Source: Puccinia triticina (taxonomy: Eukaryota; Basidiomycota; Pucciniomycetes; Pucciniales; Pucciniaceae). From it: a DNA stretch of 64,000 nucleotides. Each line of letters begins with the position of its first letter. The stretch's first letter is position 1. Below, piece by piece: positions 1 through 64,000 of the stretch. The translations under genes and the position numbers were made by a program. A model generated the notes under the pieces. It worked only from the letters and a program-made list of their open reading frames with translations. It did not search any database and was not told the origin of the DNA. Location of the stretch: NCBI RefSeq assembly GCF_026914185.1, contig NC_070558.1, forward strand, positions 6,643,501-6,707,500, read 5' to 3'.

Positions 1-3000
1 TCTCTGAACCATTTCATAGAAAGCCTCATCCAAGTCACAGACATGTATACCAAGAATGGGAAAAATATCCTCATCTTCAGGATCATATGCCGGATTTTCA
101 GGAGTATTAGGCAAAGCCCATCTACTTAATCCATCAGCATTTTTATGTTTAGCTCCTGCTTTGTGAACAATTGTCATATGACCTCTGTAAAGCTGTATTG
201 CAATTTGCCACCGGAGCATATGCCTGTTAGGTGTTTTCATATTCATAAGAGTTCTTACAGCTGTGCAGTCTGAAACAACTACAAAGTTGGATCCTTCTAG
301 ATAATAGTGGAGTTTTTCCAGCGCCCAAACCAAAGCTAGAAATTCCATCTGGCTGGCTCCGTACCTTCTTTCTGTACTTTTAATTTGTCTAGAAATGAAG
401 AGGATAGGTTTTTCCACTGGTTTATCCTCTATAATGAATTCTTGATGCAATGCAGCACCTAGACCATCTAGACAGGCGTCAATATAGAGTATGAATGGTT
501 TCGTGTAATCTGGTTGCGCCAAAACAGGCGCAGAAGTGAGGAGTCTCTTCAGTTCTTCATAATCTTGAACCCTTTCATATGTCATCTCAAAGATGGCGTC
601 ATTACCACAGATGGCGTACAAGCTCTTACTGACGTGGGCAAACTGTGGTACGTGTTGCCTATAGTAGCTGCAAAATCCTAAGAAGGACATGAGTTCTGTT
701 TTGTTCTGGGGCATGGATTTACACATCACAGCCGCAACTTTATTCTGATCTGTTGCAAGAGTAAGGCCTGAAACTACACGTCCTAGCGCTATTAATTCGC
801 CATAACCAAAGTTACACTTCTTAATAGACATTTTCAACCCAGATTTTATAGCAGTACTCAAGACTAAATTAATTTTCTCCAGATGGGTATCCCAATCATC
901 AGAATAAATTATTATGTCATCAATGTACACCATCATCCAATTTTGTCGAATAAAAGATCCAAAAATTGAATCCATCATTCTTTGGAAGTGGGAGGGCGCA
1001 TTCTTAATTCCAAAAGGCATCCTGAGGTATTCAAAAATTCCTAGGTGACAAATAATTCTGAGGAATTGTCTACTTTCTGGATCTATAGGGATCTGGTGAA
1101 AACCTTTGAGCACATCCATAGTGGTAATGTATTTGGCTTTGGATAAATTATGCAAGGAGTGATCTATGCGTGGTATGGGATAATAATCAGGTCTGGTATA
1201 ATTATTAAGGGCACGAAAATCTCCCACCATCCTGGATTTTTCATTATGCCATGCAATAATCACAGGAGTTGTGACTTCTACTTGCTCATTATGCCCTACT
1301 TTCCGTAATACTCCCAATTCCTGCAGCTCTTTGATGTGAGTTTCAAGGGCCTCTCTGGATTTGGGGCTGGAAGGGTAAGGGGGTCTTCTCAGTTGCGGAG
1401 GGTAAGGTTTCTGGACTGTCAATTCCAGTTTCATGTCATGACCTTTAATATTACCAATAGGTTCTTCTGTAGTGCAGAAGGCTTCTTTGTGCTTGAAACA
1501 AGCCTTCAACACGTCAAACTGTTGGCTCTCAGTTAATATATCACTGATTGCTGCTTGGGACAGGTATTCAGATTTAAAGGAGTCAAGATCATTCTGGTAT
1601 TCCACATTATTAGTGGTAAGTACATCAGGGAGCTTGATATTGATGTTGCAGATTTGGAATTTCCTTTTCCAATCACCTCCAATAGTATAGAACCTGTCTT
1701 TGCTTTGGAATATGTCTATTCCATACATGCAAAAGGTATCATTACCTAAGATTAAGTAATTACATACAGCGTCTTGTAGTACTACGAATTCAACAGTTAG
1801 CCTCAGAGATCCCTTGGAATGCGGGAAAATTAGAGGCATGACCACTACTCCTACAGGCTTCATGGAGGAATTGCAGCTGCTGAATTTAGCTCTGGGCATG
1901 GGCAATAAGTGCTCTCCCCAATCTGGGTAGCACTCATCCAGAAAGTTCTTGCTGACACAAGAACAGAAGGCCCCTATGTCCAGCAAAGCTTTCAGCTCCT
2001 GGTCATGAAATAAGACAGCAGTATAGCTTGTTTTTCCCATAGTGTAACTCATTCCTGCCTCAGGTTTGTTGGTAAGTAATTTGGCGTCAGAGATATGGCC
2101 AATTTTCATTGAAGGGTCCCATTTCTGAGGCAAGTTAGATTCCCCATGGATGGAGTTAATTGACATTTCATCACCAATATCAGCTTGAATTACGTGGATC
2201 ATGGGATCTTCAACCTCTGCAGCATTAGTGGTTACTATGTTAAACTCAGAAGAGTCTTCATCCTCACTATCTGATACTTCTTCTACTTCTATATTGTTGA
2301 CCTTTCTGCGTGGATTAGGGCATTCAGGTCTCTTATGGCCCTTCTCACCACAATTGTAACACTCAGGTACTGCTGCCTTCCTTACAGGAGTTTCAGCTGC
2401 AGGATTATTGGGTGTTTCAGGCTTGGGAGCATCTCTTTTTTCAGGAGCAGAGTTTCTGACGTATTTTTTATTGAGACCATTTAAAATAACAACTTCATGA
2501 AGTATACCTATAAATTTAGCCAGGTCTACATTCATGTCACTGAGTCTGCACCTCATCAAGCTCTCAATTTGTCCTTTACATTGGTTGAGGAGTCTGTCAT
2601 TAATTTCCTCTTTGGAAGGGTTGTTATACATACAATCAATCCTCTTCTTCTGGCGTAAACACCATTCTGTAGCTGGCTCTTTAGTTGGATCAAAGTAGTC
2701 AGCTTCAAAAGCTTGGCGCTTTTCTGTCCTCCAAACTCTTGTTCCAAATTCCTCCTTAATATATTCTTTCCATTTTCCCCAGGATTGCTCACCAACTTCT
2801 TCAGTTTTAGTGATAAACCAGTCTGCGGCAACACCTTCAAAAAGCCTAGGTAATCTGGAAATAATAGCCTCCTCATCCGCACGGTATGATCTGAGCATAT
2901 GATCAATAGTTCTAATAAAATTCATGTGATCATATTCTCCTTTGCCATCGAACCTGGGCCAATCTTTCAAAGGAGGCATTATTTTATTAATTGCTGTCAT

Positions 3001-3855
3001 ATCCAAAGTCCTGTAGGGGGTGGATTGTCGTGAATTATTCACTTCTGGTACAGGAGGAAAATGCATAAAAGGATTGTTATGCATAGGCTGAGTTGATGGG
3101 TGCGTTTCACCAGGATATTCATTCTTTGGTTGCGGCGCAGGAGTGGGGGAGGTACTTTGGTAGACTCCTTTGCGTTGATGATGCGCATCTCTCATGCCAA
3201 AGGGACTGTCTGTAGGGATCTGAAGATGTGGAGGCTCATCCTTAGAGGTGCAAGGAGGAATTTTTTCAGCATGTCCTCTCATTTCAGGTGCTCTATTAGT
3301 AGGGACCTCTTTTTTGTTGTCTATTCTTTTACCCAAACCATGTACCTCCATATTGAGGAGATTAATTCTGTCGGATAAGCCTCCAAATTTCTTATCCATG
3401 CTGTTATGTAGCTGCTCTAGTTTTTCATTCATACTTGCATTCAATTGTAAGATCAATTCAGTTATATCTGAATTATCTTTACCATTTTTAGGTAGGATAT
3501 CTTTTTCCAAGCTATGTAGAATGTGGTCAGCGGTTGAGTTGAGAACGGCTGCTGAGTTTCTGGAGTACTGTAAAATCTCAGATACCTCATACTTAGTGTC
3601 ATGTACTATCTCCTTAATGAGTTCGCACTCTTTGCTCGTCCCAATGATGTGCTCACAGTGTCTCGCAGGTAGCTCAAGGGGAGCTGGTTTGTCTAAAAGG
3701 TTAAGCACAGATAATATGGTTGAATTCACTGTTTCTTTTATCGCTACTAGACTATTATCAATTTTATTTACAATAGTCTTGAGGTTTGCTTCGTTATTAT
3801 TATCGAGAGCAGAAAGGTTAGAATGGACAGCATCGAGAGAGTCAAAGAGAGACAT
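1..3855 (-). CDS. Ty3/gypsy gag-pol polyprotein, partial (runs off left edge)
   Basis: The frame is open without a stop from the ATG at 3855 to the window edge (1285 codons), so gag and pol are fused. In order it shows a gag region with a coiled N-terminus, a CCHC zinc knuckle ([14 protein letters not shown], about residues 499-512), an aspartic protease site (LLDIGAF, about residue 626), reverse transcriptase with [12 protein letters not shown] and the catalytic YIDD (about residue 977), and RNase H ([17 protein letters not shown], about residue 1120). Integrase would lie beyond the left edge. RT and RNase H spacing and the PFGIKNAP motif are Ty3/gypsy-like. The protease reads D-I-G, not the usual D-T/S-G, which may make it inactive. 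The ATG lies only 14 nt after the stop of the spliced ORF upstream. The intact frame suggests a young insertion. Confidence 0.93.
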
Positions 3856-3869
3856 TATGATAGAAGGGC

Positions 3870-5228
3870 TTAATCGATGTTCTGGTACAGATTCTTCGCA
3901 ATCTGAAGAAGATCGGCGGCTCGTTTCCATTTCCCTGGATCGTTGAAGTTGGTCGAGGTGGAGCTTCGATTCTTGCCCGTACCGTTCTTTTTGAATTTCA
4001 TTACGATCTTCTTCGGCGGGGCGGGGAAGTATAACTTCTTTTCTTCCCAAGGGTTCCAGCCTTTCACGTACCCTTCTATCTCGTCGTTGGGAATGAGCTT
4101 CTGAAGAGACTTCTGACTTTCTTGCGCCGAAGTCAGCAAAGCTCGCAGCTCGGGAGTTGCACCGTCCTTCACGATCGCTTGGTATTGCGTCCAGGTAGCG
4201 ACGTGCTTTTTCACCAGGAGTCGGATTTGTTCCGACTTCGAAAGCTCCTTGATATCTGGGTGCGTAAGGGGTTTCTGGGTAGGCTCCGATGAGTTGAGGA
4301 TGATTTCGTCGATTTCGTCGATATCCATCGCTGTGTCGTTCTCCGAACTCGGAGGTGGGGCGTTTTTGGGTGGACCATTGGTTTTGGGAGGCGCTGGGGT
4401 AGCCTCGGGGGTCGCTGGCGTCAAGTCCTTGCGTTGGATCGCGGAGACTTGGAGGTTCTTGACCCTGTTGTGCAGTTCCTTTGCGGCCGCGAGGTCTTGT
4501 TGGAGGCGGGAGGGGGCCTCGTAATTCGGGACGGTTCGCTCTGGTATTATTAGTCATGTTAGTATATATAACTAGGTAGAATGAGAACTTGGGTGAATTA
4601 ACTTACTGGTGGCTGCGGCGGTAGTAGCGGCAGGGACAGCAGAGTTGGCGGTGGCGGCAGCGGTGCTAGTAGCGGCGGCGGCGACGGTAGCGGCGGCGGT
4701 AGCGGGAGTAGGAGCAGTGGTAGAGGCTGGTCCTTTCGCGGGAGCTGGTGCTTTGGCTGGAGCGGCGGCGGGTGCGGTCGCTGGATTAGTAGCTGGGGCA
4801 GTAGCTCGGGCTGTAGGTCCTGTTGCGGCGTCGGTAGTGGTCTGTGTGTTTCCGTAAGCAGCCACTACAGGAAAAAACAGGTTTCTTGTTAGCCGAATTC
4901 GGATGAGAATGTCGGAGAGGGGAAGTGTTTTGAGGGATAGAAGTTTTTGCACGAAAACGGACGAGTGGCTTACTTTTAGCTAGGTATCGTTCGCGGTCGG
5001 CTTTCAGTTTTTTCTCTTTTGCTTCCCTGGCGTAGTTCTTGATCTTGATCTCAGTCTCGAGATCCTCTTCGGCGCGGATGTGGAGGTGGTAAGCGGCAAG
5101 GATCAGCTGTTCCTCGTGTGTAAGCAATTCCCACGGGGTAGGTCGGTGGTCGCGGCGTTCGGATTCCTTGCGCAGGCGCAGCAACTCCAGATAATACTGG
5201 ATAAGTTCGGCGTTTTCTTTGAGATTCA
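3870..5228 (-). CDS. Spliced accessory ORF between LTR and gag, function unknown
   Basis: Exons read 5228-4974, 4864-4607 and 4540-3870. Intron 1 (4973-4865) runs GTAAGC..TGTAG. Intron 2 (4606-4541) runs GTAAGT..CCAG with a perfect TACTAAC branch site. Reading phase is kept across both. Exon 1 lacks an in-frame ATG, but joining exons 1 and 2 creates one (AAA-A|TG-GCT) in a strong start context, giving a protein of about 309 aa. The first part is an Ala/Pro/Thr-rich linker. The second is a helical segment ([17 protein letters not shown]), an acidic patch (MDIDEIDEI) and a lysine-rich tail ending QNID. If an earlier start exists, exon 1 would add a charged helical region ([16 protein letters not shown]). 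No family was recognised. It could be an extra gag-like protein, or a host fragment captured by the retroelement. Confidence 0.55.
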
Positions 5229-5549
5229 CTAGAAAAGAAAGCAAAAAAAGGTCAGAAATGATAGAATAAATTTGAGATATATTTTTTGATTGTTTTATCG
5301 GGATTTTGAGAGAAGAAATTATGTACTTTTTATTGTTTTTAAGAGTTTTTGATTTTTGGTTGATTGCGCCGTAAAAATAGGGAGAAAAAAGGTTATTTTT
5401 GTCAGATTTTAATTTTTTTAAGAGCGCTCAAAAGTAGAGAATAAAAAGTAGAAATTTTTAGAGATATTTTTAGGTATTTTTAAGAATTTTTTGACGTGAA
5501 AAAATATCAAAATAAACAGGTCCTTTCTTTCAAATAAGTTTGAAGGAAA

Positions 5550-5568
5550 TTTCCCGGCCAGACCCCCA
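5550..5568 (-). other. Primer binding site of the left Ty3/gypsy element
   Basis: On the minus strand, TGGGGGTCTGGCCGGGAAA begins two bases after the LTR-like end GGCTGACA. TGG at the start is what pairs with a tRNA 3' CCA, so this is a plausible minus-strand primer site. I could not identify the primer tRNA. Confidence 0.5.
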
Positions 5569-5750
5569 ATTGTCAGCCTGCGTGATGCCAAGGACAATAA
5601 TCCTTCTAGCTACACGAGCTGCAAAGTGAAATACTAGAGTTTTAAGGACTCTGGGGATGATATCCAAGGCTTTGGAGAGGTTGTGTGGCGTAAAAAATAG
5701 AGAAATAGTAGTTTAATTATATTAATAAAATTAATATAATTAAAATAAGA

Positions 5751-5859
5751 GGGGCCTGCAAGCAGGGGTGGTTTAGATCCCTCTAAGGTATCGTGCAAAA
5801 GCAGAAGATTTAGGTACCTGTTAGTACTGGGGCCTGCAAGCAGGGGTGGTTTAGATCCC
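5751..5859. repeat. Two 31-bp direct repeats
   Basis: Copies at 5751-5781 and 5829-5859 begin GGGGCCTGCAAGCAGGGG and are identical over 31 bases. They are 78 bp apart. They lie within the probable LTR and could be regulatory, or a local duplication. Confidence 0.85.
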
Positions 5860-6150
5860 AGCAAGAATGAAGCGGAGAATCTCAAGAGAAAGGGGTTAAA
5901 CTTACTAGAATTAAGCCCTTAAAGTCTTGAGGTTCTTCAGGGGAGAATCTGAGCAGATTCAGACGAAGGAATTGAGCTAAAGTCAGCAACTAAGGATCTT
6001 ACCAGGCAGAGAACAGGTGTTGAGCACGTGTTGGAAGCGGGTAATGATCAGAGTAGGTGTAATAGCATGAGGGAGGGTCTTTGGAGCGCACAGAGGGCCC
6101 TTTAAATAGTCATGAAAGCCCTCAGGGAGCGCTCAGGGAGCCATATAGCT

Positions 6151-6229
6151 GCTGGCCAACTTGTGGGCGTAATTCTGGCTCAATTTGGCGGTTGGCCAAC
6201 TTGTGGGCGTGATTTTAGACCAATTTGGC
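6151..6229. repeat. 40-bp tandem pair in the probable LTR
   Basis: Two adjacent copies of a 40-bp unit (G[C/T]TGGCCAACTTGTGGGCGT then about 20 bp) differ at a handful of positions. Each contains TTGGCCAA-like palindromic sequence. Confidence 0.8.
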
Positions 6230-7609
6230 AACGCTACAGGAGGACTATTCCTTTTTGGGGCGTGCAAATGGCTGCAAAAGTAATATTTGGCCGTATCAGG
6301 ACTAGTCTAAAACACTTCTAACTAGTAGGGGTTGTTACGTGTGTCCTATCTTCTAGATTGGGCCACTTATGATGCTCCTGTATCATAATTAGTCTGAAAC
6401 ACATGGTAATTGTTTCAGGCTAATTTACAGGTTACATAATAGTAATTACTGTTTGGGACATGCAGACTGTCACGTGTGGCCAATTGTTCTGCTTTGGTCT
6501 ACATAATGACATCACATGTACCAATTGGTTGGTACTTCTTATCTTTGTGCGTCAAGAATGTTTTATTTACATCATTACATATGTAATGGAACATTCTAGG
6601 CGCTCATGGGACTCAGAAGGTGTCATATCTTCATAGTATGGCGTGATCACGGCCTTTTTGGGTGTCTGTGGCGCTTACAAGCATATGTACATGAGCATAT
6701 AAGCATGAGCGCTACCTTATCCGTGGTAACTGGGTATATTTTCATGTGTAATTTACACAGGGAAGGAGTAAGAGTTTAGGGTACGTTGCAGTGAGGTACC
6801 CTAGTTTATTTTAGGCGTAGATTAGGAATCTGAAGTAATATTCTACAATTTACATATGTAAGAGTGCGTAATAATGTCTCTTTCATAGGTAATATTTATA
6901 CTTTTTATAGTGTTACATATGTAGGAGATTAGTAATAATGTCTCTAACATATGTAACAATTTATTATTTTTCTGTGATATTATGTCACGGTGGCTCTGAC
7001 ATAGTAGCCAGCTGACACTTGCCATCAAGTGACTATTTTTTTTTCCTGGTGAATCAGCTTGAGGGCATGAACCGAGCCACATGAAGAGCAATCCAAGCTG
7101 TTGGAGGACTTGGCAAAGGCCGGGGGACAAAGCCCAGCCCGTTATTGGTTCCTATCAGCAAGAACTGTTGTGGAGGATCGCAACGCAGAGAGGCTGTGGG
7201 TTTCAAGAGGCGGGTAAGGGGGGCATCCAGGGACTCAGTTTCAGGTTCATGGACGCCAGGGCTGAAGCGGTGGCGTAAGAGGGGTTTGATCCAGTGCTCT
7301 GTAGCTGTCTTGTCAGCTCAAAATGGAAGGAACCAGGTTAGCAACAGTTCAGGGCCTCGATTTTGGGCTAGATTGGTAGGATGCTGGCGGCATTAGGATT
7401 CTGGGCTGAGGTTTTTCAAAACAACTCAACACATGGGTTTCCGCTGAGGTCCACGCTGGGTGGGCTTCTGTTTCCGTTTGGAAGATGCCATGTTCAAGTA
7501 TTGGATTCGGATGCGTCTCTGCCTAAAAGTCGCGGCGCACATACAGTCAAAGTGCAGGGGTCAGAATCTGTTGGAATTGTAGCCGGGCTACAACAGACGG
7601 GGCCTGACA

Positions 7610-8317
7610 GGTCCCAGACATGTTGCAACATCCAGGAGGATTTGTGAGGCATACTTTACAATGGTATGCCTCACGTACTCCTGTTACGTTACCAGCTACA
7701 GCTGGCAGTTTAGTTACGTTACATTTCACATGTCTCTCTTTTAGGCACTCCATAGCGCGTATGTTCTGTCAGATGTCTCAGTCAAAGAGACATCATTTCT
7801 TTTATGTCTTGTTTTCATTTCAGTATTTCATATATTTGTTTAGTCAGGGACCTGTATATAAACAGGTCCCCTCTTGTATGGTTTCATTCCTCAGTCATCT
7901 ACAGTCTTAGTTGAAATCATACCATTTCTCCGGCATTATCCATCACACATACCGTGACCCCCAAGCCTCCTTTTGAGTCTGTGTAGCGCCCCGGCACAGA
8001 ATCCAGATGAAGGATTTTCATACAAACTTATCACCTCCAAGGGACTTTGTTAAGTTTGATTTCTCCAAACTCAGCCCAAACTCACCTCAAACTGGAACCT
8101 CACCTAACTGGAACTCAGCTCAACTCGACTCAACCCAGCCAAACATATCCACTCATCATCACAGCAATACTCAAACAACCATAAAGTCCACATTTTTCTC
8201 TTGATCAGAGAAAACACACAGCTGTACTGACACATCTTCACTGCTTCACTTTCCAACTCTTTTTTCAACAGTTTCTATAGCCACCACCTACACATCATTT
8301 ACCCATTGCGCACTCAT
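7610..8317. other. Interval without a supported gene
   Basis: A perfect 10-bp-arm hairpin (TGAGGCATAC..GTATGCCTCA) sits at 7645-7673. TATATAAA at about 7856, between CCTG and CAGG palindromic flanks, could be a TATA box of an LTR on the plus strand. No convincing ORF was seen. Confidence 0.5.
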
Positions 8318-8540
8318 TGTTTATCCATCACATCCTTGTTGTTTATCCATCACGTACCTGTTGTTTATTCATCACGTACTTGTTGTTTATCCATCAAACA
8401 CTTGCCGTTTATCCATCAAAAACCCTTTGTTTAGCCACCACGTACCCGTTGTTTAGCCACCACATACCTGTTGTTTATCCATCAAACACTGCCCTTTATC
8501 CATCACAAACCCGTTGTTTAACCACCACATACTTTTTGTT
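8318..8540. repeat. Minisatellite of about 22 bp, roughly ten copies
   Basis: The unit is TTGTTTATCCATCACGTACC plus two bases, with variants (TTTAGCCACCAC, TTTATCCATCAAACAC). The array leaves a frame open and so resembles coding sequence, but the repetition explains that. It ends about 30 bp before the coiled-coil ORF. Confidence 0.85.
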
Positions 8541-8568
8541 GTTTCAGGAATCTGTTTTACCTCTCAAA

Positions 8569-9399
8569 ATGCAAAGGATATCATCTTCTTCCCCAGAAGT
8601 GTCTTTGGGCCCATCTCCGTCAACCGTCAAACAAATCATTGCCAAAATCAATGAGCTTGCAAAACTTGTTACTGTACCTTCTGACATGTGGAATCACAAC
8701 TTACCACACATGCACCAGCTAGTCAACTGGATTTAGCACCTGATTTCAACAACCAACACTGAAAACATACTGCTGAATGAATTTCATACTCTGGAAGCAG
8801 AAATAGCTGAGCTTCAAGCATCAATTGACCAACTTCCTCAACCCAACATCAGAGCACATGCAGCAAGAATCCTTCAACACCTTGCAACCATGAGTGGCCA
8901 GTTTGTTGGTCCTGGATGGAATGGTCAAACTCCCTCTATGGATGTGAATTATGAACTCAACCTGTACATTTCAGCGCAAGGTGAACAGATCTCACCTCTA
9001 GGTGAACATATCTCAGCGCTAGGTGAACAGATCTCAGTGCTAGGTGAACAGATCTTAGCACTAGGTGAACAGATCTCAGCGCTAGGTGAACAGATCTCAG
9101 CGCAAGGTGAACAGATCTCAGCACTAAACCACAAGATTAACTCAATCAAGCAAGAGCTGCAGATTGCCAAGGAAAAAGCAGCAAAAACCGAGAGCATGAA
9201 TGCTGTATACCACTTTGTGCACTCTGTTCAACAGATTCTCTGCTGTTGCCTCAACATTGATGAACCCTGGTCTATCACTATCACTCAAGCGCTTAAGTTA
9301 GGGATGACCAACTGGCCTGCAGTGAAGACTGCCCTCAAGCGTGAAGATGTAAGTGAGGAATGCCTCCTGCAAACAATCAAAAAGATTAAGAATGAATGA
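8569..9399 (+). pseudogene. Coiled-coil ORF with heptad repeats, interrupted by one TAG
   Basis: ATG at 8569 opens a frame (MQRISSSSPEVS) that meets TAG at 8734-8736. It then stays open in the same frame to 9399, so the original product was about 276 aa. The middle holds an N-terminal helical stretch (LNEFHTLEAEIAELQASIDQ) and then about eight copies of a seven-residue repeat, ALGEQIS, encoded by a 21-bp tandem repeat (about 8970-9120). Seven-residue periodicity with spaced hydrophobics fits a coiled coil. The C-terminus is helical and charged. No enzyme motif was seen. It resembles helper or gag-like proteins of rust transposons in general character only. Confidence 0.45.
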
Positions 9400-10048
9400 C
9401 TTGAGTATGGCCATGCTTCAAAGTCCACAGCTACGGGCCTGGTTCTCTCAAACAGCCTGATTCCAATGGCTTCCAATAACTTTTCACTCAGACCTAGCAA
9501 GATTGAGATGCTTCAACAACTCTTGGCCTGGATTTTTCCAGACCTCCCAGACTCAGCAACACTGGATGATCTCAAGAAAGAAGCTCAAAAACCCTCCTCT
9601 TTGTACATGTCCTCTGTTGGACCATGCACCTCCAGTCAGGACTCTATCAGTAGATCTCATCTTTCTCTCCTTGTAGCTCTTGTCCTCTTGTTCCTTGTCC
9701 AATACAAACACTTTCCCACTTAAATCTTCATCACCAATTGCTATAGACCTTGAAACTAACTGGAATACATGTATCTCAAAGAATTTAGACTGCAAGACCC
9801 ACCAGAGTGGGGTTTGGTTTAAAGCTGGTGGCCACCACAAACCTGTGCAAGAATACTAATCCCAGCTTTGCAAATCCACACCTCTAGAGATGGCAAAAAG
9901 GTACCTGAGCGGTGGTACCCAGCACCCACCGGCGGGTACTCATCAGGGTGGCAGGTACCGCTGCCAGGGGTGCCAAGTACAGGTACGGGTGTCTGTTTTT
10001 GTGCAATTTTTAGGCGGGTACCACCACTTGATACCCGCCAATACTGTA

Positions 10049-10545
10049 CAGTCAAACCCTTGAAACAGCATACCCCTCCGTGGAATGGATTTGGTATGCG
10101 GTACAAAAGGTTTTCTATATAACCACATAAGTATGTGGTTAGAAATACCTCCAGAACCACATAACTAATATGTGGTTTCAGGGGTATTTCCTAATAAACA
10201 TTTTTGATGAAAACCTACAAAACACATGTATATCATTGGGTTCAGGGATACTTCCTTGGCAGACCCATATGTTTACTCTGGATTTGTCTCCAAAATCATA
10301 ATTGTGTTTTGAGAGGTGCAGATTGGCATCAAAGAGGAAAACCTTGCTGATTTTGGGGGAAAAGTATGTGGTTATAGCAAAATTGTTCCTTGTTTTTGCG
10401 CCAATAGAGGTATGTGGTATGCCGTTATGTGGTATGGCCCAAAAAAGCCCAAATTTGGCCCGCACCAACTATGGTGGAATGAAAGCCCTATGTGGTATGG
10501 GAGGTTATGTGGTTTCACAAATATGCCATTTCATGGGTTTGACTG
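10049..10545. mobile_element. Tc1/mariner-like MITE, TA duplication
   Basis: Ends CAGTCAAACCCTTGAAA and TTTCATGGGTTTGACTG are inverted and flanked by TA on each side. The 497-bp interior has no transposase. It repeats short ACCACATA / TATGTGGT motifs many times in both orientations. It sits inside the left arm of the 18.8-kb composite. Confidence 0.75.
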
Positions 10546-10779
10546 TACCTTCTTTCCGCTGTGTATGTCCCCACCCTCCTTCTGGACTTGTCTCCTACAA
10601 GTCCTGTGTGATATCCCCGGCTGTGGCTCCACCAGCTGGCCATGAGAGATTCCTCTCAGAGAGCTGGTGTATGTACACATACCAGCTAGAGATGGCCCTG
10701 CCACACCCAGGTACCCACGGCTTTTTTTGGCCAAGTAGGACAACTGCACCCGCAGAGTGGGTCAGAGCGGGTACCTGCC

Positions 10780-11095
10780 CCTCAAAATTTACTGGAAGGA
10801 TTCCTTTCAGTCAAAGGTGTTACAGCTCTTTGACTGGAAGGAATCCTTCTGGTCAAAGAGTTTCTGTAACCCCTTTGACTGGCAGGAATACTTCCAGTTG
10901 AGAGGTTCTGCAACCCCTTCAACTGGAAGGGATTCCTTCTGGTCAAAGAGGTTCTGTAGCTTCTTTGAATGGAAGGAATCCCTTCAATTCAAAGGGGCTA
11001 CAGAACCTCTCGACTAGAAGGAATCCTTGCAGTTGAAGAGGTTCTGTAACCCCTTTGACTGGACGGAATCCTTCCAGTCAAGAGGTTCTGTTGTA
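10780..11095. repeat. Tandem hairpin array, TTTGACTGGAAGG family (left arm)
   Basis: About six units of roughly 46 bp. Each is an inverted repeat of the form CTTTGACTGGAAGGAATCC followed by its complement, separated by ACAGAACC/GGTTCTGT spacers that are themselves complementary. The matching array on the right arm is at 16140-16310. Confidence 0.85.
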
Positions 11096-11849
11096 AGAAT
11101 ACGGGCCAAGGGGAACCAACCCCCTCACCAAAGGCGAGGAGGATACCGCAAACCACAAAAGTGTTAAGATTTTAGCTCTACAAGTGGAGGCGACGAAAAG
11201 GGGGGGGGGGGGGGGCTATCTTGAGGGGAACAGATAGGACCAAGGAGCAGGGTTGAGGTTCTTGAGGCTCAGACTTGATTATTTTCATTTCATGTCCGAG
11301 GAGCAGACTTTAACCAAACAACTAGAGAGCCCCCCAGCAAGATCCAAAGGGGGGCCTAACAACAATAACAGGGGACAGGACAGGTGACATGAACTGGTGA
11401 CAGGGAACAGGAGACAAGTCATGGCCACTTGGCCATACAAATCAGGACAGGTGACAGGAACAGGAGGATCACTCGGTCAAACAGGACAAGACAGGATTTG
11501 ACAACTTGGTTGGATAGGAAACAGGGGCCCCTTGGCCAGACAGATAATGTGAGCGGGAGATGAAGTCAGAATTCTGACAAAAAGCTGCGGAAGATGGTAA
11601 GCAAAGAAAACCTCTATCCGCAGCCCAAGCTGCTTGCAGGGCTGGGAAAACTGAGCGCATCTCTTTGATGAATGCAGGTACTGAACATAAAAGCAGCAAG
11701 ATTGACAAAACAAGTAAACCTTGCAAATCATCATCACTGGAAAGGATCTGGACTACCACCACTGGTGAGTAATAGAGTTTTCTGACCAGCTAATTGACAA
11801 GGAAGTAGCTAATAACTCTTCCCCTAACAAGCAGGCACAAAGCCCAAAG
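11096..11849. other. Interval without a supported gene
   Basis: It holds a run of about 18 G (around 11198-11215), GGACAGG-type short direct repeats near 11370-11470, and no convincing ORF. It is interior sequence of the second TAGAGATGG element. Confidence 0.5.
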
Positions 11850-14800
11850 TAAAGAATGCACTTCACACCCGGGTACTCGCCACAAGTACGAGTATTTGCC
11901 CAAAAAATCTCAAATTCTAGATGCCCGCACCCACACCCGCACCCACGGGCACAGGAGCGGGCAAGTACGCGCGTACTTGTTGCAAGTACTCGCGGGTGCG
12001 CACAACGTTTTGCGGCAAAAGCTGTTCACCAGTCTCATTGCAGGCATGTATATTGTAACAACTATGTATTCTAAGATCTTTGACCTGATTTCTCCTTCAA
12101 TTTCTTGCTGTTGTTCCTTTTATTCAACTTCCATTTGTAAAGAAGCCCCTGCTTAATCTTACCATTTCTCGAATAAAAGGCCACTGTCATTCCTCTAGTG
12201 ACTGACCGTGCACTGAGCCTGTGCCTCCCCAAAGAGACGTAGTCCCTGCCAAAGCTAAAAGATTGCTCCACGTCCACAGTGGTTGCTGTCAAAGATGCAG
12301 GCAAATTAGTTTCAGAAAAAATTTGTAAAGAATCTAGATAATAAGATCGCACCTGGACAGCTCAGCACATCAAGTGCCATCTGGAGCAGCCCTTTGTGAG
12401 TATTACCGGCGCTTTGTTGTTGCTTCCACCATTTGAGGGGATCGACCGGCTTTCCTTCTTTGGTCAGCGCCAACCCTTCAGCGAGCCAAATTTGAAGAGG
12501 ATCGGTGAGGCTGGTTCCTCCACGGGCTTTGGAGGCCTCGATCAACCCTGCAAGGACACCTGTTGTGGGCTAGTGTACATCAAGTTAGCTTGAATGTACA
12601 AAAAACAAGAAATAACTTTTAATCACCTGAGAAGCCCGTCGACTGGGTGGCTGGCTTGTGGTTGGCTGAGTTGGAGGTTTGTAATAAGTTTCCCACATCT
12701 CGCGGGTGAGTTGAATTGCCTCGCTGATCCACTCAGGCTTCCACTTGGCTAGTTTAAAATACTCGTCTTTGAATGACGGGTGAAGAACTGCAACAAGACA
12801 ACATTTTCAGTATGGCATTTTGAGGAAAAAATACCATGAATATATATAATATCTTACCCATAGCAACTTGGTATAATGGGGAGCAGCCGGTGAGAGTGTA
12901 ATACTTATTTGTTAGCTGCAGACCTGCCCGACAGGCGTTCCTTAAGGCTGACGGGTATTTTTCTTGCTTCTCAGAAATCGCAGAAGAAAGGTGACCGGTG
13001 ATCTGGTTGATGAAGACCACAATTTCAGATATCCTAGCAGCACCGCTAGCCGAGACTTGCTGGGTGATATCGTAGAAGGGTTGAAGGACCTCCACAAGGT
13101 CTCTGGCTAAATCGAGATCGTTCTTGTTGATGTGAGAGTCGCGGGAGGGGCCATGACGTTTATCTTTCTGCCAGTCAATACTAACAAAAACTTGATCATA
13201 TTAGGTTTTTTTTTGTATTTGTTAGAAGAGAAATATATACTAACACGGCTGCCGAGCATCTTAAGATACTTTCCAATTGCAAAAGTGTTGAGTTCCACCT
13301 TGTTCTCACGTCCTGTGGAACGCTGTGTAGCTTTGAACACTTGTGTTCCTGACAGAGTTCAACAAAAAGAGCCTTGGAATTAGGGGACTTCTTTAGCTTG
13401 CAAGAAATCACTCGGAACTGATCAAACCAGTTCATACTTTAGTTCAATTGAAAAGCAAGGTAGATGAACAAGGGTGGCTGACTTTGGCAAGTGTTTCTTT
13501 GCAGGATTGGGAAGTGTATCAATCAATTTCCTCTTCATCACTCAACTCTTGGACATCCTCGTCCTCGAGTTCGATCTCTTCATCGTCAATGAGCTCTGCC
13601 GCCAGAGGGGCATTCCCAGGAGGTCCTTTGGCGACCTCAATCTCAGTTTCATTTTTGGAATTGCTAATATCTTCTGTCATCCTAGGTAGGTACGTACCAA
13701 AAGGTTTAAGATCTCAGCAATGATTAATGCCAACAGAGATTGCAACAAGAATAACATGATAGAAATACAATTGTATTTGGTCCTCTGGATCTTCAAGTTC
13801 CTCGCCATCTTCAGAGCCTTCTTCAGGGGATGTGAGTTGTGTTTTTTTCTTGTGGCTTCCAAAAGGTTGCAATATGACCTGAGCAATTAAATTTAAAATG
13901 TGAGAAAAACACCGTATCCATTGCGGTTTGCCTTTAAAACGAGGCCAACGGAAACTTCCGATCGGTCCAACCATTTTCTGGTTGTTGGTTGCGTTATCGG
14001 TTACAATCCTACAGATCTGTGAGAAAAAAAATTGAAAATGAGACCAAGACAGCTAGAAGCCGAAGAACATAAAATGAACAATGGTGCTTACCTTGTCCTT
14101 TAACCCAAACTTTTCAACAATCACCTGGATTGTTTCAGCAAGATACTCACCCGTGTGACTTTTTTCAAGTCTGACGAAGTCCAGAGGCATGGCCTCCAGA
14201 CAAACACCAGTATTGTCTCCTTCAAGTTCGACCAAGCGGTAAATTACTGTTCCTAATATGTTGAACCCGTTCGGGGACTGCCAGGCATCAAGACCTAAAT
14301 ACATTGCACCCTTGTGATTCTTGAAATAAAAGAAAGTCAGAAAAGTGAAACTGAGAAGAAGAAGAAATCAACAACCTTGAGAGATTCTATGAAAGACTCC
14401 TGCACGGCCGTGTATAATTGACCAATATCTTTGGATACTGCCCTATCTGTTGGTATATTTTGTATGACAACCGGGTGTAGAATCGCTTTGTGGGCATTTT
14501 CCCCAAGAGCTGAAAATGGGCGGGCCGTTTCTGCACACCAAATCACACAAAGCTGTGGTACCTATTGCAACATGAAAATCATTGTCATACCGGCAAAACA
14601 AGCAAGCAAAATAAGCTTTTACCTCTTGGGCATCAACATCGCCGGTGCCAGAAATACCAAGAGCTGAAAGGCTTTGAGATTTTGATTCCTTTGCCTTCTT
14701 CATGCAAGTTGCAACATGCTTGGAGAGGTTGCTGGGTGAAGTATCATAAATTGGCCGGTTGATGTTGTTGCCGCAGCTGGAAATAAACAATGTATTATGA

Positions 14801-15668
14801 AACATGAAAGGAAGGGAAAAACATTAGGTGATTTTTTGAGAAAGTACAGTTGATAAGTGAAAGAATACCTACGTTTTACACCGGTATGCAACCATTAATC
14901 GGCCATGTTTATCCTTCTGATCGGACAGTTGCGGGGGGTCGTAATAAGCATAGCAAGGACTGAGTTGATTCGCATGGACTCTCCGCGCTTTTCCTGAGGA
15001 AAAATGGATATCCAGAGAGCCTGAGGTCAGTGTTTTGATCTAATCGGTTGAGATAATGAGTTGAAGCGGACATTACTCACTCAGCTCTTGTTCATTGGTG
15101 AGTTCCTGACACTTTGAGCCTTGAGTGCTCCCAGGATTTGGATTATCTTGGTCAGTAGCCACTAATTCTTCATCAGAATGATCCATTCAAACAATTTCTC
15201 GGTTATTTCTCTTGTGCAATTGTTGCTTGGATCGAGGTTCATCCAAATTATTGAGTTCAGATATTTCTTGGGTTTCTTGGGGTCGTCTCTTGTGGGAAGG
15301 TTTATTGGATTGAGCTGGGGTACTAGAGATGGAAGAGGTGGGTGATGACTTGCGGCGCTTCTTGCTGTTCCCGTTACCTGCCATGGTGGTGATGATATGG
15401 AATGATATGTATGTAGGCTGCACCCGCGGTAAAGATGGGATAGGCACCTGGGACAGTCCGGGGGTACATGCAGCGGCACCTCTGGTTGCCCCGCGACCAA
15501 GACCAGCTCTGGCTCCGGGTATATAGCAAGTACTTGCCTGTTTTTTAGCCCAAAAACCTGGCACCCGCACCCGCACCCGGCACCCGTGGGCAAGTACTTG
15601 TTGCAGGCCCACAAGTACTCGCCCACGGGTGCCGAGTACTTGGAAAGGAGTACTTGGTGCAATCTTTA
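11850..15668 (-). mobile_element. Complete autonomous-type hAT transposon, TSD GCCCAAAG
   Basis: Termini are TAAAGAATGCAC (11850-11861) and GTGCAATCTTTA (15657-15668), 11 of 12 matching as inverted repeats and fitting the hAT end consensus YARNG. GCCCAAAG is duplicated perfectly at 11842-11849 and 15669-15676. Subterminal regions are full of GCAAGTACT and CGGGTGC motifs in both orientations, typical transposase-binding clusters. The interior is one transposase gene on the minus strand. Confidence 0.9.
12071..15186 (-). CDS. hAT-family transposase, multi-exon
   Basis: The gene can be read from ATG 15186 (MDHSDEE) through exons 15186-15081, 14993-14873, 14776-14623, 14561-14376, 14319-14092 and further exons to a stop at 12071; these phases agree. 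An N-terminal BED-type zinc finger is split by an intron (SPCYAYY, then CKTCGNNINRPIYD, then H-x4-C). Next come the hAT segments VPQLCVIWCAETARPF, MYLGLDAWQSPNGFNI, IVTDNATNNQKM and RCFSHILNLIAQ, an acidic stretch, then DVRTRWNSTLLQLE. The C-terminal dimerisation region (VDVEQSFSFGRDYVS) is clear. An in-frame TGA near 13515, between the acidic stretch and ETLAKVS, is either a nonsense mutation or a splice I did not resolve. An upstream frame from ATG 15384 also stops at TGA 15187. Confidence 0.85.
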
Positions 15669-15676
15669 GCCCAAAG

Positions 15677-16139
15677 GCAGAACCCAAGCAGCAGCAACCG
15701 TGAATCCTAAAGAGATAGCAGGAGGTGAGCAGCAGAGTTCACAAGCTAAGAAGTAGCAAGTTCAAAGGACTAACCAGCTGACTCTGATAAAACAGATAAC
15801 GTTGGCGGCCCTGACCAAACGCATAACTCAAGCTAATTAAGGCAAGAAAAGAGGAAAACCCTCAGCCCCAAGCAAGCAAGCCTTACCAACCCCAAAATGG
15901 GAGAAAGAAGCGGAGGCTGATGCCATGACTCAACGTCAACAGATCAGCCAAAACACTGCAGAACACCAACTCTTTCTCTCCTAAAAATAAACCCTAGAAG
16001 GTGGCCTCTAGTCTGCTTCTAGGTAAACTCTCACTTCATTTATCACTCACCCAAGCCTTTATGTCAAGATTTTTATAGCTTCTAGAATATTTTCTAATGA
16101 AATAAAAATTCTAGTTCCTCCAAATCTCTCATCTGTCAC
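15677..16139. other. Interval without a supported gene
   Basis: Interior sequence of the second TAGAGATGG element between the nested hAT and the right hairpin array. No ORF or structured repeat was recognised. Confidence 0.5.
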
Positions 16140-16310
16140 CCCTTTGACTGGGAGGGATTTCAAAGCAACTACAGAACCTCTTTGACCAGAAGGAATCCCT
16201 TCCAGTCAAAGAGGTTAAAAAACCTCTTGAGCCGGCAGGGATTCCTTCTGGTTGAAGAGGTTACAGAACCTCTTTGACTGGAAGGAAGGCCTTCCCAGTC
16301 CTTCTGGTTG
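16140..16310. repeat. Tandem hairpin array, TTTGACTGGAAGG family (right arm)
   Basis: Three to four units of the same inverted repeat as at 10780-11095 (CCAGAAGGAATCCCTTCCAG cores). It marks the right arm of the second TAGAGATGG element. Confidence 0.85.
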
Positions 16311-16391
16311 TTGGGGCATCCGCCACCTGCCCAAACAAGAGCAGGTACCCACTAAGAATACCCGGGTACCCGCTTGATTTCTCCCAGAAAC

Positions 16392-16520
16392 ACCGCAACA
16401 GCTACGCTACGCTATAAAAAGCGGCATTATAGCGTAGCGTAGCAATGTCACGCTATTCCTACAACCGCATAGCAAAAGCGGAGCAGGATTGTTGCTACTA
16501 TCAGCGGTAGCGTAGCGACA
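16392..16520. repeat. GCTACGCTACGC-type subterminal motif cluster
   Basis: GCTACGCTACGCTAT and ATAGCGTAGCGTAGC form an imperfect inverted pair, and AGCGGTAGCGTAGCG follows. The style matches the subterminal repeats of the element at 22493-24210. This is probably a small related insertion or remnant, but I found no clear ends. Confidence 0.45.
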
Positions 16521-16638
16521 GTCCCACTATGATAAATTGGAACAAACACGCACATGCTTGCGGGTACCCGCTGACCATGGGCGGGTACCCGCCAGTGGAT
16601 AGAAGGTACTGGCAACAGGTTTGTCGGGGCCATCTCTA

Positions 16639-16965
16639 ATACCAGATCGCCAAGAGGGATTCCTCTTGGCAAGCACTGTTATACACACACCAGCTCACCA
16701 AGAGGGATTCCTCTTGGCAAGCAGGTACATACCCATCAGATCGCCAAGAGGGATTCCTCTCAGTGAGAAGGTATAAACCCACCAGCTTGCTGAGGTGGAA
16801 TACTCTTGGCGAGCAGGTATATACACACCCAGCTTGCTGAGGGAGAATCATCTTGGCAAGCAGGTATACACACACCAGCTCGCCAAGAGGGATTCCTCTT
16901 GGCAAGCACTGGTATACACACACCAGCTTGCTGAAAGGGATCCCTTTTGGCGAGCAAGTATACAC
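16639..16965. repeat. Tandem hairpin array, CCAAGAGGGATTCCTCTTGG family
   Basis: About seven units of around 46 bp: CTCGCCAAGAGGGATTCC then its complement, with GCAGGTATACACACACCAG spacers. Fragments of the same array at 10640-10690 and 28480-28575 show that it belongs to the outer 18.8-kb element. Confidence 0.85.
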
Positions 16966-17510
16966 TAGAGATCGCCAAGTGGACCCGGGTACCCGTGGCG
17001 GGTGCGGGTGGTACCTGCGGTCATTTTGGGCATATACAGATACCCGGAGGCATCCGTAAGGCGGGTACCGGCGGTACCTGTGGCGGGTATCATGGGTACT
17101 GCCTACAATTCAACCCTCTAGCCGGTCTATGCCGGCTTCAAGGGTGGTGTAACCTCTTGATGACCAACACAGGCCGGTCATCAAGGGTGTATTTACCCTC
17201 TCGATGTCCAGCACAGAGCGGACATTGGGAGGGTGTATGTACATCTGCCCTCTTGATGTCCAGTCTGTGCTGGACACCAAGAGGGCAGACAGTCTTGATG
17301 GCACAGACGGACATTGAGAGGGGTGTGTTTACCCTACCAATGTCCGGTCTGTGCCGGTCACCAAGAGTTTACACCACCCTTGAAGCCGGTATGGACCGTC
17401 ATTGAGGGTGTATATACCCTCTCAGTGCCCGGTCTGGGGCGGATATCAAGAGGGATGTCTGCGTGTGAATTCTTGATGTCCGGTCTGGTCTGGACATCAA
17501 GAGTGTATGC
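16966..17510. mobile_element. Left end of a third TAGAGAT element with hairpin array; right end missing
   Basis: TAGAGATCGCC at 16966 is followed by a GGGTACCC/GCGGGTGC module and then an array (about 17110-17500) of TTGATGTCCGGTCTGTGC type hairpins. GTATACAC precedes it, but no matching right terminus with that flank was found, so it seems truncated. The array core is nearly the same as in the elements at 29014-29711 and 32889-34673. Confidence 0.5.
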
Positions 17511-17571
17511 CCTCTTGGTGTCTCTCTTGGTGAGCTGGTATCACTACCAAGATGGATGAATTTGCAATGTT

Positions 17572-17660
17572 TTATATTGATCAATATAGCGTATATTGAT
17601 CAATATAGCGTATATTGATCAATATAGCGTATATTGATCAATATAGCGTATATTGATCAA
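17572..17660. repeat. 19-bp tandem repeat TATATTGATCAATATAGCG
   Basis: Four to five copies form the left edge of the giant inverted-repeat element. The right edge (25365-25395) has about one copy, so the expansion is one-sided. Confidence 0.85.
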
Positions 17661-17818
17661 TTTATATTGATCTTTTTTTTTATTCCTCTTGATACCTTTG
17701 TCTGTGCTCCATGTCTCCTTAATAATCTTCTATAATATCTCTCCTTCCCCCTGTATTTGCTTCAAGCCACAGGAATCCTTTTTTTTGTCTGATAACATTC
17801 ATAAATTTCTACATACAC

Positions 17819-17924
17819 CAGGAAAAAACAATGATCACTTGCCTACAAGTGACATGAGAAAGTACAAAGGCCCCTTTTTACTTTGCTATGTCACTTGCAG
17901 AAAAGTGATGATTGTTTTTTCCTG
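17819..17924. mobile_element. hAT-like MITE of about 106 bp in the left giant arm
   Basis: CAGGAAAAAACAATGATCAC and its inverted partner ending TGTTTTTTCCTG bound it. The right giant arm lacks it and reads straight through (TACACCATTCAATTC), so it inserted after the arms formed. Flanks ACATACAC and TGATACAC suggest an eroded 8-bp duplication. Confidence 0.65.
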
Positions 17925-19653
17925 GTGATACACCATTCAATTCTTCATGAAAAAAAGACATTGCAAGTTTTAGGATTAATCCAGAGTGGCTGAGGGGTCT
18001 CGATTTTTTTTTCTTTTTTTTTACTTCAACATTTGATGTTATCAGATGTCTCCAAATCTACTTTTTTTCAAAAAAGGAAAAACATTGACCCCTGACCTCT
18101 CGCATGATACCATCCTGCAAACATTGTTAATTTGGTTGGTCAAACTTCCTGAAGATATTGCACATCATACTTGAAGTGCTACATGCATAGAAGGCCTTTT
18201 TGAAATTAGTTTACCATGGTTTAGCATATTTTTGTCAGGTTCTTTTTTTATCTGCTTTTGTTATCAACCACAAATTAATGTGGAATATTTCCACATAAAA
18301 TTTTCATCAGACAATTCTTCTGCATATAAAACCCAGAAATATTGTGTTTGGGGTCACATCCATTATGCAGCAGCTACAATCTGATCAGTTGCCAAATATC
18401 ACTACTTTGGTAGTTTCTTGGTGTTTCTGCCACTTTATCTCATCCCAGCGTGGGAATCCTTCTTCCATATGGTTACCAAAATGTTTACAAGCCTACAAAG
18501 CTTAATTATGTACCTTTAATGACCACAAAACCTACAAATGTAGCAGCTACAGTCTCATCAGTTCCCAAATATCACTATTTTGATAGTTTGTTGGTGTTTC
18601 TGCCACTATATTTCATCCCAGCGTGGGAATCATTCTGCCATATGGTTAAAAAAATGTTCAGAGACCCCCAAAGATTCATTATGTCCCTTTAATGACCACA
18701 AAACCCCCAAATTTAGAAGCTACAGTCTGATCAGTTCCCAAATATCACTAATTTGATAGTTTCTTGGTGTTTCTGCCACTATATCTCATCCCAGCGGGGG
18801 AATCCTTCTGCCATGTGGTTACCAGAATGTTGACAGGCCCCCAAAAATTCATCATGTACCTCTAATGATCACAAAACCCCCAAATGAAGAAGCTACAGTC
18901 TGATCAGTTCCCAAATATCACTATTATGATAGTTTCTTGGTGTTTCTGCCACTATATCTAATCCCAGCGTGAGAATTCTTCTGCCATATTGCTACCAATA
19001 TGTTGACAAGCTCCCAAAGTTTCATTATTTACCTTTAATGACCACAAAACCCCCAAATGTAGCAGCTACAGTCTGATCAGTTCCCAAATATTACTAATTT
19101 GGTAGTTTCTTGGTGTTTCTGCCACTATATCTCATCCCAGCGGGGGAATCCTTTTGCCATGTGGTTACCAGAATGTTTACAGGCCCCCAAAAATTCATCA
19201 TGTACCTTTAATGACCACAAAACCCCCAAATGAAGAAGCTACAGTCTGATCAGTTCCCAAATATCACTATTCTGATAGTTTCTTGGTGTTTCTGCCACTA
19301 TATCTAATCACGGCGTGAGAATTCTTCTGCCACATGGCTACCAAAATGTTGACAAGCCCCCAAATTTTCATTATTTACCTTTAATGACCACAAAACCCCC
19401 AAATGTAGCAGCTACAGTCTGATCAGTTCCCAAATATCACTACTTTGGTAGTTTCTTGGTGTTTCTGCCACTTTATCTCATCCCAGCGTGGGAATCCTTC
19501 TGCTATATGGTTTCTAAAATGTTAAAAAGTTCCCAAAGATTCATCATGTACCTTTACTGACCACAAAACCTCCAAATGGAGCAGCTACAGTCTGATCAGT
19601 TCCCAAATATCACTACTTTGGTAGTTTCTTGGTCTTTAGCCACTACATCTCAT

Positions 19654-20736
19654 CACTGCAAGAAAAACTCTAGAAACTGCATGCAGTTGAGATGCAGCAA
19701 GCTTGAATCAAGCCTCAGCTCAAGCTGGAGTCAAGCATCCCAATTCCATTCTGGTGCACCTTCATTGTGTACCTTGTTCAGCATCCCAATGCTTAACATG
19801 CTGGAGTGCTCATGCAGCAGGCTGAGACAAATTTTCAACCTTGCACATGAGCATCCCCCTGAGCACCCTTTTATTTTCTTTTATAAAACACTCCATGTGC
19901 CATTGAATCCAGCCAGAATATAACATAAAAAGGGCATGTACACATGAAGGGAATATGTACATATGAGAGGAATATGTATGCATGAAAGGGGAATGTGAGA
20001 AGGTGTATTAACACATAGAAGGGCTATGTACACATAATGAAAGGGGTATGCATGCATGAAAGGGGTATGTATTGATGAAAGGGGTATGTATGTATGAAAG
20101 AAGTATGTATGAATGAAAGGGGTATGTGCAGTAAGGGGTATTTGCACACAAAAGGGATATGTAAACATCAAAGGGGTATGTAAACCTGAATGATGAAAGG
20201 GTTGAAAAGGATGTAAAAAAGTCAAAGGGGAAATGCAAACATGAAAGGGTCATGAAAGCCTGGTGAAAAGGGTATGTACATATTGTGAAAGGGATACATG
20301 CACATGAAAGTGATACACGCAAATGAAAGGGATACACACACATAAAAGGGATACATGCACATAAAAAGGAAACATGTACATGAAAGGGATACACTCACAT
20401 GAAAGGGTTATGTGCATATAAAGGGGTATGTACACATTATGAAAGGACTGAATATATACAAAAGGAATATGTGCATATGAAAGCAATATGTGCACATGAA
20501 AGGGGTATGTGCAAATGAAAGGGGTATGTGCACATGAAAGGGGAATTTTCACATGAAAGCGGAATTTGCACAGGTATCAACTCAGTATTTTGGAGCCTGT
20601 ACTCAGTTTTTTGTACCTTAGAATCACTCTTGCATAAATTATGCAATGTGCATGGAAATTGAATCAACCAGTGCTTGATTCTTGCATGAGGCTTGCATCT
20701 CAACTGCAAGCGGTCTCCAGAGTTTTGCTTACAGTG
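19654..20736 (-). mobile_element. Non-autonomous CACTA-like element, copy 1, TSD CAT
   Basis: Ends CACTGCAAGAAAAACTCTAG and a degraded partner ending GCTTACAGTG are inverted. CAT is duplicated at 19651-19653 and 20737-20739, and the interrupted satellite resumes exactly there. The interior is a subterminal-type array of GAAAGGGGTATGTGCACATG units. The CACTG start and 3-bp duplication fit EnSpm/CACTA. Copy 2 at 31640-32826 is inverted relative to it. Confidence 0.8.
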
Positions 20737-21921
20737 CATCCTAGCGTGGGAATCCTTCTGCCATATGGTTACCAAAATGTTGATAGGCCCCCAAAGTTTC
20801 ATTATGTCCCTTTAATAACCACAAAACCCCCAAATGTAGAAGCTACAGTCTGATCAGTTCCCAAACATCGCTATTTTGGTAGTTCCTTGGTGTTTCTGCC
20901 ACTATATCTCATCCCAGCGTGGGAATCCTTCTGCCATATGGTTACCAAAATGTTGAAACGCCCCCAATGATTCATTACTTACCTTTAATGAACACAAAAC
21001 CCCCAATTGTAGAAGCTACAGTCTGATCAGTTCCCAAATATCACTACTTTGGTAGTTTCTTGGTTTTTCTGCCACTACATCTCATCCCAGCCTGGGAATC
21101 CTTCTGCCATATGGTTACAAAAATGTTGACAGGCCTCCAATGATTTATTATGTACCTTTACATGACCACAAAACCCACAATATAGCAGCTACAGTCTGAT
21201 CAGCTTCCAAATATCACTACTTTGGTAGTTCCTTGGTGTTTCTTCCACTATATCTCATTGAAGCGTGGGAATTCTTCTGCAATATTACATTTGGGGGTTT
21301 TGTGGTCATTCAAGGTACATAATGAAAATTTGGGGGCTTGTTTACATCTTGGTAACTATATGGCAGAAGAATTCCCACCCTGGGATGAGATATAGTGGCA
21401 GAAACACCAACAAACTACCAAAGTAGTGATATTTGGGAACTGATCAGACTGTAGCTGCTACTGTTGGAGGTTTTGTAGAATTCCCCGCTGGGATGAGATA
21501 TAGTGGCAGAAACACCAAGAAACTACCAAAGTAGTGATACTTGGAAACTGATCAGACTGCAGCTGCCACATTGGGGGGTTTTGTGGTCAGTAAAGGTACA
21601 TAATGAAACTTTGGGGGCTTCTCAACATTTTGGTAGCCACATGTCAGAAGAATTCTCACGCTGGGATGAGATATAGTGGCAGAAACAACAAGGAACTACC
21701 AAAGTAGTGATATTTGGGAACTGATCAGACTGTAGCTGCTACATTTGGGGGTTTTGTGGTCAGTAAAATTACATTATGAACTTTTGGGGGCTTGTAGACA
21801 TTTTTACAACCATATGGCAGAAGGATTCCCACGCTGGGATGAGATATAGTGGCAGAAAGACCAAGAAACTACCAAAGTAGTGATATTTGGGAACTGATCA
21901 GACTGTAGCTATGGCAGAAGA

Positions 21922-22252
21922 GGTAAGGACTTGGAATGAGTACTTCACTAAGACGGCTCAAGGGGAGTGCAACGGCGGGCACAAGGCCAAAAAGAGTTCC
22001 AGCTCCAATGGGTTGGGGGATAGATTTCTAGCATCAACAGAGAAGTCATCTGATGACTCTCTCTGTTAGTATCTATCTACAATTGAGAAATTAAAAGGAA
22101 GGAACTCTTACCTAGCATCAACAGAGAAGTCGTCCAATGATTTTCTGCCTAGCTAGGTAAAGGAAAGGAAGAGCTATTTCTAGGGCGGAGGACGGGACCG
22201 GCACAGGGGCTGTGATACTTTTGTGAAGTCCGTGCAAGGCGCGGGCTTTACG
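21922..22252. mobile_element. Unclassified 331-bp insertion in the satellite
   Basis: GAAGA stands on both sides (21917-21921 and 22253-22257) and satellite sequence resumes after it, suggesting a 5-bp duplication. Inside, TAGCATCAACAGAGAAGTC occurs twice. It ends in a GC-rich stretch (GGCGCGGGCTTTACG). No TG..CA ends, TIR or poly(A) was seen, so the class is unknown. Confidence 0.45.
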
Positions 22253-22492
22253 GAAGAATTCCCACACTGGGATGAGATATAGTGGCAGAAACACCAAGAA
22301 GCTACCAAAGTAGTGATATTTGGGAACTGATCAGACTGTAGCTTCTACATTTGGGGGTTTTGTGGTCATTAAGGGTACATAATGAATCTTTGGGGGCCTG
22401 TAAACATTTTGGTAACCATATGGCAGAAGGATTCCCACGCTGGGGTGAGATATAGTGGCAGAAAGACCAAGAAACTACCTAAGTATAGATAT

Positions 22493-24210
22493 CAAGGCTG
22501 AAACGCTGCGCTGCAATACAAAATAAGCAGTCTTTTAGCGCAGCGCAGCGGGGAACCCCTGCGCGGTCAGCCCAAAAAGCGGTAGCGCAGCGCCAGTCCC
22601 GCTGCGCTACCGCTGAAAATAGCGGGGGCCCTCTTTTTCCCCGACCCAAATAGCGGTAGCGCAGCGGACAGTGTGGTATGCTTTATGGTTCAGCCATCTA
22701 GCCCATTTCAAAATTTTCCATTTTCTCATATGTACACTCACAAATCAACCAATACGGCAACACCATTGGATTCTACGGCCAAAACTACACAGGACACCAT
22801 GGACAACACACCTTACGTCCCTCTGGATCAGAAGATACACCCCCTTCAAGACACCATTGGCCAGTTTCACGCACACAAACACCATACTCAGATCATGTAA
22901 TCCGTTACATGAACCACCCTTACCCAGGACCATGTAATCTGTTACATGGTCCACTCTGACACTTGTCTACCCTTTACATATGCTTTACCTCATCAGCTGC
23001 ACTCATTACATTGTCTTATGCAGGCTTATGCAGTCTTATGCAGTCTTATGCAGTCTTATGCAGTCTTATGCAGTCTTATGCAGGCTGCATGCAGACTAGT
23101 GTAATAGGGGCTGCAGTTCATGCAGGTGTCAAGCTAGCAAAAACCCCTCAGTTGACAGCTCAGGCTAGCTAAATTCCCTTGTATGACATCATTTGACAGC
23201 AGGTGACAGACAGGGGCAGTACAGATGATCAGATGACCCAATGACATCATACGTCAATGACATCATAGTCACCTCCATTTTCTCACCAGCTAAATTCCCT
23301 CATCACTACATCATGTGACCTGTCAATCAGGCTAAATTCCCTCATCTAGGCTGTACCACCAGCCAAGATCCCTCATTTGACAGCTCAGGGCAGCTAAAAT
23401 CCCTCATTCCCTGGTTCCCCTGGAGCTAAAATCCCTCACTCTTTTCTACTTAAGGAGGCTTTCCTCCCCCCAGTTGTAATTTCTCTCAGCAAACTACTTG
23501 CACTCAGCTTACCCCATAACAGTACATCAAATTGCTCACTCTACAGTATTAGCCCCCACTATATTGTGATTTTACCCTTATTACATAACAATTACATACA
23601 TACAACAACACTGTTGATCGCTCAATCATCATCAACCCCGGGCTCTGTCAGGGTGTTCCACAACCTCTTTGCGGCAACACACAACTCACTCAGCACCGGT
23701 TACATCACCCATATCCCCTAAGCCACTTGTTCAACGTAGGCTATCTTTTGATACACCTCCACTATCACTACATAAACCTTCCAATCGTAGATTGGGGGGC
23801 TTGTTTTAGTGTCTAATGACCCAGGAAAGGCAGAGGTAACCTGATTCATCCCTTTCCGCACTCAGCAAAAGGTTCTCAGGAACACTTTTGAGCTTCACAA
23901 CGGGGCCGCTCCTTTCAGCGCCGCGCAGCGGCCACCAAAACAGCTGCGCTTTGCGCTGCGCTGCGCTTTTTAGGCTGCCAGCGGGGGAGCGCTACGCGGC
24001 CAGGTCAAAAAGAGGTAGCGCAGCAATGGTTCCCCTGCGCTACCGCTGAAAGTAGCGGGTTCCTGCTTCTTGCCAGACCCAAAAAGCGGTAGCGCAGCGG
24101 GCGGGGCCGCTACTTTCAGCGCAGCGGGCTGGGCCGCTACTTTCAGCGCAGCGCAGCAGCCACCAAAACCGCTGCGCTGCGCTTTTTGAAGTGCAGCGCT
24201 TTCACCCTTG
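22493..24210. mobile_element. hAT-like element with GCGCAGCG subterminal repeats
   Basis: CAAGGCTGAAACGCTGC and GCAGCGCTTTCACCCTTG are inverted ends. The satellite breaks at ..GATAT and resumes at GTGATAT, a duplication of about 7-8 bp. Both subterminal zones (22493-22670, 23900-24205) are dense in GCGGTAGCGCAGCG and its complement. The middle (about 22680-23870) is LTR-like, with TATA-like CTACTTAAGGAGG near 23450, and may be a further insertion. No transposase frame was seen. Confidence 0.6.
23027..23085 (+). repeat. 10-bp tandem repeat TCTTATGCAG, about six copies
   Basis: Perfect or near-perfect copies of TCTTATGCAG are visible directly in the sequence. It lies in the LTR-like interior of the element at 22493-24210. 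Confidence 0.9.
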
Positions 24211-25395
24211 GTGATATTTGGGAACTGATCAGACTGTAGCTGCTACATTTGGGGGCTTTGTGGTTGGTAAAGGTACATAATGAAACTTTGGGGGCTTGTA
24301 AACATTTTGGTAACCATATAGTAGAAGTATTCTCACACTGGGATGAGATATAGTGGCAGAAACACCAAGAAACTACCAAAGTAGTGATATTTGGGAACTG
24401 ATCGCACTGTAGCTGCTACATTTGGGGGTTTTGTTGTCATTAAAGGTACATAATGAATCATTGGGGGCCTGTTAACATTTTGGTAACCATATGGCAGAAG
24501 GATTCCCACTCTGGGATGAGATATAGTGGCAGAAACACCAAGAAACTACCAAAGTAGTCATATTCTGGAACTGATCAGACTGTAGCTTCTACATTTGGGG
24601 GTTTTGTGGTCATTAAAGGTACATAATGAATCATTGGGGGCCTGTTAACATTTTGGTAACCATATGGCAGAAGGATTCCCACACTGGGATGAGATATAGT
24701 GGTACAAACACCAAGAAACTACCAAAGTAGTGATATTTGGGAACTGATCAGATTGTAGCTGCTGCATAATGGATGTGACCCCAAACACAATATTTCTGGG
24801 TTTTATATGCAGAAGAATTGTCTGATGAAAATTTTATGTGGAAATATTCCTCATTAATCTGTGGTTGATAACAAAAGCAGATAAAAAAAGAACCTGACAA
24901 AAATATGCTAAACCATGGTAAACTAATTTCAAAAAGGCCTTCTATGCATGTAGCACTTCAAGTATGATGTGCAATATCTTCGGGGAGTTCAACCAAACAA
25001 ATTAACAATGTTTGCAGGATGGTATCATGAGAGAGGTCAGGTGTCAATGTTTTTCCATTTTTGAAAAAAAAGTAGATTTGGAGACTTCTGATAAGATCAA
25101 TTTTTGAAGTAAAAAAAAAGAAAAAAAAAACTTTGAGACCCCTCAGCCACCCTGGATTAATCCTAAAACTTGCAATGTCTTTTTTTTCATGAAGAATTGA
25201 ATGGTGTATGTAGAAATTTATGAATGTTTTCAGGCAAAAAAAAAAAAAAAGGATTCCTGTGGCTTGAAGCTAACACAGGGGGAAGGAGAGAGATTATAGA
25301 AGAGTATTAAGGAGACATGGAACACAGACAAAGGTATCAAGAGGAATAAAAAAAAATGATCAATATAAATTGATCAATATAAGCTATATTGATCC

Positions 25396-26048
25396 AAGTT
25401 TATTAAATCCACAGAATCATGGAAGGCAAGATCATGGGTTTTGCCTATGTTCATTAGCAAAAGACATATTACAGGTTGAAAATAATCCCCAAATACCCCG
25501 GGGGGCACCTCGGATTGACCCTCCAGCTTGTGCTGCAGCAACAAGCAAAAGTGGGCCGGTCAAATTGGATTTCAAGGAGGGCCTAATCAATTGATTAGGG
25601 CAGCTCCAGGGAGGGGGTAGGACGGAACCGGATCCCCTGGGGAGAAACACACCTCCCCCTCCCCTCTTAAATAGACGCCGGGTTGCCACCCAACTCTTGT
25701 CAGACGTGTTGCAAACGCCCCCACCCAAGCCTTGTTGTCAACTACAATGGTCTTGTTGCACGCAACCTATCCAGATCAAACTCGGCCATATTTGGACCCT
25801 TCCCCCTCGCCTCGTCTTCCTACATATTCCCCTGAATTGCACCCTATTGCGCCCTGACCGGAAACTTTATTTTCATAGGTCGCGAATCGCGATAGTTGCA
25901 AAGACATCACAACCCAGCTAGCCCTTTGCCTCGTTGTCATCTTCAACACTCTCTGCCCATCGACCTCAACATCAGGTAAGACCAGCCCTAATGGTCAACA
26001 AGCAGCACTTCCTCAGCAGCACGAGCACGTGCACGAGCACGAGCAGCA
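25396..26048 (+). promoter_or_regulatory. Upstream region of the MTR4-like gene
   Basis: Sequence before the helicase ATG is C/T-rich with short ORFs only. There is a palindrome CTAATCAATTGATTAG at about 25583-25598. Transcription start elements cannot be assigned. Confidence 0.35.
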
Positions 26049-27974
26049 ATGGAACCAACCCAGGAGAAGACTAACAGCAAGAAACGGCTGCAACCAACAA
26101 CCATTCCGACCCAGCCGACCAGCTCATCTCCGAAACGGACGCGGGTCAGCTCACCATCAGATCAGATGCAGTCCGAAGACCGCACCAAGATCCCAAGCCA
26201 ACAGCCAGTGCTAGTAGCGGACGAATTCCAGACAGACGCTGCCCGACAGATCGATGCCAGTAGCGGACTCCTGCCCGAGCAGTCGGGCTCAGGAGAAGAG
26301 AAGCCCCAACAACTCACCCTCTCCCACCAAGTTCGTCACCAAGTAGCCCTCCCACCCAACTACAACTACATCCCTATCTCAGCCCATCGCCCCCCAAGTA
26401 AACCAGCTAGGACATATCCCTTCACACTCGACCCTTTCCAACAAGTCTCGACCACTTCAATCCAACGTAACGAGAGCGTACTCGTCTCAGCCCATACTAG
26501 CGCTGGGAAGACCGTTGTTGCCGAGTATGCTATCGCTCAATGTCTCGAAAACAAACAGAGAGTCATCTACACTTCTCCTATCAAGGTCCGCCATCTTTCT
26601 TCCCTCTTAATCATTTTCTCCCATTGCTTGAAATTCATCTTGTTTTGTAGGCTCTTAGTAATCAAAAGTATCGAGAATTGATGGCCGAGTTTGGGGACGT
26701 GGGTTTGATGACCGGGGACGTGACAATCAACCCAAGTGCATCATGTCTAGTCATGACAACAGAGGTCAGCACAAAGCGCACCCTCAGACGAACCAAATAA
26801 GCTAGAAAAAATGCACCGGTTTATCCTGATTATTGCGTCCTTCTGTTACTCATCCAAAACAGATTTTACGGTCGATGTTGTATCGTGGCTCAGAAGTAAT
26901 GAGAGAAGTGGCTTGGGTCATCTTTGACGAAATTCATTATATGCGCGATAAGGGTAATCAGCCATCCCTCTTCTCGTTCAACTTGGGCCAAATCATGCCC
27001 CAAAGATCACTCTTCTCTCCACCGGCATTCAAGAAAGTTAATCTATGTTCGGGGTTTTTTATGTCATATCAGAAAGAGGAGTCGTTTGGGAGGAGACCAT
27101 CATTCTATTGCCCCACTCGGTTCGATATGTATTTCTATCGGCAACAATACCTAACGCGATGCAGTTTGCCGAATGGATTTGCCATACCCACGATCAACCT
27201 TGTCATGTGGTTTACACCAATTTCCGACCAACCCCACTACAGCACTATTTATTCCCATCTGGCGGCGACGGAATCCATTTGGTCGTCGACGAGAAGGGCG
27301 TATTTCGAGAGGATAACTTCTTAAAAGCAATGGGATCCTTGAATGATTCGAGAGGCGAAGATCCTGCGAGCTCGATGTCCGGTCGAAACAAGCAGGGCAA
27401 GACTAAGAAAGGCGGTAACTCGACCAAAGGCCCCTCCGATATTTACAAGATCATCAAGATGATCATGGTCAAGAACTATAATCCGGTCATCGTCTTCGCA
27501 TTTTCGAAGAGAGAGTGTGAGGCACTAGCAATCCAGATGTCCAAGTTAGAATTCAACTCCGAAGAAGAGAAGGAAACCGTCGACACGGTTTTCAAGAACG
27601 CGATCTCCAACTTGTCTGAAGACGATCAAGGCTTGCCACAGATCAACCACATCTTGCCACTTTTGAAACGGGGGATTGGAATCCATCACGGTGGTCTACT
27701 GCCGATCCTCAAGGAGGTCATCGAGATCTTGTTCCAAGAAGGGCTGATTAAAGTCTTATTTGCCACGGAAACCTTCTCGATCGGCTTAAACATGCCCGCC
27801 AAGACCGTTGTCTTCACTACCGTCCGTAAGTTTGATGGGAAAGACTTCAGGAGTTTGAGCTCGGGTGAATACATCCAAATGTCTGGCCGAGCTGGTCGTC
27901 GAGGGTCTCAGTTTTTTCATTCTTTATCATTCCTGTCACATGCAATACTGTTCTCTGTAATTTTCTCTCCTTAG
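26049..27974 (+). pseudogene. MTR4-type Ski2-like RNA helicase, truncated after motif VI
   Basis: Exons 26049-26585, 26651-26764, 26863-26953 and 27073 onward splice in phase. The product matches MTR4, the exosome-associated TRAMP helicase: [12 protein letters not shown], Walker [30 protein letters not shown] box ([12 protein letters not shown]), [44 protein letters not shown] and [10 protein letters not shown]. Similarity stops right after RAGRRG at about 27904. The expected winged-helix, arch/KOW and C-terminal helical domains (roughly half of a normal protein of about 1,000 aa) are not in the following sequence or anywhere downstream in the window. The frame runs on to a stop at 27974. Two donors are GTCCGC and GTCAGC, so GTCTCA at 27905 could also have been a donor. 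The copy lies inside the 18.8-kb composite element. A full-length MTR4 is expected elsewhere, since the gene is essential in yeast. Confidence 0.85.
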
Positions 27975-28479
27975 TTTGAGAAATAGTAAAGATTCTGAGA
28001 AATTTGCGCAAAATTGGAAAATTTTCACACTTTTCATATTTTTCAATTTCATTTTTTTTCTGTCATAATCATTCTTGGGAACTTACTTTCCACCCCTGTA
28101 GCCAAATCCATGAATTCAGGTCTGTTGCCTGAGCTTCTGTAATGAAAAATGCAGTGCCAAAAAGATTAGATGACCCACTGTACATGAAATCCTGCTACCA
28201 ACCAATCAAGTCCACCAAAAACTGATTGGGTGTCAAAAGAGTTTACATTATGACCTTATGTCCCTTGCCATATATCAATGACAAACATGCATTAATCATC
28301 AACACTTGCATAAAATTAATCAAACATTGCCCTTCCTATCACCTTTGTCTGTCCCCCAACTCAAATTTTCCTCCAAAAGAATAGCTTGGTCTTAGTGTTA
28401 AAATCCCTGCAGCGGCGGAGCCGCCTTGGCCTCTAGTCAATATGCAACATCGCAAATTCATCCATCTTGGTAGTGTATG
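27975..28479. other. Interval without a supported gene
   Basis: AT-rich sequence follows the helicase break. At about 28441-28475 a segment (GCAAATTCATCCATCTTGGT) is the inverse of 17541-17570, showing both are inner ends of the composite element's arms. Confidence 0.6.
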
Positions 28480-28575
28480 TGTATACTTGCTCACCAAGAC
28501 AAATCCCCTCTTGGCAGCAGGTATACTGACACCAGCTCACCAGGCCCAAGAGGGATCCCTCTTGGCAAGCAGGCA
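28480..28575. repeat. Right-arm remnant of the CCAAGAGGGAT hairpin array
   Basis: Two degraded hairpin units (CACCAAGACAAATCCCCTCTTGG and GCCCAAGAGGGATCCC..). They match the array at 16639-16965 and lie 130 bp inside the right terminus of the composite. Confidence 0.75.
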
Positions 28576-29013
28576 CATATCTACAAATATAAAAAACTTG
28601 GTGGGTCCCGGCGGTACCCACCAGAAATACCCGGGTGCCAACTACGGGTACAGGTATCTGTTTTGGGCCAAAAAAGCAGGTGGTAAACGGGTACCAATTG
28701 CCATCTCTACACACCTCTGTTGAGGTTTTGTCCTCTGTGGAATTTTCTGCCTCCTCTCCCATCTTCTTCTCTGATCCTTTTACCCATGATCAAAATTGTC
28801 AAACACTCATTAATCCCCTCAAATAGTTTTGTCTCTTGGTCTTGGTCATGATATTATCTTACTAATCTTGTAGAATTTGATCCCTGATTAGAATAGTCTG
28901 TGTCTTTCCTAGTCTATTGGCTTATATTGTTGTGTGTGCGTTCTTTTCTGGTGACAGATGTTTTACCCTGTGAAATTTCTCTCAGAAGTTCTATATTCTT
29001 CCTTTTATTTTTT

Positions 29014-29711
29014 CGGATTTACTTTGCACATGGAGGGAAACTTGTTGCACACGGGAATTTCCGTTGACTCAATGTCACGTGACATTGGGCCCCCTCTGTG
29101 TGCGCCACCAGTTCCCCCCAAAAATCTTTCCGCACACGGGGGTAACAGGTGGCCAGGTTGAGACACACCGGCCATCCGCAGGAAACAATCCCCTTGATGA
29201 CCAGCACAGACCGGTCATCAAGAGGCTACATCCCTCTTGATGACAGGTCTATTCCGGTCATCGAGAGGTATGTGTCCTCTCAATGACCGGTCTATTCCGA
29301 TCCACAAGAGGAATGTAGCCTCTTGATGACTGGTCTGTGCTGGTCATTGAGAGGAATGTATCCTCTTGATGACCGTTCTGTACCAATCATCAAGGGGGAT
29401 GTGTCCTCTTGATGACCAGAATGCGGGTCATTAAGAGAGATTTATCCTCTTGATGACCGGAATAGACCGGTCATTGAGAGGGATGTAGCCTCTTGATGAC
29501 CAGTCTGTGTCGGTCATCAAGGGTATTGTTTCCTCTGGGTGACCGGAGTTTCTCAACCCGGCCACCTGTTACTGCATGGCACCCCCGTGTGTGGATAGTT
29601 TTTTTTTGGGGGGGGCTTATGGCGCGCATTGAGGGGGGGCCAACATCACGTGACGTTGAGTCAACAGAAATTCCTGTGTGCAAGTTTCTCTCCATGTGCA
29701 AAGTAATTCCG
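29014..29711. mobile_element. CGGAT-family non-autonomous element with hairpin array, TSD TATTTTTT
   Basis: Ends CGGATTTACTTTGCACATGG and CCATGTGCAAAGTAATTCCG are inverted. Similarity continues for about 130 bp with indels (TTGACTCAATGTCACGTGAC region). TATTTTTT is duplicated at 29006-29013 and 29712-29719. The centre (about 29185-29550) is about eight hairpins of the form CTTGATGACCGGTCTGTGC with its complement. No coding sequence. Confidence 0.75.
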
Positions 29712-31636
29712 TATTTTTTACATATTCAATATTTCTTCACCTACAGGTTGATCTCTTGTACTTGGCCTATATAAAATAGCCTAGCATCTAGAAATCAAAC
29801 TTATAATTGGTTCTTCTCTCATTTCACCACACCATCCCTTGAACCAAATGAGCACATCATCCTCCCTGCCTCTTCTTGAGCATTATCATAGAGCTCATCT
29901 CAGTGTGTTGTGTGCCCAAGTGTCAGCCTTAGAGTCAACTCAGCTGACCTAAAGTCTGCCTCTTTCTACTTTTTACATAAGAATTACTTCATATCTTTTC
30001 CATCTTAAGAGATAACTTTGTTTTGACTTTATTGAGTTGTAGCGCACCTGCGCAGTTGTGACGTGTCAGCGCTGTGGTAACCCTGTTCCCACTCATATCA
30101 CCATTCTCATATCATACATATCCCTCACATATCCATCATTATTATTCCAGATTCAGATTCTACACCTCATTTTACCCCTAGTCACTCACTCATACCACCC
30201 TGAAATTCCCTTTGGATCAGAAGTTATTAGCATATACAGTTTCATTGGTATTTTCCTGCTTCTTACATTTCATCTACATTACATATTCCAGTCATCATCA
30301 CCATAGCTACATATATTACATCTCATAGTGCTCATCATTACTTCACTTCATCATTACATTACATAGTGCTCATCATTACTTCACTTCATCATTACATTTC
30401 ATCATTGCTCATCTTCAGACCTTGTTACATTGTGCTCATCATGATTTCCCCTTTTTGTATTTCCTCACATATATACTCCCCTCTAGATGTTGTATCCCCA
30501 GGCATGCACATGCACTTTCTACCCCATACACCCTGTATGACCTTTTCACCACACCATTAGATACACCTTCATCAGTACACATTTCACCACACCATTAGAT
30601 AACATTGCCATTCACACATCTTATACACTTTCACACATACCAGAAATATATCCCCCTGCATATATCATTCACATTTGCACACCACCTTTCATCTTTTTCC
30701 CCACTACTCCTCCTCTCCTCCTCATACCCTACAGGTACAAGTAGTCCGCTCATAGTATTAGTCAGTCTAAGATCATAGTAGAAAAGCCACACCTTTCTTC
30801 TTTTTTCTTAGTGTTACACTCATCCCCAGCAGTATTAGTCAGGAAGGCAGCTCTTATATCAGCATCCTTGACATAGCTTACATTAGTACTAGTGTAGTTA
30901 TACATTTCCCTTCCCAGCTCTATTCTCCCATTTGAGTAGTTCCACAGCGCTACCAGACGCGCCAAACCACATGTACATATGTAAATTACATAAGCAAACT
31001 GTGAAAATTTTTGTAGTCAGGATCCCCCTTGCCTGAGGAGGATCTACAGACTTGAGCACACCAGAACCACACCCCAGATAACCCCAGGATCACCACCAAA
31101 GAGATTACCACGCTCCCAGTATACCTACCGTCACAGGCACCTAGGAAATTGACAGTAAGTAATCTCTTTCACTGAACCTTGTTTATATCAGAGGTAAAAC
31201 TCTGTGTCTGCTTGATCTGCTCTTCTTTGCTGGCCTTTGCCTTATTCTTTGATCACAGGGCTGTCCCTGCTTAACATCATTCTTTTTCTGTGGTTTTTGC
31301 AAGAAACAAACCACATAGGTTTTCCTTCAAAGAACCTTGACTATCCAGAAGGAAGCCAAAAAATTGTGGCTGGATTAAACTTGTCTAATCCAGAAGCCCT
31401 CCACGTTTCTTTGGTGAGAGGAGGCTGTAGCACCCTCTAGCACAGCTTGGCAGCACTCTTCTGAAGAGGTAGCATTGCCAGTGGACGTGCATTCCCACCA
31501 GAATAACCTTGAATATCTGCTTATCTTGAATCTGCTCAGTTTCTCTCTCCCTTTCTCTCTATCTCTCATATTTGTATTTTCTTTATCCAAAGAAATCCAA
31601 ATATTCCCCTCTTCTTTCTTGTGTCCTGCTGTCACT
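29712..31636. other. Interval without a supported gene
   Basis: Short ORFs only. TTTGGATCAGAAGTTATTA near 30217 resembles TGGATCAGAAGATACAC at 22830 and 35039. All three sit in C/T-rich blocks that look like related LTR fragments, but no ends, primer site or duplication could be fixed. Simple repeats of CATCATTACTTCACTT occur at 30327-30400. Confidence 0.45.
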
Positions 31637-31639
31637 ATA

Positions 31640-32826
31640 CACTGCAAGAAAAACTCTAGAAACTGCTTGCAGTTGAGATGCAAGATCTCAAGGCAAGCTG
31701 TGCCTCATGCAAGAATCATGCACTGGTTGATTCAATTTCCATGCACATTGCATAATTTATGCAAGAGTGATTCTAAGGTACAAAAAACTGAGTACAGGAT
31801 CCAAAATACTGAGTTGGTACCTGTGCAAATTTCCCTTTCATGTGAAAATTCCCCTTTCATGTGAAAATTCCCCTTTCATGTGAAAATTCCCTTTTCATGT
31901 GAAAATTCCCCTTTAATGAGCACATACCCCTTTCATGTGCACATACCCCTTTCATGTGCACATACCCCTTTCATGTGCACATACCCCTTTCATGTGCACA
32001 TACCCCTTTCATGTGCACATATCCCTTTTGTATGTATTCACCCCTTTCATAATGTGTACATAACCCTTTATGTGCACATACCCCTTTCATGTGCGTGTAT
32101 CCCTTTCATGTGTAAGTATCCCTTTCATGTGCATGTATCCCTTTCATGTGTGTGCATCTCCTTCATGTGTGTGTATCCCTTTCATGTGAATGTCTATTCC
32201 CTTTCACAATGTGTACATACCCCTTTCATCATGCTTTCATGACCCTTTCATGTTTACATTTCCCCTTTGAGTTTTTTACATCCTTTTCAACCCTTTCATC
32301 ATTCAGGTTTACATACCCCTTTGATGTTTACATATCCCTTTCATGTGCAAATACCCCTTACTGCACATACCCCTTTCATGCATACATACCCCTTTCACAA
32401 TTACATACCCCTTTCATGCATTCATACCCCTTTCATCATGTGTATGTATCCCTTCTATGTGTTAATACACCTTTTCACATTCCCCTTTCATGTGTACATG
32501 TTCCTCTCATATGTACATATCCCTTTCATGTGTACATACCCTTTTTATGTTATTCTGGCTGGATTCAATGGTACATGGAGTGTTTTCTAAAAGCAAATAA
32601 AAGGTTGCTCAGGGGGATGCTCATTTGCAAGGTTGAACATTTGTCTCAGCCTACTGCATGAGCACTACAGCATGTAATTAAGCATTGAGATGCCGGGCCC
32701 AAACAAGGTACACACTGAAGGTGCACCAGCATGGAATTTGGGTGCTTGACTCCAGCTTGAGCTGAGGCTTGATTCAAGCTTGCTGCATCTCAACTGCAAG
32801 CAGTTTCTAGAGTTTTTCTTGCAGTG
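31640..32826 (+). mobile_element. Non-autonomous CACTA-like element, copy 2, TSD ATA
   Basis: CACTGCAAGAAAAACTCTAG and its complement ending TTTTTCTTGCAGTG are well-preserved inverted ends. ATA is duplicated at 31637-31639 and 32827-32829. The interior repeats CCCCTTTCATGTGCACATA about 30 times. Relative to copy 1 it is inverted, and its arms match copy 1's opposite arms for at least 80 bp. It has no transposase and presumably relies on an element elsewhere. Confidence 0.85.
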
Positions 32827-32888
32827 ATAGAGACTCAGGCTCACACCAAGTCCAAATTTCAACATCATCTTTTTGACCTATTGAAATA

Positions 32889-34673
32889 CGGATGTACTCC
32901 GCGCACTGCAAAAAACTCGTTGCGCACTGCAGGGGGCGTCCACTCAACATCCCAGCCACAGGCTGCGGTAGCTCAAAACGCTTCGCGCACTGCAAATGAA
33001 AAAGCTTGAAAATCCCCTTTTTTTTTCTGCCAGCCGGCAGAGGGGATTTTTCTTGCCCCTCCTCCATTTTCTTGGGGTATTTGGACCCCTCAGCATGATG
33101 TAGAAAAAGGATGATAAAGAAATACAAAAACTAAGCGGAGCGCCTCCCTGGGGTGCACCCCCCGTGGATTTTCAACCTGCCAAAAGTCCATGGATTGGTT
33201 ACAGCCCCTCAAGAACAGAGTTTGAGGGGCAGAAGTACATACCCCATAACTTTGCCGTGCCGATGGCCGGCACAGGCCGGAGCGGAGTACAACATGCAAA
33301 CTCCCCCAATGACTGGCCAGCACCCAGGGGGAGTGCAAATCACCGGTCATCGAGTGGATTAAGCAGTCCTCTCGATGACTGGAACGGTCCCGGTCATTGA
33401 GAGAAGTAAACACACCTCTCCATGAACGGGACCGTTCTGGTCATCAAGAGGAGTACACACACCTCTTGATGACCGGAACGGTCCCGGTCATCGAGAGGAG
33501 TAAACACACCTCTTGATGGCCATAACGGTCCCGGTCATTGAGAAGAGTAAACAAACCTCTCAATGACTGGAACAGTCGCGGTAATCGAGAGGAGAAACTC
33601 TTGGTGACCGGAGCAGACCTGGTCATCAAAACTTAATCCGCTTGATGAATGGGTCTGCTCCGGTCACCAAGAGGAGAAGCACTCCCTCAATGGCTGGAGA
33701 AACGTGTTCAAGGAGAGGGGTGATGAACGGTTCCCTCCGGTCATCGAGGGGAGTCTTTACTCCTCTAAATGAATGGTTCCCTCCGGTCATCAAGGGGAAT
33801 CTTTACTCCTCTAAATGACCGGAACAGACCCGGCCATCAAGAGGAGGATCACTCTTGATGACCGGGCTCTTTACTTCCCTAGGTCATTGAGAGAAGATTA
33901 AAGACTCCTCTTGATGACCGGGTCTGTTCCAGTCGTTGAGAGGCGGAGTGTTTCCTCCTCTTGATGACCGGAATGGACCTGTTCATCAAGAAGAGGGTTT
34001 AATGCTCTGAGTTTTGATAACTGGAACGGTTCCGTTCATTGAGAGGATCATTTGGCCCTCTTGATGACCAGAACGTTCCCGGTCATTGAGAGGACCATTT
34101 CTCCCTCTTGATGACCGGAACGTTCCCGGTCATTGAGATGACCATTTAGCCCTCTTGATGACCGGGACCATTCCAGTCATTGAGAGGACTGCTTAATCCA
34201 CTCAATGACCGGTGATTTGCACTCCCCCTGGGTGCTGGCCGGTCATTGGGGAAGTTTGCATGTTGTACTCCGCTCCGGGACCAGCCTGTGCCGGCCATTG
34301 GCACGGCGAAGTCATGGGGTATGTACTTCTGCCCCTCAAACTCTGTTCTTGAGGGGCTGTGTACCTGATCCATGGACTTTTGGCAGGTTGAAAATCCACG
34401 GGGGGTGCGCCCCGGGGAGGCGCTCTGCCTAGTTTTTGTATTTCTTTATCATCCTTTTTCTACATCATGCTGAGGGGTCCAAATACCCCAAGAAAATGGA
34501 GGAGGGGCAAGAAAAATCCCCTCTGCCAGCTGGCAGAAAAAAAAGGGGATTTTCAAGCTTTTTCATTTGCAGTGCGCGAAGCGTTTTGAGCTACCGCGCA
34601 CTGTGGCCGGGACGTCAAGTGGACGCCCCCTGCAGTGCGCGACGAGTTTTTTGCAGTGCACAAAGTTCATCCG
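32889..34673. mobile_element. CGGAT-family giant-TIR element with hairpin array, TSD TTGAAATA
   Basis: CGGATGTACTCCGCGCACTG at the left is mirrored by CAGTGCACAAAGTTCATCCG at the right. Arms stay similar for about 450 bp or more each, including GCGCACTGCA motifs and CCCCTCAAGAACAGAGTTTG. TTGAAATA is duplicated perfectly (32881-32888, 34674-34681). The centre (about 33340-34220) is a long array of CTTGATGACCGGAACGGTC hairpins. The whole 1,785 bp could fold back as a large hairpin of hairpins. No coding sequence. Confidence 0.85.
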
Positions 34674-34689
34674 TTGAAATATGCCACTA

Positions 34690-36906
34690 CTGACAGCCTT
34701 TCCCCCAATGTGGTTTGACTACAGCCTCAAGTTGAATATTCAGGGGTTTTGCCCACAGCCTGAATAAACATCACATCATACATCTTGAGATATTCTTTGG
34801 GTTGCTGTTGAAGAGTCTAAATATATCAGATGGTCAAAGAACACTTTGTCTGCCAGGGGACAACAAGTCCAACAACCAGTGTAGTTGTTATTCCTGTGTT
34901 TGCAGGTGAAAAATTCAAACTTTTTTGTGTCCTCTCTAAATGCCTCAAGATACAGACAAATAGACGTCAGAAATGGAATCCACAGCCAAAATAACCCGTA
35001 GTCACCCACTGAAACCACCCTCATATATTATCTCTACTGGATCAGAAGATACACAAATAACAACTTTCACACACCAGTCTAGGAAAGTTCACATAGGAGT
35101 TCACACACGGTTTCACACACAACTCAGCTCTAGGATACTTTGCATTGGATATCAAATATTTCATATTGAATTACTTTGTTTCTTTTATTTTCTTCCTTTT
35201 ATGATACTCAACCACAAGTTGGCTGCTGTTTTCACATTGCATATATATGACACTGATGTAACCCCCTAGAAGTTAGACCCCCTCTTAGTTTACTATATAA
35301 GGAGGCCTCTACCTGCCAGTTGTTTCCTGCCTCATGCCATCTGGCTCCCATCATCTATCTACACGGCGGGGGTACTTCCTGCCACGCCCGTCCGTGGAAC
35401 CGACGTTAGGAGGGTAATCCGTGGAACCAACGATAGGAGGGTAATCTGTGGAACCAACGATAGGAGGGTAATCCGTGGAACCAACAAGGATTGGCTTGGT
35501 AAGCTTGTTGGTTCCACAAAACGGGTTTTTTTCCACGTGGAACCAATGGGCTTCACACTTTTCCCCGTCGGTTCCATGATGTGCCTTCCTGGCACGCGTG
35601 GAGACCACGTCAGCTTGTTTCTCATGTGGGTTCCACAGCATTTTTTTTTTTTACTTCCAGCCAAGACAACCTCAGGCTGGTCCTGAGGTTTTGAAAGTCC
35701 AGGGAAACTTGATTTTGAAGAGAGGAAAAAAATGTTGGAAAAAAAACTTAAGAAAAAAACTGATGGCAAACCCAATCACAAACCATTGTTTGGGGGGTTG
35801 ATATCATGCAAAGAAGCGCAGTGTACTAATGTGAAGCAAATAGGTGACATTGCGGCCCGCAGCGTCACCTGACGTTGCATTTGGGGTCGCGGCCGCAGTG
35901 ACTGCGCCTGCTTGCGCAGTCACGCGGGCTTGCAACAACAGGGTGACCCTGCATCCCGCAGCAACACCTACATGCCTGTAGTGTGAGTGGTGTGGTACTC
36001 CCTCTCATCTGAACCCCCTGCGCTGTTTGGGAGTTCAAGTCACACTGGTGATAATTTTTACCAGGCTGTGCTCCTGCTGAATTTTTAAGGCCCGCCTACG
36101 TGGCCACATGGATTCCACAGGTACACATCTGTAAATATCCGTGGAATCCTTGGGGCCATCACGAGGTGCCCCCACAATCCACTTGGTGGAGATCACGTGA
36201 ATGTGTGGACCAGCAGCCGCTGGTCCAACCTTGCGCAGGGGCACTACGGGGAATCCACAAGGATTCCTCAAGATATCCTTGTTGATGGAATCCCCAGGTG
36301 TACTCACCTGTCACAGTTATTTATTACACATACATATCACAGTTACTTGCAATTCACACTCATAGTTTGTTTCACAAGCCTCTCAAGGTACTGGGTTCCA
36401 ATCCTGGTGGAAGCATAGCTTTCAAACCTTGACCTTCTCTTTTTCACTTTATATACCCTCTGCTCATGGACCTGGGTTCAAGCCCCGTCCAAGTCATCAG
36501 TATTTTTTTGCCCATTTCAGACATCTCATCTGCTCCTTAGACACTCAGAAATCTTCACCAAACAATCCAACTATACTCTTCATCTTTGAACATATCCTTA
36601 TCACTGAATAAAACTGCCAAGCTTAGCTTGGTGGTCTTGTTTTCTGATATCCATAAAAGCAGAGTTTTGAACCTCATCCATACCTTTTGCCATTCAGCAA
36701 AAGGCTCTCACAACACCTTTTGAGTCTTACACCAGTTATCCAGCCCAACACCTGGCTATACTTGTAATGACACAAGGCGGTGAGTAGTCTGCATGCTGGG
36801 CTGTTTTTGGAAACCCTGAGCCCTGTACTCATACTGGAGGGTTAAACTCAAGCACATGTACTGCAAAAATGCTGTACTTAAGGGTGTCAAACAGTGCTGT
36901 CTGTGT
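34690..36906. other. Interval without a supported gene; LTR-like pieces
   Basis: A TATA-like CTATATAAGGAGGCC at about 35292 resembles the one at 23450, so this may be a related LTR fragment. A tandem repeat of about 30 bp lies at 35389-35490. Near 36095-36300, GATTCCAC/GTGGAATCC motifs recur in both orientations. No ORF with recognisable content. Confidence 0.45.
35389..35490. repeat. Tandem repeat of about 30 bp, four copies
   Basis: Unit GTGGAACCAACGATAGGAGG then GTAATCC; copies differ by one or two bases. GGTTCCAC recurs downstream in the opposite orientation (about 35507-35640). Confidence 0.85.
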
Positions 36907-37767
36907 TAGACATGGCACTTGGGTACCCGGCACCCGCCAGCATGTACCCAGAACACCCGCCGGCGGGTGCGGGTGTTCAGTTTTTGGGCAGGAAAAAAAT
37001 GGGTACCCATCTGGGTAGCCGCCCATCTTGGTGGGCCAATTGGATTGGAGGGATCTCTCCGTTTGAAGAGGTGGGAGGTGTACATACCACCTCAAACGGA
37101 GTGATCCCTCCGCCCAGAGGTGTGTACACCTCCTCGACTGGAGGGACTCCTTGACCGGAGGAGTCCCTCCGGTCAAAAAGCTTGTGCACCTCTTTGACTG
37201 GAGGGATCCCTCCGGTCAAGGAGGTACTATACCCCCGGGACTCCGGGAGGAATCCCCGGGTCAGCGAGTATATTGATGACCGGGAAGATTCCCTCCCGGT
37301 CATCGATATAATTGATGGCTGGGAGGACTTCCTCCCAGTCATTGATATAATTGATGTCTGGGAGGACTTCCTCCCGGTCATCGATATAATTGATGTCTGG
37401 GAGGACTTCCTCCCAGTCATTGATATAATTGATGGCTGGGAGGACTCCCTCCCGGTCATCAATATAATCAATGGCTCAATGGCTGGGAGGACTCCCTCCC
37501 CGTCATCTCGATGAGCTTGCTGACTGTGGGAATCCCTCCCGGTCAGCAAGTGTATGTATTGCTGACCGGGAGGGATTTCTCACCGGCAGTGAGTATATCA
37601 GAGCGGGTACCCGCCCCTGCACCCAGCACCCGCCAGCAGGTACCCGGTATACCCGCCGAGCACACGCCGGCGGGTGCCAGGTGTGGGTGCGGGTGTTGAG
37701 AATTTGCAAAATTTCAGGCGGGTACCCGCACCCGCGGTGGGTACCTGGGTGCAAGAGGCCATCTCTA
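36907..37767. mobile_element. TAGAGATGGC hAT-type element with hairpin array, TSD GTCTGTGT
   Basis: TAGACATGGCACTTGGGTAC and CAAGAGGCCATCTCTA are inverted ends. GTCTGTGT is duplicated perfectly (36899-36906, 37768-37775). Both ends have the GGGTACCC/CACCCGC module. The centre holds hairpins of two kinds: TTGACTGGAGGGATCCCTCC and a tandem TCATCGATATAATTGATGG..GGGAGGAC unit (37290-37490). This 861-bp copy is the cleanest definition of the family whose 18.8-kb relative lies at 9885-28709. Confidence 0.88.
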
Positions 37768-37775
37768 GTCTGTGT

Positions 37776-38421
37776 AGGGTAAAAATTTGACTCCCAGAAA
37801 TTAATTTTCCAACTCCCAAATGTTGCAGACATCCGGAAGACCGGATTTAAATGTTGGCACTGGGTTGCCAGGACACCCAAAATGGGTCAGGGGAGATTTT
37901 GGGAGTCAAAAAATTAATTCTGCTATCCAGAATTGGAGTCAAAAATTAAAATTCACAAAAAATGGCAAAAGTAAAGAAAAATTCATATCTCCGCACCGCA
38001 GCGCCCAACCCCCCCCCCCCCCCCCCCCTCCCCCCCCAAAGTCTTAAAGAGTGCAGAAGACCCTCTGGAACATGGTGATCTGCGCGGCATCAGCTCACTC
38101 CAGGAAAGCCACATGCTAATGTGTGCTCTGATTTGGTGGATTTGCTACTAAGGAAAATTACCAAAACCTTAGCCACAGTGCCCCAAAACTTCACAGCACT
38201 GAGTTAAATAACATCTATAAGAATGATTATCTTCTAGGCAGTACCCCACAAACAGAAGTTAGTTTTGAGTCATATCTCCTACTAAGGTACTTATCATCCG
38301 GCACATTCATAACTTTTTTTTCCCATTCACCACATGCATAAAAATTTGAGATAACATAGAATTATGCATAAAATGAACTCCTTGAAATCATATGCAACAT
38401 TTTGTCATCAGAACATACCAC
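37776..38421. other. Interval without a supported gene
   Basis: Contains a C homopolymer broken by one T (38009-38037), a likely sequencing or assembly weak point. Otherwise unstructured. Confidence 0.6.
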
Positions 38422-38631
38422 TGCCAGCATAATTGGCATGCTTTGAGGTTATTCCAGTTAAACTGGGATGAACTCAACCAATTTCAACTTGGTTGATCTC
38501 AACTGATGAATATAAGTCCAAGTTACCCCCCTTGGTTTTATATTTCATTGAATGAGATCAACCCATTTTAAATTGGTTGAGTGCATCCCAGTTAAACTGG
38601 GATGACTTCATCCCAGCCAAATATGCTGGCA
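38422..38631. mobile_element. Foldback MITE of 210 bp
   Basis: TGCCAGCATAATTGGC and GCCAAATATGCTGGCA are inverted ends. Inside, CCCAGTTAAACTGGGATGA occurs on both sides, and AACCAATTTCAACTTGGTT and its relatives add further pairing. No coding sequence; target duplication not clear. Confidence 0.7.
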
Positions 38632-39786
38632 ATGTGCAATATAAGGGGTGTGCAGCGGAATTAGTAGGAAAATGACTTCTAACTGTATACCTTTTTGGTT
38701 ACACACCCAAACAGTCTAAAAAATTCAGGAATACTTTAATGTTAAATAATATTTATGCCATGAAATTCTGAACAATGTTGTGGCATCAGAACATGGGACC
38801 GCCATGGGTATCTGGGTCATCTTTACCTGTACATATCTTCTGAGGCATTCTGCAGCTCATGTACAATAGGTGCCAACAAAGGTTGATTTGGCTAGTATGG
38901 CAAAGCAATTCACCTAATAGAGGTGTAAGAGTCTTGAATAGACACTTCACTTGCAGGTCAGGTGGATCAGGCTCAGGCGCAGGACAAGGTACTTGGACCT
39001 TGGAGGGAAAACTTCTAGAACCACACCATGTATTGCAAATGCTAGCTCAGAGGAAGTGTCAGTACTTCCCTCCATACAATATAGGAGAGAGAAGGGAAGA
39101 GAACAGAGATGAAGGAAATGAGTGCTCACCAAGCTCAGAGGAAGTGTCAGTACTTCCCTGCTGAGCGCGGTGGGTGCAGGGATTTGAGGCCTGAGAGTCC
39201 TGCTGGAGATAGGTCTGGGCCCGCCAGAGGCGGGGTCACAAGAGGACTTGCTGTCAATCTGGGAACCCCTTCCAATCGTAGATCTGAGGCAAATTTTTCA
39301 GGGACGTTGAGGAATGCCCCAGTGGACGTACTGGTTGGCACCCAGGTACCACACCACTTTTTTCACCCAAACCCAACAACACCTGGCACCGCCTGGCGGG
39401 TGCGTTTGGGGGGTACCTGCAGGGCAGCGGTTGACCGCACAGCGGTGTTCTCATCACGCTACTTGCTACACACAGCAACTGTCCGCTACCCTCCCAGGGC
39501 CATTAGCAAGAGCAAAAATTTGCTACGCCACCCTCTAAATTAGTGGATAGCGGAACAGGTTTGTTTTCTAAACGTGTTTTTATGTGTTTTAAAACTTTTT
39601 TCTCTGTCTTTTTTTTGGCTTCCAAATTGCATAGAGAAAAGCAGCACTGACTGCTACATGAACACTTCTTTAGCATGCTATTTTTTGATTTTTTTGTTTT
39701 TTTGGAAAATCAAAAGGGGCCGGCTTTGGGCACTCCAAATATTTGCTACATGCACTCCAAAAAAGGAGTGAACTTGTGTCTACTCC
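38632..39786. other. Interval without a supported gene
   Basis: A 28-bp direct repeat starting AGCTCAGAGGAAGTGTCAGT occurs at about 39043 and 39132. A GGTACC/CACCCG-like module (about 39335-39430) and GCTACTTGCTAC..TTTGCTACGCC motifs suggest eroded hAT ends. No usable ORF. Confidence 0.45.
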
Positions 39787-40429
39787 AATAAATGTTGGAG
39801 TGAACAAAGGTTTACTCCAAAAGTGGGCTAAATTGGAGTGTTCCAAAGTTCACTCCAATATTTATTGGAGTGAAAACTTGTGCACTCCAAAACAAAAATG
39901 GAGTATAAAATTAGGCACTCAAACTGTGGAGTTGATTTCAACCCACTCCTTTTTTTTTGGAGTGTGGACCACTGGGCACTCCAAAAAAGTGTGGCCAGTG
40001 ATTCCCATGGAAAGAGAGCAGATAAATAGGCTCAGACTCACTGGAATCTTTGGGGCCTAGTCTTAAGGGGAGGAATGTGAGTGTGGTGGAAGTTTGTCTG
40101 TAGGGGGGATGCAGATTCTCCAAGGGTCAAAGCATGACTTGGTTGATCTGGAGGAGTTGCTTGGAGTGCATGCATGTATTTAAAATAGTTGTTCACTCCA
40201 GTATTTATTGGAGTGTACAGTAGTACACTCAAATCCTGAACCAGATCAAGTTTCAATATTGGAGTGCACAAGTTTCCACTCCAATAAATGTTGGAGTGAA
40301 CTTATGAACACTCCAATTTAGCCCACTTGTGGAGTGAACAAAGTTTCACTCCAAATATATATTGGAGTGAACTTTGGAACACTCCAATTTAGCCCACTTT
40401 TGGAGTAAACCTTTGTTCACTCCAATATT
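39787..40429. mobile_element. CACTCCAA/TTGGAGTG inverted-repeat element (partial)
   Basis: About 20 copies of CACTCCAA in either orientation. The arms GAACAAAGGTTTACTCCAAA and its inverse (about 39795-39880 and 40340-40428) are inverted copies. The PIF/Harbinger element at 40430 inserted in the motif CACTCCAATATTTATTGG of this element. Its true outer ends are not certain. Confidence 0.6.
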
Positions 40430-40602
40430 GGAGGACTTCCCGTCAATCTGGAAATCCAGATCTGACCCTCCAGATTCCAGATTCTCGGTAGGTCCACGGG
40501 GGAACCCAATCTCCAGAAATACTTGAAGGGGTTTAAGGTCCAGATATCCTCAGATATCCTGCCAGCTCCTGCCAGCCGTTTCCGCATCAACCACAAACAC
40601 CG

Positions 40603-40934
40603 ATGGCCCAAAATAGCACAGCAAGACCTCAATCTCAGGAGAACCCACACAAAACCCAAGCAACTAACCCACCCCAAGCCAAAGTCAAAGAGGCTCAAAT
40701 CCAAGTGGCCAAAGGCAAACTGGTGGACGCACTCCCGGATCTCAGGGCTATAGCAACGCCAATCAGATTGCGCTGGTGGATGCGGTCCAACAAATCTTAC
40801 CCTTGGGAGCTAATGAGTGGACAAAGTTCCAATCAATATATAACTCGTGCGCATCTTTGAACCAACGATCATTACAAGAGGTTCAATCTTTGAAAACAAA
40901 GTTCAGAGGGTTGATAAAATACCTGAAGCAATAA
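40603..40934 (+). pseudogene. Myb/SANT-like DNA-binding protein of the Harbinger element
   Basis: The readable C-terminus, ending at 40934, has LVDAVQQILPLGANEWTKFQ and SLQEVQSLKTKFRGLIKYL. Together these make the helix-W..F-helix pattern of the SANT-like proteins that accompany PIF/Harbinger transposases and aid their nuclear import and DNA binding. That frame meets TAA near 40669 with no ATG. ATG 40603 (MAQNSTARPQSQ) opens a different frame that stays open to 40858. A frameshift or an unrecognised intron must join them, so this copy may be defective. It is divergent to the transposase. Confidence 0.55.
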
Positions 40935-41215
40935 AATTTTCCGTTTCTCCTATCTTGTTCTCATGATGCTCTTGAGTAAATAAGTCTCATTTTGTCCTTG
41001 TGAAAGTGCTCACAATGTATGAAAGTGTATGATCAAAAATGCTCAAATACATCAAGGCAAATATGAATAATCAATTTTTGATTCATTTGTTTGACTCAAG
41101 CACAATTCTTTTTTTGAGTGAGATCTTCAGATGCATCAAAAAGACATGAGCAAACAAAAAAAGGTTTGAAAAAATATAAATATTGGAAGTCATAACCAGT
41201 CACCGTAGTAACGGC

Positions 41216-42521
41216 TCATGTGGCATTGTTTTTCGATAGCTTAAAAAGCATTTTATGGAATTCCCTTGATACTACATGCAGTTTGTCCCACACCAAGTCG
41301 TAAACTGTCTGGATTTGATTGAGCTTAACCATCCGACAACAGAGCTGATGCAAACGGCACACTACTTGAAGGACATTGGCACGGAACCAATGATCAGATG
41401 CCAGTAAAGGGAGCTTCAGTTGTGCAAATGAGCCTTCGAGTGAATGCATTCCCCACTCCGCGGCCTGGCAAGCTGAAACCACCTGTTTGTTCAGAAGCTT
41501 GAGTTGTGCGTACAATTGTGGTGTCAAAGGAAGGCAATCACCTCTTTTTGCCGGAGCCAGTATGCGGCTTTGGAGCCGTTTGGACTTGCGAGGGAACGCC
41601 GTATCACTCAAGATACAAAATCCCGTTGGCGCATTGTGGAGGAGCTTGTCATAAAGAGGGCCTGTGATAGCCGAATCATGCCACAATCCGGGTGCGTTTG
41701 GGATAGCGTACATTATGGTTCCATCTGGAGCAAACGCCAGGATGCAACTGCAATAGTGTGAACATGTCCACCCATTGTAGTATGCATTCTGAACACTTTG
41801 TCCAAAAAAAAAGAAATGAGATCAATAGAGGCCGGAAGAAAAAACTGAAGCAAAAACTCTCACTTACTCATCATTATCAGACACTAGCACCGGCAAGTTC
41901 AAGCCATCAAAAAATCCAAAACAGCCTTTGAGGAGTGGAAATTTCTTCTTGATAGTCTGCAAAAGGCTGGATGGTATCCAAGGTTGATGGCCAGGTGATC
42001 CGTGCATTTTGGAGACTCTTGAGTACCTCAAGCAAAATTTGAATACCACACAAGAGATAACGAGAGCAGACAGCCGGGGTTAAGGAGAAAATTTGCTGGA
42101 GGGTTTACGCCGCCATTGTCGAGCTCAACCAATGCAAAACCAATCCCAGACACCCAGCAGCATCACACGCCACCCAACCTGAGGCTCACCGTTTGGATTC
42201 ACGTCCGCTCTTGGAATTGTTTCCTCAGTCCAGCGGAATGAGAAAGGTCCCAGGATCTAGCAAAAGGTCCTGACGTCAAGGTTGTTGTTATAAAAGCTCG
42301 GTTGTTTTTCCGGCGGTACATCCACACCCACGCACTGTCCACGAGTGGGTCCCCCGCTAGATCACCACGAGTGAGGTATGTCCTTAAGCGTTGCATTGGA
42401 CCGCCCCCGCACCCCAAGGCCATGAAGAGAAGAATGGCTTCCTCTGCTTCCCGGTTTTCACAAACCCGTAGCTGCTGGAATTGACGCCAAATCAGATGTT
42501 GTTTTTGGTCTTTAGAGTTGT
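41216..42521 (-). CDS. PIF/Harbinger DDE transposase, probably interrupted
   Basis: ATG at 42521 (MDNSKDQKQHLIWRQFQQLR) begins an N-terminal helical region. The catalytic core follows in pieces: GCFGFFDGLNLPVLVSDNDE (first Asp), an intron with GTAAGT donor near 41870, NAYYNGWTCSHYCSCILAF, YAIPNAPGLWHDSAITG, ILSDTAFPRKSKR (second Asp) and EWGMHSLEGSFAQLKLPL (Glu). These are the D-D-E positions of the Harbinger family. Between the N-terminal exon and the core (about 42060-42240) the frames are broken, and I did not find a clean splice. The stop is at 41216. Confidence 0.7.
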
Positions 42522-42974
42522 CCATCAAAAATCCAAGTACACGTTGATTGAGTTGTCTCCAGAGCTGAAAAGCCGGAGTTGATCTTATGACAAAGTGATA
42601 TGTTTGGCACCAGCAGCCTGGGTACATACATATATGGGGATGTAGAATAAATCTGAGGGGTGCGGGCAACAGGAAAGGAGATCTGGCAAGATGTGGGTGG
42701 AACTCTGGAATCTGGAGATATCTGACTCTGGAAGGCCTTCCAGATTGATGGGAAGTCCTCCATTTATTGGTCTGTTTTGACATTCTCCAGAGTCTTCCAA
42801 TACAGATTCATATGTGAATTCAAGCAAGAGGCAGGGTCATACTTACATTTGGCATGACAACCTTAAGCCTAGCTTAGATGCCTTGTCCCAGTTAGCCACC
42901 TCCATGCAGAGCCATCACTCAAGACTGCTAAGGCACAAAAGAACAATGCTGACCTTTGAAATACTAAAAAGGAT

Positions 42975-43079
42975 TGGTCAATGTGGGGATCGAACCCACG
43001 ACCTTGGCATGACATTGCAGCGGACCCTGTGAGCCTACTGGGTATTAGTACCACGCTCTACCGACTAAGCTAATCGACC
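42975..43079 (-). tRNA. tRNA-Ile(AAU), 32-nt intron
   Basis: All arms pair. The acceptor is GGTCGAT/ATTGACC with A73, the D arm GCTT..GAGC, the anticodon stem TGGTA/TGCCA with loop CTAATAA (anticodon AAT, read as IAU), and the T arm GTGGG-TTCGATC-CCCAC. The intron (CCCAGTAGG..AATGTC) sits between positions 37 and 38, the canonical eukaryotic place. CCA is not encoded, as expected for a nuclear gene. One G-T pair is in the acceptor stem. Confidence 0.95.
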
Positions 43080-43144
43080 TGTTTGTGATGCCCCAAGGAT
43101 TATCATCATTACAGTCCGACAGCTTGCTCGCATTGGTTGAAATT

Positions 43145-43707
43145 CTAGCCGATGGTTTTACGAATCCGCTGCAGATAGTAGCCATGTCGTTCAAAAGCGA
43201 GATCTCAGAGGTGAATGTTTATGTAGGAACATTGACAGACTTGTTTATCAGTTCACTTACCAGTGAGGATAACGGAAGGCACGCGATCCAATTTCAGTGA
43301 GTGTATCGGAGAAAGCTCGGAACTGGGATCAAGGTATGATGTATATGTGATGGTTGAGGGAACCGTAGCTGCATATAAGACGACGGGTGGTGATGGAGGG
43401 TACGCGCTGCTCAGCGAGGTTACAGAGGCTGGCCGGCTTATCCAACGATTGCGGCCTGGCTCTGGGCTGTGTACACTAGTCGTATGCGGTCGGATTTACT
43501 GCCGTAGAACGACACCGAGATTGACCAGGCAGACCACGCTAACGTATTTTTGAGCGTCGAACTGTAGAATGAGCAACATCAGCAAGTTTAATTCGTTTTC
43601 ACAGCTTCAGAAGTTGAGCTTGGTTTAGAACACTTGAGGGGTTCAACGCCCAGATCGATAGGGGTACCGTCGTCATCGCAGAGTACCAAGCCGAATGCTA
43701 TTCTCAT
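43145..43707 (-). CDS. Small four-exon gene, function unknown (133 aa)
   Basis: Exons 43707-43603, 43561-43500, 43436-43261 and 43203-43145 join with consistent phase into MRIAFGLVLCDDDGTPIDLG.. ending LQRIRKTIG-stop. Introns are 41, 63 and 57 nt with GTGAAA, GTAAAT and GTAAGT donors and ACAG, AAG and GAG acceptors. It contains PPSPPVVLYAATVPST and a C-terminal TDLAFERHGYYLQRIRK. No family could be named. A faint likeness to the end of velvet domains (DL-x3-G-x-Y) is not enough to call. It may also be the 3' part of a longer gene, since upstream sequence to 43860 stays partly open. It lies 66 bp from the tRNA gene. Confidence 0.4.
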
Positions 43708-44580
43708 CGCAACCTTGAAGCTACCTGGTTCCACGATTAGTGAAGAGGTGAGATGCAGGAGTAAGGGAATGCTTATGAAGATATAGAAACGGTTAAACTG
43801 ACGCTCTTTCAACAAACTAAGAGAGGCGGGGGTGTCGAAGCGGCCGATACATATGGAGTAAATTAGCCAGATGCCTTCTTCGCGGGGTTAGCCCTGGGTG
43901 TGCCGCTGGATCTCATCGTAATATGATCTGTGTGGAAGAGATCATTGTCACAGTCGATCCAGGTGTTCCAGCCGGCCCGGGGTTGGGACGGGGGCTGATA
44001 TCCCCGACGCCCGCATCTGTGGTGCACTGCTCTTAAGAACTTCCCCTGAACTCTGTAGGGGGTTACAGAGTCAGATCTGCAGCGTCTTGGACTAACCTTC
44101 CCCTCAGAAATCTGCATTGAATATCTGGCTCTGTAGAGGGCTACAGAACCAAAGTCTTCCAATGTTGCCATTTTTAACAGGCATATACCACAATCCATGA
44201 CAGTGTGAATCCAATCCAATTGGATCTGCACACAGAATGAAACAACACCCTTCCAATATGGGCACCTTTATAAGGTGAGTTCTCTGTTCCTGGGAACCAT
44301 TTCCAGCATAGATTAGAGATGCTCAGGTGTTTGTGGATTTTACTTTTGCAGTGCATCATTATCTCTATCTTTGCAGGATGACCTTTTTAATATTAAAAAA
44401 GCATGCAATACAAATGATAGAGATGAATAAAGCATAGGAGTATATCCTAATTTGTAATGCTTGTGAAAATGAAAGTGGTCATGATGAGCAACAACAATGA
44501 TTGAGCTAGACCTCTGTAAGTACAGCAGCTGCAGCAAAGACGCCTGATGCTTGTGTAGATATATTATTGGATATAACATG
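43708..44580. other. Interval without a supported gene
   Basis: An open minus frame (43863-44231) is arginine-rich with no recognisable domain and starts at a non-ATG codon, so it is not called. Otherwise AT-rich sequence. Confidence 0.5.
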
Positions 44581-45483
44581 CTATACATCAATCATATCTT
44601 TGTGTATTTGAGCAGTGAGATCATGGATGGAAAGACAAAATATTAGGTTGAAGAACTTCTTAATCATTTCAAAGCTAATAGAACCTTTGGTTAATGTGTC
44701 TAGAAAATCTTGATGATTTTTTTCAAGCCACATCTTGAGCAAATTCCAAACAGTTGCCATAATGACATTAATACCATGTAACCTTTTATAATTACCTTTT
44801 AGAATTTTCCTCAGTTTTTCAATTCTCTCATTAGTTTGATCTTGATTTGTGCATATTTCCTCCAATGTTAAAAAGGCCTGTTCCATTTCTGAAGCTACAT
44901 TATTAGCATGATGTGATCTGGGAATGATTGTGCTGATCATCTCTACATAGAGAAGGTATGTAGTAGTAATTTTTTGAACCATAAATGTTGGACTATAAAT
45001 GATTCCTGGGATTTTATTTTCAAATTGAGGATTCTTTTGTCCAAACCAGTGTGCATACCAATCATTTTGACTTCTAAAAAGTACTTGCTGAGCTTGCCAC
45101 AAAGAAATGTATGGTTTCCTTTCTGAATTTTTACGTGAATGTTCAGCTATTGCTTTAGCAGCAATTTCACGGAAGATGCAACAATAATTTTGATGCTTGA
45201 AATTCTCCTCTGCAATAACCAACTTTCTCTCTGAATTTCCTTGTGATGGAAGTGATTTGATGAGATCCCTAATACCAGCAGCCTCTGGTGAATCTACATT
45301 GATGAGGAGATCCCAATCAAAATTCAGTTTATTGGACAGTCTGAATTTCTTTCTTATCAAATTTTGACTGGGTATGTCAATTTCATCATTCTTTAAAAAA
45401 TTTCTGGAATTTGGAAACAACCTTTCATTATCAGCGGACACCTGCACTAAATTGTTGGAATTGTTTGAAGTCTTTGGGCTGAT
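44581..45483 (-). pseudogene. Second copy of the secreted protein's C-terminal domain, after an in-frame TAA
   Basis: The codon after the TAA at 45486-45484 continues in the same frame for 300 codons to the stop at 44581. The sequence is clearly homologous to the C-terminal half of the upstream protein (IPSQNLIRKKFRL, PYISLWQAQQVLFRSQNDWY, EMISTIIPRS, KKFFNLIFCLSIHDLTAQ). It has no ATG of its own near the start. It is therefore either reached by readthrough, was part of a single two-domain protein before a nonsense mutation, or is a decaying tandem duplicate. Confidence 0.65.
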
Positions 45484-47388
45484 TTACTTTTCATAAAAAT
45501 CAATGGGAGCTCTCTTTGCTTGACCAAGGTTTCTCAATAAAATATGAGATGTTCCATGCTCTCCATCAATCATGTCCTCTTCAATTTGAAAAGTAAGACC
45601 CTCAATGGAAAGACGGAATATAAGATTGAAAAATTTCTTCATTGTTCCAAGACTGATAGATAAATTTGATAACTTATCCAAAATATCTTGACGATTACCT
45701 CTAATCCAAATATTCAAATAATTCCAAACAGCTGCCATCAAATCATTTACCCCATGTAACCTCTTGGCTTTTTTTGTTGATTTCTCTTTGTAGTTTTTCT
45801 CATTTATCTCATTCATTTTTTCATCTTCATTTATTATTTCTTCCAAAACAATAAGGGCCCTTTCTAGCTCCAAGGCTAAATTTTTACCATACTCTGATCT
45901 AGGTATGATTGTACTGATCATCTCCACATAGAACAGGTATATTACAGTGATTTTCTTGAAAATGGCCTTGGGACTATCTATGATTCCTTTGCTACATATT
46001 TCATTTATAGAATTTGTTGGCCCAAGCCAATGTGCATACCAACTCTGCTGACTGTTGCAAAGTATTTCTTGAGCCTGCCACAATGAAATGCATGGTCTTT
46101 CTTCTGAATTGCTGTTGTGAGGAAATTTAGTAAATGTATGGGCAACAATTTGACAGATTACATGGCCATATTCTGCATTTTCAAAAGTTTCTTCTGTCAT
46201 AACCAATTTACCATCTGTAGATCCTTTTTGTGTAAAACGTTGTATTAAATTCACAATTTCATTCCCCAGAGTTAATTTTGCATTCTTGAAAATATTGCAA
46301 TCAAAAATAAGTTTTTTATCCAAGTTGAATTTATTCCTGATTGTATTTTGACTGGGGATGTAATTTTCATTATTCAAAAAAAAGTTTCTGTACTTGAGGA
46401 GGGATTCTCCATTATCTTTGCAAACAAGCTCTGGATTTATGTGTTTTTTTGAATGATCTGCCTTGAGGTTTTTGTCATAAGTACAAATGGCACCCCTTTT
46501 TTCTTGACCAAGCTGGCTTAATACTTCAGAATGAAGACCAATATTTTGAGCACTGGAGTAGTCCCTAGAATTAGCTGGGTTTTCAAATGAATATTTTGGA
46601 AATACAGGATTAAATCCAACATTGATCAAATCAAACCAAGAAGAAGTGGGATCCTGTGAAGTATTGATTTTCATTTCTGATTTAGAAGAGCCAATAGCAT
46701 CTTGGGGTGCTGAATCCATACCACTTGGGAGGATATATTGAGCTCCAATTTTTTGATGAAACAATTCATTGGATGTAGTGGAAGAAGGGATGAAATGCCC
46801 TGCTGCACTTGCTAAACATGCATTACCAGGTTCAAGCAAATTAGCATAAGCTGAGATGTTTTCAAAATCACACCACGTTTTCAGACTCTTGGGTAAGCCT
46901 CCTGAAGTTTCTCCAAGTTCATCTACTTTGCGCTTAAGATACACATTCTGGTTCCAATGAGAATCTGAATTCTCTCCAAGGGGAAAATGAAGTTGTTGAT
47001 TGAGATCTTCTGATGCAAATTCTTTGACTATGTTGGGTTGAATATCCAGTAAATTGGCACCTCCTTGATAAACTGGAGCTCCAATATGATTTAAAGGTGG
47101 ATGAAGGCTAGGATAACTTTCAAAATACCCAGGAACTCCAGAAGTAGAAGGAATATCATTAAAAACATATCCAAAAGACTCTTTTCCCTTAAAGCTGTCA
47201 AAAGGTGGATTGTAAGAAAAGTTGTCAGCCAATCCAACAGTGGAAATTGAGTGGTCTATTTCATTGGCTTTAGGAGATTCACTATTCCAATAAAAAGATG
47301 CCAGATGATTGACATCTGATTCTTCAGTTGCATAACAGTTGGCAATCAAGGAAAATAACACAGGGAGATATTCAAATCTTCTTGGCAT
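45484..47388 (-). CDS. Secreted protein of unknown family, candidate effector (634 aa)
   Basis: ATG at 47388 gives MPRRFEYLPVLFSLIANCYA: two arginines, a hydrophobic core and an A-x-A-like end, a good signal peptide cleaved before TEESDVNH. The earlier in-frame start is only a TTG. Residues about 25-320 are low in regular structure and rich in S, N, P and F. Residues about 325-625 form a helical domain with ISLWQAQEILCNSQQSWYAH, YVEMISTIIPRSE and MKKFFNLIFRLSIEGL. That domain is duplicated directly downstream. No enzyme motif was recognised. Large lineage-specific secreted proteins are typical of rust fungi, so an effector role is possible but inferred. It is a single exon with AT-rich coding sequence. 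Confidence 0.75.
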   Translation of the reverse strand: MPRRFEYLPVLFSLIANCYATEESDVNHLASFYWNSESPKANEIDHSISTVGLADNFSYNPPFDSFKGKESFGYVFNDIPSTSGVPGYFESYPSLHPPLNHIGAPVYQGGANLLDIQPNIVKEFASEDLNQQLHFPLGENSDSHWNQNVYLKRKVDELGETSGGLPKSLKTWCDFENISAYANLLEPGNACLASAAGHFIPSSTTSNELFHQKIGAQYILPSGMDSAPQDAIGSSKSEMKINTSQDPTSSWFDLINVGFNPVFPKYSFENPANSRDYSSAQNIGLHSEVLSQLGQEKRGAICTYDKNLKADHSKKHINPELVCKDNGESLLKYRNFFLNNENYIPSQNTIRNKFNLDKKLIFDCNIFKNAKLTLGNEIVNLIQRFTQKGSTDGKLVMTEETFENAEYGHVICQIVAHTFTKFPHNSNSEERPCISLWQAQEILCNSQQSWYAHWLGPTNSINEICSKGIIDSPKAIFKKITVIYLFYVEMISTIIPRSEYGKNLALELERALIVLEEIINEDEKMNEINEKNYKEKSTKKAKRLHGVNDLMAAVWNYLNIWIRGNRQDILDKLSNLSISLGTMKKFFNLIFRLSIEGLTFQIEEDMIDGEHGTSHILLRNLGQAKRAPIDFYEK

Positions 47389-47649
47389 AGTTGTGAGATG
47401 AAATTTGTTCAAAAATAGAGTGATTTTGAACACACATCCCAACTCTCCTGATCAGATATCTCCATGCCAATTTGAATTGTTTCGTTCACTATCATGTTTC
47501 TGTGCCTGCAATGCTGTATATGATATCATTGGTAGACATTTCCCTTTCAGTATACAACATGTATGGTCCTGTAAACGTTTTAGTCATTTTTTGTACCAAT
47601 GATGTTGTTTGTTTTAGCTAGAGGCTGAGGTGGCTGCAACACTGTACAC

Positions 47650-48300
47650 CATACATTAGAGATGAGGGGTCCCAAGGAGGGTTACAGAGAATTGGGGTCC
47701 ACGCCAAAGGCAAACAGGCCCAGTTGGCGCTCTGGGGGGAGTACGCGGGGCCGCTGGTCATGCTCTCGGCGCCACAGTTGTTGTGGGAATGGTCACGGAG
47801 GCCGCTCACTGATCAGCAGGTACTGGCGGGTACCCGCAAAAAATATCCGGGTACCCGCCCAGGCGTGTCCGGGTCTGGGTCCGGGTGTCTGTTTTGGGCA
47901 AAAAAAACAGGCGGTACCTGGACCGCGTTGTGGGTACCCGGATCTACTCTACCATACATTCAGGCACCAGTGTACATAGGTTACCCCTCCCCCCCACCCC
48001 CACCCCATTTAAGGTCATTTGCCAGCTAACACTAAACCTCTCCACCGCTTTACTCCCTATACCTGGTGCCTTTGTAAATCAATCTCCCCCCTCAGCCCTA
48101 TCCCCCCAACCTGCAGTATTTTGTCATCAATTACAGCCATTCCGAAAAAGCTTGGCTTCTTTGGAGGGAAGTTCCAACAACAAGGTTGGACAGGTGGATA
48201 TCCATCCCCACAAGTGCAGTCGCTTACAGGATGCTACCAGCCAAGCCATTTGGTAGCAAAAAAAAAAAAATGCTGGCCGCGGGGAGGACCGGCATCCTGA
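47650..48300. repeat. GGGTACCC-module fragment, possible eroded TAGAGATG element
   Basis: TAGAGATGAGGGGTCCC near 47655 resembles the TAGAGATGG end. At 47817-47940 comes the same GCGGGTACCCGC..TGTCTGTTTTGGGC module as in the hAT-type elements. No right end or duplication was found. Confidence 0.4.
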
Positions 48301-49164
48301 CACCTGGGTGCGTCCATCATGATGGCAGTCTGGGGTAAAAATTCAAGGATTCCACTTCTGGAATCAAAAAAGTTGAAATTTTTGCATGCATAAATTCAAC
48401 AAACTTTGTTTGAATCTGCTCATGTAATCATTTGCTTTCCCAGCCAACAAAGGTTTATGACTTCATGACTTCACATTTATGCATGCATAAATTTCTCAAC
48501 AAAAAAAAAAACAGCTGAACCATCGCTTCATGAAAAATGGATTGGACGAGTACTACTGAGGGCAAAGTTGGTAAAAAACCATGAAAAGAAAGCTGAGATT
48601 GCAGGCTACAAGTCTGTCTACTCTGCTTTGTTAAATCTACTCTGTTTTGTTAAATGAAATACAACACTTATAAAAACATTTTGACAAGAAAACAGGTGTT
48701 TTATACTAGAAAATCTCAGGGCCAATGATGTGACATTAGAGGCAAGCCTCTCCTTCGGACACGCTTCGCGCCTCGATTAGTCAGTCTCGCGACTTTCGGG
48801 GCACAGCCTTAGTCTCGTCCTCTCCCTCTCCTCTCACACACACACACATGCGCACACACACGAACACCAAAAAAAGGCGGAAAGAACCGAACGATTTCTT
48901 CAAAAAATGTATATATCTAGACGAGTAAAAGTGGCGAAGAACGGAGCGATGAGGGGGGGACGCAATACATAAGAACATTAAAGAAACACACATCAGGTCT
49001 CGGCGGGGCGGCCACAAACAATGCAGAGTACTGAGAAAGCAGACAATTTTTTCTTTTTCTTCAAAACAATCATTCTCTCTTATAATATATGCAACACAAT
49101 CTTCATTTTGGGGTTTGCTTGTTTTGTAATGTGAGAGGTACGACGGTCCCGAGAGACGGGCCGA
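48301..49164. other. 3' flank of the aconitase gene
   Basis: Includes a CA microsatellite (48834-48861). AAT-rich stretches about 60-120 bp beyond the aconitase stop, such as TATATTATAAGAGAG read on the minus strand, are plausible 3' UTR. No further gene is visible. Confidence 0.5.
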
Positions 49165-52100
49165 TTACTTTTTAGATTTGCCCATCAAGTTGAGTGCGGA
49201 CCCAGCCTTGAACCACTCGATCTGACCCTGGTTGAAGGTATGAGTGAGCGGGATCTTGTCGACCGAGCCGTCTTTATGTTTGGCGATCATCGTGACCTTG
49301 CTGCCCTCCTTGAGGCCGGTGATCCCCTGGAGGTCGATCCGGTCGTCCGGCTGCACTTTCTCGTAGTCCGCTGGGTTCTCGAAGTTCAACGGGAGCATGC
49401 CTTGCTTCTTCAAGTTCGTCTCGTCTGCAATCCACATAGAACCGATCAATCCTTCCCCCATCCCAATAAAAACTCTCAACTAGTAGATCACTCACGGATA
49501 CGGGCAAATGACCGGGTGATCACAGCCACACCACCCATGAATCGGGGCTCGAGTGCGGCATGTTCACGGGACGATCCTTCACCGTAGTTTTGGTCGCCGA
49601 CGACGCCTAAGAGAAAGAAGGCAAAATCAACAACTGCCTCGCCAGCAAGCGACTGTCTTCGGATATGAAAGAGACGTACACCAAGGAATGTCATGGTCGC
49701 GGTAGTAGGCCGCGACTTCGGGCACGCCGCCCCACTTGCCAGTCTCTTGGTTCAAGACCTCGTTCGGCTTGCCGTTTGCCTCGTTGATCGCCCCGATCAA
49801 CATGTTCTGGGAGATGTTTTCAAGGTGACCTCGGTACTTCAACCATGGTCCACCAGCAGAAACTAAAGACACGATGTTAGGCGTTAACAAAGCTGGCCCG
49901 GCAACTCAATAAGGGAGATAGAGAAAGATACGCAACTGTGGTCGGTAGTGCATTTGCCAGATGCCTTGATCAAGACTGGCATGTTGGCGGGGTCCTTACC
50001 GTCCCAAGCCTTGAACGGTTTTAGGACTTGAAGTCGATCACTCGAGGGTGATACCGCAACCTGGACTGATTGGCGGTCTGCGGGCGGGGATTGGTAGGTG
50101 TTCTCTCCTGGGTCGTAGCCTCGGGGAGGCAATTCCTTTCCACTTGGGTCGGAGAATCGGAACTCCTTTCCATCCTTGCCTTTCAACGTATCCTTCATCG
50201 GGTTGAAAGTCAAGTCTCCAGCGAAGGCCATCGCAGTGACCAGGTCTGGTGAGGCTACAAACGCGTGAGTGGACGGATTCGCATCGTTTCGCCCGGTGAA
50301 GTTTCGGTTGTAGGATGTGATGATGGAGTTAACCTGGTGGGGGGTAATATGAGATGAGCTTCGGTCCCGATACGACATTTCCAATTTGCTATTCAGAAAG
50401 GAAAAAGAGAGAGAGAGAGAAAACATACGTCGCCCTTCTTGACATCTTGTCGATCCCATTGACCAATGCAAGGTCCGCAAGCATTAGCTAGTACCAAGCC
50501 GCCGACGTTTTCCAAGACTTCCATTTGGCCGTCACGGGCGATCGTTGCACGGATCTGTTCGGAGCCGGGAGTGATGGTGAACTTCGACTTGACGTTCAAG
50601 CCGTGGTCGTGTGCTTCCTTGGCAATCGAGGCCGCTCGGGACATGTCCTCGTAAGAGGAATTGGTGCAAGAGCCGATCAGAGCAACCTTCAATTCCTTAG
50701 GCCAGCCCTTTTCTTCAACTGTCTTGGCAAACGCGGATAGAGGCGTGGCAAGATCAGGTGTGTACTGCAGATGGAAAAAAAAAAAACACGAGCAGACGTG
50801 GACGCCGATCATCAGCAAAGCGACGGATTCAAGCAGGGATTAGAGGAAACATACCGGCCCGTTGATGTGAGGTTCTAATTCATTCAAGTTGATTTCAATC
50901 ATTTCGTCGTATTCAGCTCCCTCGTCACTCTGCAAGTTGTGCTTGAACTGATCGGCGTATTTGGCGATGTTGCTACGCTTGGTAGCGTTCAGGTAATCGG
51001 CCATGCGGCGGTTGTAGGGGAACATTGAGGTGGTGGCGCCAATCTCGGCACCCATGTTGCAAATCGTGCCCATTCCGGTGGCTGATAAGGATTCGACACC
51101 CGGTCCGAAATACTCGACGATCGCCCCAGTTCCACCCTTGACGGTCAGGATGCCGGCAACCTTGAGAATGACATCTACATTGATTAAGCAAGCATTCGTC
51201 AACCGGCTGATGGTCACCATCCATCCACCTCCAAGTAAGATAGAATCGCGCGATGACTGACCTTTGGGGCTTGTCCAGCCAGAGATTTTTCCAGTCAACT
51301 TGACACCGATCACTTTGGGACATTTCAACTCCCAAGGCAAGTTGGCCATGACATCGACGGCATCAGCGCCACCGACACCGACGGCGATCATGCCCAATCC
51401 ACCGGCGTTGGGGGTGTGGGAATCGGTACCGATCATCAATCCGCCGGGGAACGCATAGTTTTCGAAGATGATCTGGTGGATGATCCCGGAGCCGGGGCGC
51501 CAGAAGCCGATGCCGTACTTGGCCGAGCACGAGGCTAGGAAGTCGTATACCTCCTTGTTTGTCGCCACCGCTCGCGCCAGATCTTTGGTCCCTCCGATCT
51601 GCGCCTCGATCAAGTGGTCACAGTGCACCGTTGTCGGCACCGCTACCTCGGGTAAGCCGGCCGTCATGAATTGGAGTAAGGCCATCTGGGCTGTGGCATC
51701 TTGACAAGCAACTCGCTAAGAATCTCAACAGGTTTGATCAGCGTGGGCTGTTAAGTAGAAGTGAGATAATGCCAAGAGAAGAAAAAGTTATACTTACGTC
51801 TGGGCGCAACTTAAGGTAAGAGGCTCCCCGACGGATGTCTGCCTCTTGCGGATTATCGAGATGTCCGTAGAGGACTTTTTCGGAAAGGGTCAAGGGGCGA
51901 TTGAGACTGTGATGATGAAGGGATGGGCGCGAGAGGTGGCAGGGATGATGCGCACATTAGATAATTATGAGATAACTGGGATATACAGAGCGGATGACTT
52001 ACCGTCGACGGACGACTTGAAGGTTGTCCTCGATACGTTGGTAGTTGATGTATTTCTCCTTTTCGAGGTTTGACATGGAAACCTTTGTGTCTCCGATCTT

Positions 52101-52296
52101 GGATGCATGCTGCCGAGGTGAGAGGGGTGGATAGATGAGGAAGACGGAAGGAAGTGGTGAGCGACATGGAGTGCGATCATCAGAGTTAATTGGGAGATCG
52201 ATAGACAGTGGTGGTGTGACTTACGCTTGCATACGATCTGGTGAGCGACTGCAAGACCGGCTTGGAGGACAGTCGACGCACTTGGCAGGTGATCAT
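49165..52296 (-). CDS. ACO1: Aconitate hydratase, mitochondrial (782 aa, ten exons)
   Basis: Exons: 52296-52225, 52109-52003, 51906-51798, 51715-51262, 51174-50855, 50764-50429, 50333-49937, 49862-49680, 49606-49496 and 49424-49165, all in phase. The product isomerises citrate to isocitrate in the TCA cycle. [20 protein letters not shown] is a basic, hydroxylated mitochondrial leader. Landmarks are [14 protein letters not shown], the substrate loops HCDHLIEAQ and [13 protein letters not shown], the 4Fe-4S cysteines in GSCTNSS and [10 protein letters not shown], and [17 protein letters not shown] in the swivelling C-terminal domain. Length is close to the yeast enzyme (778 aa). Intron 7 appears to use a GTTGCG donor, needed to restore DHISAGGPW; the others are ordinary. 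Every key motif is intact, so the gene should be functional. Confidence 0.97.
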
Positions 52297-52866
52297 GTTG
52301 GCTGAGGATGCTGAGGGTTTATGAGACAATGAAAGGGGTGGTCAAGGATAAGGTAGCGAGGTAGGAAGAGAGGGAGAAGACTGACGGCTTGTTCAAGAGG
52401 GTGGAGTGGTGGATGCCGGGGGGTACGATACGGGAGTATTTAGGCTGGCTATAATTGGTCAACAGCCGATCAGCTGTCACTTGTTACAGGCAAGTCACAC
52501 AAAAAAATAAAAATAAACAAAACAAAACAGACTCGCTTCTCCGGAAACTTCCTTGCAGAAAGATGCTGTTTGGTTCTCGATCAGCAGAAAGATGGGCGAA
52601 CGATAGAAAATATTTATAGCCGACACCTCCCCAGCGACCACAGCAGCACCCATGTGAAAAACACCCGGGACCAGCCGGATGACGTCATCCCACCCAGACC
52701 AAACGGGCCACTCAAACTGGAGTCATCGAGAGCCACATCAACAATTGTCGGCCAAGAAACCATCGTGCGGTGGAGCTTCAAGGCAGCCCATCATCCACGT
52801 TGTTGACTTGATGTTGTCTTCGGCTGGCGACCAGTAAGCACGCTCTTAATCGGGCTGTGCTTCTAA
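52297..52866 (-). promoter_or_regulatory. Upstream region of aconitase
   Basis: The first 150 bp contain short C/T tracts on the coding strand and a TAAATACT that could be TATA-like. No ORF of note. Regulation cannot be read from sequence alone. Confidence 0.35.
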
Positions 52867-53052
52867 CGGAGGGCCCTGGTAGAGCCTGGGCTGGCGCAAA
52901 GCACCCTTTGCGCACAACGCAAGTCTACGAGGAACTCTTGACAGAATTGGGCGTGGAGTCCGCGCGGGGACATTAGCCAGCCTAACTAAGCCTCTCGAAC
53001 GAAGGAAGGAGAGGGTGCTTCACGCCAGCCCAGGCTGTACCAGGGCCCTCCG
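52867..53052. mobile_element. MITE of 186 bp, TIR CGGAGGGCCCTGGTA
   Basis: CGGAGGGCCCTGGTA and T-ACCAGGGCCCTCCG are inverted, with AGCCTGGGCTGGCG continuing the arm to about 30 bp. Smaller pairings lie inside. Target duplication unclear. Confidence 0.75.
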
Positions 53053-54718
53053 AAGTGGGGGACTGGTGTTAAGTTAGGAACAGTAGGGACCCTGGGGCCT
53101 CTCACTGAGAGTCTTGCTGAGCTCGACGCCATTCAGAGCAGGAGACATCAACGGACAATAGGCACACATGCTCACACATGTTTTGATCTGGCTCATGATT
53201 GCCTTACTCAACTCGGCTTGCCAAATTCTTTCATATTCAGTCGGGGAAAAATGAGAACAAAGTTTCTAAGTATGTGGTCGGAGGATTTTATGTGCTCCGA
53301 GCAAAAAGAACAAGAAATAAGTTAGTCCCTGTCGGTGGGGAGCTCTTATGCTTGGCACACAGTGAAGCCTTGATAGATATGGAATTCGTAAAAAGGGGAA
53401 CGGATAGCAATCTTTCTGGGGTGGAAATTTCGGTCGAGGTTTGCGCCCCGGTCATATCAGAGAATCGCCGGTCGAAAAGCTTCACGGTGTTTGTAAGATG
53501 TTAGTGATTCATGACAAGAGCTCTCTTAAAAAGGCCAAGCTACGAAGTATGTGAGCTGCTTTTATTCTCTTAACACTCCTCTCCCAATTAATCCTGACCA
53601 CCAGGTTTCCTATTGGCGTTGATGAAATCCACGCATTGCATTTTCAAATTATTTAGAACTCCAAATGATTTATTGACAGCTGAGGTTTGAAGAATGAACA
53701 GTAATTAGTCATGGAATCTTTGTTCTCCAAATTTCAATGCATAGCTGTCTTCTTTCAAAGTGGCCTTAACCCAAAGGACTGGGGCCGGTTGCGATAGCTT
53801 AAGACTTGTAGGATTCGTCGCGTATGTGTGGTGGTTGCGTGTTGATCACCAGTTCCTTTGGTACTTATCTAGGTATCATCACTGACCAATCAGATGTAAA
53901 TTCATCGCCCAACAATCAATAAATTGCTCCATCTATTCTGGGCTTTTGTGAGAACTTCTGATCTCTATAAACTACTCCTCCCCTTATTAATTCTTGTTCT
54001 CGGCCCCAATGTTTGGTCTGAAATCAGCAACCATCAAAAGTCTTCAGCACTTCCGAGCACTTGGTTAGTAGTATATAAAAACCGCTTAATTAATTACTTC
54101 CCAAAATTTATACAGGAAACCTAAATCATTTGTACGTTGGGTGATGACTCTCTTAGGCACTTAGTGACATGCAATTTCAGCTCCCTGATCCGTTTTTACA
54201 ACAAGAATGGAGGCAGCAAAAGGAGTGGGATTGGGATGGACCCCCCTTTGGTGGTCTCCTGGGGCAAGACTGTCAGATTCAACATCATTATCTCTGAACA
54301 TTCTAGAGGAAGCATTTCCAGAACTGCAATTCTCAGAACACAAACCAAAGATGAAATTGTAACGTATCACATGATGATATACCCTCATTTGTCTCTCAAT
54401 TATTGAATCATGCCACAATGTTGAATTATACTGATTGTTTAGCCAAAGGTAAATCATATATCCAAAGGTGTATTAATGTACCAAGTGTGTGTGTCCTTTC
54501 TTCTGAAGAATCTATGAATGAGTTGAGGACAAAAATGATTCTTGGTTCAATGAGAGGGAACCTGGGGAGGTTGCATCCATTTCCATGGGGGGTTTTGTTG
54601 AAATTCAGTTGCAGTCCCGCGGCGCAGCTGCCATTTCCCTAGTAAATCATAAAATCATAAAAATATTGGGCCTTGGAAAACGACTCCCAGGCCCTAGGAA
54701 AACGACTCCCAGAATTGA
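53053..54718. other. Interval with gene-like fragments only
   Basis: A plus frame 53199-53504 (KYVVGGFYVLRAKRTRNKLV, then GVEISVEVCAPVISENRRSK) starts at a non-ATG codon and has no recognisable domain. A plus frame 54137-54406 is similar. Both may be remnants of decayed genes. Confidence 0.35.
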
Positions 54719-54940
54719 GTTACGTCCGTGGGGCCGCGCCCGGCGGTCCTGAAATGGTCGCCTTGACCATCTCCTTGGTCGCGGACTTTTTGGGAGTTGC
54801 TCTCCCAATTGCAATGCCACAACTGGGAGTCGCTGAGATAATTTCCTCAACCACATCATTTTATTATTTTTTTATTATTTTTTATTATTTTTGAGAGTCG
54901 GCCAACTAAAACAGTCTGTGAGTGTCAGACTTTTGGCAGT
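54719..54940 (+). repeat. Inverted repeat partner of 60090-60340
   Basis: GTCCGTGGGGCCGCGCCCGG, CCTTGACCATCTCCTTGGT, TTTTTGGGAGTTG and TTTTTGAGAGTC occur here and, reversed, at 60090-60340, in the same order. The two copies lie 5.2 kb apart. Confidence 0.75.
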
Positions 54941-54987
54941 CGTCACACCTATTCCTTACCAAATATGTATGTTAAGCCAAAAAGGCA

Positions 54988-55902
54988 CTAAATTTGTGCA
55001 TGTACCAATAATGAACAAGAGTATCCAATTACTGAGAGAAAGGAAGAAATAACAAGAGATCGATCACAAATAAAGAGAATTATAAACAAAATGAGTGTGA
55101 TAGCGTAGCCTTTGCGTCGAGCGAATCCTTTGACTGATCTCTTGAGGGAATCAGGATCCGCATAGATACCACCAGGAGGAGGAGGAATGCCTTCATGCGA
55201 CTCTTGGCCTTTGGAATCGGAGGATTCACTATCTTGATTGTCTTCAGATTCAATCTCGGCCGGTAGATTCTCTGCCGAAATATGGTCAGGTATTGGTATC
55301 TCTTTGTGTTGTTCGTCACCAGGCTGAGACTCTAATAAATTCAAAAACTTTGTGATAACCTTGTCTTCTCTAACTAGCTCATCATCGAATTCATCATCAT
55401 CATCTTCTTTCTCAAGCTCGCCATTTACATCTTCCTCTTTTTCAGTATGTTGGTTGTTTGGGCTTATATTCATTTCTTCTTTAGATTCGGAAAGCTGAAG
55501 GAGGAAGGGATCTATGAAATCTTTGATTGGGTTTGGGGCCTTTACAACGTTAGTAGTTGCTGGAATTGCATCAGGAGGAGCTTCGCCGGCGGCAAGAAGG
55601 CCAAAAAACATGTTCTTGGAGGCTTGAGCGGCCGAGGAAGCGGCGATCATATCTTTGGTCGCGGTCGGGGGTTTGATGGTTTCAGTAGCTTGATTGGCGG
55701 CCGCTTGATTGGCGGCCGGAGGACTTTTGACCACGGTCGGAAGCCCGAAAACCATCTTCTTGCAGGATTGAGCGGCCGCAGTAGCAGCTATCATATCTTT
55801 GGCGGCTATCATAACGTTGGCGGTGTCAGGGTCTTGGGCAGTTTTTGCCGCGTTCGAGGAAGCGTGAACGGAGTTCAAAGAGGTGTCAGCCCAATTAGAC
55901 AT
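54988..55902 (-). CDS. Ala-repeat, acidic, membrane-anchored protein of unknown function (304 aa)
   Basis: Single-exon frame from ATG 55902 (MSNWADTSLNSVHASSNAAK). Two copies of a 30-residue unit (KDMIAATAAAQSCKKMVFGL; KDMIAASSAAQASKNMFFGL) sit near residues 35 and 85. A strongly acidic middle follows (KEEDVNGELEKEDDDDEFDD), then PPPPGG and a basic stretch (KRSVKGFARRKG). The C-terminus has one or two hydrophobic helices (YAITLILFIILFIC; VISSFLSVIGYSCSLLV). This looks like a tail-anchored protein facing the cytosol. No known family. The intact frame with biased composition favours a real gene. It lies between two inverted repeat copies (54719-54940, 60090-60340). Confidence 0.6.
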   Translation of the reverse strand: MSNWADTSLNSVHASSNAAKTAQDPDTANVMIAAKDMIAATAAAQSCKKMVFGLPTVVKSPPAANQAAANQATETIKPPTATKDMIAASSAAQASKNMFFGLLAAGEAPPDAIPATTNVVKAPNPIKDFIDPFLLQLSESKEEMNISPNNQHTEKEEDVNGELEKEDDDDEFDDELVREDKVITKFLNLLESQPGDEQHKEIPIPDHISAENLPAEIESEDNQDSESSDSKGQESHEGIPPPPGGIYADPDSLKRSVKGFARRKGYAITLILFIILFICDRSLVISSFLSVIGYSCSLLVHAQI

Positions 55903-55979
55903 GGTGGTTGGAGTGTTGAGGAGTGATCAGATTGAGCCGTTGTGATTTTTTGTATGTTGTGTGGTGTGTACAACTGTTA

Positions 55980-56134
55980 TGGTATTCAAAATTGCATAAG
56001 ATTTTTTTACATAAAATCATCAACTGCAATTTTGGCTGGGAGATGTCACTTTATGTTTTATGCACACTGACATCTCCCAGCCAAAATTGGTTTATGATTT
56101 ATGTAAATAGTGACATATGCAATTTTGAATACCA
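55980..56134. mobile_element. Stowaway-like MITE, TA duplication
   Basis: TGGTATTCAAAATTGCATA and its exact inverse end the 155-bp unit, flanked by TA on both sides. CAATTTTGGCTGGGAGATGT is mirrored inside, so nearly the whole unit folds. It lies about 80 bp upstream of the 304-aa gene's start and could affect its promoter. Confidence 0.85.
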
Positions 56135-58269
56135 TATATGTGCTGGGTTGGTTGATCGCGGTTACGGTGAAGTCCCGGGATTGGTTTGATATCATATGCA
56201 TGTACACCACAGACGCACTTCCTTGCATCTTTTCCGAACGCCGTTCAAAGTGAAGGAAAATTAACAAAAAAACTTTGATGTGGCCCCACTTGAGGGGATT
56301 TTGAATACTCCTCAATTTTTTTCCCAAGAATTGGGAAATAATTTGAGGAATAATTGAGTGAAAACTCAATCCGGCAAATATCCGGAATATCCGCGGGAGT
56401 TGCCGGATAAACACCGGTGAAAACCTTATTCAACTGCCATTCAAATAACATTTGATTACCCTCCGGAGGATTTTCGAAGTCTACACAGCGGGGCAGATTG
56501 GGCAAAGCCGATGCATCCAGCTGGCATCCCAGCACTCCATGCGCCACGGTGGCGTGACAGGGACCCAGGGCATTACAGGCGCCACTCTGTCATGCTAGGG
56601 GGCGCCACCGGGACTGTGGGCATAGGTGGCGCTCCTCGGGCGCCACTGAAATGCCACCAACCTGGGCGCCAGATGGCCACCCCGGTGAGATGCCAGCGTG
56701 ACGCCCCGGTAGGGGAGGCATCACCGCCGGCTGCCAGGGGGGCGTCCATGCCGGTTGCCTGGCTGACGCAGGGGTCCAGATGGCGCCACTGGTTATGGGC
56801 AGCCGCCACTGTGTCCTGGGGTCGCCGGAGCGGCTAGGACACCCAATGGGCTCCCCGTCCAGGTGCAGGCAATCAAAGGGCCCATGAGCCGCAATCCAGT
56901 TGGCTTGGTTGCAACAGGCTCGCGTCATGGACAGTGTGGGATGTGTGGGCACTCTACATATTCCGGCAATGCGGCTCAGCTAGGCCCCACTGATGCGGCA
57001 AAGCGGGTGCTTGTCTTGCTGTGTGCCAGACCTAACCCTCACCTGGGTATATATATTCATTGAATCATCACCCAGCTCCAAGTTGAAGCTTCCTTTGATC
57101 ACCCAGCAGCTCTCCCACGTCTCCGCCCCCAATACCCTCCCTTGCCTCTTCATACCTCCGACTTACATAAATATGTAGGTTACTGCACCCCCAAGGGAAG
57201 TCCAACAGTCACCATCCCCTCCACAGCCCGCCGTTGTTCACCCCGCCACACCCATGAGCCCACACACTTGCACCCCCAAGGGAAGTCCAACACAGTCACC
57301 ATCCCCTCCACAGCCCGCCGCTGTTCACCCCGCCACACCCATGAGCCCACCCACTTGACCCTATTCTCTTGGGCAACACACTGATTATTTTTTGCCCACC
57401 CTTGATTGCCCAGCAGAACTAGACTTCAAGGAATTTGCACCAAGATTGCGGACATCTGACCACTCTCCCGTCCTCTTCCCCCTCCCTCCCAGAATACTTG
57501 TGCAGATGTTAGCTCCCCCCTTCCCTCCCCCTCCACATGTGCCCCTGGTTGTATCTAAGTAGATGTCCCCCTTGCTGTTTAGGAATATCATCACCTCAGA
57601 TATCCCTCACCATTTTATTGAGGACCCCATTGCCTGTGAGGCCCTTTGGGCAACCCACTGCGTGCCCGATGCCCGCACCACGGTATCACAACGCTGGCCT
57701 CCAGGCCGAGTGTTGCTACCCCAGTCAGCTGGTATGACTGCTGTCGCTATCATGCCTGGATGAAGCTCTGGGGCCCAGCCTGCCAACACACACCCACCTC
57801 GGCCCCAGGTGCACTGTATCAAGGCCTGTCATCCCAGTGACCCCAGTTGCGCTAGGGCAGCCTCCCGTCCTCGAGCCCGTCTCCCTCGCATCCCCATAGG
57901 CGCCGTGAGGTCATCCCCAGACATATGTCCTGAGGATCTCAGCATGGACGCTCGCGGGAAATCCAGCCATGGCGCACTGAGGTCGCCCCCCCTGCGCCTT
58001 GGTCGGGTTGGCGCCCATCTGGGCTGACCTAGGTGCGCCACCCAAGATGTTGGCAGGGTGGGGCTGGATGACGCCCTGGTGGCGTGTGGCCCTACGGCGG
58101 CATCAGGGCGTCCGACTATTGCGGGGCCCTGCTGGCGTCCGGTCGGCCGCCCTCCTGACATCCCACTTGTCCCGCTGTGTATTCAAATTAATTTTGACTT
58201 GTATCGCTATATTTGAACATAATTCAAACAACACCAGCAATATTTGAACACAAATCGAACAACGCCGAC
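56135..58269. other. Non-coding GC-rich interval with a tandem duplication
   Basis: GGCGCCAC / GTGGCGCC-type motifs are dense at 56530-56830 and 57890-58150, suggesting ends of a GC-rich element. An 86-bp unit (CACCCCCAAGGGAAGTCCAA..) is duplicated in tandem at about 57185-57355. No protein could be assigned; frames here are composition-driven. Confidence 0.45.
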
Positions 58270-58863
58270 ATGTCCTATCTCCCCTCAGACATTGCCTCCC
58301 TGAACAAAAATTGTGAACTCAGCCTCCCAGCCGCCTCCAACCACCTCATTCCCCTGATAACCATAAACAACACAAAAACCTTGATCAAGGGTCTCGCCAG
58401 ATACCCTACACTCTCATTCAGCTTGATCAATGTTAAATCCTTGTATCTGAACATCAGGCTCCCCGGTCTTGTTGACTCTGTTTGCTGTGTCAATTCTCTA
58501 ATCTCTCCAAGCTCCGACGACTCCATCCAAACTCTTGGATGCTTAGGCAAGGACACCCAGTTGTTGGGAGCTCCCAAAACGCTGTCAACGTCTCTCCCGT
58601 TCCGATCATCAATGCAGGTGAAGGGGAACACCCCACACAGGTGAGCTTACTGGTCTCTTAATTCCTTGGCATCACCGCCTTTCCTCTGCCGTCACACTGA
58701 ACCAAGCGTAACTCACCTTATCATTGCTTTTTTGTGACCAATCTCAGGCCTTCTTCAACGTTCACAAGATCTGTTGTAAGCATACCATTGTCCTCCATCC
58801 TCTCCCAAGGAATGCTGAGATTGATGCCGAGGTCAACCTAGACCCTCTCAAAGTAGCCTATTA
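58270..58863 (+). pseudogene. Aspartate transcarbamoylase remnant (URA2/CAD ATCase domain)
   Basis: Three ATCase signatures survive. SSDDSIQTLGC matches the segment before the catalytic-domain hinge. VPIINAGEGEHPTQ, in a second frame, matches the family's PVINAGDG..EHPTQ substrate loop and is followed by a GTGAGC donor at about 58639. After a plausible CTCAG acceptor at about 58748, HTIVLHPLPRNAEID matches the HPLPR carbamoyl-phosphate site, and a TAA follows at 58861-58863. A frameshift separates the first two, and roughly 60-80 residues between the last two are missing. The normal domain catalyses the second step of pyrimidine synthesis; this copy cannot. ATG 58270 (MSYLPSDIASLNKN) opens the first frame. 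Confidence 0.65.
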
Positions 58864-60089
58864 AATAATTATTCCAACGTCTCTCACTCCGTTGGGCATT
58901 TTCATGCATGTTGGGCAACTTCTGTCTCATGCGAGTGCTTGATTTCCCTCCCACACCCACCTTCCTTTGGCTTTGCTCATGATCATCCTGCCCCTTTTGC
59001 CCAACAGATGTGGTGAGATGATTGATGGACAGGGATTTGATGGCAGAACTTATTTCTCTGCAGAATGCAAATATCACCAACATATTATGTCCAAGTCAGA
59101 CTGGTGCAACCTCAGCTTGGAAGGCCGGTCCAAGGAAATGCCCCTCTTTAATAAGATGCTGTATACTAACTCTGAATTGGGGGTTTGTCATTGACCCAGG
59201 TTATCAACTTCTGAGTTATGGATGCTTGACCACGGTTTTGTTGGCCAAGACAAGTCTGTTGAATTTGCAAAAACTGCAAGCGTCTGGAAGACTAGCAATC
59301 CTCTGTTTGGGCCCGCCGGCGTGCAAGCTGCTGTTACTGTTGGACCTGGGCGAGCAGTCATTAGGGGCAAAGGCAGTGGCCGAGCAATACCTTGAGAACC
59401 GGCCGCAGGATCAGGAAGGCGAGGCGGAGGAGAAGAAGAAGAAGGCGGAGGAGAGGGGGGGCATTAATGAGTCCATTCAAAATGACCACCCCACTAACCC
59501 GCAACCAAATTCATTTATTTCTCCTAAAGAACACCACAACCAGGAGCAAATTCCATGCATGTTGTTTCAATCTTGACATGCAATAATATAACAATAGTGC
59601 CCCTTGTAGGGCTCTGAGCCATTTGGATGCTAGCAAGGTAAACAAAGGAATTGCGGAGGGGAGGAGGGTTGGCTGCGAGGGGTCAATTGCCCCGGTTTGC
59701 TTCCCAGTCAGTTTGAATTCATTTTGAATTGAGTAGCTTTACAAGGTACATTCAAATTTCAATCGAGTTTGCTTTGATTGAAATCCAAAGGTATCCCAAA
59801 GTCAACATTCAAATAGAATTTGAACTCCGCCAGTTTGATTTCTATTGAATGTATTTTGAATATTTCTTAAACAAACTTTGTGTTATATTCAAAGTCTCCA
59901 CCCAAAGAATATTCGAAGTCATGGGCACATCGGATTACATCCAATGGGCGTTTGAAAGGACTTCAAAAACTCAGTTTGAACTCACTTGGTCAACTAGTTT
60001 GACGAAGTTGGCGACGTCCCCTCTTGCTGGCGGGGAGTTCAAACATCTTTTGATTGAACTTCGGAAGGCTTTTGATCTTTTGCGTCCAT
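58864..60089. other. Interval with an unassigned open frame
   Basis: Several frames are open around 59022-59576, one with a Glu/Lys-rich tail. Another reads LDHGFVGQDKSVEFAKTASV then GPAGVQAAVTVGPGRA, which looks protein-like but unrecognised. This may be another decayed gene. 59710-59930 is AT-rich with TTTGAATT repeats. Confidence 0.35.
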
Positions 60090-60340
60090 GGTGTAGTCCG
60101 ACTCCCACACTGGCAGAGTTTTTAGTTGGCTGACTCTCAAAAATAGTAAAAAATAATAAAAAGATGTAGTTGGGGAAATTATCTCAGGCCCCAATTATAA
60201 ACACTTTTTTGAGCAGTTGCGCCGGCGGCATTGCAATTGGGAGAACAACTCCCAAAAAGTTTGCAACCAAGGAGATGGTCAAGGCAACCATGTCAGGACC
60301 GCCGGGCGCGGTCCCACGGACCAACGCTGTAACCAATAAA
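60090..60340 (-). repeat. Inverted repeat partner of 54719-54940
   Basis: Reverse complement shares GTCCGTGG.ACCGCGCCCGG, CCTTGACCATCTCCTTGGT, TTTTTGGGAGTTG and TATTTTTGAGAGTC with the left copy, with indels between. Confidence 0.75.
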
Positions 60341-60530
60341 ATACATGTATCTGTATTTGTCATGTATTGTATCTGATAGGGACCAAAAGTATTGTATCTG
60401 TATTGTATCTGTCTTACAGATACAATACACTTTGTATCAAATTCTTGTATTGGAATTTCAGATACAATACATTGTATTGCCTTTCATGTATCTGATTTAC
60501 TGATACAATACAGATAGGTTACATATACAT
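60341..60530. repeat. TGTATCTGTATTGTATC-rich repeat cluster
   Basis: TGTATCTG and CAGATACAATACA alternate in both orientations about ten times, like a transposon subterminal region. A related CAATACAATT cluster is at 61146-61195. Ends not resolved. Confidence 0.5.
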
Positions 60531-61134
60531 ATTGAAATACCTGCCCTGTCCCCCATCTTTCACAGCCTGGCCACTGAGTCACGGCTGAGTCAATATCCTC
60601 TGCGGCGCCGGCAGTCTTCTGAATTCAACTGGAGTCCAATCAACCCTCCTTCCGTCGCTGGGTTTCCGTTCAATCATCATGGCTTGAGCATCTGCATCTC
60701 CAGCTGCAAATCGGCCCCCCTCCCAACAATCAACCCGTGCAATCACTCCTGTTTGTTCTGATCCTAACTTCGTCAGACCAAACCAGGATGGCCAAAAATC
60801 CCTTGCTCCAACTCCAACTTCAGCTTCTAACCATGCCAAAACTAAACCCAGATCAACCGCCAGAGCAAGCTCCAAACCAACCAGACAGTCCAAGAGGAAA
60901 CAAACCAAAAATGATTCCGGATCTGCCCTGGAAAGTTGTTCTCAGCGTCTTGAATGGGTTATGAACATGCAGCAAGACTCCAACAATGAAAACTCAAGAT
61001 TGAAACCCAAAAAGAAGAGGAGGAAGAGAAGGGATGAAGCTGTTGAGGAACACTTCCATAAGCCAACCTTGGCCAATGGTCAGGTATGTGTGTTTTGATC
61101 TTGTCATCAAGTCTGATCTTGTTTTACACTGATA

Positions 61135-61544
61135 CAACACTGGGTCAATACAATTCAATACAATATTGGGCCAAATTTCGTATTGAATCAATCCCTGTTA
61201 CTTAATTGGACTGTTACCGTTAGCAGTAACGAGTTTTTTTGCGCGCTGCACGTACTGAAACGTTATCTGCGTTACCATACCGTTACCGTTATGGTAACGC
61301 ATATAACGTGGCAACGGAAGTATTAGAGCAAAAAAAAGGCTAAAAGAGCCAAAAAAAAATTTGATACCGCGGAAATATTGACTTCATATCAGCGGCAATA
61401 TCGTAACAGCTTGAAAAAAAATCCAATATTCAAACTGAATATTGGTAACGCGCTGCCGTTACTGGTAACGGTAACAATAACGCCCCAAAAATTGATACAA
61501 TATCAATACGTTACCGTTACTGGTATCTTATCAACCCAGTGTTG
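61135..61544. mobile_element. hAT-like MITE of 410 bp with GTTACCGTTA motifs
   Basis: CAACACTGGGT and ACCCAGTGTTG are inverted ends. ACTGATA is duplicated on both sides (61128-61134, 61545-61551). CGTTACCGTTA and its inverse recur through the interior. No coding sequence. Confidence 0.7.
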
Positions 61545-61551
61545 ACTGATA

Positions 61552-62643
61552 TTGCTTTAAATTTTAAATTTTAAATTTTATTCATTTGAAAAGAAATCAG
61601 GCCCGCTGGTTCTATACAAATTTCAATGGTGCGGAAGCAGCTATAAACAGACACCAGGCACGCGCTCTAACCTATACAAGCATTGTGACGGGGATAAGAC
61701 ATGAGGACCATGTCCATCACAAGCGGATGCGATCAAACATGGGCCAAGCTACCGTTAACTGCAAAAGAGGTGGAGAAGAAATTGAATGAGAAAGTAAAGG
61801 ACCCAATCAAACTGTTGGATGAAATGTCAATTAAATGTCACATAAAAAGTCGCCGCAGCTAAATCAATTCTAGAACATTCTCTCTGAGTCGGTTTCTGAA
61901 GAAAATCAAACATAGAACTTTAAGATCAACCATACTTGGAACCTACAAGATCAAACTCAAGACTCAACACATCACCGGTACTCAACATCAGGTAAAGTTG
62001 TTGGCATCAAAATCCAAAGACTAATAACTTATCAACTCGCTTGATCTGAAAATCAGTGACTACTGGGTGCCTTGCAAAAGTCAAGTCAATAGAGTGTAAT
62101 TGTTCAGGGGGAGGAGGATAGGTACTTGGATCTTAATTGTTTATCTAGTTCTCAAATATTTCTATTTTAACACCTTTGATCTGTTATTTCCAGTTTATTA
62201 TCTCTCAACCGTTGTGGTGGACAATCTGGTACACGCGTAGGATCAAGACTTTATTGCACGTGGCGCGCGCCAGCGGCCATCATTGAGTCCCGCGACTCAA
62301 TCAAAGCTGATTATGTAATTTGATTGAGTCCCGCAACTCAATCAAAGTTATGGCAAAGCTTTCAGCCCTCAAGGCCTCCTCAAGTTCAACGGCGCAGCAT
62401 GGCACATCCTCAAGGCGTTTCAGGTCTCCCTTTCTCCTCTTTTCTCTTGTTTCTGTGTTGGTGGTTTTGTTCTCCTGTCAGCTTTCTTTTCTTTTTTCAT
62501 TATGTTTGTTATTTTCTTTTCTTATACGCCCGCTTTGGACAGGTTTGGATGAGGAGGGTTGGTCTTGGTTTTTCTTTTGTTTTGTTTTGTTTCTGTCTCT
62601 TGCCTTGTTTTTTTGTAGCGCGCGTGTGCGCGCTAGGTTGTGA
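61552..62643. other. Interval without a supported gene
   Basis: AAATTTT repeats at 61560-61580. TTGATTGAGTCCCGC[A/G]ACTC occurs twice (62282-62345) and is itself palindromic (ATTGAGTCCCGCGACTCAAT). T-rich tract at 62430-62620. No ORF with recognisable content. Confidence 0.5.
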
Positions 62644-63068
62644 TGAGCTGTCTGTTAGATGTCACAGTCCCCTGAGTCTGAGTTCAACGCAAACTCAGAT
62701 GATGGGGCGGCATGGACCTACTCTGAACCAGAATTTCAGTCTTCCATCAAATTCAAAGTTATACGTCTTGGCAAGCTGTTTTCCCGAAGTTTCTCCTCCT
62801 TAAGGTTCATTTTTCCCCGCAACGCCAATCTCCTCCACCTCTCTGGTTTAGATCACACCCCGCCGGCAGTATCCCCGGCTCCTTCTCGAACTCAAACACC
62901 GCCGACGTGCATCTCCAGCCGTTGTAAAATCAAAACCCCCTCACGCTTACACAACTCTCAGCGCTCACTCACAGCCAATCAACCCGGAGGGCATACAACA
63001 CATTTCCCTTTCTTTTCCATTTCCCCTCCCCCAACTGCCGCCGGCCTAGCACCAAGCGGAGTTCCTCA
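62644..63068 (+). repeat. Probable 5' LTR of the right Ty3-like element
   Basis: The inner end is set by the tRNA-complementary region at 63071, two bases beyond ..TTCCTCA. TGAGCTG at 62644 would give TGAG..CTCA ends and a 425-bp LTR, but the outer end is a guess. Confidence 0.35.
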
Positions 63069-63070
63069 TT

Positions 63071-63120
63071 TGGTCCCCCGAGCCGGGATCGAACCAGCGA
63101 CCTCAAGATTTACAGTCTCG
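63071..63120 (+). other. Primer binding region matching a whole tRNA-Tyr 3' half
   Basis: The minus strand reads exactly positions 27-76 of a spliced tRNA-Tyr(GUA): stem CGAGA, loop CTGTAAA, TCTTG, AGGTC, T arm GCTGG-TTCGATC-CCGGC, TCGGGGG, then ACCA. The encoded CCA and missing intron show that it derives from a mature tRNA. The 5' half is absent, so it is not a tRNA gene. It stands two bases after the LTR end and upstream of gag. Confidence 0.8.
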
Positions 63121-63317
63121 ACGATTTGGACGGTCTCGAGACGCTTGGCGGTCTTTGTTCTTATTTTAAGGTTTCTGCGGCGAGGGCAAGGAGAATAGAA
63201 GTAAGTCCCTCCAATTGTGCACCTCCCGGGTCCTTCTACTACGAGTCGCAACATTATGTCGCCACGCCTGTGAGCCTCTCGAATACGCCGTATTTCTTTT
63301 CTCTTAGGATTATTGCG

Positions 63318-64000
63318 ATGGCCGAGGCGAGCAGAATGGTGAAGATCAAACCCCAGGATAAGACTCTGGGATTTGACGGTACCAACGTCGAAAGGTTCCT
63401 GGCAGACTATCAGCTGGCTGCAAGACTGGATGGCGCTTCAGAACTTGACATGGCACAGCAGGTCCGCTTCTTCATTCGCGGTGCTGAGATCAAGGATGTT
63501 GTCAAGACATTGGACGGCTTTGATCCTCCGAACTGGGCGCTGCTGAAAGCAGCCATGCTATTGCACTGGGGCAAGATCGATACGGCCCGCTTCACAACGC
63601 AAGACCTAGAGGAATTGGTCCAGGGATGGAAGGACAAGGGCGGTGTATCGTCAGTCGTGGACTTCCAAGATTTTTGCAAGGTGTGGCAGCCTATTCAGTC
63701 CTACTTATTGCGCAAGGACCACATCGACTCTGTGGAGGAAATCAAGCGGCTTTTTTATCAGTCTTTCTCAATAGGTCTTCAGGAGCGGATTCACAATCAG
63801 TCAATAAAAGATAAAACAATGATCACCACTCAGGACAACCGTTTTAAGCTTCCGAAGTTTGAGATTTTGAAGACGGCTGTGGAGGAAGTCATGAAGAATC
63901 AGACTGCGCTCACTTTTGAAGGGTCTTGGGCCGAGGTTCCAGTTCAGTCTGGGTTCAAGCAAGCAAAAGAAATCATGCAGAAGATTGAGGCCAACCGCCG
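63318..64000 (+). CDS. Ty3-like gag, partial (runs off right edge)
   Basis: ATG at 63318 opens a frame with no stop to the window end (227 codons). It begins MAEASRMVKIKPQDKTLGFD, followed by DGTNVERFLADYQLAARLDG, QQVRFFIRGAEIKDVVKTL, LKAAMLLHWGKIDT and VEEIKRLFYQSFSIGLQERI. This helical capsid-like pattern (F-DG-x-F..Y) is typical of retrotransposon gag in basidiomycete Ty3 elements. It lies 200 bp after the primer region, as expected. The intact frame suggests a recent insertion. Pol lies outside the window. Confidence 0.75.
   Translation, partial: MAEASRMVKIKPQDKTLGFDGTNVERFLADYQLAARLDGASELDMAQQVRFFIRGAEIKDVVKTLDGFDPPNWALLKAAMLLHWGKIDTARFTTQDLEELVQGWKDKGGVSSVVDFQDFCKVWQPIQSYLLRKDHIDSVEEIKRLFYQSFSIGLQERIHNQSIKDKTMITTQDNRFKLPKFEILKTAVEEVMKNQTALTFEGSWAEVPVQSGFKQAKEIMQKIEANR

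Follow-up and report, generated by a model that had tools for sequence, protein, structure and literature searches.

Nested elements at the locus

The window, a 64,000-nucleotide stretch of Puccinia triticina DNA, contains a nest of transposable elements around an intron-bearing fragment of the gene for the exosome RNA helicase MTR4 (Table 1). The outermost element runs from 9885 to 28709 between inverted copies of TAGAGATGGC, with an exact 8-bp duplication, CACACCTC, at both junctions, as a preliminary description of this DNA had reported. TAGAGATGGC occurs five times in the window against a chance mean of 0.11 (0 of 100 shuffles reached five). CACACCTC by itself is not rare (7 window copies versus 1.95 expected) and counts as evidence because a copy adjoins each end of a single TIR pair.

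Table 1. Coordinates of the features of the nested locus (positions in the window).
Feature	Position	Strand	Remarks
TAGAGATGGC, exact copies	9885(+), 10687(+), 16629(-), 28700(-), 37758(-)		
CACACCTC, outer hAT target duplication, left copy	9877-9884	+	Adjoins 9885 end
Outer hAT left arm	9885-10046 and 10548-10686 (span 9885-10686)	+	Split by TA-flanked element
Nested element CAGTCAAACCC...GGGTTTGACTG in outer hAT left arm	10049-10545	+	TA at 10047-10048 and 10546-10547
Second hAT-type element (5.95 kb)	10687-16638	-	TAGAGATGGC at both ends
Outer hAT hairpin array	16639-16965	+	
Piece of separate repeated family	16966-17522	+	Starts TAGAGATCGC
Non-autonomous CACTA-like element	17542-28475	.	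TAT at 17539-17541 and 28476-28478
Nested CACTG...CAGTG element within CACTA-like element	19654-20736	.	CAT duplication
Non-autonomous Helitron carrying MTR4 (3,044 bp)	25393-28436	+	Between A25392 and T28437, inside CACTA-like element
Captured MTR4 5' half, three introns	25991-27904	+	Exons 26049-26585, 26651-26764, 26863-26953, 27073-27904
Chimeric ORF, introns removed	26049-27974	+	547 aa plus stop; last 22 residues from Helitron
Remaining arm of palindromic repeat	27904-28185	+	Contains 3' capture junction
Outer hAT right arm	28479-28709	+	
CACACCTC, outer hAT target duplication, right copy	28710-28717	+	Adjoins 28709 end

Three sibling loci of the outer element were fetched for comparison. 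Two have both ends and measure 951 bp, with an exact 8-bp duplication, and 962 bp, with 6 of 8 positions matching; the third, on C7, retains the right end only. The sibling arms and hairpin array can be aligned to those of the window, which bears out the shared array on the arms noted previously. TIR, 8-bp duplication and related copies are all present, in agreement with the earlier assignment to the hAT type, and the duplication and TIR are also those of hAT MITE-like elements. At ~1 kb, the siblings are too short to encode a transposase. Read from its sequence, the 18.8-kb composite is a ~1-kb hAT element enlarged by nested insertions.

The second hAT-type element was inserted in the hairpin array of the first and has a duplication matching at 7 of 8 positions (ATACCAGC/ATACCAGA). 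Its minus-strand ORFs are presumably transposase-like; a Pfam scan of these ORFs returned no match. We take the element that splits the left arm to be Tc1/mariner-like. No right end was found for the repeated-family piece that follows the array. The CACTA-like element, the "giant inverted-repeat element" of the preliminary description, has CACTACCAAGATGG inverted at both ends, a 3-bp TAT duplication and internal 173-bp tandem repeats. It shares CACTA ends, a 3-bp duplication and internal tandem repeats with CACTA MITE-like elements, and it was inserted into the outer hAT array. The first reading had missed the second hAT, the CACTA ends with their TAT and the Helitron ends of the MTR4 piece. 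An Rfam scan reported one tRNA; a scan for bacterial-type promoters and terminators gave nothing useful.

The MTR4 insert and its Helitron carrier

The MTR4 fragment is real, with Pfam matches to DEAD and Helicase_C and identity to the native gene at 1890 of 1925 positions; the differences include one of 11 bp. A long MTR4 gene on C13 matches the window with bounds at exactly 25991 and 27904, introns included, and continues beyond the breakpoint into the stalk and DSHCT domains. Because this longer gene lies on another contig, the window piece is a captured copy. The same gene rules out a native MTR4 interrupted in place. A retrocopy is ruled out by the presence of all three introns of the captured stretch.

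The Helitron that carries the fragment starts with TCCAAGTTTATTAAA and finishes with GCGGCGGAGCCGC plus CTTGGCCTCTAG. The TC and CTAG termini, which agree with the 5' TC and 3' CTRR of the class, are present in all five MTR4-loaded copies and in both MTR4-free relatives. Furthermore, all seven elements have an A before and a T after them and no target duplication, with ends located without demanding either nucleotide; 19 further elements on C1 were chosen by patterns that include the A and T and are therefore excluded from this count. A hairpin (GCGGC-GGA-GCCGC) lies 12 nt before the 3' end, inside the 10–12 nt range tested, and has a 5-bp stem whose folding energy does not exceed that of shuffled sequences (z -0.22; 76 of 200 shuffles did as well). 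Genome-wide there are 825 exact 5' ends with their A and 871 exact 3' ends with their T (0 for the reversed-pattern control of each), and by sequence the element is classed as a member of an abundant P. triticina family. No Rep/helicase protein is encoded within the Helitron. With 150 of the 200 candidates scored, the genome shows 150 matches to Helitron_like_N. None of the five on C1 has an exact 5' end closer than 10 kb among the ends listed, which are a minority of those in the genome.

A genome search with window positions 25400–28450 retrieved five full-length matches (99–100%) and one match on C13 that covers 25991–27904 only. The five loaded Helitrons have exactly the extent of the window element in common and differ from one another by 0.10–0.23%. 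The four other copies (99.8–99.9% identical) reside elsewhere in the genome, each between an A and a T; the C10 copy has 10 bp missing.

Capture junctions and the chimeric ORF

The two MTR4-free relatives (5,561 and 16,369 bp) have both Helitron ends in common with the loaded element and match both sides of the insert point. They are 3–8% different from it in the common parts, and the direct progenitor is thus not among them. Pfam searches of the ORFs of one relative gave nothing useful. Compared with both relatives, MTR4 is an internal insert with junction microhomology of 0 bp and 1 bp, replacing Helitron-internal DNA between position 598 and one of the arms of a 3'-proximal palindromic repeat. 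The source gene elsewhere in the genome (C13) and the absence of MTR4 from the carrier's two relatives identify a gene capture whose carrier, from these comparisons, is the Helitron and not the hAT element.

A non-autonomous Helitron thus took in the 5' half of MTR4 internally, most likely when a break at or near the palindrome was repaired by fill-in synthesis templated on the MTR4 locus. Judged from junctions read by eye and one palindrome, this break-and-fill route and other internal routes are about evenly matched. A Helitron could also load with no internal filling, by running past its own 3' terminus into an adjacent MTR4 gene, as reported for a bat Helitron (summarized in PMC5148889). 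The insert retains introns, as genomic DNA would. However, the 533 bp 3' of the insert are 95–97% identical to the 3' parts of the relatives, which places the old Helitron 3' end where it was, and the window copy has one exact 3' end only (all C1 places listed). Such an end bypass is therefore improbable.

The product of the chimeric ORF contains both helicase domains up to GRAGRRG, is without the stalk and DSHCT parts, and differs solely at residue 439 from PTTG_11808, a catalogued P. triticina race 1 gene with 8 cluster members. We consider it very unlikely that selection maintains the ORF for a fungal function of its product, an MTR4 cut down to the helicase core. The catalogue entry would fit such a role, as would the 524 codons without a stop in all four copies readable by the motif-based exon model (the C10 copy is outside this count, as its change at 26953 falls in the search motif). 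Between captured and native codons there are 12 silent differences and 5 that alter an amino acid, a ratio of about 0.12 that departs from neutrality (p 3.4e-5), but capture from a diverged functional allele, with constraint predating capture, explains this low ratio equally well. Furthermore, three of these five amino-acid changes affect residues conserved across the three further Puccinia MTR4 proteins inspected, the coding singletons among the five copies comprise four amino-acid-changing and three silent ones, and in the C10 copy the final base of one exon is altered. A cellular role of the chimeric product is possible but unsupported.

Assembly of the composite and relation to known Helitrons

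Once loaded, the Helitron reached at least five A^T sites, as its copies and their positions show, by rolling-circle transposition with an enzyme that we infer. One copy entered a CACTA-like element already within the ~1-kb hAT to produce the 18.8-kb composite. Indeed, joining the Helitron flanks yields an uninterrupted CACTA-like end. The nesting gives the order of insertion as hAT, CACTA-like element and Helitron. Together with the Helitron ends and copies and the CACTA-like element inside the hAT array, this makes MTR4 a passenger of the latest of the three. The preliminary description had proposed gene capture by a very large non-autonomous hAT, of which the capture stands. hAT-type gene capture is a known possibility, and matching TIRs with an exact 8-bp duplication surround the fragment, but a giant hAT as captor and mover is scarcely credible given two-ended siblings of just 951–962 bp, a left-junction 18-mer found once in the genome, the fragment's own Helitron ends and the flanks of the four other copies (3,000 bp left; 2,500, 1,452, 1,498 and 1,280 bp right), none of which has a blastn match (1e-5) to hAT or CACTA sequence. 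We hold with high confidence that a Helitron captured MTR4 internally and spread to at least five sites, one of them in the CACTA-in-hAT nest. The hAT and CACTA MITE-like elements served here only as landing ground, and neither captured the gene.

The 19 further C1 elements (exact paired ends, 766–4,034 bp) supplied 82 ORFs, each 105 aa or longer, which were scanned with the window MTR4 ORF as positive control (83 members). The control matched Helicase_C, and one ORF had a Shugoshin_C match under the cut-off. Capture as a family-wide habit is unsupported by this small sample, which leaves roughly 830 or more ends outside it and whose scan is blind to short exons and fast-evolving genes.

Gene-capturing Helitrons are known from maize and bats (mentioned in PMC5148889 and PMC4289320), and the P. 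triticina MTR4 carrier is a further member. The maize and bat elements are likewise non-autonomous, with 5'-TC, a 3' hairpin plus CTAG, A^T insertion and an intron-bearing genomic gene fragment in several copies. The P. triticina case differs in being fungal and single among the elements examined, with an internal insert and the old 3' end kept. Among fungi, Helitron-N1_AN (Aspergillus nidulans) also carries a host-gene fragment (cited in PMC4289320); HELPO (Pleurotus) shares A/T insertion with a CT[A/T]G end, although intact Pleurotus elements are described there as without host fragments, unlike ours; and FoHeli (Fusarium) has non-canonical termini. Two fungal Helitron surveys report little or no host-fragment capture and call it uncommon or unimportant.

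In contrast to these fungal Helitrons, a single chromosome-scale genome of P. triticina contains the donor, the insert with its two junctions, relatives free of the insert and all five copies, so the capture route is testable by sequence comparison alone. The locus also illustrates that stacked nested transposons can mimic one giant gene-capturing element, and that the sequence of PTTG_11808, a catalogued gene, is that of cargo carried by a transposon. A bolder reading, to which we assign little probability, combines hairpin-breakage capture at the center of the Helitron palindrome with a self-spreading half MTR4 that is transcribed and either disturbs MTR4 and the exosome or tunes them. If true, the Helitron would supply the rust with a self-spreading half MTR4 affecting both.

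A short hAT element and its nested insertions

The genome searched comprised 122.8 Mb in 18 contigs (C numbers), with the window placed at C1:6643501-6707500. The outer TAGAGATGGC ends, each flanked by an exact CACACCTC, were borne out as the preliminary description had them. Its reading of the span as a very large non-autonomous hAT was not, as the siblings (short copies of the outer element) with both ends are only 951 and 962 bp long. These are two of the three loci fetched, on C16 (951 bp; exact 8-bp target duplication) and C9 (962 bp; duplication matching at 6 of 8 bp), and they carry the same arms and hairpin array as the outer element; the sibling on C7 has the right end only. Aligned to the window, the siblings lack ~10047-10541, 10688-16638 and all of 16966 to ~28475-28500, which indicates that the outer hAT is a MITE-like element of ~1 kb and not a giant one.

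Features of the window and their flanks (window positions)
Feature	Position	Flanks or remarks
Outer hAT element	9885-28709	
Nested element, CAGTCAAACCC...GGGTTTGACTG	10049-10545	TA each side
Second hAT-type element, TAGAGATGGC pair	10687-16638	ATACCAGC/ATACCAGA; in outer hairpin array
Piece of another repeated family	16966-17522	near-hAT end TAGAGATCGC at start
CACTA-like element, CACTACCAAGATGG at both ends	17542-28475	TAT each side
CACTG...CAGTG insert in CACTA-like element	19654-20736	CAT duplication
Another left end of the CACTG...CAGTG element	31640	
GCGCAGCG-rich repeats in CACTA-like element	22490-24210	break up the 173-bp repeats (read by eye); probably one further insertion
Loaded Helitron	25393-28436	3,044 bp; captured 5' half of MTR4
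Chimeric ORF	26049-27974	
Minus-strand ORFs	41216-42807	presumed Harbinger-type transposase
Rfam tRNA match	42975-43079	
Minus-strand ORF	50840-51715	presumed likeness to mitochondrial aconitase

The minus-strand ORFs of the second hAT-type element resemble an intron-split hAT transposase, but a Pfam scan of these ORFs gave no match above cut-off. The family represented at 16966-17522 has at least 196 matching pieces in the genome (40 of 994 candidates scored); a second (right) end of this piece was not found in the window. The 'giant inverted-repeat element' described earlier is present, and its ends and TAT flanks give it an identity of its own, as a CACTA-like element. Its arm has at least 80 matching pieces in the genome (40 of 758 candidates scored), some of them inverted pairs a few kb apart.

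MTR4 as Helitron cargo

Of 1,114 candidates from a genome search with window 25400-28450 as the query, 40 were scored and gave at least 61 matching pieces. Five matches were full-length at 99-100% (the window, C16:2964963, C1:7034446, C11:4371497 and C10:4461779), and the stretch common to them is exactly the loaded Helitron; the match at C13:159016-160938 covers 25991-27904 only. The element starts with TCCAAGTTTATTAAA, preceded by A, and finishes with GCGGCGGAGCCGC plus CTTGGCCTCTAG, followed by T. The same ends and A/T flanks bound two MTR4-free relatives, one at C1:3326998 (5,561 bp) and one on C2 (16,369 bp), the latter made larger by what are presumably copia-type retrotransposons. The ends and flanks of the five copies and two relatives are those of a canonical Helitron. 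Genome-wide, there are 825 occurrences of the exact 5' end with its A and 871 of the exact 3' end with its T (reversed-pattern controls, 0 each). For a haplotype A of P. triticina, a published annotation (PMC12210899) gives a Helitron share of 2.6%. A rolling-circle enzyme partner was not found, none of the five Helitron_like_N matches on C1 lying within 10 kb of the listed exact 5' ends.

The window copy interrupts a TTGATCAA close to where the CACTA-like element ends, and at the other four sites the flanks compared (3,000 bp on the left, 1,280-2,500 bp on the right) contain no hAT or CACTA-like match. This indicates that MTR4 arrived as Helitron cargo, later than the CACTA-like element. Capture of the fragment by the hAT, first raised as one possibility, is contradicted by the same flanks and by the fragment's own Helitron ends.

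Origin of the fragment and generality of capture

Beyond the breakpoint, the MTR4 gene on C13 goes on into ORFs that encode MTR4 stalk and DSHCT domains, and it is likely complete. Captured and native DNA are identical at 1890 of 1925 aligned positions, and all three introns of the stretch are kept. Read by eye, the 5' junction (CAGCCCTA/ATGGTC) joins Helitron to gene with 0 shared bases and the 3' junction (CGAGG/GTCTCAG) has one G in common. From position 598 to a palindrome arm, the loaded Helitron holds MTR4 and the relatives hold other DNA. In the C2 relative, the palindrome spans 15434-16118 (87% to its own complement), and the 3' junction falls at element position 15836, ~60 bp off the palindrome's centre. 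A break near the palindrome may have been repaired with filler DNA from the MTR4 locus. Loading by end-bypass would give a new 3' end. No such end is seen: over its final 533 bp the loaded Helitron shares 95-97% identity with the relatives.

The scan for other captures covered 83 proteins: 82 ORFs of at least 105 aa from 19 further elements with exact paired ends, all from C1, and one MTR4 control. The control matched Helicase_C, and the 82 ORFs gave only a Shugoshin_C match, in one ORF and below cut-off. An internal stretch of the MTR4-free relative on C1 (locus L036:7596-9518; C1:3327595-3329517) matches C18:3962853-3963530 at 80-82% and may represent an earlier capture, from a different locus. 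A product of the C2 relative has a catalogue entry, PtA15_2A619. PMC4289320 found intact Pleurotus elements to lack host fragments and cites a host gene fragment captured in an Aspergillus nidulans Helitron, and a Fusarium survey (PMC5148889) gives 27 putative captures with no important role. The titles and abstract openings listed, a set with most subscription papers outside it, contained no report of MTR4 capture or of gene capture by rust Helitrons.

The chimeric reading frame

From its ATG, the chimeric ORF consists of 524 whole codons of MTR4, which end at GRAGRR, followed by a junction-spanning G, 22 other residues and the stop; the product is 547 aa long. Captured and native codons differ by 12 silent and 5 amino-acid changing substitutions, a ratio of ~0.12 that departs from neutrality (p 3.4e-5). 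The window copy alone has one of those silent changes, as well as the final step at codon 439. The five copies have 13 single-base variants among them; 7 lie in coding sequence, of which 4 change an amino acid and 3 are silent. Three of the five amino-acid changes between captured and native sequences (residues 63, 135 and 439) fall at positions invariant among the P. graminis, P. striiformis and P. coronata proteins compared. On the simplest account, the Helitron would have captured an allele that was functional but somewhat diverged, and drift would have followed; selection acting on the Helitron copy is a less likely possibility.

The protein-search match P0006 is PTTG_11808 of P. triticina 1-1 BBBD Race 1 (547 aa; 8 cluster members), which had no mention in the literature searched, a set with most subscription papers outside it. 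It differs from the window product only at residue 439, which is N in the window and K both in PTTG_11808 and in the other four copies. The product is therefore catalogued as a (hypothetical) gene in another isolate. With the chimeric Helitron ORF entered as PTTG_11808, annotation treats transposon cargo as a host gene.
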